Below are positions 1-64,000 of a stretch of 64,000 nucleotides of DNA, piece after piece. Both the position numbers and the translations under genes were made by a program. Under the pieces are notes generated by a model, which did not search any database, was not told where the DNA came from, and saw only the letters and a list, made by a program, of their open reading frames with translations. This stretch comes from [Phialemoniopsis] sp. UDSM-2020 (lineage: Eukaryota; Ascomycota; Sordariomycetes; Thyridiales; Thyridiaceae). Position 1 is the stretch's first letter, and each line of letters opens with the position of its first letter. Where the stretch lies: positions 806,001 to 870,000 of the forward strand of contig JAEILZ010000005.1 of assembly GCA_018873225.1 (NCBI GenBank), written 5' to 3'.

Positions 1-1
1 C

Positions 2-400
2 CTAGTCCTGAAGGAATGTGTCCAAGGACATGCGCGTGCTCCAGGGAAACTCCGTGATGCCCTGGATCATGATGCGGACAAACAAGCCCGTGCCGTAGCC
101 GATGAGGAAGATGGTGCTGAGGTACCAGGCGCGCGGCGATATGTAGAGGTGCACCGCTTCCAGGATCCAGGTGGCCCGGATCTACTCGAGGTCCACCCCG
201 AGGATCATGTTGGGGAATAATTCGGCGGCGGGCTGGGGCCCTTCGTCGCCGTGCCGCGACCAATAGTTCATGATGAACATCGCGCCGAGCCAGATCGCGT
301 CTCTGTATTTGATGGGCATAATGGCGTGGAGAAGAGCTATGAGGAGGGAGAGGAGGCCGCGGGCGAGGAGGCGGACCCCTCTGCGGATGGGCCACACCAT
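2..400 (-). pseudogene. Small membrane-protein reading frame interrupted by an in-frame TAG
   Basis: An ATG at 400-398 in a near-perfect Kozak setting (CCACCATGG) opens a frame of 72 codons rich in hydrophobic residues (RLLARGLLSLLIALLHAIMP). It stops at TAG 184-182. The same frame then continues for 59 more codons to TAG 4-2, with strongly GC-ending codons and a further hydrophobic stretch (YLSTIFLIGYGTGLFV), so both halves look like genuine coding sequence of one protein of about 131 residues. I found no donor/acceptor pair that removes the TAG and keeps the frame. It is therefore a young nonsense allele, a sequencing error, a readthrough gene, or a real 72-residue protein followed by chance coding bias. 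I do not recognise the family. The 3' side lies at the window edge. Confidence 0.45.
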
Positions 401-1511
401 GGTGGGTGGTTGTTGTCGGGGTGGTCGTCTGGTAAATGCGATGGTGCTTGCAGTGCTCTTGGTGTAAATGTCGATATCAACGATGACCGTCACATGTTCT
501 GCTCTGAGATATGTGGTAAACGAATGAATGGTCCTGGTAATGATGGTGATGAAAAGTTGCGAGGTCAGCACTTGAGCTTTACTTCGTGGATGGAGGATGT
601 GCGCCGAGATGGGCTCATGAGGGGAGTCCATTTGTTAGCTGGTCAATGTTGGTCCTGCATAGTTCTTTCTCTAAACTTCAATTGTGAGTGAGAGATGGGG
701 CAGGCAGATCAAAAAGGCAAGTCCGAGATTTGATGTTACGGGAGGGAGGTGCGACAGGCAGTCAGCCATAAGGCAACACCAGGGCGGCAAAAAAAGGGCA
801 CGGATGTTGATTTCCAAACTTTCAAAAGTTGATCTATTGCACACAGCTAGCTAGCTAAGTTGTATTATGCTAAGTTGGTGATGGTGATACAGCGCGAGGG
901 CAGGCGACAGTGACCATGGTCCTCGGCGTGAGATTGGCTGATGTAAAAGGAAAGAAGGCATCGCGAGGCCTGGTGGGAGGCGGTGTTGTCGACGATGACA
1001 TGTCTTTGTTGTTGTTGCTGTATGATGATGATGAAGCTGATGTGAGAAAGACGGGAGGGAGATGTGCAAGGCCTTACGTATGAAGCAAGACCCAAGCACC
1101 AAGCGACACGCCCGACCCCGACGAGCGGGAGAAGAGGCGAGCGCCCTGACCGACGATAAAATGTGATGTTGCGATAATATCTAAGGTGATAATATCGAAT
1201 CTAGATCCTTATAGCCATGCAAAAGATAAAAAAGCCCAAAAGTAATAACCCGATTGTTCCGCGAAAAGAAGGGAGAGCGTCCCGTTTTCCGGACCCCATT
1301 GATCTGGGGAGGTGGTGGTTGTGTTGTGCGCGCGCGTCCGCATGGAACAAGAGAAGAAGCAAGGTCTACACTAGACCAGGTCCCTCCCTGTTCCAAAATC
1401 GTAATGATTGTCTTCCTCTCACCCAAAAGCTTCTCTTTCTTTCTCCCCGATAGAAAACAGTTTGAAAATTCAAAACACCAGTACACCACACCCAATGCAC
1501 GATGAACACCT
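401..1511. other. Intergenic region between the interrupted ORF and glutamine synthetase
   Basis: No supported gene. It holds the promoter side of the small membrane-protein frame and the 3' side of glutamine synthetase. A short GTT/GAT triplet-rich run lies near 1005-1035. The open frames here are short, have no domain signature and show no consistent codon bias. Confidence 0.6.
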
Positions 1512-2927
1512 TTACTCGACGGAGCCGAAGCAAGTCTCCATTATTATGCCGGTGATCTGGTAAGGATCGGCGTCTGTTGGAAGAGGACAAATGGTTAGTA
1601 TACTCTGTTGTGGTCACCCGTGGCGAGGAACTTACTGGAGGCAGGTCGGCGGTCCTCAAAGTAACCGCAGCCCTTGGCCGCACACTCGCGGGGTATCCTG
1701 ATGGAGGCACCGCGGTTGGCGACACCATATGAGAAGGCGTCGATGGAACCAGTCTCATGCCTGCCGGTCAGACCTGTAGAGAGAAATAATGTCAGTAAAC
1801 ATGTATCAGAAGATGTTGCATCAGAATGGATTGATGACTCACGCTTCTCGTTGCCCTCGCCGTAGACGGCAATGTGCTCGGCGTGGCGGCCCTCGAGCTT
1901 CTTGATGGCGGCCTCGATGGCCTTCATGCCGCCGTCCTCGCGCATGGCCTTTGTGCTGAAGTTGGAGTGCAGACCGGCTCCGTTCCAGTCGCCCGGGATG
2001 GGCTTGGGGTCGAACGAGACCTTGGCGCCAAACTCCTCGGCGACGCGGTGCAGCAGGAAGCGCGCGACCCAGAGGTGGTCGCCCATCTCGATGCCGATGC
2101 AAGGTCCCACCTGGAACTCCCACTGGGCAGGCATGACCTCGGCGTTGGTTCCGGAGATCTTGACGCCGGCGTACAGGCACGCCTTGTAGTGCGCCTCGAC
2201 GATGTCGCGCTGGACGACCTTGCCCGTGCCGACACCGCAGTAGTACGGGCCTTGGGGCGCGGGGAAGCCGCCCTTGGGCCAGCCCCAGGGCTTGTTGTCC
2301 ATGTCGAGCAGGGTGTACTCCTGCTCGAGGCCGAACCAGGGCTCCTGGCTCGAGTGCTGCTCCATGAGGCGGGCGGCCTCGTGGCGGTGGTTGAACTTGT
2401 TCGGGGTGCCGTCGTTCATCCACGTCTCGCAGAGGACGAGGATGTTCTCGCCTCCCGCCGTGCGGAAGGGGTCCGGGAAGACGGCGACGGGCCGCAGGTA
2501 GACGTCCGAGTTGTCGCCGGGGGCCTGCGCCGTCGAGGAGCCGTCAAAGTTCCAGATGGGCAGGTCCTTGGGGCAGTAGCCGTCGGCCTTGTGCTGGAGG
2601 GTGCGCGACTTGGAGCGGGTGCCGCCCTCGGCGTCGACCCAGATGTACTCGGCCATGATCTGGCCCTTTTGGTCCAGGTCCATGTATTTCCGCAGAGTCG
2701 CGGTATTTGATTGGTGTTCTGACGCCTGTTGAAACCCATGGTGATTAGCATATTGTCTCGAGAAATTGCCATCTTGATTTCAATTGCTGCTTGTTCAATT
2801 GCTATTGCAATTTTGTGTCCAGTCGGGCACGCTCTCACACGAGGCTGGCTCGTTGAAGAGTGTGACTCGCTTCGGCAGTTTTTCTGGTGGGATGGCGGGG
2901 CAACATGTAAATGCAAGGACTCACCAT
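1512..2927 (-). CDS. GLN1: Glutamine synthetase (GS-II, eukaryotic type)
   Basis: Makes glutamine from glutamate, ammonia and ATP in the cytosol; the main ammonium-assimilation enzyme. Four exons: 2927-2925 (the ATG codon alone), 2725-1843, 1773-1636 and 1573-1512, joined length 1086 nt, 361 residues, the usual GS-II size. The mature start reads [15 protein letters not shown], then the GS beta-grasp region ([19 protein letters not shown]), [12 protein letters not shown], the catalytic core [11 protein letters not shown], and the C-terminal [18 protein letters not shown] region; the last residues are METCFGSVE. Introns begin GTGAGT, GTGAGT and GTAAGT. The first is 199 nt and directly follows the start codon, so the in-frame ATG at 2683 is an internal Met (M16), not the start. 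A CA-dinucleotide run sits just upstream of the ATG, and one GATA-type site (AGATAA, 3028-3033) lies about 100 bp upstream, compatible with nitrogen control, though this is only inferred. Confidence 0.96.
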
Positions 2928-3183
2928 GATTGCGGTTGTGTGTGTGTGTAACTGGGAAAAGGGACAAATGAGGATATGTCGAGAAGATGTTTGGTCTTCT
3001 TTCTTTTCTTTTCTTTCTTTTGTAAACAGATAAAAACTGAAAAACAAAAAAAAACGAGTTTGGGTTATTCCAGAGGAAATCTGGGGAAAATTGGAGGATG
3101 CTGGGGAAGAGGGAAAGGAGGAAACGGGAGTTCTACGAGTCGGCAGAAACGAGGCTTTTTGTTCGTTTCTCTGCAAAAGATAC

Positions 3184-4654
3184 CTCTGGACAGGTACCGA
3201 CGAGAAAGACGGACGACGGCTCTAGGGCACCACCAGCCAGGATTGAGAAACGGTTCCGTCACTCGGTTGACTCTCTCGAGGCATCTGAAAAAGACCGGTT
3301 CTTGACGAAAGGTGGGGTCCCTTGTTCTCTGGTCTTGTCTGGTCAGTCTCGTCTCGTCTTGATTGCAGGGATCCAGAACTTCGAATGTCTTTGTTCTCTG
3401 GGTTCTCTGGCTGGAGCCATGTACCTTTTTTCTGGGTCTGGTCATCCACCGCCCACAATTCCCTCCCCGGCTATGTACCTTACATACAAGTAATACAGCG
3501 TCATGTCCAATACCCATTTGGTTCCCATACATGCTCAATACATACCCTTGAGGGATAATAATATGCGCCCTTCACTCGCTTGTGAAAATCCCGCGGGCTG
3601 ACTTCTTGTCCTTGTCTTTATTTATTTCGCGCAGCAGAGTTTTCTCTGTCCTCCCTGTTCTTTCGGATCACATTCGGTAACCCGGCAGGAAACAAGAGAA
3701 AAACGACGCAAAAGGCTCATCGAAACGGGAATAAGTGAGAGAGGGAAAAGGTACATGCCAGCAGTCGGAGAACTACGGGTCAGGTACCTATGTAAATCAG
3801 GGTTCAATTGGTTACGCCATTGGCACCGGTCGCTGTGGGTTACCTCACGATGCAGACAATTGCGGATTTGCGGGCAATCATTTGACTCGCGTGCCCAACC
3901 ACAGCCACAGCCGGCCCTTGGTCTCTCGTAATACCTCGTAGTCATAACTTTTTAGCCTCCCCGCCGTAACGAAGGAGTAGTGAGGTACCACAAGTACGGA
4001 GCATACCAAGTAACTGGGCGACTCAGCCAGCCCTAGAATAGCAATTCAGCCCTGGGCCAACCAGGCGCAGAGCAGCCACATTGAATTACGGGGAAAAAGA
4101 GAGTTTGTGGGCTTTTTCTTTGACCTCGTATGTACACACAATAGTAGGGAGGTACCTCGAATTCACGGCCGGGCCGCTCCATTGAGCAGCGAGCAGGACC
4201 TCCGTTCCGGTACCTGGACGATCTGTCGGTGTGGCATGCCGCGTCGCCGAGGCCATCGGCTATTCTTTTTTGTGCTTGCACGGGATAGAATACCTCGATA
4301 CATGATACCTTGGGTACCTACCTCCCAACGACACAACAACATATCATCATCAAGTCTCCTGTTTAGTCTTCACTCGCATACAAGTGTGTGTGGGCAGGGG
4401 CGTCGGCGGGCGCCCTCCGGGTGGGGTGACGGACGGGTCTGCGACGACTGAAGCACCTGTTTTGCGAGGGCATTCCGGGTTTCAGGAGCGGACATTGGGA
4501 CCTGTGGGCTCATGGACCCTGAAAATACCCAGAGCCCAACCGCCCAACAGGCGCTGCAGGCGGCGGACCCCAGTGACAGCGGCATATATCGCCAGGTAAC
4601 TAACTCTCGAGGCTGTGGCTGCTGCAGGCGGGCGTAGGGAGCATGTAGGTACCT
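3184..4654. repeat. Cluster of AGGTACCT palindromes
   Basis: The perfect 8-bp palindrome AGGTACCT occurs at 3782-3789, 4150-4157 and 4647-4654. GGTACCT occurs at 4209-4215 and 4313-4319, and AGGTACC occurs near 3184 and 3985. Many shorter GTACCT or ATACCT pieces lie between them. The spacing is irregular. Function unknown; it may be lineage-typical intergenic sequence or binding sites for a dimeric regulator. Confidence 0.5.
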
Positions 4655-5586
4655 GCAATACCTGAATGGGGCGGCATATTTGTCCGCCCTCCTCACACAC
4701 ACTTTGATTCAACATTCATCAAACCTCCAGGGCTCCCAGCAAATCAGCCCCGGCCCTGGGGGCATCATCATGTAAGAGGTATTCAATTCGATTGTGTCAA
4801 ACCTGGAATTTTACCATATATCTGTTGGTCCGATAGGCAATATGCGGGTTAAGCGGACAGCTGTACGCACTTCTCCGTAACATTGGGGTTTCTGACACGT
4901 AAAAAGATGCCCTTGGTCCGCCCCGATCCCCGACGCGTTTGGCTCTCGTCACTGTCAGTCAGTCCACATAAGATAGGGGAGGGGAGATGGTGTGCGAAGG
5001 GTGTGGGCTAGACCCGTGGCCCCAATGTCGCGTGTATTGAGTGAAGGCTTTTGCAGGTATCGTGACTGGCAAAAGAGTGGACTTGGGTCATCAAGTTGGG
5101 ACACCAAAGGAGCCAGACCAATCCAGAGACCACCAGATCCCAACCAACCAGACGCATCTTATCTCCTGGTGTGTGATTGGCCGGGCTGGTTTCTCTTATG
5201 CATTTACCTGACTGGAGATGGAGCCGTTTTGACACATAGCGGGCGCTGCCGACGCTGCTGTTGGCTGGCCAGCATTTGGCTGGCGCCGTGTCTCTTCTGA
5301 CTAGCGGTGCGCCGGCTCGTCTTTTCATGTCCTTCAATTCACCTAGCGACACATGAAAGCTACAAAGTCGCCCAAAAGGCGGTGGCAACGCTGAGGAGTC
5401 GCGTGGTCGAGCCGACAAACAGAGGTACGCCAAGGCATGACTCGGATGGGTGGCGATTCGCCGTCGGGGTGTCGGTCCGAAAAGTACCTGCTGTTAGAGC
5501 AGGGTACAACCTTTCCTCTTCCCGTCTAGTCCATCCATTAGGGCCTCGCGCCCAGCATCCCTCAGGGCTTTCAGGGCTAGCCCGAT

Positions 5587-5661
5587 CCCCCTTCAGGCAC
5601 ACCATCGCCTGTAGATCGAGCCCAATAGGTGCAGAATCTCCCTCAAGGCGCCTGAAGGGGG
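5587..5661. repeat. 12-bp perfect inverted repeat
   Basis: CCCCCTTCAGGC at 5587-5598 and its exact reverse complement at 5650-5661 flank a 51-nt spacer. It could form a stem-loop in RNA or bind a dimeric protein. No gene reads through it. Confidence 0.5.
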
Positions 5662-6580
5662 CCCGAAATCCCCCGACTGGCGTGCAACCCGCGCTACCCC
5701 CTGGGACGTGCAGGCAGGGCGGCGATCGCGCCTTCTTTCGGGGGCGTCACAGGCGGCTGAGTGCCTACCAGGGATACGTCATTGGCAGGCTCTTTAACGT
5801 TTCACGGCAGTCAATACGTCAATTCTGAGTGAACGTCTTTCTTCTCAACCCCGCCCGACGCCGCGAATAGCCTCGTGTTGTCGACAGTTTAGGGTAATGA
5901 GCACCGTCATTGTACGTAAAAGAAACTGGTGTTCCTGTTTTCCGTCCCAAATGCTCCCGTTACCCGGGGAACATTGTCCGGCCGACCGTCCGTCATCTGC
6001 CCGATCGGGCCACCGTCGTGTGACCGCCCCGGCGGCCAGGATTGAACGGACGAGGGATGCTACCCTTTTCGACGAGCGGGTGAGGCACTGACGACATCTG
6101 CTCTCGGTGACGATGCCGTGCAGGACGGGGTGCGGGCAAGGCTCAGCTGGGCCTGCGGGTATCCTAGCCGAAACAATCTTGACCACATGGCAGCCTGTCA
6201 ATGCGTCCCTAGTCCGCTACGGATCGATCTGATCTGTCGCGTGCGCGCATCACTTCCCGGAATTCTTCAAGGTCCTGCCGCTCTTCTGACATAAGCACAT
6301 AGGAATGTCACTCGGAAAGTCGGTCACGGATGGATGGGAACGTGGCACAGCATAGGAAAAAGGAAGTACAAGTGAAAATAAGATGCTCTCTATTGCAGCG
6401 ATCAACACACATGTCCCCGGTCCATCGTGAGATCTGTTGTTCTCGTCTTCCCCAGCTGCCTCAATGTCGTCATCACGTCGTGTCGTAGAACTGGAAAGAA
6501 AACAGCAAAACAAGCTGGAAATACCTAGAACGAAAAAGAAGGGCGAAAAATTAAGGAAAATAATGCCAATCAATCAGTCG

Positions 6581-9500
6581 TCATAGCACAACCACATCCG
6601 CCTGCTCATCCACCGGCGCCGCCGGCACCACAACCTGCCCCCGGAACTCCCTCCTGATGCGCGCGCACCTCTTGACGAAATCCAACAGCGACTCCTCCGC
6701 CGTCCGTCCGTAGAACTGACCCGAGCCCGTAAACTGCACTTTGACCTCCTGCACGCCCGACCAGGGCGTGACCTCTGCCGCCGGAGATGCTTCTCCGACC
6801 CCCTGCCGGTGATACTCCACCGGCGCCGGCCCCTCGGCGAACTGCCCCACCAGGATCCACCGCGCAATCCTCGGCGCCCCGACCGCCTCGGCCACCGCCA
6901 CCGCACTCCTGACCACTCCTGTTGAGTCACTGCCACTGCTGCTCCGGTACGTCACCCGCGCCCCCCGGCGCACGAGCATCTTGGCCACGCCCATCCTGCC
7001 GTGCGCGCAGGCCGCCATCAGCGCCGTGCCCCAGGGCGACCCCTCGAGCTCGACGTCGGCGCCCGCGATGTCGAGCAGCGCCGCTACGGCGCGCTCGTGG
7101 CCCCTCGTCGCCGCGTTGCACAGCGCGCTGACGTACCGGCCCTGCACGCGGTCCGCAAACTCGCGCAGGTACTCGCGCGGCCAGGCCCTCGCCAGGCGGG
7201 GCAGGATGTGGTCGTCGTCGTCAGCGGCGATGGCAAACAGACCTTTCAGCAGGTCTCCCTCCGCCGCCAGGCGGTGCAGGTCCCATATCCCCGAAAGGAC
7301 GTACGACGTGTACGACCGGTTGAGCATGGCGTCGTGCAGCGGCGAGTAGCGCGTCTTGTCGCGCAGGTACGGGTCGAGCCCGCGCTCGCGCACGAGGTAG
7401 TCAAAGACGGCCGGGTTGCGCCCCTGCTCGGCGGCGAGGCTGAGCAGGCTCGTGTCGTCGACGTCGCGGGCGCGCGGGTCGGCGCCGCCGCGCTCGATGA
7501 GCAGCTTCACGGTGACGAGGGGGTCGGTGCGCTCGTCGGGCCTGTCCCTGTCTTTGCTTCTGTGGTGGCTGTTGGCGTCGGCGGCGCCGGCGGCAGCGCG
7601 GTCCCGCGGCGTGTGGTGGTCGCAGCAGGCGCGCATGAGCGGCGTGTAGGCCTGCCCGTCGCGCGGGTCGGCAAAGGCGCCGCGGTCGAGCAGCGTCGCG
7701 ACGATCTCGCCGCGCGCGTTTTGCACGGCGTTGTGTAGGGGGTAGTCGTGGCAAAAGTCGGGCACGTTGGGGTCGGCGCCGTGGTCGAGCAGGAGGTTGA
7801 CCATGACCGGCGACGAGCTCGCGCCCGCGGCTATGCGCAACGGGGTGGAGCCGGCATCGTCGTAGGATGACTCCCAGAAGGGAACACCAGAGCGCAGATT
7901 AACTATCGCCCGGACGACGTTGCTTAGATCTTGCAGATTGCCTTGATTCGGCGGAGGTGATGCTTTGCTGATTGCTTCTGCGGGCAGCCACGGTCTGTAA
8001 AGGAGTTAATGACTAGCCTCTACTAACACTAGCATTAAATAAATATCTCTCTTACCTGTACTCCTCAACCATCTGATTAATGTGCTTCAGCATAGTCCTC
8101 ATCGCAGGGACCAAGTTCATCTCCGCAGCAACATGCAGCGGCGTCACCGGCGAGCTGAGCCAGTTGTGGTTCTGCCGCAGCGCCGCGTCCAGCGTCTCCC
8201 AGAGGCAGTCGAGCCGCGCCTCGTTGCGGACCGCCTCCTCGACGGCGCTGAACCCCTGCGGGTAGTGCTGCGCGCAGTGGCCCGTCTTGAGCGCCGCGCC
8301 GCGGAACAGCAGCATGCGCACGAGCTTGCCGGCGCCCATGCGCATGGCCAGGATGAGCGGCGTGCAGTTGCGGCACGGCGGCAGGGGGATGTCGATGGGA
8401 CACCCGCTCTTGAGGACCGCCCGGCACATGTCGACGTCCTGGTTGCGCAGCGCCATCTCCATCGCCTCGGCCATGACCCGCAGGCCCCGGTGCGGATAGT
8501 TGCACCGCGCCACGACGTCGGGCGGCGGCGGCCCGTCCTTCCCGGCCTTGAGCACCGCCCTGTCGAGCTCGTCCAGCTTGTCGTCGACGGCGTCGGCCAG
8601 CAGCGCGATGGCGTTCTTGGAGAAGACCTGGATCGCCTTGATGAGCGGCGTGACGCCGAAGTCGTCGCGCGGGTTCCGCTCGCACCCGAGCTCGAGCAGC
8701 GCCCGCAGCGCCGCCGTGTGCGTCGGGTGCACGGCGTGGTGCACCGGCCTGCACCCTTCGCTGTCGCGCGCCTCGATGTCCGCGCCGCGCTGGACGAGCA
8801 GGCGCACGCCGTTGACGTCGCCGCCCATGGCCGCCATGTGCAGCGCCGTCATGCCGCGGTCGGGAAGCACGTCGTCCACCCCCAAGTACCCGCGGTCGAG
8901 GTAGAAGCTCGCGACGTGCGTCTGGTTGTACAGCGCCGCGATGTGCAGCGCATTGCAGCCGGCGAGCAGCTGCTTCGCGTGCGGCTGCCCCTGCTCCTGC
9001 TGCGTCGTTGACGACACCCTGCGGCTCTCGCCGTAGGGCAGCGAGCACCGCGCTGCAAAGTCGCACTTGTCGCCGCCGACCTGCTCGATCAGCTCGATGA
9101 GGCGCAGGTTGCCGCGCGACGCGGCCGCGAGCGCGGCGTCCATGCCCGTCGGCGACCGGGCGCGCACGTCGGCGCCCGCCTGGATGAGTATCCTCGCGCA
9201 CTCGTACTGCCCGTCCTGTATAGCCAGGACCACGGCCGGATGCCCGTCCGTCGTGCGCGCGTTGGGGTCGGCGCCGGCGCGCAGCAGCTCCCTCAGTGTC
9301 TCCTCCGTGTGCTGGAGGGGCCCGGGCCTTCCCGGTAGGGGCGGCGGCAGGGAAGTCGTGCACGCCTGCAGCAGAGGGGTCATGCCGCGCGAGTTCCTGG
9401 CGTTGATCTGGTCCTTGTCGACGGCGGCGATGACGAGCGACAGGACGTCCATGGGCCCGCAGTGCGAGATCACAGCCTCCTGGAGCCCCGACATGCCGTT

Positions 9501-12500
9501 GGCCTCCTGGACGGGCGAGACGCCCCGGTCGAGCATGACCTTGACGAGTTCCTCGAGCCCGTTCCTGATCGCCCAGCAGAGCATCAGAATCGTGCCCCTG
9601 TCCTTGACGATCTGATCTGCGTACTTGGTGGCTTTCAGCGTGTGGGAATACGTCCGCCACATCATGAAAGGCAGCGGTGGCAGATACCCCGGCGCCGGAA
9701 ACTCCTTGTTCCAGACATCCTTTGTCAAGATAGAAAATCCCGAGGCCTCGTGCTGTGTTTCGTATTCCTCTAGAGCACCCTCTTTTACAAGTGATTCAAT
9801 AGCCGTCGTGATAGGTCCCATTAGCATCGAATTGTAGCGAGGTCGCTGAGAGTAATAGTGCAACAGCACGTCCTTACAAAACCGCTCCCACAGTGTCCGT
9901 GATTGGCCGTCGCGGGACTTGATGACATCGGGTGTCAGCAGGGCATTGAACACATTGACACCGAGCGGCTTTGTGTAAGCAGGGTGACGAACATGACGGT
10001 CAAGGTCGGGGCCGGTCGACTTGAAGCCGAAGAATATCGTCTCGGCCGGCGTCTTGCCGTCAATTCGCTGGACACTAGCTTTGTCGCCACAGGCTTCTCT
10101 CAGCTTCTCAACAAACGGCAAGTCTGCGCCGAAATTGAGAAAGTGCATTGGCGTCGAACCGTCTTCCGTGGTGACAGTAAAGTCTACACCCTTGGTCCCC
10201 ATGAGACGTGACAAGAGGCTCATAGAAGCCCATTCGGCGGCAAGATGGGGGATAGGAATGTCGCTCTTGAAGAATGCCTCGTCTCCATCACACAGAGGCA
10301 AGAGGAGTGAGGCCGCATCCGGGTTCTCGCTGGAGCGGCCGACAACGTTGAAGAGTTCTCGCACGAACATGAAGGCCTCAGCAAGCGGAGTGCGGCCCTG
10401 CTTCGTCACACGTCGCAGGGCCACGTCTTTGTCGTCGCCGGACGCGATGAGCGCCTTCAACAGAGGCACGTCGTTATTTGCCGCTGCATAATGCCAGACG
10501 CATCGCCCATTGTTATCGGTAGCCGTGATATCGGCGCCATGGTCTAGTAGTAGTTGTAGGTGTTCTGGGGTCTCTGTCAATAGCAATGGGGTACGTCCCT
10601 CGCTATCACGGGCGTCGAGACTTGATCCTCTCTTAATCAGCTGCGTGATGAGCTTTGTAAACTTGTCTTCTACTGCCAGGTGGAGAGCAGTCTGTCCACC
10701 TGATTCGGAATTGCCGTCCGATTGCAGCCTTTTGTTCGGGTCCCCCCTTGGATCCTGCAGCAACCACTGGAGGAGAGCAGGTTCAAAATCTCGCATAAAC
10801 CGATCAACGGCGGAATGGTATAGTTTGTCGTCATGAGGGAGCTTCCTGAGACATGTTGGGTTTGTACAATCAAGGTCCAGTCCTTCGGCCATTTCCCAGA
10901 CAAGCCCTAGAATCTCCTCCTGAACGAAGCGGCTTGGTATGTAGTCGCACTTTTCAAAACGATCGGTGTCGGGGTCAACGAGGAGGTGTGATATTAAGTC
11001 GATGATGTGCTCGAAGAGCCGATCAAGACAAGCTTTATGGCGCGGGTTGAGCTGCACTGATGCCCATTCGTCACGCGGCCACGACTTCAGGACTTCGAGA
11101 CAGTGTTCGTCGGGAAGTATGCCATCGGTAATTTTAATGAATATGCTAGCATCCCAAGTGTTAAGTGAAGTGAGAAGAGCACTGGCCGTGACAGAGACTC
11201 TCCGGGCTCCTTGATTCTGGAAGGGATTCATGACCGGGCTGTATTCCATCAGCTTTTCGATCGTCTCGAGCCGTGCGGGCCCCCAAAAGTCGTACTCCTC
11301 CGGGGCTATCATAGTCGCGGACAAAAAGGCGCCACTGGTGTCGAGAGTCAAGATATTCGGGCCAGTGATGGCATAATAAACCGGCGGCCCGTCCGTTGCC
11401 TCGTCCCCAGAGACCTCGCTGACACTACGTCCCATCTCCAACAGACGTTGGCACAGCTGCGGGACCTCCAACGCAGCTGCAATATGCAGCGAGAGGTCGT
11501 CGCCCCTCAAAAGCATATTCCGTAGTCTCAGAAAAGGACCTGGAGAGGCAGTGACCCCAAATGTTGTCGGAAACATCTGCAGGCGGTACTCTTGAATCCA
11601 GTTCACAAAGTTGTTCGACCGGGTGTTGCTGAAAAGGATAATGGCCTGATCCCAGGCAGCATCGTCTGGACTGCCTCGTACAAGAGCAGGCCACCAGGCT
11701 GCTGCTATTGCATAGAACGGATGTCTTTGCCGTCGGTTGTTGATATGCTGTTTCTCGATCTCAAACTCGGCGCCCAGGCGGTTGAAGGTTTTGGAATTGA
11801 GGAATCGTAGCATGGTCAACCCGAGTGCACTGTGAGCGGCGTCGGTGTCATGACTGGACAAGTCGCTGTACTGGTCCCATGCTTTGTTGTGCAGAAAGTC
11901 AATCACAATGCTGTGAGATGGCTTGATCTCATCCAACTCGATATCGACTAGGCAACCGAGAAGAGATTTGAGCTCCTTTGGGCTAATACTTTCCATTTCC
12001 GACAGATCAACGTCATCTGATGAACAGAGAACCGACAAGGCCTCGCATAGACCTTCAAGTGAGATCCTTGTACATGCGTGTCGGGTCTTGGACTGGATAT
12101 CTGACAGGCGAAGTATCCATAACAGACTGTATCTGACCAACAAGACTGGCGAAAGGGGACAAGCTGGATATTTGTCACAGATAAGTCTTGACTGGGCAGC
12201 TTGGTGAAGAGTTGCTTCATATGTTCCCGCTATTGTTGACGGAAGGTTCTGAAGCCTCTCGTGCAATTCAGATGGTTCAGTCACATCCTGCAAATATTGG
12301 AGTTGGCATAATGCCCAGTGAATACTAGTGCAACTCGTTAGATAATTTCAAAGACAAAGAGGCTGAACTAACTTGCCTCTGACCAGAAGAAGCCAACGTA
12401 TCCATCATTGTCTGGCGAGATTTTTCATCACCGCGCAACAATGCGTTCGGTCCAAACTGTTGCATTTGCCACTCAAGAATGGACCGCACTTCAACTTCGG

Positions 12501-13671
12501 GAGGGTTGATATCAGCGTGCGTAAAGCCCTGAGAATGTTTGTCGATGATCTCTGACCACCCTGATAGTAGCAGTATCTGAATAATAGGTTTTGGCTGCAT
12601 CCATTTGCGTATCAAGGAGAGTTTTTCGATCATTGATCCGCTAATCTCATCGAAGCCGTCGATAACAACCAAGACCTTCTCGAAGAACTTCTCAGAAATG
12701 GCGTGAAAAAGAACGGCTCGCAAGTCTGCACCTTCAATATCGAGCGGTTTGCGCAGAGAGTCTGGAGGGAGGGCCAGGGCTGTGAGGAGTTCGGCCGGAG
12801 ACGCTTGAAGATACTCTTGCAGCCTCCTCTCCGCCTGGCCACTCTGACAGACAAGCTGCCAGAGCAAGGAACCCATCACCGATGACATAGTCTGTTTCTC
12901 CATGGATATCGTGTCTGTGATGTGAAAGCACACGGCCGTTTCCTCACCAGCTCGAGGCAAGAGCCTGTCGATCATGGTTGAAGCCAGCACTGTCTTTCCA
13001 CAGCCTGGCTGTTCAGAGAGCCATAGATGAGCTGATCTACCCTCACTCCAGTCCTGGTAAGGCCTCCACGTTTCGACCCATTCGTTTGTTCCAGGGCACC
13101 GGTTCCGAGACAACCTTGCCATGGCATGATACGGGTGAGGATGGCGTATATCTCGTAAACCCAGCCTGTGCAGCACGCCATTCCATTTGACGGTATCGAC
13201 GAATGAGCGTGATTTGACTTCGACTTCCGGGTCATCACAAGAAAGTGCCCTGTAGAGCGAAGCGAGGGAGAGGGAGGCCGATGCAAGTCTGAGGTTGGTA
13301 ACGTGACCAGCCAGTTGATCTAGCAGCACCTTCACTTGATCACCCTTGAGCAGCACCTCTCCACTGAACGTAGGTACGTCGTTTCCCTTTAGTGATAGTT
13401 GCAAAGACTCTAACGTCCGCTCACATGAGTGGAGGTGACGAAGATTGTGAGCACCGGGCGACGCCTTGAAGTTCTCGTCATCGATGCTGGAAGCTAGCAT
13501 GGAGAGGTTGAGCAAGACACCCGCCAGAGCTCTCAGTAAGCTGCTGAGCCTATCGATCTCCTGGTAGCCAGACTTTGGCCTCTTGTGCAGGCCTGTCAAT
13601 GCGCCATGGACGTGCTGGACAGCCTCGATGAGGTTGGCCAGCTTGGCCGTAAGCGAGGTGTCTGGCGCCAT
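6581..13671 (-). CDS. NACHT-ankyrin STAND protein (fungal NLR-like receptor), about 2325 aa
   Basis: Three exons: 13671-12377, 12324-8056 and 7994-6581, total 6978 nt. The N-terminal ~180 residues are helical and resemble the small fungal domains that precede NACHT. A NACHT NTPase follows, with Walker A SEQPGCGKTVLAS (about 218-230) and Walker B VLVVIDGFDEI (about 333-343). After a helical linker (IHWALCQLQYLQDV..LPSTIAGTYEATL) long ankyrin arrays run from about residue 960 to the C-terminus (TALHLAVED, TPLLLTET, TALHMAAMGGDVNGVRLLV, TPLIKAIQ, TPLHVAAEM). The first intron is a GC-AG intron with a perfect AG|GCAAGT donor (12376-12325); the second is GTAAGA..CAG (8055-7995). The ATG at 13671 has a GCCGCC Kozak context. 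By family, such proteins sense ligands through repeats and oligomerise to trigger heterokaryon incompatibility or cell death; the ligand here is unknown. No sign of inactivation: all three exons are open. Confidence 0.9.
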
Positions 13672-14471
13672 GGCGGCGGGTGCCACACGGTGCGCGTCGA
13701 CGCGGTGGTCTTGTACTCATTCAGTCTCGGTGTTTATGGCGTCTCTTCAATGTCACATCTCGTTTTAAGAGTCGGTCACGTCTCGTAAGAGGATGCGCTT
13801 GGGAAGCTTTGTGATGATGCCTGTTCCTGTGCTGGCAAAGGCTGCAGAAAAGGCCAAGGTGCTAAGGTCAGCTTCAGCCACACGTGTCAGCCACAGTGAC
13901 AGGGGTAGCTTGTCAGAGCAGCAGCTTTGCGGGCAGCAGTTTGCCCGACCAACCCTGCAGCCTCAATCCGATGTTGCGTTATCCCTGCAGCTAAATTCGC
14001 GCCTTGCGTTGACGGTGCGTGCTTCTCATCTCAGAATCGCTCTCTCAATACACGGGAATGTAGTGGATGGAGGTATGTGCTGCAGATGTCTCATCCCATG
14101 TCATGTGAGCCGACCTAGCAAGGCCATCATATTACAGCCGTGTTTCCACACCACGACAACGCATTTGACCATGAAAGTACAATGCTGAAGTTCACGATTT
14201 AGTAATCAGCTATCTATTTGAGCTCACGCATGTTATTGAGGGAAAAGGCTTCAATTTCTGGCTCGGATATGATATTATAGCCCGCGCTAAATGACATCAC
14301 CCACGTGACGTCACATTTCGAGGCGTCTCAACGATTAAACTTCGAGATGCCTCCTCACCTTGCGTTCTAGCTCAAAAAAACCATAGAGACACGTTGTTGA
14401 GCTTATACTATCTGGGTGGAAGAAAAGAAAGTCGAGATTACCTGTTCACCACTGACTCCCATTACGTGGCA
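13672..14471. other. Divergent intergenic region between the NACHT-ANK gene and sulfite oxidase
   Basis: No supported coding sequence. It serves as promoter for both flanking genes and carries a compound E-box/CRE site at 14302-14313. Confidence 0.6.
14302..14313. promoter_or_regulatory. Overlapping E-box and CRE palindrome upstream of sulfite oxidase
   Basis: CACGTG (14302-14307) overlaps the full CRE palindrome TGACGTCA (14306-14313), about 160 bp before the sulfite oxidase start. CACGTG is the core bound by Cbf1-type bHLH proteins, which control sulfur genes in fungi, and TGACGTCA is the ATF/CREB bZIP site. Use of either site here is inferred. Confidence 0.5.
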
Positions 14472-15851
14472 ATGGCGGCGTTTGCATCCGCGCCCAAAGC
14501 AGTGAGTATGACAGCTTGATCCACAGTAGCTCGATGAAAAAGCATACTGAACGGTCACACACGACAGTTCAAACATTCGGTGGAAGAACCATTGAATCGA
14601 GAACCACCCTCGACCAAGTTGGTAGAGAGGTTAGCACGTCCTTGAAAGAGGGGGTTTAGGCCATTACTGATAGCTGTGGTGTAGCTATGTAACAGCGAAG
14701 GACGGCTACGATCGGAATCATGGGTGAGTAGTGCATTCTCATGAGTTATAGAATTCATAATCCTAATGTGGCTCACAGTCCGATCCCTGTGATAGACGGC
14801 AAAACTCACCGCGTCACGATTGATGGCGCTGTCCGCAGCCCCCTGTCATTGTCAATATCCGATCTGCAGGAACTCCCGCAACACACGGTCGTTTGCGCAC
14901 TCCAGTGTGCAGGGAACCGCCGGCACACCATGCGTACTCGACTTCATGAGGTGCAGGGCGTCGACTGGTTCGATGCCGCCGTCATGAACTGCGAGTGGAC
15001 CGGACCACGGCTGCGGGATGTCCTACTCAAAGCCGGGATAACTCTTGAGGAGAATAAGTGGAAAGACGCGCACTCAGCCTTCGCATGCTACACCGCACCG
15101 ACAGAAAACTCTTCGTGGTATGGCGGGAGCATACCTCTCGAGAGAGCTTTGAGCGAGGACGCGGAGGTTGTTCTGGCCCTCAAAGTAAGCTCATTTCTGA
15201 CTTTCCCCTGAAGGTGCTTTCAATGACACTAAAAGCGCTTAGATGAACGGCGAGACGCTCACTCCTAATCATGGGTATCCAGTCCGGGTTGTGGTGCCCG
15301 GTATAGCCGGAGCTCGCTCAGTGAAATGGGTAGAACGAATCACAGCCCAGATGTCCGAATCCGAAAACTACTACCAAAAGCATGATTACAAAGTTCTACC
15401 TCCGGATGTTGACTCGAAAGAAGCAGCTGAGGATGTGTGGGACAAGATCCCAGCGCTAATGGGCATGCCCATCAATTCGGCGATTGGTGTCCCAACCAAT
15501 GGCTCGACCGTCACAAGAGACCAGAATGGACAGGCGCTTGTCAAAGGCTATGCCCTGCCTGGCTGTGATTCTGGCCCAGTCATACAGGTTGAAGTCAGTG
15601 CTGATGATGGGAGGACGTGGCAGGATGCAAAGATTTTGGACCAAGACAAATTCTCCAGCGAGCCTTCCAAGTTTAAATGGGCGTGGTGTCTCTGGGAAGC
15701 ACACATCGAAATGAACGCTGGCAAAGGACGGAGGTTGCTTAGCCGAGCTACCGATCGAGGCGGGAATCAGCAAAAAGAGACTTGCGAGTGGAACCTTAGG
15801 GGCGTAGCGTACAACGGTTATGGCGAGGTCGACGAGCTGGAAGTTATCTGA
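14472..15851 (+). CDS. Sulfite oxidase-like molybdopterin oxidoreductase, no cytochrome b5 domain
   Basis: Five exons: 14472-14501, 14568-14629, 14685-14723, 14779-15184 and 15243-15851, total 1146 nt, 381 residues. The three small 5' exons were placed because they rebuild the family N-terminus (NREPPSTKLVES, then YDRNHGPIPVIDG). The Moco domain carries the molybdenum-ligand cysteine in CALQCAGNRR (Cys87), followed by the dimerisation domain (GYALPGCDSGPVIQVEVSAD). The size and the lack of a heme domain match plant-type sulfite oxidase, which oxidises sulfite to sulfate with oxygen as acceptor. The C-terminus (DELEVI) is not a type 1 peroxisomal signal. The role is probably sulfite detoxification. 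A nitrate-reductase-like or other Moco activity cannot be excluded, but the length and architecture fit sulfite oxidase best. Confidence 0.9.
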
Positions 15852-16729
15852 ATATACTCGCTCACCAGGTGCTAGTCATGCTACGCTCGATCAGGCATTC
15901 CGCTCGTACTCTATGACCATGTTGATTGTTACTCATGGTACGAGGAACTATACATTGAAGATCTTGCTGTGACCTTGATACTCTGTTCGGTCCGCGACGG
16001 CCCTTACATAGATAGATCATAGACTAACCCGTGTGACTGAGACCCAGTATGAAAGAAACGCAGCCTCGATACGCGTCCTCGTTTTTCTCTTCCTCGTATT
16101 AACACCGGGCAAAGCTATTCGGGACTCTCGCAGACTGCACAGCGTTAATATCGTCCCCGCCGCAGGATACCCACCCTGGTGATTACCCGGGCACCGTGGC
16201 CGTCTCCTCCACCGCGGCCCCGTTGTCCAGTCCCGGGGAAATGCCGGATTGAAGTGGAGCAAACTGGATTTGGCGGGTAATGATTCCCTTTTCGGTCTTC
16301 CGAACTTCGCGTATTGCTATCAAGTTCTCAGGACATCATGATTACAAACACGGTCGGTCCGGGTAAGGTGCATTCGTCATATCTGCCTTGAAGCATTAGA
16401 CGGGAACCTGGTTGAAGTCGTGTACTACACTGAACTTCCCATCCCGGAATTGAGCAGTTTGTTTTCCTGGTTCCAGCGTGTTTCGAAGAAGATCATCATC
16501 TCATTAATAAATGATCAATCTATCTTCAATAAGTAACCGATCGCGGTGAAGGGCTGTTGGGTCGCTACCAGCTTGTAGGAACTAATGAGAGAAAGTATAA
16601 CTGGAGTCAGGATCCTGTCTTTTCAGGTTGTCTCGGTTTGCAAGCTCGGCAGTCCCTTGTCAGTTCATCACCGCACTCTTCTCGACTCTTCCCTGAATCT
16701 TCTGAGTGATCTCACGCCAATAAGCAACC
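15852..16729. other. Intergenic region
   Basis: Between two plus-strand genes. No supported gene. The last 150 bp are the likely promoter and 5' UTR of the secreted protein (a TATAA-like sequence near 16597). Confidence 0.6.
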
Positions 16730-17151
16730 ATGCACTTCTCTACCATCGCCTCCATCGCCCTGCTGGCTATCGGTGCCACGGCCGCTCCTGCCGCCCTCGA
16801 GGCCCCGCCCAAGGGCTACGCTGTCTTCTTCAGCACCTTCAGCCACACTAACTGTGACATCGCCAGCCAGGGCATGACCCTCGTTGAGAACGATATGAGC
16901 GGCCTCTGCCAGAACATGCGGGACCCAGCTCTGTCCCTGACTGTTGACGCCATCAAGGAGGGCTGCAAACGTATTGACTCCCTACAAGATAAATGATCGC
17001 GCCATATGTACACATGCTAAATGATGGTTTAGTCACCTTCTACGAGTACAACAACTGCAACAGCTACCCCTTCAAGGTTACCGAGCCCGGATGCTTCAAC
17101 AGCAACGCAATTCTCAGCTCCTTCCGGGTTGATTGCCCTGAGAAGAACTAG
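16730..17151 (+). CDS. Small secreted cysteine-containing protein, 119 aa
   Basis: Two exons, 16730-16970 and 17033-17151 (360 nt). The start MHFSTIASIALLAIGATAAP is a clear secretion signal with likely cleavage near residue 18. The mature part of about 100 residues has six cysteines (TNCD, GLCQ, EGCK, NNCN, PGCF, VDCP), enough for three disulfides, and no membrane segment. The intron runs from GTATTG to TTTAG with a branch-like ATGCTAAAT, and splicing joins GCK to LTFYEYNNC. I do not recognise the family. Secretion, small size and even cysteines make it an effector-like or cell-surface defence protein; function is unknown. Confidence 0.8.
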
Positions 17152-17352
17152 ATCAGTTAGCCTGAGGCACGTTCCGTACTCTGGTATCAAGATTTTATCA
17201 TGATGGACTGTGTCTTTTGTGTATTTGCTGTCTCCGCATGTGAGCATATGTTCTTTGGTGGAATTATTTGACATCTTGTGGGTGCCCATCCCAGCTTTTC
17301 ACATTATTGTCAAGTAGAACCTTATTGTGTCATGATGAATTTTGAATTTTGA

Positions 17353-19122
17353 TTAGCGACCGAGAATCTTTCGCCACCCAGAGCCCTTCTTCGCTTGTGC
17401 CAAGTTGCTACCCACACGAGGTTCGCCATGATTCTTCTGGCCTGACAGAGCTTGGTACTTGTCCACAAGGTCATCAATTGCATCGTCCACCTTCGAGGAC
17501 GTCCTGCATGCTTGCACGTCCAAGTCTATCATATAGTATTTGTCAGAGCCATGTACCAGGGGAGACACCATAACATCAACCCGGTGGCAAGGCAGTTCTA
17601 TGGGCAACCCTGGTTGCCTTGGTGAGAACCTGTCCTGGAGAGCTTCCAATTCAAGATCCTGTGCTGGGTCGTCATCGGGGCCTTTGAGCGGCGGCAATTG
17701 GATTGCGTCGAAGCCCACCTCGAACTTTCCCGCAGACCCGAGGAGCACTACAAGCCTCTCGCCGTCTTCTCGAACCAGGAGTAGTGTAGCCGTCAGTAGA
17801 CCACTCGCCTTGCTCTCCCAAAACGTCCTCCGTGCCAGCGCCGGAATCCACTCATGTGCCACCGGTCGGCTTGACTTGATTGGATTCGGCGTCGGCTTCC
17901 CTGTATCTTCGTTCGGTGGAGCCAACGTCTTCAAAAGACGATAGAGGGATGGAGGGGGGCCAGCCCTCAACTGTAAAATGTGCAGAGGGAAGACGCCTTC
18001 GGACTCGACGGGTCGTGCCATCGGATCTTGCCGGACATAGAGGCGCTGCAGGGCTCCCCGCTTGATGACTTTGGCAAACTGCCCGGCTCGGACTCGTGCG
18101 TACTGCTGATCCCCTCCCGACAGCTTGCGGAGGTATACAGCTAGGAAGGTTGAGTCCTCATAGTCAGGCGGCGCCGGACAGTCCAAAGCAGCGACGTAGA
18201 TGTCGTTGTCAAGGCGGGCGAGCGGGAGGTCGATGCGCAAGCCCCGGTTGGTCATGGAATAGGGCGGACGGGGCTCCCAGTCCTGGTAAGGTATCATGGA
18301 GTTGGAGTAGACGAAATTACGAGGCGATTTGGCCAATATGCCGTGCTGCGATTCCGGAGAGGCATCGAGGTCAGTCCACGCGAAGAGAGATTGGTCGTCG
18401 GAATGCTTCATTATCTCCTCTTGGAGGCGCAGAAAGGCTTTGGAACCCTCGCCGTAGAGCATGGGCATATTGACGTCGAAAAGGCCCATAAGGCAGTACG
18501 CAATGTCCTCAGGCCTGGTGGTGTTCCGGTGAGCAGCCCAGGACATCCGCTTGGCTATGCTTGCCGATTTGAGGGACTTTGCACCCGTAAGGATGTCTTC
18601 GTCAATCCCGGTGATAGCAGCTATTGGCCTGCTCAAGCTAGCCTTCTCTCCCAGACTCGTCCAATCATCCGAGTAGAAGACTAGGTCACCCGGCGCGAGG
18701 AGTTCTTGCAACGTCCAGCCTCTCGTAAACCAGCGGCAGCGCGCAAATTCGGACTCGGGGTCTGCCGTCTTGGTATTTGAGGGAACGTTCTCGAGATGCG
18801 CATAGCACACCTCGGCTTTGAAGTACCACTCGTACATCGAATTGATCGCTTCCGACAGCTCAGCACTGCTGCTCTTATCAATGCAGCACGAGTCGATCCA
18901 GACATATTCGAGGCCGTCCCTAATTGCTTGCTCACAGGAATACCGAACTTTGCGGAATGATTCCTTTTCGGCACCGGTGCCATTGACGATGTCCCCAAAA
19001 AGGACCTCGCAACTGGTCCAGGTGTGCGAGAGAATGGCGTAAGGAAAATCGCCATCTGGAGTGAAATCAATCATCGACGGCCCTGAAGGCTGGTTGATAG
19101 TAGCTGCCACCAACACTCGCAT
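17353..19122 (-). CDS. HET-domain (heterokaryon incompatibility) protein, 589 aa
   Basis: Single exon. The N-terminal HET domain shows its three landmarks in order: YAILSHTW (about 28-35), EYVWIDSCCIDK (about 71-82) and RWFTRGWTLQELLAPGDLVF (about 130-149), followed by AKRMSWAAHRNTTRPEDIAY and YCLMGLFDVNMPMLYGEG. The remaining ~350 residues are variable and show no repeats. HET domains are TIR-related and trigger incompatibility cell death when cells of unlike genotype fuse; the N-terminal position and start MRVL are typical. Tail-to-tail with the secreted-protein gene. No frameshift or stop is seen, so the gene appears intact. Confidence 0.92.
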   Translation of the reverse strand: MRVLVAATINQPSGPSMIDFTPDGDFPYAILSHTWTSCEVLFGDIVNGTGAEKESFRKVRYSCEQAIRDGLEYVWIDSCCIDKSSSAELSEAINSMYEWYFKAEVCYAHLENVPSNTKTADPESEFARCRWFTRGWTLQELLAPGDLVFYSDDWTSLGEKASLSRPIAAITGIDEDILTGAKSLKSASIAKRMSWAAHRNTTRPEDIAYCLMGLFDVNMPMLYGEGSKAFLRLQEEIMKHSDDQSLFAWTDLDASPESQHGILAKSPRNFVYSNSMIPYQDWEPRPPYSMTNRGLRIDLPLARLDNDIYVAALDCPAPPDYEDSTFLAVYLRKLSGGDQQYARVRAGQFAKVIKRGALQRLYVRQDPMARPVESEGVFPLHILQLRAGPPPSLYRLLKTLAPPNEDTGKPTPNPIKSSRPVAHEWIPALARRTFWESKASGLLTATLLLVREDGERLVVLLGSAGKFEVGFDAIQLPPLKGPDDDPAQDLELEALQDRFSPRQPGLPIELPCHRVDVMVSPLVHGSDKYYMIDLDVQACRTSSKVDDAIDDLVDKYQALSGQKNHGEPRVGSNLAQAKKGSGWRKILGR

Positions 19123-19618
19123 TGTCTCTTATCTAGTCACTGGAACTTAGCACTTGTATAATTAAAGTGGTGGACCCTCAGCGCGGAAATATAGTACGTG
19201 ATCAGCTGGTTTGAGATAGCCCCTTTTGGACGGAACAGCATGACACCTGTCGTGCTTTCCCCCCTCTTGGCGGCGAGGCTTTATTTCAGGAGGCGAAGGA
19301 TATAAACTTGGCAGACATAGGGCTAAGCGGTATGATGCAGGCAACAACATCACTGTTGGGTGTTGGTTCGCCCCCAACTTCAGGGGGCTGGCCAATCATT
19401 GACCCCCGGCTAAGCCCTGCCTGCGGCTTACGATGTAACACAAGAGCAGTAATAAATAGATCACATCACTGGTGACACAGCCGCTTGCGCGAGCAAGTTT
19501 TTCATTCATTCATTCCTCTTTCCAAGTATTTCTCAATATCGGGGTCGGGTTACTCAAAAACCTTCACTCCTACGCTAAGTAATCCCAAAGTTCACCACCT
19601 AGCAGACATTTGCACAAC
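19123..19618. other. Divergent promoter region between the HET gene and the LITAF-like gene
   Basis: About 500 bp with no supported coding sequence. The last 100 bp before 19619 are CT-rich (cattcctctttcc), a usual feature of a fungal transcription start region. Confidence 0.55.
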
Positions 19619-20336
19619 ATGGAACCACAGCGCCCTCAAAACGATCTGGCTCACAGCCCCAACCATGAAGAAGTTCCAAGTGCCCACGAGGAAGGAGTTG
19701 TTCCAGCCAGAGATGCGGTCACGAGCCCAGCATCACCCCCCACTGCTCCGGCCAAGGAACTCCCTCCTAATATGATTCAAACTGAGTGCGTGGTCGCCAC
19801 TCTCATCTTTAAACGCAAAGATCGAAGCTAATAAAAGCTTGTAGATATCCCGCCGGCGACAGTATTTCTCCCGCCGCCACTGCCACAGCTGTTCCTGGAG
19901 CCAAGGGAGAGCCCATGATCAATCCGGTGCCAGACCCGGTGACAGTAACACCGCTCCAACGACTCGGTGACGGCCCGCAGTGGATCGACTGTCCCTTCTG
20001 CCATCGCCGGACTCGCACGGTGGTAAACAAAGAAGGAACAGGCACGCAGATGTAGGTGTTCTCCAAAACGTCCTCGACTCTCAAACGGTCAGCTAACTGC
20101 TCAGGCTCGCTTCTCTCCTCTGCTGCCTGTTTTGCATCTGCCTCACCTGTCTCCCCCAGTTGGCCGGCTGGTGTGAGAATACTAACTACTCTTGCTCGCA
20201 ATGCCACCACAGGGTCGCTATGAGGTCCCACGATGGGCCAATACAGGTCTTTGGCCCAAATCAGGACGCGCAACTCCCGTCAAAGTATGTTCAGGCAGCT
20301 CAGGTTCAGACCGCGCAGAGGTCTGAGATGTTTTGA
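19619..20336 (+). CDS. LITAF-like zinc-binding membrane-associated protein, 201 aa
   Basis: Three exons: 19619-19785, 19845-20051 and 20105-20336 (606 nt). A Pro/Ala/Glu-rich N-terminus of about 115 residues leads to a LITAF domain: CPFC knuckle, then the hydrophobic, cysteine-studded insertion MLASLLCCLFCICLTCLP, then the second knuckle YSCSQCHHRVAMR. The two CxxC pairs bind one zinc and the hydrophobic part inserts into the cytosolic face of endosomal or lysosomal membranes in the known family. A 35-residue polar tail follows. The ATG sits in ACAACATGG. LITAF-type proteins influence endosomal sorting and, in plants and animals, cell-death responses; whether that applies here is inferred only from its neighbours (HET and DUF7580-like genes). 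Confidence 0.85.
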
Positions 20337-20568
20337 TTCAGAGGGAGCCCGACGTGGAGAAGGAGATAGGATAATGATCAACAGCTTCAGTAACACAGTT
20401 GTAATTAGGAAATCGTATACCTTGAGCACTTTCATTATTATTTGTTTTCTTGGCTTCAATGAATCAATGGCGCCCTGTTGTAATATCATACATGCATGCG
20501 ATGTGCTATCCTCCGAATTCAAATCCATGGAATGTGAGACTGGTACCTCTCTCGCTCCGAGTCCTGAC

Positions 20569-22580
20569 TTACCCCGGGCTCATAACACGCATATCTTCTC
20601 CCAGCCTCCTCAAACCCGCAACCACATCTTCCAGGAACCGCCTTTGCAAGTCCTCATTATCCAAATCCGTCTCGCCCAGCCCAAAGTCGCACCCGAGACA
20701 CTTTCTCACGATCCGCGGGTACGTTGGCCCCATTTGCCGCACGAGTAATTGCGCCAGCTTCTCCGCGGCGCGGTAGTCGACCGATCCCTCGCCGCCCTCA
20801 CCTCCTGCTCCGAGCTTGGTGAGCGCCATGCGCCGCAGATCCGCCCACGGCCGACCATACCCTATCTCCAACAGCAAGATCCCGAAACTAAACAGTAATT
20901 TGTTTCGCGCACCGCTGGCGTTGACACTACCAACGTTACCGCTCCCGCTACCCGCACGGCCCTTGCCCTTCGCTGCTGCCGCTGCTTGCTGATACGTCTC
21001 GAGGCGGGTCATGAAATACGGGCCTTGTAGCTCCTGACCGGTGTCGGACCCCTCTCCTGCGGCCGGCGAGTGGAAGTACCTCACACTTCGGCCCAGATCC
21101 GCTGGCATCCACGGCGTGCTGTAGAACTGCATGATGCCCTCCGCTACAGACCCGGCAAGGCCGAAGAGTGCGCCCCGCGGTAACGAGCGGAAGACAGGGT
21201 CTTCTGCGATCCACGCGACGAGGTCGCTGAGTGACTGACACGCGCCGAGTGGATTGGTTGTGGAAGAGGCGGCGGCAGGTGGACTGGGCGGGACGCAAAA
21301 CCACTGAGCCGAACCGGCCGGGCTGCGCCAGGAGTCGAGGAGGAGGCGGTGTGAGGGCGACAGAGTTATGGTGGCCTCATGAAAGGCACGGCAGATGTCC
21401 GAAATGTCGGCGTCGTCGTCGAGCTGCAGCCCAGCCATGGACTGGGTGGTGAGGTCGAGGCCTGGGAGCTGTGGTGCGCCGGAAGTGTCCGGTGCCTTGG
21501 CGATAGAGAGGTCTTTTGACGCGTTCTTTGCGTGCGCCTTGCTGTGTTTGACGACGAATTTGTCGGACCCTGCCTCTAGGATGGTTGTGAGTTGTTGCAT
21601 ATTCGACGGCGACGTTTGCTTTTGGACCGGTGCAGGTAGAGGGGTGCCCTCATCATCTCCATCGTCGCAAGACTGCTGCACCTCGAGGCGCAGTGGCGTC
21701 TTGGATCCATAGTTTGAGCCATCGTGAGTTATAGCCAGCTCACATGTGACGTATCGAGTCGGCGCTGTGGAAGAGCCATTATCCAAGATGCGAACATCAA
21801 AGCAATGACACCGATGAGACTGGCAGACCCATCGCACTTGCAACATCGAGTACAGCGCCTTGGAAGCGTACCGGAACCGGTGGTATGGCTGGAGCATGTT
21901 GAGGGTTCGGGCAGTCTTCCGGATGGGGCCTTCATCCTTGGGCTCGTCGGTGATGCTATTCAGTGCCTTTATGATGTGTTCTGTGATGAGGCCGAAGTCT
22001 TGATTGAAGTCTCGCAATTCCTCGATGGCCTTCGCTATACTAGGCTTGTTGAGCCCAAGCCTGAAGCGGGTCTTGCAATGTCTGAACCATTCTGAAGGGC
22101 TTGTCTTCTGTACACGTTGTGAGTACTGGTACAAATGAACGCTTGTGAGAAGCGGCTCACATCTTGCCTCTCCCCAACTTCTGCTCTGAAAGTCTCAGCT
22201 TGCAAACAGAGACGCTGAAGAGCTTCATTGATCTGGTCTGCTGTTCGTCGGCAGGAAACGAAAGACTCGTCCAGAGCTCCAAGCTTCCGGACGTACAGCG
22301 AACTCATCACCAGTCCATTCCTCGCTGCGTCTGACGAAGGCTTATCCAGCACCTCCTGTACCCGCACTCTGTCCTTCGTGATAGCAGTGAGTAGGTTGAC
22401 GGCATTGTTGCGGAAGATGGTCTTCTGCGCGCCGAGCTTGGTGTCGAGGACGAGCACCTCACTGGGGAACCGCTTGAAAGAGGAGAAGACCTGGAACACC
22501 CTACCCGATCGGTCGTATGCCTCCAGGGCAATGGGGATCGAACCCAAGGCGGCGCCCACAATGAGCTCAACGCCGCTCAT
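20569..22580 (-). CDS. DUF7580-like protein (HeLo-like N-terminus with kinase-like C-terminus), 652 aa
   Basis: Two exons, 22580-22161 and 22107-20569 (1959 nt), joined by a GTGAGC..TACAG intron. The start MSGVELIVGAALGSIPIALE is the usual opening of this fungal family, followed by a helical region (TADQINEALQRLCLQAETFR). The middle has the Cys/His block RWVCQSHRCHCFDVRI. The C-terminal part contains LFGLAGSVAEGIMQFYSTPW and KLLFSFGILLLEIGYGRPWA, which resemble degenerate kinase C-lobe segments, but no HRD or DFG motif is present. Members of this type are poorly characterised and often neighbour incompatibility genes. The stop TAA (20571-20569) overlaps a good donor (GGGTAAGTC), so a very short extra exon is possible. 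Its start lies 315 bp from the divergent C2H2-PP1 gene. Confidence 0.8.
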
Positions 22581-22895
22581 TCTGACAAGTCCGCGATTGA
22601 TGCGCTGCTTTTGTTCGATGCGAACGCTTTGGCGAAGTCGACGAGCGTCCGAAGATCGCGAGGCGAGGGCTGATGTGCCCCTCACCAGGTTCGCCCAATC
22701 CGCGTCGTCGACACCCCTGCAGCTCGTGCATTAGTATTGATCAGATTTTGCTGCCGATGGCTGACGAGAAAGAATGCCCCGCGCAGGGCTGAGAATGGAG
22801 CGGGGCTGCTCATCGACATTGACGAAATTTTGCATCCAGTTTCTCTGCAGTTGGAAGCCCGTGTTGGTTGTCATGGAGTTTTCGTAGGCTGAACC
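22581..22895. promoter_or_regulatory. Shared divergent promoter, DUF7580-like / C2H2-PP1
   Basis: Only 315 bp separate the two start codons, so the genes probably share control elements. I see no obvious palindromic operator. Confidence 0.5.
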
Positions 22896-25800
22896 ATGTC
22901 CCTATCCCTGCTCACTCGTCAAGATGTCGAGCGATGGCTTCCAGATGCCGGCTCCTCGAAGACTGGCGGCTTCGTCGCAAAGCTCTTCGTCACCATCCAC
23001 CGGGCTATGGCCTTTCTTCCCAAGAGTCCTTTGAGCACAAAGTCGGGAACCACACACAACGCTCGGAATGAGCTTGAGCGCTTCTTTCTCTGGGGTCAAG
23101 GTCTGTCTGTCGCGGAGGGTGAACTAGACGACACCCTTACACACGCCAAAGAGCTCCATGATGAGGTCCTTACCCTCCTACTAAGGCTTGGGACGTCGGT
23201 GTTGCAATGTCTGTCGAGAGACTCGGGGCCGTCTTTGAAAGCAGTTGGCGAGCAATGCGACGATCTGAAACGTTTACTAGACGCCACAGAGACATTGCTT
23301 CAAGATCACGATGACAACTTGGATGAGAGCCAAGACGAAGACGCATTTTCAATATCAGACACGTCCGACTACGGGACAGCAGAGATACTAGACGACATCG
23401 CAGCCTATATCGACTGTCTCCTCGACCTGTCATCTGCCTTGGAGAAGCCGGCCTTTGATGTTCATGTTGAAGAAGCCGAGACAGAGGCGGCGACAGAACA
23501 AGAGCATTTTGACGTCTCTAGTGACGAGGCCCTCATATATTGTATAAGACTACGAGACCGCTTCGAAGAGCTGCCCAAATATCTCGTCGAGCTCTTGGCA
23601 GAAATGAATGTCCTCCGATCTACGAGGCTCCGGGAGAAAAGGGAGCGGGCCCAAAGGGCCGTGAAGAGTCTAGAACTAGCCGACGACATAACGGAAAGCC
23701 TCTTTTCCAACACGGATCCGCGCGTCGTCACGGAAACGACCAAGTCTTCGGCCCCTCAGTCCTCTGTCTTCTCTATAGGGCCTCGGAAGCAGTCATGGCC
23801 AAAGCCAACTGTCGACTTCCCTGATGATGCATCCGAGGCAACCTTTGCCACGTTTTCGACAGCGGCTTCGGCGATCGCGCAGGGACGGCCTCGAGTGCCG
23901 CCAATTCCTGAAGCACAGGACGGAGTCATAGAATGCTCTCTCTGTTTGGATCCTCTACTACCAGACGATTCAGGGAAGACAATCTCGACGAAGGAGTGGA
24001 AGTAAGTTTGATCTTATTGGCTACTGAATCAATCTCAACGACCGACATCTCGCTAACTTGCATAGAAAACATGTTTTTGCGGATCTTATGCCATACGTCT
24101 GCACGGTTGAAGCGTGTCCTGTCGCCCGTCAAGAACCCTTCATCAGAAGTGCAATGTGGGCAAAGCACGAAGCTTCGCACCTGACAACCCAGCATTCTTC
24201 AGCTTCGATATGCGTCTTCTGCGGATCGCAGTATCAGTCTGATAATGCAGCATACTACAAGCACGTGGCCAAACATCTTCGAGAAGTTTCGCTTTATGTA
24301 GTGCCGCAGACCGTGGATGATGAAGCAGAGCAGGACGAGAGCGATCTTGAAAGCGAAGAAGGCCTAATCGAAGAAGACCATTTACATACTTTGCGCGAGG
24401 CGCTCGTCCGAGAGGAGAGAATCCATGAGGGAACCAAGAATATGCTTGCCTCATTGACTAATAGAGACCAACGCAAACGAGTGGAAGCTGAGCTGAAAGC
24501 GTCAAGACAGCGCATCGACGACTTGCGACAGAAGATTCAGCTCGAGGAGCGAGCAGCACGGGGCGGCTCAGTGCTCGTAGACGACCGACCCGACATCCAT
24601 GTGAATGTGGATAAGGAAGACTCGGAAACTTCAGAAGATGCGGACGTCGGGGCGGCGTCGGCGAGCTCGTCGATTCACGCTGACCGTACCCCAGGTGCTG
24701 ATTCAACAGAAGCTGGTGACGTTCCTGCCCTCTCTGCTTCTGTTATTGAGGAAGATGAAGAAGATGCGCCAGCCCCTGCGTCGGTGGCAGCCCCTGAGGA
24801 AGGAGAAACACTTCGTGATCCTGCTCTCAACTCCACAGACCCAGACTTGAAAGACATCATTGATCGACTTGTCGAGGTGCGAGGTTCACGGCCTGGAAAG
24901 CAGGTTCAACTCCTAGACTCGGAAATACGCTGGCTTCTTGAAAAGTCCCGGGAGGTATTCCTATCGCAGCCCATCCTACTGGAGTTGGAGGCTCCTCTCA
25001 AGGTACGTCTAATCGGAACTAGCTCGGGTTCATAAGACACACCATCCACTAAGCGAATTGAATAAATGCAGGTCTGCGGTAGCATTCATGGCCAGTACTA
25101 CGACCTCCTAAGGACATTCGAATTTAGCGGTTTTCCACCAGAAGCCAACTACCTCTTCTTGGGTAATTACGTCGACTTCGGCAAGCAAAGCCTTGAGACT
25201 ATCTGTCTCCTCCTAGCCTACAAGATCAAGTACCCCGAGAACTTTTTCGTTCTTCGAGGCAACCACGAGTCCGCTCACATGAACCGTATCTTTGGGTTCT
25301 ATGATGAGTGCAAAAGGCGGTACAACATCAAGCTATGGAAGTCTTTCACCGATGTCTTCAACTGCATGCCGGTGGCCGCTATCATCGATGAGAAAATCTT
25401 CTGTATGAACGGTGGTTTAAGCCCAGACCTCAATTCCTTGGAGCAGATTCGAAGGATTCAGCGGCCTACAGAAGTATGTCTTCCCAAGTAACCCCCGTCG
25501 CCCAAAATTCCCAGTTGAAAGGGTACTAAAAGAAGACAGATACCCGATGTCGGGCTGCTCTGTGACCTTGTATGGGCCAACCCTGACAAGGACATCACTG
25601 GGTGGGATGTAAACAATCGGGATGACGACGTTTTGAATGAGGACGAGGGTCGATCCTTCACCTTTGGGCCAGACATCGTGAGCCGCTTCTTGCAGAAGCA
25701 CGATATGGATCTCATCGTGCGCTCCAAGCAAGTTGTGGAGGATGGATATGAATTCTTTGCGAATCGGCAGCTCACAACTATCTTCGGCGCTCCCAACTAC

Positions 25801-26294
25801 CGCGGCGAGTACGACAACGCTGCGGCGATCATGAGCGTGGACGAGAGCCTTCTCGTCTCTTTTCAGGCAAGGACTTCTCATCCCTGACTATGGATCTCTT
25901 GCGATGCCGCAATGCTAACCACGTTAGAGACATGTAGATCCTCACCCCGGCAGTTAGGAACCAGACTCGGCGACGGTTGGTGACGCCTCGTTCTGGAGAG
26001 GATGACCTCGTGCTGGAAGCCATATCGGGTCCTTCACGTGTTGAGACGAGGGAGCCTAGGCCACTTGATTCTGTCGTCCCACCTGAAGAGTTGCCGAACA
26101 GGAAAAGGGGAGCTCGCCTGGATATTGCAACGCTTCCGGCCGCGCAAAAACCCTCCCTCGGTAATCGGTAAGTTTGCCGTCCGACATGGGCGCGTCGTGC
26201 CGATCTTTTCGTGACTGACTGGGTTACTGGCAGCTTTTTGGCTCGTCTAGGCATCAACCGTAGAAGAGGCGAAGACAAACCATCCAAGTCATGA
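22896..26294 (+). CDS. C2H2 zinc-finger protein fused to a PP1-type pseudophosphatase, 1020 aa
   Basis: Six exons: 22896-24001, 24066-25002, 25072-25473, 25540-25866, 25938-26167 and 26234-26294 (3063 nt). Residues 1-365 are helical and acidic, as in fungal STAND-like N-termini. Then ECSLCLDP and two fingers ([26 protein letters not shown]), the usual fungal C2H2 block. A coiled, acidic linker follows. Residues 627-910 are a whole PP1 domain ([64 protein letters not shown]), yet the catalytic set is broken. In PP1 numbering D64 is Ser (685), D92 Asn (713), R96 Phe (717), H173 Asn (794) and H248 Lys (878); R221 is probably Glu (851). H66, D95, N124 and H125 remain. The SFQ|ILTP intron is GC-AG. 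A basic tail ends in [11 protein letters not shown]. Predicted to be a non-catalytic scaffold or decoy. The gene is open throughout. Confidence 0.88.
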
Positions 26295-26549
26295 TCTTTC
26301 CCTCTACTCTTGGACTACATATAGGCTTCGCTTCATATCCCCAAGCGTAAGTAGGAAGCATTCGGTATCTGTGGTGTGGCGAACTCGGAAGTCGATCTGG
26401 TGAGGACGATACCCACCAAGTAGTGAGGGAGCACCAGCGGCTGCTCCCAAAGCATCAAGGGAGACGGGCAGCGTTTGAAGGCTTATGCAATATCTCGAGA
26501 ACTCTACGAGCCCTTCTATCTACATTGTCTGTACATATATTTGGCTATG

Positions 26550-27386
26550 TTACAAGAGAGCGGTACTCAAAGCGAACCCCAACGTTAATGATGCTCCCAG
26601 TAAGCTCGGCATATTCTCGCGTCCCGGTGCACCATTAGGCTTCGGAGGGTCGTCATTGTCCGTAGACTTGCTTTCGCCCGGCTTGCACACGTCGCCAGGC
26701 TGACCGGCAGACTGATCAGAGGTCTCAAATCCAACGTCACACCTCTCCTTCTCCGTCTTTTCGCCGATCTTGTTCGACGCCGAGGTCCATTCGCCGGGAA
26801 GCATGCCTGGGATGTAGCTGCGTATGAACGGCGCGGTGACCTGGACATTGACATTGTCCAACGAAGCGTTCGTGCAGCCGCCTAGGGTCCCGAATGAGAT
26901 GCTACGAAGCCATTTGTACTGCAGTTGTGTCTCCGTCCCCGGCGCGACGAGGAGCATGGGCGAATTCTTCTTCTTCAGTTCTTCGGTACTGACCCCGCCG
27001 CTGAGAGAAACCCACAGTTCACGGTCCGCCTCGGTGTAATAATCGCGCTCGTTGTAGTAGGCATCGGAGGCGAGCTTGAAGATCGCGTCCTGCTCTTCCG
27101 TCGACAGGTGATAGTGGAGGGCGAGCTTGTCGTCGCTCCGCCAGATCTCCCTCTTGGCGGTGACATTGTACGATTTCGGAGCCTCGAAGGGGCAAGGGCT
27201 TCCACCTTCCGGGCAGGACTTTTTGTCCACTGTAATTAGGGAACCAGCTTCGCTCTTGAGGCCGTTCTCTTGATAAGTCTTGGTCGCATTAAATGTCGTA
27301 CAAACAGCCGCCGCGAGGTTGGGCAGTAGAGCTAGGGTTGCGATGGCCGCGAGTCGCCTCGTTTTGTTCCGTGTACTGAGCTGCAT
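26550..27386 (-). CDS. Secreted, probably GPI-anchored surface protein, 278 aa
   Basis: Single exon. A signal peptide (LAAIATLALLPNLAAA, about residues 11-26) is followed by an ectodomain with six cysteines and four possible N-glycosylation sites (such as NATK, NVTA, NASL). The C-terminus has a charged, proline-rich spacer (DNDDPPKPNGAPG) and a final hydrophobic segment (SLLGASLTLGFALSTALL) with no basic tail, which is the pattern for GPI attachment; the likely omega site is around the NGAPG segment. I recognise no enzymatic motif, so the role (wall or surface protein) is inferred from topology only. Convergent with the PP1 fusion gene, 255 bp between their stop codons. Confidence 0.75.
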   Translation of the reverse strand: MQLSTRNKTRRLAAIATLALLPNLAAAVCTTFNATKTYQENGLKSEAGSLITVDKKSCPEGGSPCPFEAPKSYNVTAKREIWRSDDKLALHYHLSTEEQDAIFKLASDAYYNERDYYTEADRELWVSLSGGVSTEELKKKNSPMLLVAPGTETQLQYKWLRSISFGTLGGCTNASLDNVNVQVTAPFIRSYIPGMLPGEWTSASNKIGEKTEKERCDVGFETSDQSAGQPGDVCKPGESKSTDNDDPPKPNGAPGRENMPSLLGASLTLGFALSTALL

Positions 27387-28045
27387 CGTGGGATGGAATA
27401 TGTGGCTGTCAGATTGTGTTCAAACCATTGTACGACCGATATTGCAGCAAAGCTTGACACCAAGGGAGACCCAATGAGCTTTATATGGTCTGTTACTCCA
27501 TCACTAACCCCGGCACCTGCCAGCTCGTACATGCTTACTATGGGGCATAAGACGGTTGGTACTGCGCCTCTGCAGGGGTTTCAATTTATGTTGGTTCCCC
27601 TTTAGGACGTGACACAAATCCTTCAGCCTTGGCAGATGCTTCTTCGTTCGCTTACGTCGTTTAGTATACTGAAAGTGGAATATCTGGCTCTAGAGGGTTG
27701 TAAGAATAGAAAGTCATTTGCCTGATGCAAACGGTCACTCAGGCAGCCATGCTTGACCCCGAAAATAATTTTGAAACCCTCCCAGTCCTCCTACCATTCA
27801 GGGACGCAAATAAGCACTCCAACTTGCATAGAATCTAAAATATGATGAAGTGGCCCACCAACGCAAACATGCCTGCCTAACTCAGAAGCGCTGGATCGCC
27901 TGCTTCTAGCCGCCGAGGCAAAAATAACTACCCGACCTTGACCCAACATGTTGGCACAATCTTGCAGTAGCGCTGGTACGGCGGTAACATTTGGCATTCA
28001 ATGTTGGCATTCGTCCCTCTAAGGCATGCTACGAATTTGGTGTCC
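27387..28045. other. Intergenic region
   Basis: About 660 bp, no supported gene. The half next to 27387 is the promoter of the GPI-type protein and the other half is the 3' side of the D-aminopeptidase gene. Confidence 0.6.
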
Positions 28046-29752
28046 TCACTGCTTCACAAACTCGAGGCGCCTGGCAAGCCAACAGCCAATGGTCACCCCG
28101 GTGACATTCCCGTCGTCACTGCGACGGACAACGACCGTCCAGTCCCCAGGAGGCGTCGAGTCCATTGCCCTGGGGCACGCAAGAGCCCAAACATCCTTTC
28201 CGAGCGAACGCATCAAATGGACCGGACCCTGCCCCAGGAAACCGCCAAACATGCCGTACAACATGTCGCCCGAGCCGCTGCAGTTGAAGGTGGAGTCTAT
28301 CTCAGCGCAGTGGTAACTGCCCTGTAGCTCAGAGTAATCGGCAGCAGGCTTTTCGGCCGCAACGCGCTGAGCACTGATAGTGCGGTTGTCTTGAGGAACA
28401 TGCAGGTGCAGCGAATCCCCGTTCAGACTCGTTACCATCTCATCCGATAAGGCTTTGTACGCTTCAACTACTCGGAACTTGTCCGGCTTGCGGTGGTACT
28501 TGACCAGGAGCTCACCCGGTTTGCCCTGACTCACAGTGATCGCAAGTCCTGTGTCGGAATCCAGATAAGTCCCGTCCCAATGACGGCCTGGGCTGACGAC
28601 CTCGTTCTTGGTCTCGGGTACGCTCATGGCGCGCTTCAAGATGTACTCGGTCACCCCTGAAGCGTCGCCGTGCTCCTGGTTGAGCAAAGCCACAATCGAA
28701 ATCCTCGGCTCCGGTGAGTATGCCCGAAACAGCCGATAGCCACGAAGCGCGCCCCCGTGCCCGACGGTCAGGATGCCTCCAACCTTCTTGCGGGCCAGGC
28801 CAAAACCGTAGTCGGCGGGAGTGCCGTCCTTGTACTTTTGCTGCTCGGAATTGCTCCCGTACCAGCTCTGCAAGTCATCACGGCTGCGATCGATGAATTG
28901 CTCGTAGGCGATCATGTCGGTCAGCGAAGCCACGATGCCAGCATCACCGGCCCATTCGATGCGGTTGATACCAGGGTAGAAGCCAAACTCCTCGTTACCC
29001 TCGTAGCCAACCCCCGGGGGCGGGTGCTCGGCAGTGTTTGCGCACAACCTCGCCGTCTTCATCCCGGCGGGCGTGAAGATCCGCTGCTCGAGCAGCTCCG
29101 CCAGAGACTGCCCTGTGACCTCCTCGATGCAGCGAGCGATGATGAAGTAGTTTGTGTTGGCGTACGAGTACTCGGTGCCCGGCTCGAAGTGGAACGACTT
29201 CATGCGGGCCAGCATCTCGGGGCCGTGATCGGCGATAGAGAAGCGCCCGTCGGGCTCCGCACCCCAGAGGACGGTCAGGGCCCAGTAGTCGCGAATGCCG
29301 GACTGATTGTTGCAGAGGTGGCGGATGGTCAATCCTGTGCCGTCGAGCAATTTGGGGTTCAGGACGTGGCGGAGCTGGTGCGAGATCTGCTTGGCCGGGT
29401 CGCTGCCCCGCGCGGTCATGGCCGGTGTCGGGTTGCGCTCGAGGTCCGTCAGCAGGCCGCACAGCATCTGCTTCGTGATAGAGCAGATAGGGAGCTGCGT
29501 GTCAGCGGCCATGGGGATTCGCTGGCGCAGATCGGCGTAACCCCAGCACTGTTGGCCGACCAGTTGGCCGTCCTTCAAGACGGCCACGGCGCCACCTGGG
29601 CCCCGGAACTTGGATGGCACATCTGCGAGAATCCCGCGCATTGAAGCAGCAATGTCTGCCATTTTCACTCCCGTATCTGGACTGAAATCGGTGGTTTGGG
29701 ATCGATACTCGAGAATCGCGGAGGAAGAATGCTTTGAGCTCTCGGTCGACAT
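28046..29752 (-). CDS. Serine beta-lactamase-fold hydrolase of the D-aminopeptidase type (S12), 568 aa
   Basis: Intronless. The catalytic domain holds SITK (Ser91, Lys94), the YxN motif in EYSYANTNY and HGG in VGHGGALRGYR. Together these match D-aminopeptidase of MEROPS family S12, which removes N-terminal D-residues from peptides, amides and esters. The two C-terminal beta domains of that enzyme also appear present (WDGTYLDSDTGLAITVS; GSYHCAEIDSTF). The protein is slightly longer than the bacterial enzyme (about 520 aa). If translation starts at the second Met (29662), the nucleophile falls at residue 61, close to its known position, so the start is uncertain. No signal peptide, so probably cytosolic. 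Divergent from the MFS gene across 328 bp. The architecture and lack of introns make an ancient bacterial origin possible; a related esterase or beta-lactamase-like role is the alternative. Confidence 0.85.
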   Translation of the reverse strand: MSTESSKHSSSAILEYRSQTTDFSPDTGVKMADIAASMRGILADVPSKFRGPGGAVAVLKDGQLVGQQCWGYADLRQRIPMAADTQLPICSITKQMLCGLLTDLERNPTPAMTARGSDPAKQISHQLRHVLNPKLLDGTGLTIRHLCNNQSGIRDYWALTVLWGAEPDGRFSIADHGPEMLARMKSFHFEPGTEYSYANTNYFIIARCIEEVTGQSLAELLEQRIFTPAGMKTARLCANTAEHPPPGVGYEGNEEFGFYPGINRIEWAGDAGIVASLTDMIAYEQFIDRSRDDLQSWYGSNSEQQKYKDGTPADYGFGLARKKVGGILTVGHGGALRGYRLFRAYSPEPRISIVALLNQEHGDASGVTEYILKRAMSVPETKNEVVSPGRHWDGTYLDSDTGLAITVSQGKPGELLVKYHRKPDKFRVVEAYKALSDEMVTSLNGDSLHLHVPQDNRTISAQRVAAEKPAADYSELQGSYHCAEIDSTFNCSGSGDMLYGMFGGFLGQGPVHLMRSLGKDVWALACPRAMDSTPPGDWTVVVRRSDDGNVTGVTIGCWLARRLEFVKQ

Positions 29753-30080
29753 GAATGAAATGACAAGTCTGAGAAAGTTGCCCGCCCGCCGTCATCAGCA
29801 TTTCCCCATCTCCATTTCCACGGCCACGCGCGCAGCTTTGGTACATCCGCCCCACCATGATGCTTATCATCTCCACCCGTCGCAAACTGCTCTGATTGGC
29901 ACAGCAGGTCTCATGTCAATGAAGATCCGTGATATGCGCAAGTGAGGAGTCGGAGGATCTATTAAAATGCGGTGACATCCTCGGTGTCATGGGACAATCT
30001 CATGTCACCTCGTTCGACCCACCATCAACATTGCAGACTATATTGTCGTCTAGAACCTACCCATCCAAATCCTACTCAGA
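29753..30080. promoter_or_regulatory. Shared divergent promoter, D-aminopeptidase / MFS transporter
   Basis: GGTGACAT (29971-29978) and its exact reverse complement ATGTCACC (30002-30009) flank a third half-site, TGTCAT (29985-29990). Three TGACA cores thus lie within 40 bp, about 75-110 bp before the MFS start. This is a candidate operator for a pathway regulator; the link to the nearby Zn2Cys6 gene is a guess, since classic CGG triplet pairs are not evident in the repeat. Confidence 0.4.
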
Positions 30081-31706
30081 ATGACCATCACCGAACTGCA
30101 TCCTGAAGCCGTGCCAGGCACCGTTCACCTTGTTGAGTTGGCCGACTCGACAGGTGGAGGTGCCGTAGAGCTCGTGCCACGGCCGAGCGGTGATCCCGAA
30201 GACCCCCTCAACTGGAGCCGCCGCCGCAAATACCTCGCCGTCGCCATGGTGCTGGTGTATACGTTTGGTACCGGCGTCCCTGGAACCATGCAGTACTCAG
30301 TCCTCGCCGATATTACGCGAGATACTGGCATCTCTACTGCTACCTTGGTCCAAGGGACAGGGCTTCAGTTCCTCTTCCTTGGGTGGGGATGTCTGGTTAC
30401 ACAACCCCTTGCCTTGACCTATGGCCGCCGCGGAGTCTACCTCATGTCTCTACTCTTTACGGTTCCGCTGATGGTCTGGACGGCGTACTCCCGAACCGAA
30501 GGAGAGTGGTACGCCCACCGCATCCTCATTGGTATCATTACGACTCCGATCGAGGCACTTCCCGAAGTGAGCATCCCTGACGTCTTTTTTGCCCACGAGA
30601 GAGGAGCGTGGATGAGCCTGTACGTGTTTGCCTTGTTCGGCTCCAACTTTGTGGCGCCCCTCGTCGCAGGCTTCTTTGCCGAAGCCTACGGGTGGCGCTG
30701 GACTATGAACTTCGGGGCAATCATCGCCGCATTCGCCTGTGTGATTGTCTTCTTCTTCATGGAAGAAACAATGTACTTCCGACCGACTCTGGAGGGCCTC
30801 GAGGAGGAGACCGAAGTCGCGCCAAAGAGTGAGCCTGTGACGGTTCCATCGGATAATGGCGCAAAGAAAGTGGAAAGCGGCAACCGACGGGGCACATCGG
30901 TGGTCAATGGCGCCGTCTTCCCTCGTCGCCGCAGCTATGCCCAAAGGCTCTGGCCGTTTTCCAATATGGAGGGCCGTCCATCCACAGCCACCATGTTCCA
31001 GACGATGATCCTTCCACTTCCAGTCATCCTACAATTTCCGAACATTGCTTGGGCTGGTCTCATATACGGCATCTGTCTCTCGTGGTACAACGTGCTGAAC
31101 GCGACAACCTCTCCGATCCTGAGCGCTCCGCCTTACAACTGGTCGACGAGTCAAGTCGGACTTATATACCTTGGCCCCATCATTGGTGCCGCCCTGGGCT
31201 GTGTCTGGTCCGGAGTTATCGCCGATCGCCTCACACTCATACTAGCTCGTCGCAATCGTGGTATTCGGGAGCCAGAGCAGAGACTCTGGCCTTTGGCTCT
31301 TTCCGCCGTCCTCTCATGCGCGGGCCTCATCATCTGGGGCGTGGGCGCACAGCACAACGTCAGCTGGTCAGGTTTGGCGATCGGTCTCGGAGTTCTCACT
31401 TTCGGTGTTGTTACCGGCGGCTCTATTGCCTTGTCGTATAACGTCGACTGCTTCAAAGACATCAGCGGCATGTCCACAACCTCTGTCATCATCATTCGAA
31501 ATACCCTCGGCTTTGCGGTCTCGTATGGTATCACGCCCTGGTACACCAACATGGGCCTTCAGAATTGCTTCATCATGGCTGGGTTCTTGTCTCTGGGTTG
31601 CACGAGCACCTTCCTGGTCATGATTTGGAAGGGCAAGGCTCTTAGGCGCCACAGTGCTGCACGCTACTGGCACTTGGCTCAGAAAGGCATTAACCTACCA
31701 GAGTAA
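30081..31706 (+). CDS. MFS transporter, DHA1-like (12 TM), 541 aa
   Basis: Intronless. The cytosolic N-terminus ends in DPEDPLNWSRRRKY, the hallmark lead-in of fungal DHA1-type drug:H+ antiporters. Twelve hydrophobic segments follow in two halves separated by a charged loop (about residues 240-300, ETEVAPKSEPVTVPSDNGAK). The A-like motif sits after TM2 (TYGRRGVYL). The C-terminal cytosolic tail is the family-typical HSAARYWHLAQ. It sits in the plasma membrane and exports or imports small organic solutes by proton exchange; the substrate is not readable from sequence. Its divergent partner is a D-aminopeptidase-like enzyme, with a regulator and an amidase beyond, which suggests uptake or efflux of an amide or peptide. 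Confidence 0.9.
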   Translation: MTITELHPEAVPGTVHLVELADSTGGGAVELVPRPSGDPEDPLNWSRRRKYLAVAMVLVYTFGTGVPGTMQYSVLADITRDTGISTATLVQGTGLQFLFLGWGCLVTQPLALTYGRRGVYLMSLLFTVPLMVWTAYSRTEGEWYAHRILIGIITTPIEALPEVSIPDVFFAHERGAWMSLYVFALFGSNFVAPLVAGFFAEAYGWRWTMNFGAIIAAFACVIVFFFMEETMYFRPTLEGLEEETEVAPKSEPVTVPSDNGAKKVESGNRRGTSVVNGAVFPRRRSYAQRLWPFSNMEGRPSTATMFQTMILPLPVILQFPNIAWAGLIYGICLSWYNVLNATTSPILSAPPYNWSTSQVGLIYLGPIIGAALGCVWSGVIADRLTLILARRNRGIREPEQRLWPLALSAVLSCAGLIIWGVGAQHNVSWSGLAIGLGVLTFGVVTGGSIALSYNVDCFKDISGMSTTSVIIIRNTLGFAVSYGITPWYTNMGLQNCFIMAGFLSLGCTSTFLVMIWKGKALRRHSAARYWHLAQKGINLPE

Positions 31707-31825
31707 GACACGCATTCCTAATGACACAACGCTGGCATGGTGTGCCGTCAGCAAGACACAAGTTCAAGGATATATCACACCAGCTCTGCCGTGAATAATT
31801 TTTACTTTAGCATACAGATAGTAGT

Positions 31826-33431
31826 TCAACAGGGGTCGATCTCTCCTAGATGTGGACTCGACCATAGAGAAGCGTCCGCGGAAATGTATGATCTTTCGTG
31901 TCTGGCACTCCAGACACCCTCCAATTCAATCAGAATTCTTTGGTTTTCTCCATATCCCATGCGATGTCTCGTGTAGGCAAGGACGTCTCTTATCAGCATG
32001 ATGTCCTCGTCGGTGTTGACAGCATAACCAAAGATCAGCATTGGCCAAGTTCCCAGATAGCACCTGCTCCAAGTTTCAGAGGCCCCTGGTTGCCGTAGTA
32101 TGGAGAGGGCTCGATGGACCTGCCATCGGTATGCTCCATCTGCGTATTGAGCCTCAGTCTGAGACGATTCGAGAACCCAGTCAAGAAATAAGGAAGATGC
32201 AAGGATATATAGAGACAGCGTGTCGGTGAAGAAGCTCGTTGCTTCCAAAGAACAACTATCTCGTGTGAAATCGTTGAGAACTTTTGCTTCCCAGTCTCGC
32301 ATTTCTGCTTTCAATCGCGTGGCGTCCCGTTCTTCTCCTCCGCTCTGAAGTGCCGTGTTGAAGTCAATGATGTCCAGGATCAAGCGGTATAGCAAGTGCG
32401 TGCCTCCAAGGATGGGACTAGTATCAGCAGATAGCGAATAGCTATCATTCGCAGATCCGAGCATGACCTGCATCCGAAGTAAGAACCGAGAGTCAGTGCA
32501 GAAGTCCGGGGCGAATGGTCTTCTCGTAGCCAGGAGGAAAACGTGATAGAGCACGCTCTCTGCAATGAAGTGGTCGAATGTCCGCTGTAGGCAAGGCTGA
32601 TGTGATGCTCGATCGTACTTCAAATCAAGTAGCTTTATCGCGCCAGTGACGTGCCGTCTAGGGTCAACTGTGGCATCGAGTCCCCATACCTGCGAAGTCA
32701 TGTATTAGTAATGCAACCTAAAGCCACTTGGTCAGCAGCAAGGGGTTCCCATACGTCGTGCAGGTACAAGTAGACCACAGTTGTAACGAGGGTATCAGAG
32801 GGAATCTCATGGGACAGAGATAGGTCGTGCATTTCCTGATTTGCGTGCGACACAGCCCGAGCGTAGTAGGCAAGGGCAACTCTTTCGTAGTGTCTGTCAC
32901 TGGAAAGTGTGTATTTATTCGCGGCACACGCTGCGAGAACGGCACACTTAACGCCTAGTGACTGTGCCATCATCCCCATCAACTCGGACTGATACTCTTC
33001 AAGATGAGTCTTGTTCCATGTTGGTAAAACGAGAACAGAGATAAAGTCGTTGAGGAAATGGTAAGTAAGCTCCACTTCATCATTGCATTCCACTCCAGGA
33101 AAGCCTAGGTCGTTGATAAAGGTGAAGTTGCCGATCCAGCATGATTCGGTATCAAGAGTGCATGGGTTAAAACCGTCGCCGCCGCCAGCCGCAGGAAATC
33201 GGTTCCGGCCACTCTTTGGCAGGTTTCGTCGATCGCAGAGATCATGCGAGACAGGCCAAGTGCATTCATGTCCGAGACTGGAGCAGTTCTGACAGCACGG
33301 CCTCTCTTCCCCGCACTTCACTCTTCGTCTTCTACCTATGCCGGGGTTCAGTAAAACGTAGATAAGGGAGGAAGAGGACTCTAATCACAGGTAAAACACC
33401 CCGTTTTAGTACGTAGCCTTGCTTTTCCCAT
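31826..33431 (-). CDS. Zn2Cys6 transcription factor with fungal-specific domain, 495 aa
   Basis: Three exons: 33431-33389, 33335-32755 and 32689-31826 (1488 nt). The first intron splits the zinc cluster, and splicing restores TGCFTCRRRRVKCGEERPC then CQNC and GHEC: the C-x2-C-x6-C-x6-C-x2-C-x6-C binuclear cluster. The rest matches the fungal_trans_2 type (YERVALAYYARAV, VVYLYLHDVWG, VDPRRHVTGAIKLLDLK). The start MGKARLRTKTGC is the family's usual short N-terminus. A nuclear DNA-binding regulator, probably local: it lies between the MFS transporter (convergent, 119 bp between stop codons) and the amidase (upstream, same strand). Confidence 0.9.
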
Positions 33432-33860
33432 GATATCTGACGTATGTAGTCTGCGCGACTGCTGATGAGTGGCATGGAGAGTGCTGCTCAATTTGGGCGG
33501 ACAGTGGCTAGCAGACAATGAAGCTGGGCAGTAGGGAAGCGGAATTACTGGCTTATCAATGGCCCTGACCAAGGGCGGGGACAAGGGAAGTCGGGGAAAT
33601 GGAGGCAAGCGCATCAAGATAAGAGCCAAGAACGTGCGCCCATGAACCCGACTAAAAGACTAAGAATGCCCCTAGACCAGACATCCTGTACAAGTTGGGT
33701 TAGACTCAACAGGTGGTCGAGCTTGGTATTCAACATGGATATCCGCATCAACTGACAACTTCAACGGGTCGATCACAGTGGTAAATAGAGGGTTAATACT
33801 CAAGCTCATACAAATCTACCTCGATCTCGACCTCAGAATTACTTCCCGAAATTTGACAAA
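33432..33860. other. Promoter region of the Zn2Cys6 gene
   Basis: About 430 bp between the amidase stop and the regulator start. No supported coding sequence; open frames in it are GC-poor and lack motifs. Confidence 0.6.
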
Positions 33861-35744
33861 TTAAAGTCTTTGCTCCTGAACAATCCTTGAAACCAAGTCG
33901 GTCGCAGCTACCGTCTCTTCGTCGCAGAAGTGCTTCCCTACCAGTTGCAACGCAATAGGCGCTCCCGCGAATGTCTCTGGGACGTCTTCCCATAGTTCGA
34001 TCAGTTTAGTACATGTAGTACGTAAGCCATGATGATGACTTGACTTACAAGCTTCATATTCGCGTTTGTCCTTTGCCGAACGAGGCTCGTAGTCATTCTC
34101 CACGACGTCTATTTCCGGGTCGACCTTCAAACCCGTAGGGAAGGTAGTGCATGGTTGATCGAGGATGTTCCACACAGATGTGTACTGGAAGTATTCACAA
34201 GATGCCAATTCACTACCTGCCCCAATGAATGCGGGACAGAGGATGAAGTCGACACCGCGGTCCTTCATTATGCGATGGTACCTAATTCTCATCAACAACT
34301 AGTACTCAAGGCATGGCCAGAAGTGTGAACTCACGCGTCTCGGTAAGCATCTCGTTGGATGTTCAGTTCCCAGTTCTCTGGTATAGAGAGGGGCTCCGGC
34401 CTAGCTTCGCCGAAGATCCATTCCGTCAGAGGAGCAAGGGGCTCTCCACTCTCCGCTAAGATATCCCTTTGGGTCCGGGCAGCGTCGGGAAAGTAGAGGG
34501 CTGAAATGATATCCCAGCCTATCTGATGATCGTGGGGCTCGAAGTCGATGACCCTGATCCCAGACTTCTGGAGCTTCGATACAGCATATTTCAATGCGCG
34601 GGTAACCGGCGGGTGCGGATGAACGACCCTAGTCATCCCACGAGTTAGCTTGTGATACACCAATCGTAATTAGGTTGATCGTGTATCTCGCCCGTAATAC
34701 CCACCCATCATCCCATATGACGCCGATCGTAAGGTCCAAAGGTTGGAGCGGCGCGACTCTTTTCCAGGGCATCGGAACAAGCGAGACCTCCTCTTCCCAT
34801 GGCTCCTGATCCAGCAGTGCTCTTTGAAACAGATCTAGATCCGAAGCAGTATTTGCCAGTGGCGAAACAACAGCACGAATGCTCTCTTGGCCAAGGCCTG
34901 CCGCACAGATACCCTTGAAAGGGTTGCGCAAGGCGGTTGTACGAAGACCATACGCACCGCAAAATGCTGCTGGTACTCGGACGGAGCCTCCAATGTCGGT
35001 TCCAACCCCCATCACAGCACAGCGAAGTCCCAGTGACGCTCCCTCGCCGCCGCTTGAGCCGCCTGGTGACAGTCGACGGTTGAATGGGTTCAGTGTTGTA
35101 CCGTAGATATTGTTACTGCAATCGAGATGCTATGCAGAGTTAGCCTTCCGATCTGGATAATACGTTATAGGTATGCCAAAACAGGAATCACTCACCATCA
35201 CAGTCTGCGGCTCGTTCGTCCGTACATGAAATACTGCACCGGCCTCTCTCAAGAGATGAATGATCAGTGCATCATCAGAAGCAACATTGTCGGTCCAGGC
35301 AACATAACCTGCGTGGACGATGCGCCCCTTGAAAGGTATGTGTTCCTTAACAGATATAGGCAGGCCATGCAACGGCCCCTTCAACCTTCCAGTGGTTTGA
35401 AAGTGTTTGTCCAGTTCAGCAGCAGTGGCTAATGCGTCTTCCACCATAAACTCGGTAGCAAAGTTCACTAACTGATGGCCTATATGTGCACGCTTGAGAA
35501 ATGCTGTTGCAGTTTCGACGGCCGTCAGGCTTCCTGTCTGTATCTGATCGACCAGTTGGCTTCCATTACTGTTGGTAATGTCGAGCTCGCGAGGGGTGAG
35601 ACTATTGCAAATATTGACGAATGAAGACACGTCAAGCTGCGTTGCGGGAGGGAGTTTTTCTGGGGCGAGTAGCCATGCTGGATTCAAGGACGCTTGCAGG
35701 ATGGCTCGGCACTTTTCGGCCCTGACCTGCCAAGAGGTTGTCAT
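33861..35744 (-). CDS. Amidase-signature family hydrolase (acetamidase-like), 541 aa
   Basis: Five exons: 35744-35196, 35129-34705, 34628-34335, 34281-34049 and 33985-33861 (1626 nt). The Ser-cisSer-Lys triad is complete: Lys133 in GLPISVKEHIPFKG, the glycine-serine motif LSPGGSSGGEGASLGL (about 203-218), and the nucleophile Ser232 in GVGTDIGGSVRVPAAF. The C-terminal FAGAPIALQLVGKHFCDEE is the family's usual end. It hydrolyses carboxamides to acid and ammonia, so it can release nitrogen from amides. No signal peptide. The last acceptor is AAG rather than CAG, chosen because it restores the frame (EAY|VPETF). The context with a D-aminopeptidase-like enzyme, transporter and regulator suggests use of amide or peptide nitrogen. 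Confidence 0.92.
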
Positions 35745-36665
35745 GGCCTCTAAGAAGATTGCAACAGTAATTTAGCGTTAAGAGCAGGCTTATGAAAGAA
35801 GCGCACGTCATCGAAAGGGGTTGGGCGAGCGATGATAAGGTAGAAAACACTGTTTGATCCTTGTGTTCAGTTCATATCCTAGGTTTATATGTCCGATATT
35901 CCATTGCTCGGTCGAGCTCATACAACATCTTCTTCCAAGGAGAAAAGGTTTCTTTTGGGGAAAAGATGCCTTTGGCAAATCGTGTTCGTCGTAATTTGCG
36001 ATGACTGGACCATGATATGTTTCGCGTCGCAAATTGGTGTTATTGGCTGGTCTAGGAGGATGGGGCTCCCAGGCCCTTGGAGACGGGTCTCATTTTTCAC
36101 GGGGATTGGACCAGTTGCGCGGTGAACGAGGTGCATCGTGTTTGTCTATTCAAAGGGGTTACAAGATTCAAATTCTTGGGTACCCACAAACCCCTGTCTT
36201 GCTTGGCCTTCAATTGTAGGCCCTACTCGCTCAGGTGCTAAATATAATGATCCTCTCCCGGCATGCAAACAGCGGTATCTGCCCTTGGAAAAGTTAACGA
36301 GTTTCGCGATGGGACGAGATGATTCCTAACTGTGGGGAGAGTAAGCAAAGATCCGCTCCCCGCCCCAGCTTGGTGGAAACTTGGCAGTGAGATGAATGAT
36401 GGTGGAGATGGCTGGTGGTCCAAATATGGGCTGGATCGGCTTGATCTATCCCCCCCAGCTATCTGACGGCTCGGCCCTCGAATGGTATTGCCTTACGGGG
36501 TAGCCGGCGGCCCGGACAGAACACGTCATTAGCACCCGTGGACAGCTACAGTTGACATTATAAGGAGTCGTAGCCAGGTGCTCTTTTTAGAAAATTATTA
36601 ATTTGCGATGGACTTCTTTCACATGTAATTTGTATGTCAAGCCAATTGAATACAAAGCAGTAAAA
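35745..36665. other. Intergenic region between amidase and P450
   Basis: About 920 bp; promoters of both divergent genes. It contains a short remnant of a ketopantoate-reductase-like gene (36144-36222) and an AT-rich stretch near 36580-36660. No intact gene seen. Confidence 0.6.
36144..36222 (-). pseudogene. Remnant of ketopantoate-reductase C-terminus (copy 1)
   Basis: Read on the minus strand it encodes GLQLKAKQDRGLWVP, matching GLQLKVKEDRGLWVP at the end of the fragment at 38736-39074. The DNA similarity extends through the next ~30 bp to the AATAGACA just after the stop of copy 2. Many differences between the copies are transitions, several towards A/T in this copy. Only the tail of the gene is left. 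Confidence 0.7.
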
Positions 36666-38689
36666 ATGACGGCTTTACGCTTACTGGCGTTCATCGGACC
36701 TGAAAATGTCTGTTCTCTCGCCGTGGTGATGGGTCTTGTAAGCTCGCGACTCTCTACGTTGAGAAGATTGCAATAGCTGACCTGACAACAGGTGGCTCAC
36801 CTCTTCTACAAGGGGGCTGAACCCAGCGCCATCGGTTTCCTTGTCCAATCTGCGCTATTAAGCGTCTTCTTCTTCGCCTGGAGTAACTTTTCCACCGACT
36901 TTACGTTCTCACAGCTCAGGATCTGGGCTCCAATGACCGGAATCATTCTTTACCTCTGCACTCTTAGGTAAGGAGGAGAAGAATTTGAAGGGGGGTTAGA
37001 TTGATATCATGCTGATGCCCCATAGTGCCTCCATCGCATTCTACCGTCTCTGTCTCCATCCTCTTCGAAGATTCCCAGGTCAAAAGCTACGAGCCCTTAC
37101 GAAGATAAGACATTTCATCGATGCCAACCGCGGAATTACCCATCATGTTATGATAAAGCAACATCAGGATTTGGGCGATTTTATCCGGATAGGCCCCAAT
37201 GAAGTCTCTATTGCCGATCCGGAGTTTATTCCGATTATTCATGGCAACAGGTCAAGGTTCCCCAAGGGCCCGTGGTACCAGGACATGAGCTTGGAAACAG
37301 AGTCGCTTCTCGAGATTCGCGATTTCGAGAAGCATAAGACTCGGCGCAAAGTCTGGGATGAGGTATTCACCCCCAGAGCTCTTAGAGTGTATGAAGGCCA
37401 CATCTTAGACATTTTGGAAGGACTGGTGAAGCAATTTCAAAAAGCCGCTGAAACAGGGGAATTGATGGATATCTCTTTGTGGACCGAGCGTCTCTTGGTC
37501 GATATCACTGGAAAGATTGCCTTTGTAAGTTCTTCCGCGATTCGTCCCTGAGTTTGCCCTCGGCAACTCCGGGCGGGAGCTGCCATGATGTGAAGCTGAT
37601 GATGGTAGCACGTCGATTTCCACGCCGTTCAAAACGGAAAGGGACACTTCTATGTGGACTTCATCCATGGAACATTGCAGCACGTTGCCTCTCTGGCCGA
37701 GATATCTTGGGTGAAGCCGCTTCTTGCCTACTTGCCCCTCAAAAAGAGCACGGCCGCAAAGTTCAAGAAGTTCATGGAATTCAGTGAAGAAAAGCTCAGG
37801 GAACGGATGGCGCAAGGGTCCGCTGAAATCGATGTCATTGGTTTCTTGATGAGGGCTGGTGAACGGAACCCAGACTACAAATTGAGCACAGAGGCCCTGG
37901 GTGCAGAAACCCATTTGGTGATCGGTGCTGGCAGCGACACAACGAGCATTGCTATCACGTGTGTATCCCTCTCCCTACTTCGCCCCTTCACGTATATCAT
38001 AACACAGACTGAGACCTTCTCTAGTTCTGCCATGTACTGGCTACTGCTCAATAAGGGGGCTTTTCAGAAGCTACGGCAGGAGTGCCGGACCATTTTTGAG
38101 CCCGATGAGCCATTCGAGCCTGCACGACTCGGGGATTGGAATCGAGCACCGTATTTGAACGCTTGCATTAATGAAGCACTACGCCTCCTGCCCTCTGGCC
38201 CAAATGGCATGCAGAGAGTGGTTAACACACCAGGCGGAATGGCGACCCCGCTCGGGATCAAGATCCCCGAGGGCACGAAGGTAAGTGTACCCATCTGGAC
38301 AGTACAACATGACCCTCGGAACTTCGAAAGACCATGGGACTTTATTCCAGAACGGTGGATCGAGGGCTCTGGGTTCAAGGGAGCCCACAATCCGACAGCA
38401 TTCATGCCCTTTGCCCTCGGCGCGTATTCTTGCCTCGGAAAACCACTGGCCCTGCTCCAGATCCGGCTGTTCCTGTATAAGTATGTTTGACCTTGGCGTA
38501 GTGTTCCTCCATGCAATGGAGACGACTTTTTGCAGTCTGGCTAACGATCCATGCCGCAGACTTATACCAATGTTCGACTTTGAACTTACCCCGGGCTTCG
38601 ACAGAAGAGCCTTTATAGAAGACACCAGAGCATTCTTAGGGTTAACAAAGCCACCATTAGTAGTCAGTGTATCCACTGTTTCAGAATGA
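36666..38689 (+). CDS. Cytochrome P450 monooxygenase, 560 aa
   Basis: Six exons: 36666-36737, 36792-36967, 37026-37524, 37609-37958, 38025-38480 and 38560-38689 (1683 nt). Several N-terminal hydrophobic segments (SLAVVMGL|VAHLFY; LLSVFFFAWSNF; MTGIILYLCTL) anchor it in the ER. The hinge FYRLCLHPLRRFPGQ follows, then the I-helix VIGAGSDTTS, the K-helix NEALRLLP (ExxR), the PERW motif and the heme loop FALGAYSCLGKPLALL with its cysteine ligand. All core motifs are intact, so it should be an active monooxygenase; the substrate is unknown. The weakest junction is AF|HVDFHAVQNGKGH (84-nt intron), where Gly would be expected in place of His. The gene is flanked on both sides by remnants of the same other gene. 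Confidence 0.9.
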
Positions 38690-39382
38690 AAGAGTTAGTT
38701 GTCAGGAAATCAAGTATGATTTCGTCGCGATATGTCTATTGAAAGCGGTTACCAGGCTCGAATCTGGGTACCCACAAGCCCCGATCCTCTTTGACCTTCA
38801 ACTGTAGACCCTTCATGATGCCATACACAATCCGTAGTGTTGGGGCCGAAACACCGAGCCTCTCAGCCACGCGCAACGGCTCACCCACCAAAATTTCAAT
38901 TTCCATCAGGTTACCCTTCTCCAGATCCTGACACATGCTCGGCTTGAACGCTGTGTCGTTGGGGTCCTGGTGCATGACAGCATCTACCAAGTCACGCGGA
39001 AGTATAACCCCGTCAGCCTTGGCAATAGCGCGCACCTCCTTGATAATGGGTAACACCAAATTTGGTGGAATCAAACATTACGGTCTTGGGCGACAGGGAA
39101 GCAAGTACGGAATTGATGACTATCTGCGCATCCAGACTGTTGTGACAGGTAATGTCAATGGCGTACACCAAGCGCATATATGATATCCTGATTGTGTGTT
39201 CATTGCTCCCTCCACAGCTTTATGACGGGCCGGCTATGATCATACTATGATCATGTTTCGAATGATCAAGACTTGTGGCGTGGTTGTGTCTTCAGGTGCA
39301 AGGCAGAAAGAGTATCTCAGAATAGGTATCTACAATTCAAATACAAACTATGTAACCACCACTGCATAATGTCCCATAGAGC
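38690..39382. other. Intergenic region containing a gene remnant
   Basis: Apart from the ketopantoate-reductase fragment (38736-39074) no coding sequence is supported. The part next to 39382 is the 3' side of the kinase-ankyrin gene. Confidence 0.6.
38736..39074 (-). pseudogene. C-terminal fragment of a 2-dehydropantoate 2-reductase-like gene (copy 2)
   Basis: About 110 codons match the helical C-terminal domain of the ApbA/PanE family: [17 protein letters not shown], then [31 protein letters not shown] and APTLRIVYGIMKGLQLK. The whole NAD(P)-binding half is missing, no ATG opens the frame, and an in-frame TAA lies directly upstream (39080-39078). It is therefore a truncated gene. Intact members reduce ketopantoate or similar 2-keto acids with NADPH. 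The end of this fragment is repeated at 36144-36222 in the same orientation. Confidence 0.85.
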
Positions 39383-42300
39383 TCACCCAGAGAAGGAATA
39401 AGGGCGAGGTCTACGCTCGTTGATAGCGAGGAAGGGCCTTGGTTGCGCCTCCTGCTCCCCATATGACCTGGCTCGGCCTCTCCTAGTACCCTGCTCCGGA
39501 ACGCCGAGGTGCCGACTCGACGGATGATCATCGACCTCTTCCTTTCTCCTGGAGTTAGGCTCAGGAGAAGGCCGACTAGGCGGAGAAGCGACCCTTGCAC
39601 CGGTCAGCCGCTCGGGACGTCGCCCATCCAAAGCCTCTCGTGAGCTAGACCGAGTGCTGTCCTTCTCAGCATCTCGCTGCCTACCCGTACTCTTCTGCTG
39701 CATCTCTTGTTCTCCATCTTGCTTACAGAGCATACTAATAATGGCTTTGACCGGATAGAGGGTGTCGCGGAGGCGACCAATGAGGTCGAGTGGCGCGCCA
39801 GCATTGAGCGCGGCCACCAAGACGGCAACGCCACGACGGCCCTTCCAGTTTCCGGACATCCGCGACGCCGTAGCCGCCTTGCGTAGTACAGCCGATAGCA
39901 CCTTGGACTTGCTCATCGTCCCCCAGGTTGTAACGTCTGACGACGTCTCGGAGTGGTCGTCGCTTTCCAGTGATGGCGAGTGCGCCCGAATTCGTCTATC
40001 GAGGCCAGTTCTTTCTTCCTCGTCTTCATCTCCTGGGCGGTAGGTCAGAAGATGTTGTGTATGGATCTTGCGCACATCGTAGCGGTTGAGCAGAGCCTGA
40101 ATCTCGGAGTCCTTGAGCTCCGCAGCCAGGTCGGTGATCTCGGTCCAATCTTCGGAAAGCCACGCCCCGTGCTCGAGGAGCATCTCAGTGATGGCGTAAT
40201 CGCCATGCGCAACGCCCTGATACAGCGCGCCGACGTGAATGTTGTCGCGCGCAAAGACATTGGCATCGTAGTGCAGCAGGAGCTTCATGATGGTCTTGCG
40301 GCTGCCGTACGCGGCGGCGATGAGCGGCGTGCCGTATTGTCCGCCCGACGCGTTGATCTTGGCGCCGTGCTCGAGTAGCAGCCTGACCATGTCCTCGCCA
40401 CCCACCGACACGGCGGCGTGCAGCGGGTAGCCGTAGTAACGGCAGGCGGCGTTGGGATCGAAGCCGTTCTTGAGGAGAACAGCCAGGTCCTGGAAGCTGC
40501 CGGCCGTGATGGGGGCGCAGAGGTAGTCGCCGACCAGGGCGAAGGACATCTTCATTGTCGTGGCCAGCGCCTGCTCTTGTTCTTTCCACGATGCGTCTTC
40601 GCCGGCGAGCGACTGCATCAGCGGGCTGCGAAGGAACCTGTCCTCGCTCCACAGACCGCTTAGATCGTGCTTCCCCTGATCCCAGACGTAGGTCTGCGCT
40701 CGCACAAGCCGTGTTTCTCCCGTAACAAGTTCCACGTCTACGTCAACGGTCTCGCGCCGAAAATAGCTGGTCCTGTTTCTCTCGAGTCGAGTTGCCAATT
40801 CATCGTCGTCACTCGGCGGCTTCATCTTTCGGGCTGTTTTGCGATCGTTGCAGAGCAGCAAATCGAGGTACCGTAGGGCGTCCGCCCGTACTCCTAGCAC
40901 GAGGAAGCCGGTCACCTTCCCAGCCGTCTCGATCTCCACCGACTCGTTTCTTTCTTCCGCGTTGAGTTCGAGTATCCTCTTGGTCATGCGAGACTCCTGA
41001 ATGGCCGCAGCGTGATTGAGGCCGCGTGGCCACCATCGGTCGTACCCCTTCAACTCGGCAGGGGTCATAACCTCGGCCGCATGCTTGATGGAGACGTCTG
41101 ATTTGGCCCAGTCTGCGGAAGACGGGTGCAGTCGCCTCTTGAGGTCGCGAGAATACACACCCTCTGTTGATGCCGAGGCCACTGCGTGCAGGACGCTTGG
41201 GAACATGAGCCTCCCGTACACGAAAAGATTGGACTCGACAGGATTGAACAGGGCTGCAGCTGACAATTCGGCTTGAGAGAAGTGATTCGTTCCAGCAAGC
41301 ATGTACGATGGAGCTAGCGTCGCCGCAGGCAGAGGAAGGCTGTCTTCTTTCCGGAAAGGGGGCGGCTTGATCGGCTCTGGACTGATGAAGGTGTCGTCTT
41401 CGTCTACAGAGATGTCCGATTCACTCGGCATCGGGCGAATGTCCTCTGGGAGTCCTGAAAATCGAACAAAACGTTTTGATGTAGTCTCTTTCTCTTCAGG
41501 CTCTCTGGAGACAACGGGTGTCTCATTTGTATCCGTGATTCGTATGAGTGGAGCGCTTCCCTCAGCAGCCTCGGCGCTCTCGGTGAGCTGTTTACTCACG
41601 GGTGCTACCGTAGGTGCCTCTGAAGATTCTTCTACAGGCGACCGTTCTGGCAAATGCAACAACTCAGCTGTGACCGGAAGGTTTACCTCTGGCTGGGGAA
41701 AGTCGATATCAACGCTGGTTAACGTAGTCTCCTGGTGAGCTCTGGCCTCAGCCAGGCTCTTAGCGCTTTGTGTCAGAGAGAGCCCATCAGGTAGCGAACA
41801 ATAAGGGCAGATGTAATTGCATGCTCCATTGTAGTCAATCACCTTGCCACGAATCTGAGCCGCGGACGGACGGTCCTCCTGGCGGTCGACGAGCAGCTCC
41901 GAGACAAGGGTTAATGGCAGTGCTTCATCGCCAGTGCCGCTTCTCTCGAGCTTTGCTAACCAAAGCCTGCGGGCGGCTGGGTTTGCGTATATCGCATCGG
42001 ACCTCATCGAACCGTTCTGGGCAAAGAAATCGTACATGTCGGCCTTGGAAAACTGGTGCAGAACAGTGGCCATCTCGAGAAACACGCAGCCTAGGGACCA
42101 AATGTCACTCGCCGTGTTCCTCGCCTGTATCGCGCATCAGTGAAAAGATTTCCTTGCGAAGAGTTCGCTGTTTACTCACTCCAGTCTCGAGAGTCTCAGG
42201 CGCGCAGTATCGAGGCGTGAAGCCATGGTGCTTGCCTTGTGTGGTGCTTTCGTCCTCGGTACCCCAGGCTCGCGAGGTCCCAAAGTCGCTCAGGTAGACT

Positions 42301-43271
42301 TTATCATCCAATACCAAGATGTTCTGTGGCTTGATGTCGTTGTGCCTGACGTTCTTCTGATGCAGGTACGCCAGCGCTGTAGACAGACAACCAAAAAAGG
42401 AGCGCAAATGTCGCCTCTTGATGTTGTCGTCAAGCTTCATTTCACGAAGATAATCGTCTAGGTTCATATCGGCAACAGGCAACATGATGATGCCGAGAAA
42501 TTTTGGGTCCGTATATGAGCCCATGAGTTTGACAATGTGGGGATGATAAAGCCGTTTCAGGGCCTGAATCTCGCTTTCAAATTGTCGCAGTTGTCTTTCG
42601 TCGTCCAGGGCAGAGTGTCCACGAAGGACCCGTTTTCGAGCAAAAGGACGGAGTGTCTTCCGACTGCAGACTTTGTCCACAAAACCGAATCGTCCGGTGC
42701 CCAATGATTTGATCGAAGCGAAATAGTCATCACCACTGCCTGACAAATGAAGATGCTTGCCGCCTTCGCCTTCCTCCATATCGGAAGCGCTCTCCTCTTT
42801 GCATAGAACCATCTTCTGATATTTGAAGAAGGCAGCACGCATCTTTGCGCCACGAATGAAGGCCGGAAGATTGCTCTCTGTATAGGGCAGTGCCGAATCG
42901 GTCAGACCCTCTTTGATGAAACAGTCAAGCAGTGACGCTTTTTGCAGCATCTTGAGAACTGCGAACGTGCGTGGGCGGAGGCTCCATTCTCCCTTGCCGA
43001 ACATGACCAACAGCTCACTAATGGGCTGGAAAACAGCGTCTCGTAATATTCTCCTTGTCGCCATCGGGTCGCTGGCTCGTGGAAGCCATTTATCCAGTCC
43101 TTTGTTGAGCTCAGCCTCCGAGATAAACTTCTGGACTTTCATTGCTGATAGCTTCTTCAAGCCCTCTTTGTACTCGCGTGCTGAGAGCTTGGGCAGCGGC
43201 ACCATCTGGAGGTCATCTTCGTCTTCATCTCCGAACCAGGTCTCGTACGACGGGGGGAGATACTTCACCAT
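39383..43271 (-). CDS. Protein kinase with C-terminal ankyrin repeats, 1277 aa
   Basis: Two exons, 43271-42180 and 42124-39383 (3834 nt), joined by GTGAGT..TACAG within the activation segment (LETG|ARNTASDIWSLGCVFLE). A ~195-residue helical N-terminus precedes a Ser/Thr kinase domain: glycine loop SLGTGRFGFV, a lysine in ARKRVL, HNDIKPQN with the catalytic Asp312 (HND instead of HRD), SDFG (Asp329) and YCAPE. Catalysis is thus predicted to be intact. The ~450 residues after the kinase are disordered and acidic, with a CPYC pair (ICPYCSLPDG). Ankyrin repeats occupy about 905-1040 (YPLHAAVSVGGEDMVRLLLE, TPLIAAAYGSRKTIMKLLL). A basic, Ser/Arg-rich tail follows. The ATG at 43271 was preferred to frames further upstream. 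The gene is divergent from the HeLo-pseudokinase; a signalling role in the same response is inferred. Confidence 0.88.
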
Positions 43272-43864
43272 CTTAAAAGATGAACAGAAATACCGATTGA
43301 GGGACGAGCTAGGGGCAATTGCAGAAAACAACCGTCTAACAAATGGTGATTCCAGATAGCACACCCCATGTTTAAGTAGCCTCAGGCCGAGAGCAGGCTG
43401 AAGCACAGCCGCTCATGAACGCACACCTTCTATGACATGACAATCAGGTCGCAGACCGCGGCTGGTGAACGTGCTGCGCTGAAATTCGGTATGGGCGAAT
43501 CACCATGCAGATCACATTTTGCTTCGCCATTACACCAGCGCGCGGCTGCTGATCTTGTCGGAGAGCAGCTAGGTCATCACTTGCATGACAAATGCCATAC
43601 GGCAAATTGCGTGCAAGGTTACGTTGCAAGAGGCGTAGACTAGACATGCAATCGCCGTGGGGGCGGAGGGGCTGTGTGCTGTACGTCAGAACCACACTGA
43701 GCCAATCATTTTCGGTGACAAGGCTGAGGCAAAAATGATCAAATGCAATATTTATCTCGTGTTTTTTAGTATTGTATGTGGCTCCCCGGCCAGACCCCGA
43801 ATACGTCGAAAACTCCCAGAAAGGTCTGCAATTACCTACCGTGAAACCCTCATTTCGGACGAGC
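43272..43864. promoter_or_regulatory. Shared divergent promoter, kinase-ANK / HeLo-pseudokinase
   Basis: 593 bp separate the two start codons. No coding sequence is supported. Both genes probably draw on elements in this interval; I could not single out a clear operator. Confidence 0.5.
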
Positions 43865-45832
43865 ATGGATCCAGTAGGAGTCAGCCTTGGAGCGATCTCA
43901 CTCCTATTTCAGTGCTTTTCTGGTTGCATTAAAGGTGTGTTTGAAGAGCCCGAGGTCTTAACAGTCTGTGGCTGACTCCATCGGACAGCGTATCAACTTG
44001 TCTCCGAGGCGCAAGGACTGGAAGAGAATCACCGCTTCTTTCGAGTTCGGTTCAAAACAGAGCAGTACCGATTACTCGACTGGGGAGCAATTGCAAAGGT
44101 CGATGACGAGAATGGCGTATTTCTAACCAGCAAAGCCAACCGAGCCGCCGTTATGGAGGTTCTACATGAGCAGTACCGCCTGATGATGAACTATCAGAAG
44201 CTCGACGACCGGTTTCGCGGGAAAGCCGCACCGCTCTTCAGTGAAGTTGCCGAAGTGCAATCTGAGGTGTCGAAAGGTGCAGATAGCGCCAGTTCGCAAG
44301 AGCTTGATGACCTGGCTCACCGATTCCCGGACACGGATGGCTTACTCAAGAAAGCTCTAGATCTAGCCGACAGCACCAGAAGGCTTCCCATAAAGATCCG
44401 CTGGGTTTTCTCGGACCGCGAAAAGATGGAAGGTTTACTGTCCAGGCTGGCGTCGATCAATAACTTCCTCCGAGACATGATGAACACCCACCAGCTCGAG
44501 ATGCTTCGGGCTCACGAGGTGCGAACTTCGTATCAGATTGTCCAGATGAACAATAAGATGGACCATCTCATCGAAGTTATTCAAGCTGGAACATTGCCTC
44601 TACGAGCAGCCACGCGAAACTTGGCGTCGGAAGGCGTTATCGATCCTCCACCGAGCTATCGACGGGAATACCAGGAAGACGGTTTTGGCCAATGTCTGGA
44701 TGACCTCGTCAAGCTCGCTCAGTCCAAGGCGATGATAAAGTTAGCCGCGAAACAGGTATTATTCGGTAGCGAGCTGCGGGGCCGGATTGGGCTCCAACGC
44801 CAGCCAATTGATACGCCTCGTGAACTCGCCCTCGATCCTGATCAGCTTGACTTGGATGCACGGGACCTCGTTCATGACGCAGACCAAAGAGGCAAGAAAA
44901 GAGCGGCAGGGTGGTATCAAGGTCGCAGAATCTGGATCGAGTGGAAAGAGATGGAACCTCAACACTCGCACAAGTCCCAAGATGGTCCAGATCCTGTGAC
45001 ACTGAGGAGGTTCCAGTCACTTGTCGCACTACTACGGGAGAATGAGGTGACAAGCCAGTTCCGAGCTCCCAGATGCTTAGGCTACTACTTTCAAGGAGCT
45101 ACTCCGGAGGCTCTCCGGTACGGACTGGTCTTTGAGAATCCGTCGGATGTTTCGACCATGCATCGCCCGACATCACTTCGGAGCCTGTTGGGTGGAGACT
45201 TCCGTATGCCTAGTCTGACGGCTCGAGTGGCGTTGATCAGAACGCTGGCCGAGAGTTTGGAGAAGCTGCACGCCGTCAACTGGTTGCACAAGGGGATCAA
45301 GAGCGAAAACATCATATTCTTCGCCTCCGAGGACAACGACGGGCTGGATCTGAGCAAGCCGAACTTCACAGGTTTCGATTACTCACGGCCGGAGAGCTCC
45401 GTGTCCATGTCGGAGAACCCCCCGACCAATCTGTCCGATGACCTCTACCGTCACCCAAATGTACAGGGAGGACCGGTTGACCGGAGCAACGGGTATCGTA
45501 AAGTCCACGATATCTACAGTATGGGCCTCGTCTTTGCTGAGATCTCGCTTTGGAAACCTCTCGAGGCTTTGATTGGGGTTAGCGACAAGTCCCTGCTGAA
45601 GCTTAGCGATGTTCTGAGTGTTCCCGGGACCTTAATGAGCAAGAGCTACCAGGAAAGCTTCCAGAGCTTTATGGGTGACACCGTCGCACAGGTGATTCAC
45701 GCGTGTCTGAAAGGCATGTCGGCGTTCGTCTTGGCGACTGATGTTCAAGGGAAGGAGACCCTGGATGGGGAACAACTGCAGGCCATGTTTTACAAGATCA
45801 TAGTGAGGCCCCTGACGGAATTGACAATCTAA
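43865..45832 (+). CDS. HeLo-domain pseudokinase (MLKL-like layout), 637 aa
   Basis: Two exons, 43865-43934 and 43989-45832 (1914 nt). The start MDPVGVSLGAISLLFQCFSG with the spliced continuation CIK|AYQLVSEAQGLEEN is a HeLo (prion-inhibition and propagation) N-terminus. The domain runs to about residue 220, with FRVRFKTEQYRLLDWG in its middle. The C-terminal ~300 residues keep a kinase fold without catalysis: the VAIK-like lysine is in WIEWKEME, HRD is replaced by HKGIKSEN (no catalytic Asp), and DFG by GFDYSRP; the C-lobe YSMGLVFAEISLWKPLE is present. HeLo domains of HET-S permeabilise membranes when activated and are related to the four-helix domain of MLKL. Predicted to be a cell-death executor held in check by its pseudokinase. 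HeLo-kinase-like proteins are a known fungal class; execution by this one is unproven. Confidence 0.88.
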
Positions 45833-46274
45833 CATGCGAATCTCTCTCGATTATGGGTGTATCCATATCATACCGCTGTTCCATGTACTGCCAATCAGTG
45901 GAAGAATCAAACACTAGGCACACTGCGCTTCGGTGATACACAACCTCTAAGAGGGCTTAGGGCTGATTTGCAGTCTACTGCATCCACCCTCGTGCAGGTA
46001 GTGTGTTCGAGATTAATACGAACGGTCCATCGGCTGTTTGTGCCTAACCAATCATCAAATGTAGATTTTGTGTTGTAAGCAGACGTCATCTATGCAGGGT
46101 TCCAGTGTAACTCCTTTCGATCTTTTCGAAACGAAGGTAGGGCAGAAAAGCTTAGCATGGCCCATTTTCGGTGCGATCATCATCTCTCACGATTCACGAA
46201 ACTACTTTTGACTTTGTTTCGAATCGGATCTACAGAGAGCCTCAAAATCCGTGACAGGCGACCATCTAGCCACT
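45833..46274. other. Intergenic region
   Basis: About 440 bp between two plus-strand genes; the promoter of the downstream P450. Nothing else supported. Confidence 0.6.
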
Positions 46275-47847
46275 ATGTACCTCACGTTGCCGTCCGTCCT
46301 GGACCCGTCGACGCTCTTGGGCTTCCTGGGCACGCTCATACTCGCACGCCTAGCATGGCTCGTCATATACCGCCTCTACTTCCACCCCCTGGCCGGGTAC
46401 CCCGGCCCCTTCCTCGGCAAGTTGACCGGCTTCTACATGGTCGGCGTCATGGTCGCGGGCAGAGCAACATACAGGCGCTACGAGTGGCATAAAAAGTACG
46501 GTCCCGTCGTGCGCACGGGGCCGGACGAGCTGTGCTTTGCGGATGAGGCTTCTGTCAAGGACATCTACGGGCAGAGCTCGAACCCGTGCCCCAAGGCAGC
46601 GCCGTTCTACAGCGGTATCAGCCTCGGCATCGCGCACTCGGTCTTCACCGTCGTCGACCGCGGCGAGCACGCCCGGATGCGCCGCCTGCTCGCGCATCAA
46701 TTCTCGGCCGAGGGGATCGGGCGGTGCGCCGGCGAGATTGCCGGCCGGGTGGAGATGTTCTGCGAGAGGATCAGGGCGGCGAAACAGCCTGTGAACATCC
46801 ACTGCCTGAGCCGGGACTTGTATCTGGATATAATCAGCGAGCTTAGCTTTGGCAAGTCGTTTGACCTGCTCAAGGGAGAGCATAGCGAGCAGGCTCGGGA
46901 TATCGAGACCTATTTTAGCATCGCACCACTTTACGGCATCTTCCCTTTGGCCAGGTCGATACCTTTTGGCATCTTCGCGGCGGCTCAGCAAGCGAGGCCC
47001 CGGATCGTGCGATTTGTACAGTCATGCATCGATGATTTCCGCAGCCGTTTCACGTCTGAGGAGTCGAAAACTGGCGGTCTTCTGCGTCAGATGATGGAGG
47101 CCAAGGACACAGAGTCGAGCGATACCGACGCCAAAGCATCCTTCTCTGACGCCGAGCTCATCGAAAATGCTGTCCTGTTCATCAATGCAGGCAGCGAAAC
47201 GACCACAACGACATTTCTGTACCTGGTCTACGAGGTGGGCATTCGGCCGGACATCTATGAGCGGCTGGCAAAAGAAATCCGCAGGGCTTTTCCTGACAAG
47301 ACTGTCTTTCCGGATCCAGAGACAGCCATCAACCTGGTGAGCCTTCATCTCCTCTAGCCTGCAAGAGATGTGATAGCACTTTCCTAATGCGTTTCTGATA
47401 CAGCCATATCTGAATTGCGTGCTCCAAGAGGTCCTGCGTCTCCGCGGCCCGACCTCCGGCGCGGCACCTCGCATATCGCCGGGCAAAATAATTGCTGGCA
47501 GATACGTACCAGAGGGCGTTGCGGTGAGTAGTCAGCCCTACTCGACTCAGCGAGATCCAAACATCTTTGCGGACCCGTTGCGCTTCAACCCCGATCGCTG
47601 GCGAGAGCCCACCGCAGCCATGAAAGTGATGCAGCGCCCATTTCTTTCTGGGCCACGCAACTGTATCGGAATGCATCTCGCCCGGGTACAACTGATGCTC
47701 ACCGTGTGCGCACTCTTTCAGCGTTTCGATATTGATATCGACCGCAAGCGCACCACGGACGAGATGATGGTCATGCGGGACGTAGGATTGCTGAGTCCTA
47801 TTGGGAAGCAGCTCTGGATATCTGTCGACCACCTTAGGATAACGTAG
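46275..47847 (+). CDS. Cytochrome P450 monooxygenase, 501 aa
   Basis: Two exons, 46275-47336 and 47404-47847 (1506 nt). One N-terminal membrane anchor (LLGFLGTLILARLAWLVIY) is followed by the hinge RLYFHPLAGYPGPF. The I-helix is INAGSETTTT, the K-helix QEVLRLRG (ExxR), the PERF-like motif NPDRWREP, and the heme loop FLSGPRNCIGMHLARVQ contains the cysteine ligand. All parts are intact. ER-anchored oxygenase of unknown substrate; the sequence resembles fungal secondary-metabolism P450s. The ATG at 46275 was chosen because the frame upstream has no ATG. Convergent with the FMO gene (158 bp between stop codons), so the two oxygenases might act in one pathway, but no backbone synthase is in the window. 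Confidence 0.93.
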
Positions 47848-48005
47848 ACAGTCATGAGGTAGATACACTGGACGAAATTCATTCTGTCATGAAAAGAGTT
47901 CTCAATTAGGTTGTGTAGCAAGATGTCGCTCCTGAGGGGTGTGGTTTCCAGCAGCCAACTTCGTCACCCCCTCGAGCTCCCAGCCTAAACCCCCCTTCCA
48001 TGTCC

Positions 48006-49800
48006 TCAAATGCTAGCCCCAACGTCCCTCCCAGCCCCATTCCTCGAGTCTTTACCGCCATTCTTGTCTTCGACCTCGCCCCTGAGCGACGCCTCAGTAT
48101 CAGTGATCCACTTGGGCAGGACGAAGCCGACTCCAAAGAAGACAAAGACGGCCCACTTCCAGCGGAACGGGTTGAAGGCGACGCAGAAGCAGAACCACCA
48201 GATCAGCTCGATATAGGTGAAGAAGTCGAACGCACCCGTCGGCGACGCGGACTTAAGCAACTTCGTCATGTCGATCCAGCGCTCCATCCAAAAGGGCGAG
48301 GGGCGGGTCAGCGGGTCGATGAGGAACATGAGCAGGATGCGCGTGTAGATGCCGATGTGCCAGTTGCCCACGGTGCCGATGGCGGAGATGTAGGTGCTGT
48401 GAAGAAGGGTCGTTAGCTCATCTCGAATAGTTCATGATGCAATTCAAAGACATAGAAGTAGCCTACCAGTTGATGCAGGAGATGGACGGGTGCGTCGGCG
48501 GGAAGGTCTGCAGGTACCAGTTCGGCGGGCCGTACGGCTCCTCGAAGCAGTCCTCGGGCAGGAACGACAGCTGCGGCCTCTTGAACCCCGTAGCCATGAC
48601 GACTAAGTCCGCCTCGATGACCTCGTGCTTTCCGGGCCCGCCCGCCGGCACCCCCTTGGCCCGGCGATTCACCACGACCCCATCCTCCGTGAACCCTTCG
48701 ATGTCGCAGCGCACCCACTCGGCCTTGCCCGAGCGCAGCTTGTCCATGACGTCCGAGTTGACCATGGGCGTGTCGGTAAAGATGCCCTTGCCGCCCTTGT
48801 CACTGCTCGGCGCAATGTCCTGCAGGTCGCGGTAGAAGAGCTTGCGGATCAGCGTCTCGGGGATCCACGAGAAGATGGTCTCGCGCCCGAGGACGTTGAA
48901 GGACAGCAGGACGTCGACGAGGGCGTTGCGCGGGATGATCCACTTGTCGGAGCGCGCGAGGACGTACGTCTTGGCGGCGTCCTCGGCGTTGGCGAACTCG
49001 AGGGCCTCGACGGCGCTGGCGCCGCCGCCGATGACGACGATCTTTTTGCCCGTGGCGTCCTTTCTGTTCGCACAAAGAGCTCTTGTCAGCAAACGAGGCA
49101 ATCTCTTCGCCGGGGTGAAAGGGGCAAGCTTACCCAGTCAGCTCGCTGGAGTGGCAAATAATCCCCTTGAACTTGTCCATGTCCGGTATGTGCGGAACCT
49201 TGTTATCCCCGCAGGTGCCAATGGCGGCGACGATGCCGTCGAACCGGCCCTCCGCCGTGTTATTCACGATCCAGCGTCCCTGCTCGTCCTGATACACCTT
49301 TTCCACTTTGGTGTCGAAGCGGGTCTTCTCATCGAGGTCGTAGCGCTTCCACAACTGGCGCACCTGGCTCAGGATCTGCTGCTTATCCGGGTAGCCCTGT
49401 GACCAGCGCACGGAGGGGTGAAAGCGATACATGAGCGAGTGGATTTGCAGGCCTGAGGTGCTGTTGACTCTCTGATTTTGGTGTACCACCAGGTCAGCTA
49501 GTACTAGGTATCAAGGAGAAGAAGACAAAGACTCACGCTCCAAATGCCGCCAAGATTCTCCTTAGACCCGGACTCAAAGATGACGACGTCGCAGCCGTGC
49601 CCGACGCAGTGAGCGGCGGCAGTGACGCCCGTGATGCCGGCTCCGATGATGGCCACCTTGGGCCTGCCGAGCCGGGCGCTATGCTGCGGCGGGTTGGGCG
49701 ACAGGATCTTGTCCGCCAGCCATTGTATGAGCTGGAAGACGAGCATGAACGGGAAGCTCAGAATGCTCCCGATCCAGGACTGCTGTTGCTGTTGCGGCAT
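48006..49800 (-). CDS. Flavin-containing monooxygenase, 529 aa
   Basis: Four exons: 49800-49537, 49471-49134, 49063-48467 and 48396-48006 (1590 nt). An N-terminal hydrophobic segment (SILSFPFMLVFQLIQWLAD) suggests membrane attachment. The FAD-binding Rossmann motif is VAIIGAGITGVTAAA (Gly53-Gly58), then GGIWS|RVNSTSGLQIHS, the NADPH site VVIGGGASAVEA and the conserved ATGF in VMATGFKRPQ. The C-terminal quarter holds further hydrophobic stretches (YIELIWWFCFCVAF; WAVFVFFGVGFVLP). It uses NADPH and oxygen to oxygenate nucleophilic N, S or C (Baeyer-Villiger) atoms; the substrate is unknown. All splice junctions restore family sequence, such as SCIN|CTYISAIGTVGNWHIG. Confidence 0.92.
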
Positions 49801-50755
49801 CGTGTAAAAGACGGGGCGTTCCCAAGCTAACAATGACTACACAATTGCGGAATTCGAGCCACTTTCTTTGCAATTGATTGTGTTATCACTTGAAATAATC
49901 TAAATCATTCGAGGTAGTTGTTCCTAGAATTATTATATCTATCGAAAGATCAGGCGTGAAACAGTGTTACAAGCTGTTGACATCATGGTTGAGCAATCGT
50001 ACATCCAGAGACCATATTTCATGTGAAAATGGAGCCTTTTAGTGGGGTGTAAAAGCTGCAGAACCCGCTATTTGGCCATTTTGAGCCGCTCAAAGGCTCT
50101 CGTCTCAGTCAGCCCACGCGGCTTCTGCCGACAATCCCGGGCACATAGCTAACCTTAATCCCAGATATCCCGAAAGTCAATGGATGCCGAGTCAAGATCA
50201 AGGGGTCAAGACACATTGACATGTGGCTTTAGACATGTGGTCTAGCCGTTGGACGTAGGGTCTCGCCCCAGATTCATCTAGCCTCGTGTTACATGAACTG
50301 AGAATCATGGTCTCCATTCACGGTGGACATCTGGATCGATCGAGCAGCCTCAGCTCCGAATCTTTTTGATTGTGCATTGTAGTTCTATAAAATCAAGGAT
50401 TGTATTCGCTCTGTGGATATCAATTCCAATCGTTTTCGTAAGGGAAAAAAGCCTCCCGTATATCTATGCCCGTGTCGTCGTCGTCATCATCATACTCAAA
50501 CAACTGGGTCCCCCGAACTGGCACCGCACGAAATATCCAAGGGAGAAGTACGCCTCGGGGACGGGCAGAAACAAGGTAGTGCAGGAAACCTTTCCTGCTT
50601 CCGAACGCATCTTGCTTTGTGTGAATCACATGCCTCGGCCAACCAAAGCTAGAGACTTTTCCACCCGGAAGCCATAATCCTGGGGAGAACAGACGATGCA
50701 TCCATTCCGTCATCCAAGCAACGTACACACCGTATTGTACATAGCTCTTGTTATC
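49801..50755. other. Intergenic region
   Basis: About 950 bp; the promoter of the FMO gene and the 3' side of the multi-span membrane protein. No supported gene. Confidence 0.6.
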
Positions 50756-51965
50756 TTAAGTCTGGTGACTTGCAAGTTCAAGAGCATGGACAGCCGCAGG
50801 CTCGAGGGTGGGCGTGTGCCCAATACCCCAAGCCTCCTTCTCTTTTCGCAAGGACCGCCGGGTATATACGATCGTAATGGCAGTCCATATCATGACAAAG
50901 ACCAGCGGTACGCCCCAACCTGTGTAAAGATAAATCCGATTAGCAATTATCCCATCAATGAGAAAAAAAAGTGTCAATCGAGGTAAGACTTACCAACTCC
51001 GTACGCAACGGTCTGAGGCACCGTCCAGAGGACGACCATGATCCCGATCCCGCACGCCATCGCGCCAATGCCCCAGAACCAATTGATCTGGGCAATCATG
51101 AGGCGGAACTTGGCGCTCACGGCGTAGCGCGCAATCAGCCTCTTCCGGTAACTCTGCCCAGCCCCGCCGTCGACTCCCACGATATCTTCGACGAGTGTAA
51201 ATACGAGCGGTGGCGTCCTCTCGCCCTTGGGGACTGAGCTGATCCTGAACGGCGTCGGCTTATTGTAGTGGTGCATGTAGCCAGTGAGGAGCAGCTGGAA
51301 GCCGAGCTGGATGAAAAAGAGGGAGCAGGGCGTAGCCAGGATTCGGACATAGGGCTCGTGGGGGATGGACGCGCCGATGAGGATGCCCGTCATGACAGTG
51401 TATCCGGTGCTGAGGGTGAGGTGGGTGAAGTCGAAGCGCCACCATATCTTGCTACCGAGAGGACGGTGGATGGGGCGGAAGACGAGGCGCCACGACCGGA
51501 GGGCGAACTCTATGCCTGTGATGAGGCCGAAGAAGGACGTGATGATGGCAAAGGCTGTTTATCCCCCACGAAATTAGTGTGCCGCCCTCGAACACGAAAG
51601 AGTTTGAGCGTTGACTTACTGATGCCATGGCGCAGGCTTGTGTAGAACCAGAGGCCGTAGAAGAGCGCGACGGGCAGGAGACTCGTCTCCAAAACAAGCA
51701 GGCTCACAACGATGATCAATGTCGTCTTGTGCTCTTTGAGGTTGTAATTGAGGCGAGGCAGACCTGGCTGCTCTGCTCCCTGGACTACCGAAGCAAAGTC
51801 CTCGGCCTCGGTCTGGGAGCGGTTGGACGAGCCGTCGTGATCCGGCTTCTCGACGGTGGCAGACTCGGCGCTGGACATGTCGGCCGGCCCGCTCGGCGGC
51901 CTCAGGGTATTCGATGCATCGAAGTCGACGGCATCGGTGGTGGTGTCTCGGGTAGGTTCTGACAT
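50756..51965 (-). CDS. Multi-span integral membrane protein of unknown function, 356 aa
   Basis: Three exons: 51965-51620, 51554-50994 and 50919-50756 (1071 nt). A ~75-residue acidic, Ser/Thr-rich N-terminus is followed by about seven hydrophobic segments: TTLIIVVSLLVLETSLLPVA, LFYGLWFYTSL, FAIITSFFGLITGIEFAL, LSTGYTVMTGILIGA, LFFIQLGFQLLLTGYM, WFWGIGAMACGIGIMVVLW and VPLVFVMIWTAITIVYT. A long loop between segments five and six contains FTLVEDIVGVDGGAGQSYRK. The seven-span count and loop pattern recall fungal orphan membrane proteins, but I recognise no family motif. Location (plasma or internal membrane) and role are unknown. Confidence 0.8.
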
Positions 51966-53032
51966 CTAGTCGGACTGATGTGCTTGTCGAATCAACATCT
52001 CAAGGAGAGAAGGAGTCGAGAATGGTGCGGATTCTGGAGTTGAGGTGTGACAGGTGACGAGGCGGCGGCAGAGAAAAGTTGGCTGGCCCGTTTATTTTGC
52101 ACTGCGTGGTGTAGAGACGGAGACGGTGGAAAGGCTGCTCGAGTTGCTCCGACGTGTTGGGTTGACAGGAGAAAATCAAGAAATGGGTGCGTCGGATCAA
52201 CTGGGGAAGTGGTCCAATTGAATCGGAAAGACATACAGTATGATGATTGGGAGCATGTTCCAACGTAATCGACTGGAAGGCCATCGGGTGATCCTAAGGC
52301 ATCTCGTGCAGTGTGGTGGGTGGACAAGTGGGAAGAAGAATTGGCAAGACTTGGATCATGGAGGCGGACAATGACGTAACGGCCGGGACCCTTCTTGCGT
52401 GGTTTCGCTGGGAAAGCGAGCCGTTTTACTGGTCGAGGCCCTCTGAGGCCCCTGCACAGCCTTGGCAAACCCACTAATTACACCACCCAAAATGTCCAAA
52501 ACCACGCCAACTACCGGAGCTAACGTCCGCCCCAGCAGCAGTTCTGGAGGGGGTACGGCTCTCGCTTTTACCTCGTTCATCAGTGCATTCACCCCTGTGT
52601 CTCCCCATTTCATAGCACTCTATGACACACAAGACTGCCCTGTAGCGCTGTAGTGGTGCCCTCCAGTAGCAGCCCTGGAGCTTGGATACACCACCACCAA
52701 CTTTCCTGTCTCGGGTAGATCTGATCTCCAGTCATTCAGACGTCATCCGTCCTGGTGGTGACAAGTGCCCAGACAACGCCCAGAATAACTCGTGGCTGGG
52801 TGCCCTAGAGTAGTCTAATCGGTTGTGACGGCTGTTCCCTTGTGTGACATAAGCTTTCTATGATAAACCCAGATGGGACTCCCCGCTGGATGAAACCATC
52901 CATGCGTGGCAGTTTTACCGTCAAACGTTAAACGACTGATGCCGTAATATTACCCCCCAAACATTCACGATATCGGGCATGTCACACGATCCATAAGGTT
53001 TTTTGGCACCTCACTCCGCATAAAAAAGAAAT
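51966..53032. other. Intergenic region
   Basis: About 1.07 kb between divergent genes. Frames on both strands near 52360-52650 are open for 60-85 codons but show no family sequence or splice support. Presumably promoters of both neighbours. Confidence 0.55.
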
Positions 53033-53710
53033 ATGTCATATCGGGGCGACCATCCCGGCCCTCCGCGGCGCTCCAAGACGGAGCAGTTCCTCGCCGCCCT
53101 GGACAGCGGCCACATCCGCGACGCATTCCGTTCGCGCTCGCGCTCCGGCACCGCCAAGTCGGGAGGTTCGAGCACTCGCCGGAGCGGTCGCAGGGCCTAC
53201 CGCCCGGCAGCAGACAACTACGACTCGTCGACCGACTACGACTCTGACTACGACTCCGACTACGACTACGGCCGCGGGCGCACGACGACCCGCCGCCAGC
53301 ACCGGCCGTACAACGACTCATACTACGACGACTACGACCGCGACAGGCGCTACCCTCCCCGCGCCGGTGGCGGCGGCGGCAGGAGGGGCCGCTCGTCAGA
53401 CTACTACGGCAGCAGCAGCAGCGCCGCGCGCAGGCCGAGCGCAGCGCGCAGGCGGTCCTCGAGCCTGGGCGCCGGCGTGAACTGGGGCCAGGCGGCCAAG
53501 GCGGCCGTGGCGGCGGGGCTGATCGAGGCGTCGCGGGCCAAGCACGACCGCGAGCGGATGGCGCGCGCCGTGACGGCCGCGGCGGGGGCGGCGGCCGTCG
53601 ACGTGCTGGTCGGCAAGGAGGGCGACCGCAAGAGCAAGCGGCACATTGCGCAGAGCACGCTGGCCGGCTTGGCGCTGGACCGCCTTACCAACGGGCCGCG
53701 GAAGAAGTGA
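53033..53710 (+). CDS. Disordered basic protein with Ala/Gly-rich C-terminus, 225 aa
   Basis: Single exon. The N-terminal two thirds are low-complexity: Arg/Ser repeats (RDAFRSRSRSGTAK), an Asp/Tyr repeat (DYDSDYDSDYDY), Arg/Tyr/Gly-rich and poly-Ser segments. The C-terminus has a helical, Ala/Gly-rich pattern (NWGQAAKAAVAAGLIEASRA, MARAVTAAAGAAAVDVLVG) and a basic end (TNGPRKK). Similar layouts occur in fungal proteins annotated as glycine-zipper or DUF3824-like; I recognise it only at that level. It could be an RNA-associated or membrane-remodelling protein. The frame has strong GC3 bias and a clean ATG, so it is very likely real. Confidence 0.7.
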   Translation: MSYRGDHPGPPRRSKTEQFLAALDSGHIRDAFRSRSRSGTAKSGGSSTRRSGRRAYRPAADNYDSSTDYDSDYDSDYDYGRGRTTTRRQHRPYNDSYYDDYDRDRRYPPRAGGGGGRRGRSSDYYGSSSSAARRPSAARRRSSSLGAGVNWGQAAKAAVAAGLIEASRAKHDRERMARAVTAAAGAAAVDVLVGKEGDRKSKRHIAQSTLAGLALDRLTNGPRKK

Positions 53711-54451
53711 GCTGGATTTGCTGTGCACGGCGTGAGAGTTGGAGACTTTCTGTATGCCCCTTGATGTGGCGATGTAAGAGGATTATTGTACGACTTTGAT
53801 GAACCTGTGTTTTGTACGATAGATTAACGAACGGCCTTTCTTTTGAACATGAATACCAGACGACCACGACTAGTCGCTCATTCTGTTAGATTAGAGATGA
53901 ACACAACTATGAGAATTGCATTGTCAAATCATTGGTGACCAGGTGACTATGGGATATAACAGAGGTGGTCTTCTTGAAGACTGGAGCGTCTTGTCGTGAA
54001 GCTTAACGCCGTCGTCAGAGAGCGAAGTCCGGAAGAGTAAGTGCCCACACGTGATTACACCTCCCTGAAGCCTCAAAAAGGCTCTAGGGCCCCAAGCCGG
54101 GAAATGGATTGCATAAACACTTGGGTTAGATTCTACGGTAATTAAACAAGTACGCACCTAGTTTGGAGCGAGATATGCTGGGCAAATAGGTCTAGCTTCT
54201 TCTACCCCGAAGAAGGGGAGCTCTCGTATTTCGGTGTTACGCATTTCCCCAGCTAGGGAAATGCTGCTTCCGCTCGCTAAATACGCATCGCCAAACACGC
54301 CAAACAACAACGATTCCCGGCTTTGACATTCGCCCAAAGGGGGATGGAACGTGCTTTTCAGCGCGGCTAGGATGCTATAACAGCGAATGGGGTATCATTA
54401 GGCATTTTTGGAACTCTGCCTAGCAAAGCCAGCCGAACGGACGGTTGTGTA
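53711..54451. other. Intergenic region
   Basis: About 740 bp between two plus-strand genes. No supported gene or RNA. Confidence 0.6.
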
Positions 54452-55674
54452 ATGGGCGACGAGCCCCCGAAACGGGGCCAGGGCAGCGGCGCCGGGACTC
54501 AGCTACAATTCGTGGTCATCTCGGATCCTAAGCAGACCAGGTCTGCCGACTCGAGGAGACTGGTCCGGTCTCAAGCCGCCCGGAGCTCCCAATGGCGTCG
54601 GAACGGCGGGCCCGGCACTGGCACCGGCACGGCAACACCTGCCCCTGCAGGCGAGCAGCCGACCGACGGCACAGAATTGAGTGCCCCGAGTCGGGAGAAA
54701 CGGCGAAGTAGCCCCGGGAGGACAAGGGGACAGGCGAAAGCGCAGAGTGCGACAAACTCGCACACCCAAAAGCAGCAATCGAGGAACCGGAAACCCCCTG
54801 CAGTCTCGGAGCACAAGGATGCAGTGGTCACAGCTGCGGCAGTGAGGCAGGTGGCGCCGGGCCTCCTGACGCCCGTGTCGGCCAGCAAGCTCAACCCCTT
54901 TGACTGTGCCGGCCGCAAGATATCTCGCCAGGAGCAGATGCTGCTCGACTACCGTAAGGACCGGATCACAACACGCACTTCCATGCTCATCAGTCTGACT
55001 AAAAGGCAGACATCACTTTCTCCCTGCCGCGCCTGCCCGAGTACAGCGCCGGCTCGTGGCTCGCGTCCGCAGACCGCCGGCGCCACCTGCACCAGACCGT
55101 CACCGAGTGGGTGCCGCTCGCCCTCGCCGACCCGGCCGTGCTGGCGGGCTTCCTTCTCACCTCTGTCCGGCGTATCGCTGCCTCTTCCCGGGTTCCGGAG
55201 TACGAGGAGCTCGCGCTGCGGTACCGCGGCGAGTGCCTGCGGCTCACCGCACGCGCCGTCGCCGATGAGGGCCGGGCGACGACCGACGAGACCACACTGA
55301 TGGTCATGGCGTTGATGTGGGATGACGTAAGTCTTTTGTCCTTTATGCACGAAGTTGTTTCTTACCAGGCTTGCTCTACTCGACCAAAACCCTCGAGTTT
55401 CATGCGCGGAAAAGTGCAACCCGGCTGACATGAGATTACCGCCTGCTAGTCCGTTCAGAAAGACTACCTCGGCTTCATGAGGCATCTCCAGGCAGTCAGG
55501 AGGATCGTCGAGCTCAGGGGCGGCGTACAGAACTTGGGCTGCAACGGCTTTCTGGAGATGACCATCAGTCTCTTCCTCTCAGGCTCCAGTCCGCATTGCA
55601 GGCCACCGCTACCGCCGGGGACCGCAGCTGAAGGGTCCGAGTCTCTCAGTGGCAGCGCGGGCTTAGAGGTCTGA
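54452..55674 (+). CDS. Fungal regulator-like protein without a zinc cluster, about 344 aa
   Basis: Three exons: 54452-54953, 55010-55326 and 55459-55674 (1035 nt). An alternative acceptor nine bases upstream (55450) would add three residues, and both keep frame. The N-terminus (LQFVVISDPKQTRSADSRRL then RSQAARSSQWRR) matches a fungal group that carries a basic N-terminal segment and a fungal_trans-like helical region instead of a Zn2Cys6 finger. The second part shows ITFSLPRLPEYSAGSWLA, the tetratricopeptide-like LRYRGECLRLTARAV, ETTLMVMALMWDD and RHLQAVRRIVELRGG. The C-terminus ends soon after RELRGG-type sequence and looks shorter than usual, so a 3' truncation or a missed exon is possible. 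Role as a transcriptional regulator is inferred. Confidence 0.65.
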
Positions 55675-56076
55675 GTGCGCATGCACAGGAGGACCAAACC
55701 GATATCACGAAGTCCATTGACGAATGAATATGTTCTTGCAAATGTCTTCAAAGTCAACTTTAAGCAACATGCTAATATGTAAACATACAATGATTTGACA
55801 AAGAAACAGGGGTAGCATGCAACGCCCCAAAGGATATATATGTGTGTATGATGGTCCTAGACATCTCTTGTCCCTTTCTTTTCTTGTCCAACTGTGTCAT
55901 CATGCGAGGTGTTTTTGGAAAGACTGCGTTGCTCGGTTGTCGTCCGCGCCGTCGTCCATGTAACATAAAAAGTCCACCCTCATAGAAGAATTAAAACAAC
56001 ACCTCGAATCTACTCGTACCTCCCCTTTCCCGCATTAACCCCGTGGTATATCTCCCCCTTCTTCCTCATCACCGCT
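55675..56076. other. Intergenic region between convergent genes
   Basis: About 400 bp of AT-rich 3' flanking sequence. Nothing else supported. Confidence 0.6.
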
Positions 56077-57192
56077 CTACCGCGGCGGGCCATGCGGCTG
56101 CGTGTACGCCGCCTGGGGCGTACTCGCCATCGACGAAGGCGACGGCCCGTGCATCGAGCCCGCGTACGTCGACGTGTCCCCCGGCAGCTCCTGCGGCGCG
56201 ACAGAGTTGTAATGCGTCGCCAGCTCCTGCGGCTCCTGCGCCGCCGGCTTGTAGTGCTCCTGATAGCCCTGTCCGGGGACGCCCAGCGAGCCCGGCGAGT
56301 ACCCCGGCGCCGCGCCCTGGCCCACGGGCCGGTAGGCCCCTATCGTGGTGGCGCCGGGCGAGGGCGCGGGCGACTGCCCGGACATCTCCGAGTAGGCGGC
56401 GATGTGGTTGTCGCCGCCGTGCGCGGCGTTGGCGCGCTGCTGCCGCCTGCGCATGAACCAGACGAGCAGGCCGAGGATGACGACGCCGGCGACGGAGCCG
56501 ATGGCGATACCCGCGATGGCGCCGCCGCCCAGGGAGGCGGAGGAGCCGTCTGAGCCCGGAGGTGTGGGCGTCGCTGGGTTGGGCGCCGTGGGTGTCGCCG
56601 GGTTTGGTGTGACGGGTCCAGCGTTGGTGGATGTAGCGGTGGTGGAGGCATCGGGGGGAGCGGTGAAGCCGGCCAGCTCGACGGGGTCAAAGGCCCAGCT
56701 GGTGGCGGACGTCTTGGACGAGCTAGCTGAGGACCAGGCCTTGTCTAGGTCGGCGTAGCTGATGTTGTTGAGGGTGTCGTCGGCCGTGTTCCAGCAGATG
56801 CCGGTCTGGTTTGGCGTCTCGCTGCATTTTTCCCTGCAGAAACGTACAGAATGTCAGTAACCTGTGATTGCGATCATACAAAGGACGATAAAAGAGCTTG
56901 GAGAAATGGAAAGATTGGAGGGGGGATTCCACACGAACCTCCCGTCTATACAGCAGTAGAGCTGATTACCTGTGCCGCAGTTGATCGTGTCGCCCGAGTT
57001 GGAGCACTTCTGCGCCAGCGTCCAGCACACCGAGCCTCCCTTCTTTTGCTTGTCGCAGCAGTACTCCTTGCCCGTGTTCGGGTCGCGGGCGCAGGCATTG
57101 GGCGGCCGGCATTTCGCATCGCCCATGCCCGGACAGATCATGTCCGTCTTGTTGGACGCCCAGAACCAGTTGTCGAAGTAGTCGTTGCCCAT
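56077..57192 (-). CDS. Cysteine-rich single-pass membrane protein, 336 aa
   Basis: Two exons, 57192-56939 and 56833-56077 (1011 nt), with a 105-nt intron. The N-terminal ~110 residues have twelve or more cysteines in short pairs (DMICPG, KCRPPNACARD, YCCDK, VCWT, INCGTG, YCCIDGR|EKC, ICWNTADD). A Ser/Thr/Pro-rich stalk (TPNPATPTAPNPATPTPPG) leads to one transmembrane segment, GAIAGIAIGSVAGVVILGLLV, then WFMRRRQQR and a ~120-residue Pro/Gly/Tyr-rich cytosolic tail. The positive-inside rule puts the cysteine domain outside. No cleavable signal peptide is seen at the chosen ATG, and the upstream 5' region is pyrimidine-rich UTR, so the TM probably acts as the signal anchor. A Mid2/Wsc-like wall-sensor role is a guess from layout only. 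Confidence 0.78.
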
Positions 57193-58750
57193 CTTGCCGG
57201 TTCGGTGATGGTTGGGCGACTACAAAATTCCGTCTGCGGTCTTTGCCGAGTGTACCAATCCTGCAACCCTTTTTCGATTGATCAAGCCCGTCAACCTTTC
57301 GAGTCGGTCTTTCCCGTTCACGCCTCTTAGAATAACGTCTTCCGAATGGAAAAGCCGACCGATTGTCCGTAAATGTCGGTCCCTCGGCTACAGTGAAAGA
57401 GCTGGAATCGTAGAAGTCAAAAGCAGCGCGTCTCGCGAGATGTCGCACGTTCCTGGGAGGCGAAGGGGAGGAAGATTGACACAATCAGAGATAAGTGGAT
57501 TGAAAGGGAAAAAAGAGGTGAGAGAGGACCTGGCAGGCCCCGGCAAGGACGGGAGAAGGATTCACATCCTGGTCTGCTGGGTCCTCTGGCTCGATAGCAT
57601 GGCGATCTCTGTAACACAGCCGACAAGACGGTTTAAGCTACGGACCCATACGCTACGCTTACCTGGCGGGGGGCGGACAGGGCGTTTGGCCTGCTGCGGT
57701 TGTCCCTCCCGAGAGCAGCCACAGCCGTTGGCTGGGACCAGGGGGCGGCCCAGATGGTGTGTGTCTGCTCGACGACACCACCAACAATGCAAGCAGACGT
57801 AATAAACGGCGGCTGGCGGCTGCGCGTCTTCCAATGGCTTTTGAGGCCCTGGAGCTTGCACAAATCAGGCAGAATCGGCCGTGGTCCGCGAGTGAGAATG
57901 ACCAGACAGCATCGGAAATAGACAGGGGTAAGCCACTCTGGATCTGGTGGCTTCCCTCCACCTTCTGCTTCGCTCTTAGGAAACTGGAGACTGGCTCGAA
58001 TAGATGTCTAAATGCGGTAGGGCTGGCGGAGCGCCGTTGGTCAGAGTCTATTTTAGCATTTTAGCTACTCCGTATGGAGGGCCATCCGAGTATTTGGCAG
58101 CATCACGTCTACTAACTAGTTCGGACTGCCGAGGGCCAAGAGGGATCTTTACGGCCAGCTTCTCCTTACAGTCAGCTCAATCAAATAAGCGAGAAGGAGA
58201 ATTGCAAATGTCCTTGCGCCTCGAGGGTTCCAATCCTCGATTTTCTCACGCGTGGATGCCTCCAGTGGAACCCTCTGTCCTTAAGTCTGCTCGCCTGTCG
58301 AATGATAGTGTCAGAATCGTCCGGCGTTGATGCGGAGCTGCACCAGCGCGGCGCAGGCCATCGCTCGCTCTAGTTAACACGCACGACACGCTGAGGGCGC
58401 ATGTACGAATCTGACATGCTCTCCACTGTGCCAAGTCCGCTAGACAAGGGGCGACTCCTTCGCCATCCCACTTTAATGCGGTTCCAAGCAATGAAGATCA
58501 CGTTCTCCCACACCAGGACAGGTTTCCAGAGTACCAGTGCGACATTGGTACCTCGTCACGCACACATGGCACTCGTACGAAAGCGAGATTTGAGATGCTG
58601 AAACGGCTCGGCCAAGATCAGTGCGGATGATGATAAATCAGTGGTGAGCCCCGAAACTTGATCACAGCGAACAAACTACCTGGACCTGGCCAGCTTCGCA
58701 TCGGTTCCGATGCTTGGCAGGAGGTTAAATCAAACTCCGACCGCGCTTGG
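57193..58750. other. Intergenic region
   Basis: About 1.56 kb; includes the pyrimidine-rich 5' UTR/promoter of the cysteine-rich protein (57430-57600, minus strand). A B-box-like GGTTCCAATCC at about 58224 is not part of a foldable tRNA. No supported gene. Confidence 0.5.
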
Positions 58751-59950
58751 CTACATGTTTCGGTAGACAATGTGCACCTCTGGCCATTCGGGCGTCTCTT
58801 CCTCCAGGATCGACTCCTCTACCTCACAGCCACCCGTATCCTCCATGTCCATGTCCGAATCTGGATCCATCTCCATATCCATCATCATTGTCTTGTTGAA
58901 AAACGCCGTGACATAGGTATTCATGAGCTCAAGCTGCCGCATTCCTCCGATTGTCCCAAAACTCGTCCCGCCGAAAAGCTTCCAGAAGGCCCCGTCGTCA
59001 AAGTCGTGGTGCTCCGTGCCGTCGACGCTGAACGCGCGCAGCCAACCGGTCTGCAGGCGCGCAAACTCCGCCCAGCTCGGGTCGAAGGTTGGGTCGGCGG
59101 CCCTCTGCTGGCCCAGGTTCATGGCCGGGCGCGCCAGGTCGCTCAGGTTCCATGCTGTGCCGTCGAGGCTAAGCGCCGATGCGATGACCTTGGACGACAC
59201 GCGCGCCGCGGCGCCTAAGGAAGCTGCACCACCCAGCGAGTGGCCAAAGACGCCCATGGGCATGCTCGCCAGGTGACCCGTGTGATTGGCGTGCGGGACG
59301 CCGAGGCTGCTGGCCAGGTCGGGCCAGGCCTCGACGAAGCGCAGCGTCTCATTGACGCGCATGTCGTGCATGACGCCGAATACCTTCTCGTCGATCCCAG
59401 CATAGTTAGGTGGGAGGCCATACTGCCCGGTACCGTTGGGCCAGCGGATGAAGGGCTGCTCGTAAGGATGGTCGAGACCTGCGACAATGTAGCCGCGCGA
59501 CGCGAGCTCGGCCAGGGTCATGGTGTAGCACTCGACTGATGGTCCCCCGCCACCGGGGCTAAAGATGAGGGTCGGTAGCGGCATCTCTACATGCTCCAGG
59601 GGAAGCCACGGAGCGTCCCATTGTATGTGGCGAGTGGTTAGTCCGGCAAGCGTACCTGAGCTGAAGTTCCAAGCCTCTTCCACGAGACAGGCTGTCTCGG
59701 GTTGCAGGTATGGGCTCGGAGCACTGCATGGTTTCTTGAGCGTCGGGTAGAACAGTGTGACCATGAAGCCCGTGCTGATGTTGTTCGGCGCAAAGGGGTC
59801 GTAGGGGTTGTAAAGATCGATTACATGCTTGCTCGCCCCGACGTTGTAGCTGCCAGTCGGAGGTGGGATCTCACCCGTACTGCCCACCGTCGCCGCCGCC
59901 GCCACCGTAAGCAGAGCAGCGTAAGCTCTTGACATTACCGTGAACAACAT
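58751..59950 (-). CDS. Secreted PAF-acetylhydrolase-like alpha/beta hydrolase, 399 aa
   Basis: Single exon from the ATG at 59950; the frame upstream lacks ATG. A signal peptide (AYAALLTVAAAATVGSTG) precedes the hydrolase: oxyanion region PTLIFSPGGGGPS, DHPYEQPF, the nucleophile elbow GVFGHSLGGAASLG (GxSxG), the acid in ALSLDGTAWN and the histidine in DGTEHHDFDD. This order matches the platelet-activating-factor acetylhydrolase (isoform II) family, which hydrolyses short acyl chains from phospholipids. Several NxT/S sequons fit secretion. A Met/Asp repeat (MMMDMEMDPDSDMDMED) and an acidic tail close the protein. The true substrate could be another lipid or ester. Confidence 0.87.
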   Translation of the reverse strand: MLFTVMSRAYAALLTVAAAATVGSTGEIPPPTGSYNVGASKHVIDLYNPYDPFAPNNISTGFMVTLFYPTLKKPCSAPSPYLQPETACLVEEAWNFSSGTLAGLTTRHIQWDAPWLPLEHVEMPLPTLIFSPGGGGPSVECYTMTLAELASRGYIVAGLDHPYEQPFIRWPNGTGQYGLPPNYAGIDEKVFGVMHDMRVNETLRFVEAWPDLASSLGVPHANHTGHLASMPMGVFGHSLGGAASLGAAARVSSKVIASALSLDGTAWNLSDLARPAMNLGQQRAADPTFDPSWAEFARLQTGWLRAFSVDGTEHHDFDDGAFWKLFGGTSFGTIGGMRQLELMNTYVTAFFNKTMMMDMEMDPDSDMDMEDTGGCEVEESILEEETPEWPEVHIVYRNM

Positions 59951-62032
59951 GATTGACGTATGCTTCAACGCCCGGTGGACCTGTTTGTAGATTCTCTTCA
60001 AGCCCCGACAAGTCTGATACGTTTTCCTGCCAATTGGTTTTTGCTGGATGACATCTTGATCATATAGACCGGCTCTCGAGGATATTTAACTTATCGTTAC
60101 GACGCTCTTACATCATTCCAGCCATCGCATGTCAGCATGTCTGCCCACCCCTGGCTATGGACCTGAGCCTACACATCGTGCAGCCTCACTGTCCCCACTC
60201 CAGCTCCAGCTCGCCAATTCTGGAAATATATGGCGCCGCTACGTGAGGAACAAGCCGCCTTCGTATTCACTTTCGCCTCTCAGGCTCTCAGCTTGAACGT
60301 CAATGAAACTAGGATCATTGCCAACTCCTTGACGCTTGACCCGACTGAGAAGATATTGGCTTTGTTGAAAGCTACCCGAGTCGGAGATGTCTTTAGCCGC
60401 GCAACATACTTCTTAGAGTCGTCAATATTGAGATGGTGTTAGCCGATTCCGAGTATAAAGTATAAAAACACACTATCGATAGAAGATTTGTTCGCTTCTC
60501 GAGTTATCAGATCAAGATAAAACAGTGCAAAGCAAAGCTGCGCAACCTGCCCTTTTATCAGTTCGCCCTCATAAGACTATACCCTTCATTGTGCTCTTGA
60601 GACATAGTGGTTTTCCTGGGTCGAGGCCTGGAGGATCGCTAGTTACGTATGGTATACAATAGCAAATACGATGCTCGGGAGCAGGTGTCAGTATACCGTC
60701 TAAGTATGTTAGCTCTTGTGAACTCCTCATTCTCTTAGCTTGATATTTTATGTCAAGTTGAGTAGTGTTGGTGAAGAATGAATAGATTTCCTACTCTGTG
60801 TATCATATCAAAGAAGCAGATCATCTTGGAACCAGAGCGAAGACTAGATCGAGTGGTGGGCGTGGGAGAGCTGTAGTGTAGGTCTTCTGCGCAAGTTCTC
60901 GTTGCTGGTGGAGACATTACTGAGTTCAAGGACAAGACAAGGCAAGGCAAGGTCCGGCCGATGTGGTCAGACGGCACAGTGAGGGAATTCTGACAACAGA
61001 GAGGACATTGATCTGCATATTTGGGCTGCAATGCCTGGGAGGGCAATGTCAATACCAACATCAGGCTGCCCTCAAATGAAACCGATCACATAGGGGACGG
61101 ATAGTGGAATGCAAGAATGTGGATTTGATACTCTGTTGACTAAGACACAAAGCGACCACCGTCTTATCTATCACAATAGACCCAGCCAGAACTATTTTGG
61201 GTGGCTTATGAAGCCGAGTGCAGAATGAGTGCTATGCTTCTTCGTCAATATCATGGCCTCGAAGATACCCAGTGACAGATGGGATACTCCGTCAGGCCAA
61301 GCACTTGGCACAGTATTTTTGGGTGACGCTGTAGCACATACTCGCAGTATTTTCACGCAGTATAAGAATTTCAACTTACCTCCAAGTCTCATTCTACCCT
61401 GCCTCAACACATGCATGACCTTGCATCTGCGGGCCGGAACTTTCAACAGACCTCCGCGTGGCGCCTAATTGTGATAGACTTCATTGGGTTGTATTGCAGT
61501 CCCCGCACCTCCTGCGTCCTGCAGAGGTGAACAGCTATCCGAATGCCGAATAGTTAGTCTTTTCTTGACCACGCTTATGTTTTCACATTGACATGCATGC
61601 AATATCTCGGCAGACTGTTACCGTAATCATTAGACACAAGCGAGAGTCTAGCATCTGTGACGTAGGTAGTGTTCATTATGCTGACTGAGAGCCTGATCAT
61701 ATACAGTGTCAGTGTGGATGCAACTTTGCGAGCGTAATCTGCTGACCATGCCTTATGCATAAAGCATGCTTCACTATATGGCATTGACTCAGCAACCTGC
61801 AAACAATAGACAACTCGAACGAGTGTTACCACACCTTGTATATCAAATGCCGGATCTGGTTTCTGGGGTATCTCCGCGCCAAGTCCGTAGTAAATATGGC
61901 AACATCTCCAAGGACTATGGCAACTATTTAAACTGACAGAATGCCGGCTGTACGAGCGCATAAATCGAAAGCTAACAAGTCATAGTAGTCTCGTGTCGAC
62001 AAGATCACCCATTATCTTATCAATTGATCAAC
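59951..62032. other. Sparse 2-kb region
   Basis: No supported gene. A 70-codon frame (60230-60442) has an ATG but no family features. The DNA is AT-richer than the gene-dense parts. It may contain decayed sequence or a non-coding transcript. Confidence 0.55.
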
Positions 62033-62598
62033 ATGAAGTTCTCTCTTCCTCTTATCACATTTCTGGCCGGATGGGCTCTGGCCAGCCCAGCTGTTGTCGA
62101 CAACCTAGAGTCCCGTGTTGACTGCTCGACCTGCCGATGCTCGTCTGCAGAGTCTTGTACTGTAAGTCTTCACCATTATTGGATAGGCACTTGCAGATAG
62201 CATGCTAACAACAATTCATTAGTTCGATGTAAGTCTATTTCCGGTTGAGGAATTCAGTAATTGCTCGCAGAAGACTGATTGGATTGCGATTCAAGTGCTG
62301 TCAGGTAAGATCCTTCAAGATATATGGCTGAGACTTTATATCATTCCAATCCTCTGACTTCCCTGCACAGTAAATTGGAAATGGTCTGGAACTACATCAG
62401 TGGCTTGAATGGTCGTTGTATGGAGTTCTCCAAAAGGAGTTTAAGCTCGGCCGACCAGGAAGCGGGTTACCTTCGTTATTAGTAACAACTCCAAAATACT
62501 ACCGGAATTGTGATCAATCGCTCTCGAGTCTGAAGTACGAGAAACAGATTCTGTGCATGTGTATACCGGAGTCTCAAGTATCCGATGTGAAGAAGTAA
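62033..62598 (+). CDS. Small secreted cysteine-rich protein (only the first exon is certain)
   Basis: Exon 1 (62033-62161, 43 codons) encodes MKFSLPLITFLAGWALASPA, a clear signal peptide, then DNLESRVDCSTCRCSS and SCT. A GTAAGT donor follows, and TTCATTAG at 62222 gives an acceptor, but the next piece, TTCGAT (62223-62228), is directly followed by another GTAAGT. A six-base micro-exon adding FD would give the cysteine pattern CxxCxC..CTFD. Later exons are ambiguous: AAG|TGCTGTCAG (62296-62304) would continue with CCQ, and the frame 62416-62598 (LVTTPKYYRNCDQS, ILCMCIPESQ) could be the last exon. It is either a multi-micro-exon gene or a decayed one. Confidence 0.45.
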
Positions 62599-63060
62599 AT
62601 ACGCTTCGTTCGATGTGGCCCTTTTAGGTTAGGTCCCGAAGGCATACCGGCCGGAATGATCTCGGACTGACCATAGGCCGGCATTCTGCTAAAACCGGCA
62701 CGCATAGCAGCGCCGCTAATAAGCAGACGAAGCCCAAATTGGGTCGGCACTGCTCTGTGGAGTGGCCCGTCGTCTGCAATAGTGAGTTGCTGATCGACCA
62801 CCACACAGAATTCTTTCAGAGTGGTCTGTCACTGTTCCACATGGTACACAATTAGGTGTAGACACGCGCAAGCGGTACCCGATGAATGCACCGAGTCACA
62901 TTATGAGGGGATGTAACACGGCAAGTGATTATTGGCACCTAATAGAGATGAATTGCCCCTCTTGAATAAAACAGAATGCTGCCTTTCTCATTTAATTAAC
63001 AATATCTTTCCTTTCCTCGACCTGTCTCTCAATAGGTCCTTTGAGCACTGTAACAAAACA
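62599..63060. other. Intergenic region
   Basis: About 460 bp; the promoter of the oxidoreductase. Nothing else supported. Confidence 0.6.
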
Positions 63061-64000
63061 ATGTCTTCCGCAGCACCCGTCGCAATAGCCGTCATCGGGT
63101 TTTCCGGTGTCATCGGCAAGAAGCATGTCTCTGACTGCATTACCAACCCGGCCACGGAGCTGGTCGCCCTGGTCGACCCCTCTCCGGCAGCGGCCCCGGT
63201 AGCGGCGGGGCACGCAGTGCCTTACTTCCCGAGCGTCCAGGACATGCTCGCGTCCGAGACAGTGAAGAAACCTCAGGCGGCCATCATCTGCACGCCTAAC
63301 CACACGCACGTCGCCGTGGCCAAGGAGCTCGCCTCGGCCGGCATCCACGTGCTCATCGAGAAGCCGATGAGCATCTCCGCCGAGGAGGGCCAGGACCTGT
63401 TGCAGCACCTCGAGAAGTGCGGCGTCCGGGCGCTGGTGGGGCATAACCGGCGTTTCAACGACTACGTGGTCGCGACTAAGAAGGTGCTCGATGAGGGCCA
63501 GCTCGGGGACGTCACGGCGGTGTCGGCGCTTTGGACGCTGCATAAACCGCTGAGCTACTTCAGTGGTAGCCCGAACTTGGCCTGGAGGAGCAGTCGGTCC
63601 ACTGGAGGGGGACCGGTCATGATCAATCTCATCCACGAGGTTGATCTGTTGCAGTACTTCTTCGGCCCCATTATCAAGGTGCACGCCGAGAAGACGATAT
63701 CGCGGAGGAAGACGGAGGGCGTCGAAGAAAATGACCGAGCTGAGGAGGGCGCCGCAGTCACACTGCGATTCGAATCAGGAGTCGTCGGGACGCTTCTGGT
63801 GTCCGACCACGTGGTGAGCCCGCACAACTATGAGGGAGCCACAAGGGACAACCCCAATGCGCTTAGGGAGTTACCCGAAGACAAGGTCGACATCTACCGA
63901 ATCTTTGGAACGGATGGCGCATTGAGCATACCAGACATGGTGCGTTGGTCGTACGAGCCTGGCAGTCTGAAAGCGTGGCAAGACCCGCTGAAGAAAGAAA
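63061..64000 (+). CDS. Gfo/Idh/MocA-family NAD(P)-dependent oxidoreductase (3' end outside the window)
   Basis: The frame is open from the ATG at 63061 (tgtaacaaaacaATG) to the window end, 313 codons, uninterrupted and GC3-rich. The Rossmann start is AIAVIGFSGVIGKKHV (GxxGxxG). Next come ELVALVDPSP, the AAIICTPNHTHVAVAKE strand, the family hallmark IEKPMSISAEEG, and GHNRRFN. The C-terminal domain begins with LGDVTAVSALWTLHKP and includes the conserved GGGPVMINLIHEVDLLQY. The family oxidises or reduces sugars, inositols, dihydrodiols and related compounds with NAD(P); here the substrate is unknown. The length so far (313) is near the family's usual 340-390, so little is missing. No intron is needed in the visible part. 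Confidence 0.92.
   Translation, partial: MSSAAPVAIAVIGFSGVIGKKHVSDCITNPATELVALVDPSPAAAPVAAGHAVPYFPSVQDMLASETVKKPQAAIICTPNHTHVAVAKELASAGIHVLIEKPMSISAEEGQDLLQHLEKCGVRALVGHNRRFNDYVVATKKVLDEGQLGDVTAVSALWTLHKPLSYFSGSPNLAWRSSRSTGGGPVMINLIHEVDLLQYFFGPIIKVHAEKTISRRKTEGVEENDRAEEGAAVTLRFESGVVGTLLVSDHVVSPHNYEGATRDNPNALRELPEDKVDIYRIFGTDGALSIPDMVRWSYEPGSLKAWQDPLKKE

Follow-up and report, generated by a model that had tools for sequence, protein, structure and literature searches.

A PP1 domain with a predicted dead active site, fused to a C2H2 protein and paired with a HeLo-like/DUF7580 gene, is a candidate fungal non-self sensor

The stretch of DNA analysed here (the window, 64 kb) lies at C7:806001-870000 in a fungal genome (44.2 Mb, 11 contigs). 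At positions 22896-26294 on its forward strand, open reading frames and a splice-site model give a gene of six exons with zero internal stops, encoding a protein of 1020 amino acids. In this protein, a helical N-terminal part is followed by acuF-like C2H2 fingers and then by a complete PP1 domain. The gene lies head-to-head with a second gene, and several genes of immune type are found nearby (Table 1).

Table 1 Features of the fusion gene and its surroundings, in window positions
Feature	Position	Strand	Content
NACHT/NPHP3_N + long ankyrin gene	8055-13716	-	Upstream of the fusion gene
HET-domain gene	17356-19128	-	Upstream of the fusion gene
Partner gene	20572-22580	-	Head-to-head with the fusion gene; HeLo-like N-terminus, DUF7580 C-terminus; exon structure provisional
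Intergenic stretch	22581..22895		Between the start codons at 22580 (-) and 22896 (+), 316 bp apart; possible shared promoter
Exon 1	22896..24001	+	Residues 1-368: N-terminal helical part (~1-270), low-complexity linker, start of first zinc cluster
Intron 1	24002..24065	+	GT-AG
Exon 2	24066..25002	+	Remaining acuF-like C2H2 fingers, HR1/coiled-coil-like part (475-527), acidic linker, PP1 N-terminal helices
Intron 2	25003..25071	+	GT-AG; equals host PP1 intron 1 in place and phase (APIK^ICGD / APLK^VCGS)
Exon 3	25072..25473	+	Core of the predicted dead PP1; D64S, D92N, R96F, H173N
Intron 3	25474..25539	+	Equals host PP1 intron 2 in place and phase (RPTD^IPD / RPTE^IPD)
Exon 4	25540..25866	+	PP1; 9-aa insertion near R221, H248K, C273R
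Intron 4	25867..25937	+	GC-AG; equals host PP1 intron 3 in place and phase (SFQ^ILKP / SFQ^ILTP)
Exon 5	25938..26167	+	Remainder of PP1, then the C-terminal tail
Intron 5	26168..26233	+	GT-AG
Exon 6	26234..26294	+	Final residues and stop
Kinase-plus-ankyrin gene	39386-43412	-	
HeLo + DUF7580 gene	43976-45829	+	

Pfam places an HR1/coiled-coil-type match at residues 475-527, STPPase_N at 630-677 (E 2.8e-18) and Metallophos at 680-876 (E 4.2e-36) in the 1020-residue protein, and at E 0.01 it finds no nucleotide-binding domain of the NB-ARC or NACHT type. PP1 homology reaches about residue 929; the initial annotation of this DNA, which put the domain at about 627-910, was right that the domain is full but set its end too early. 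It had also described two C2H2 fingers, and the finger region is indeed there, but with three Cys/His clusters, which align with the clusters of relatives. Six of the nine PP1-bearing relatives described below carry a precomputed annotation of the acuF-like family (PF26082), and the Cys/His pattern of the window protein aligns with theirs. The N-terminal part is modelled by AlphaFold2 as a helical bundle at middling confidence (mean pLDDT 65), and a structure search of the PDB returned no significant match to this fold. The fusion point lies inside exon 2, and since this one exon carries most of the finger region as well as the beginning of PP1 (STPPase_N), separate transcripts are unlikely. 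The HR1 match, the GC-AG fourth intron and the adjoining partner gene are additions to the initial annotation.

The genome's own PP1 gene (host PP1, C1:1784322-1785392, L025) is interrupted by phase 0 introns following codons 60, 194 and 294, and all three recur at the corresponding places and in the same phase in the window gene. Because the introns match in place and phase, the PP1 module is a duplicate of the genomic PP1 gene, and the position shared with host PP1 supports the GC-AG fourth intron. A retrocopy origin is ruled out by the three introns. Over 300 aligned codons the two copies are 79% identical in amino acids, with nucleotide identities of 80, 90 and 46% at codon positions 1, 2 and 3, and with fourfold sites at chance identity (27/96; expected 0.27). 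Preservation of the protein since so old a duplication means that the module is under constraint, as the initial annotation had expected.

The closest solved chain is yeast PP1 (7qwj, E 8e-159), in an alignment that spans the whole PP1 part. Relative to host PP1, four of the six metal ligands are replaced in the window copy (D64S, D92N, H173N and H248K) and R96 has become F, all as initially annotated, with D208N and C273R as further changes; H66, D95, N124, H125 and Y272 are retained. A further claimed substitution, R221E, depends on the alignment because a 9-residue insertion precedes the site: phmmer gives E, but MAFFT gives R. According to the accessible text of a study of PP1 metal binding, M1 is bound by D64, H66 and D92, and M2 by D92, N124, H173 and H248 (PMC10066265), so that both metal sites are affected in the window copy. 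An active PP1 has all six metal ligands and R96, which the window copy has not; a pseudophosphatase has a conserved phosphatase domain whose catalytic residues are gone, and that is what we find. The window domain is thus predicted to be catalytically dead. Its stability is a real question, because H248K alone made human PP1 impossible to purify, according to the same accessible text (PMC10066265); the window copy may lack stability unless other changes compensate. C273R together with K248 could replace the metal charge.

Change at functional surfaces was compared with change at other canonical-invariant positions in six groups of sequences, leaving out P0052 and P0062. Active-site positions are changed in excess in the window copy (p 0.010), in the near fungal group (window, P0001, P0003 and P0008; p 0.013) and in seven plant rows (p 0.0016), with p from 0.05 to 0.36 in the remaining three groups. 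In none of the six groups is the RVxF pocket less changed than the remaining canonical-invariant sites, and some Echria and Fusarium members have it eroded. These comparisons support the targeted loss of the active site that was initially suggested, and do not bear out a scaffold role built on a specially preserved RVxF groove. An AlphaFold2 model, made for the relative P0001 only, shows its PP1 part with the PP1 fold (TM 0.97 to 6zk6, rmsd 1.4, block pLDDT 62-97).

Two database searches (the best 120 of 143 matches from one, 16 matches from the other) returned the same N-terminal part together with PP1 in nine database proteins among the matches listed, from Rhypophila, Phialemonium, Hypoxylon, Echria, Monosporascus and four Fusarium records. 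They are deposited under names such as 'Metallo-dependent phosphatase-like protein', and the fingers are partly or wholly missing in some of them. The E-value and the nine proteins of the same architecture exclude a chance match. Together with the one-exon fusion point, these nine fusions confirm the initially described fusion. In the ten fusions (window protein and nine relatives), D92 is always N, R96 is always Y, F or C, and C273 is always changed. H66 and H173 are each kept in 9/10, D64 and N124 in 8/10 and H248 in 4/10; the last is lost in six and is K in the window copy only. The expectation that relatives would share the substitutions of the window copy therefore holds for D92N and the loss of R96 (10/10 each), but not for D64, H173 and H248, which are lost in 2/10, 1/10 and 6/10. 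Six of the ten fusions are 45-62% identical to host PP1.

The N-terminal part of P0001 is common to 16 of the proteins listed, P0001 included, and these differ at the C-terminal end: nine carry PP1, two AAA/TPR, one DUF6590, and the other four lack a recognisable end, P0125 being a fragment. Both AAA/TPR proteins, P0089 and P0126, are from Fusarium nematophilum, and in P0089, whose N-terminal module is 49% identical to that of the window protein, NB-ARC was found. NB-ARC/TPR is an NLR architecture, which ties the N-terminal module to immune-type receptors. Two Fusarium proteins, P0121 and P0123, share the N-terminal part but lack PP1.

The same active-site edit occurs in other proteins. The sample comprised 215 PP1 stretches with letters at positions 92 and 96, taken from the listed proteins, the window copy, host PP1 and the host C10 gene. 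D92 and R96 are both present in 191 of these, and the 24 odd rows are the ten C2H2-type fusions, one HET protein, eight plant proteins and five environmental proteins, proportions that are not population frequencies, as the stretches are best matches filtered by length. The HET protein, P0030 of the lichen fungus Flavoplaca (Flavoplaca austrocitrina MAG), has a HET domain (E 5e-26) followed by a PP1 part, likewise predicted dead, with D92N, R96Y and C273R, and is a second immune-type fusion of this kind. Precomputed domains include a kinase in three of the eight plant proteins (Erigeron P0043, Iris P0133 and Iris P0134), a kinase in one of the five environmental proteins and a trypsin-like domain in three; in the environmental P0094-P0097, a PP1 part with D92N/R96F stands alongside one or the other. 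Some of the plant fusions may be merged gene models. P0052 of Nyssa sinensis keeps D92 and has H66K, R96E and an annotated RING-type domain; its H66K is the same change as in a laboratory substrate-trapping mutant.

Positions 247, 272 and 273 played no part in choosing the odd rows. A247, Y272 and C273 are found in 99%, 100% and 99% of 131 canonical rows, and are changed in 22/24, 18/24 and 23/24 of the odd rows, C273 being kept in P0062. Topology tests with the active-site columns masked rejected a single clade of fungal C2H2 fusions and plants (AU p 0.0001) as well as a single clade of all 24 odd rows (p 3e-7), and did not reject one origin for the fungal C2H2 and HET fusions (p 0.66). In free trees, fungal fusions are scattered near fungal PP1 and plant rows lie among plant PP1. 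We read these results as the same edit having arisen at least twice, a reading weakened by long branches and by the naming of the groups afterwards.

The best Pfam match of the partner's N-terminus is HeLo (PF14479), which is weak and below the cut-off (E 0.03), and its C-terminus matches DUF7580 (PF24476, E 9.7e-7). The genome holds seven DUF7580 matches, two of them inside the window, and at least seven acuF-like C2H2 matches (the window gene and six more). Five of the seven C2H2 matches lie within 8 kb of five of the seven DUF7580 matches, in this one genome and with both counts as lower bounds. The pairs are head-to-head on C7 (the window), at C1:3605 kb and at C6:995 kb, and on the same strand at C4:2494 kb and C6:3433 kb, with other ORFs intervening at the last. 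Random placement never reached three pairs in 200,000 draws, in a test that is post hoc, covers one genome and assumes uniform placement. The C2H2 matches with no DUF7580 match nearby (C11 and C4:4937 kb) look, by eye, like different proteins. The C-terminal ends of the five paired C2H2 genes differ: the dead PP1, WD40 (by Pfam), ankyrin (by eye), a PHD-like/acidic tail (by eye) and a fifth end without assignment. Their N-terminal parts show weak mutual alignment only. The pattern is that of a front and a partner that stay constant while the end varies. This recurring partner, the convergence with plants and the HET fusion all go beyond the initial annotation.

Other features of these surroundings were also recorded. 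The kinase-plus-ankyrin and HeLo + DUF7580 genes form a second divergent pair in the window. At C6:3426500-3436499 (L036), a subtilisin-like ORF (by eye) lies between the DUF7580 match and the C2H2-ankyrin gene, and is possibly the tail of the DUF7580 protein. Genome-wide, there are at least 151 HET matches and 117 NPHP3_N matches.

The NWD2/HET-S gene pair consists of adjoining sensor and HeLo executor genes. The present locus resembles such HET/HeLo allorecognition systems in its adjoining candidate sensor and executor genes, and a HET fusion to a dead PP1 exists as well (P0030); it differs in that its sensor would be a C2H2 protein with a dead PP1 and that the partner combines DUF7580 with a weak HeLo match. 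With the PP1 catalytic subunit the window copy shares the fold, 79% identity and three intron positions and phases, but it lacks four metal ligands and R96 and is fused to an N-terminal part of ~620 residues. Among the titles and abstract openings listed in searches of open-access literature, we found no account of a dead PP1 in an immune-type protein, of a C2H2-PP1 fusion or of a C2H2/DUF7580 pair.

PP1 as a pathogen target is described, in the accessible text of three papers, for plants. Phytophthora Pi04314 binds PP1c via R/KVxF, and a phosphatase-dead PP1c still binds Pi04314 and cancels its benefit (PMC4740116), so that a dead PP1 can serve as bait in one tested case. Ralstonia RipAS associates with StTOPP6 (PMC10273071), and the NLR SUT1 interacts with TOPP4, a mutant form of which activates it (PMC12941724). 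Our search of open-access literature found no fungal PP1-targeting factor and saw PP1 as a pathogen target for plants only. As with plant NLR integrated decoys and the guarding of TOPP4 by SUT1, an immune-type protein here would copy or watch a host hub, PP1 in the case of SUT1; in contrast to them, the window protein is fungal and without a nucleotide-binding domain, and its copy of the hub, predicted dead, is fused to a C2H2 protein. An integrated decoy is an extra domain derived from a host target: the window PP1 carries host PP1 introns, and targeting of PP1 has been seen in plants only. A survey of Sordariales NLRs, in its accessible parts, proposes PKinase as a CHK2/PRD-4 decoy, records C2H2 in 34 NLRs, and mentions 'phosphatase' solely for an excluded PHOsphatase D family (PMC12258605); it likewise concerns immune-type proteins of fungi that carry the copy of a signalling enzyme, but covered NLRs, which the window protein is not. 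Laboratory dead PP1 proteins, as described in the accessible texts (H66K, PMC10066265; H129A PP1c-1, PMC4740116), also still bind a partner or effector when inactive, whereas the copy here is natural, its loss of activity is predicted, and the family carries D92N, R96Y/F and C273R/K instead.

We propose, with a probability of about one half, that, of the two genes, this one encodes the sensor in a fungal unit for non-self or immune recognition, in which the dead PP1 is the bait and the HeLo-like/DUF7580 protein the executor. In this reading the PP1 domain, duplicated from the cell's own enzyme and catalytically dead, is retained as bait for anything that binds, inhibits or hijacks PP1. That could be an effector or inhibitor of foreign origin or, following cell fusion, a PP1 partner that does not match. 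Ligand binding would switch the N-terminal helical/C2H2 module to another state, the changed module would activate the head-to-head HeLo-like/DUF7580 protein, and the latter would cause membrane damage or death of the compartment. The analysis shows the gene structure, the descent of the PP1 module by genomic duplication, its constraint, its loss of metal ligands and R96, the D92N and R96 changes in all ten fusions, the N-terminal module on an NB-ARC/TPR protein and the repeated closeness to DUF7580 genes in this genome, whereas lack of activity, ligand, signal transfer and cell death are inferences. The sensor reading is supported by the fusion common to nine database proteins, by D92N, the loss of R96 and the change of C273 in all ten fusions, by the match of the P0001 model to PP1 (6zk6), by the recurrence of the N-terminal module on NB-ARC and TPR (P0089), by the HET protein with D92N, R96Y and C273R, by a closeness of C2H2 and DUF7580 genes that exceeds random placement in the same genome, by the NACHT + ankyrin, HET and HeLo-DUF7580 genes in the window, and by the standing of PP1 in plants as a pathogen target and a watched hub. 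Counted against it are the unremarkable RVxF pocket, eroded in several relatives, the unpurifiable H248K of human PP1, the N-terminal fold with no significant PDB match, the weak HeLo match of the partner (E 0.03), the window protein's lack of a nucleotide-binding domain by Pfam, and a pairing test that is post hoc and confined to one genome.

The dead module might instead be a dominant-negative regulator that draws regulators or chaperones (SDS22, inhibitor-3, RVxF proteins) away from the cell's own PP1, tuning that enzyme and having no non-self role. Near relatives keep the fold and much of the docking surface, and, in the accessible text of PMC10066265, SDS22 selectively binds PP1 without M1, and H66K PP1 is folded without M1; a plain competitor is at odds, however, with the fusion to immune-type modules (NB-ARC/TPR, HET), with the low conservation of six of the fusions (45-62% identity to host PP1) and with the recurrent DUF7580 neighbour, and we regard it as unlikely. 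We judge it quite unlikely that the set D92N, R96Y/F, A247G/S, Y272W/F and C273R/K makes a new ligand site or a one-metal site rather than merely disabling the enzyme, with a toxin, nucleotide or phosphopeptide as candidate ligand. The set recurs in fungi, plants and the environmental group, also at the unselected positions 247, 272 and 273, a joint fungal-plant origin is rejected, and one metal could remain in the fungal relatives, most of which keep N124 and H173 (4/10 keep H248); yet the window copy is without H173 and H248 too, and both pocket and ligand are hypothetical.

Loss of function through drift of an old fusion would account for four of six metal ligands gone, for several relatives on long branches and for the Fusarium proteins that have the N-terminal part without PP1, but it is very improbable in view of six open exons, of 79% amino-acid identity to host PP1 with fourfold sites at chance, and of D92N and R96 loss retained in 10/10. 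An artefact of gene prediction, or two adjacent transcripts, should also be considered, as the gene model rests on DNA and many long PP1 records give the impression, from names and domains, of merged models; with a fusion point within one exon, nine database records of the same architecture and host PP1 intron positions preserved, we hold this to be extremely unlikely.

PP1 is an essential enzyme, among the most conserved in eukaryotes. Extending the sensor reading beyond this gene, we tentatively suggest that dead PP1 may be a recurrent sensor part, in fungi (C2H2, HET), plants (kinase) and the environmental group, having been converted to bait independently via D92N, R96Y/F and C273R/K, since invaders commonly target PP1. 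The fungal version would plug into the variable end of a C2H2/HeLo-like-DUF7580 system of two genes that elsewhere has WD40, ankyrin or NB-ARC/TPR ends. If the domain is a bait, then PP1 is under attack in fungi as it is in plants, and the attacker could be caught by means of the dead domain itself. The recurrent neighbour would let the whole paired sensor/executor system be found from sequence alone, and with an active-site edit that is repeated, it becomes directly testable how a phosphatase turns into a binding domain.
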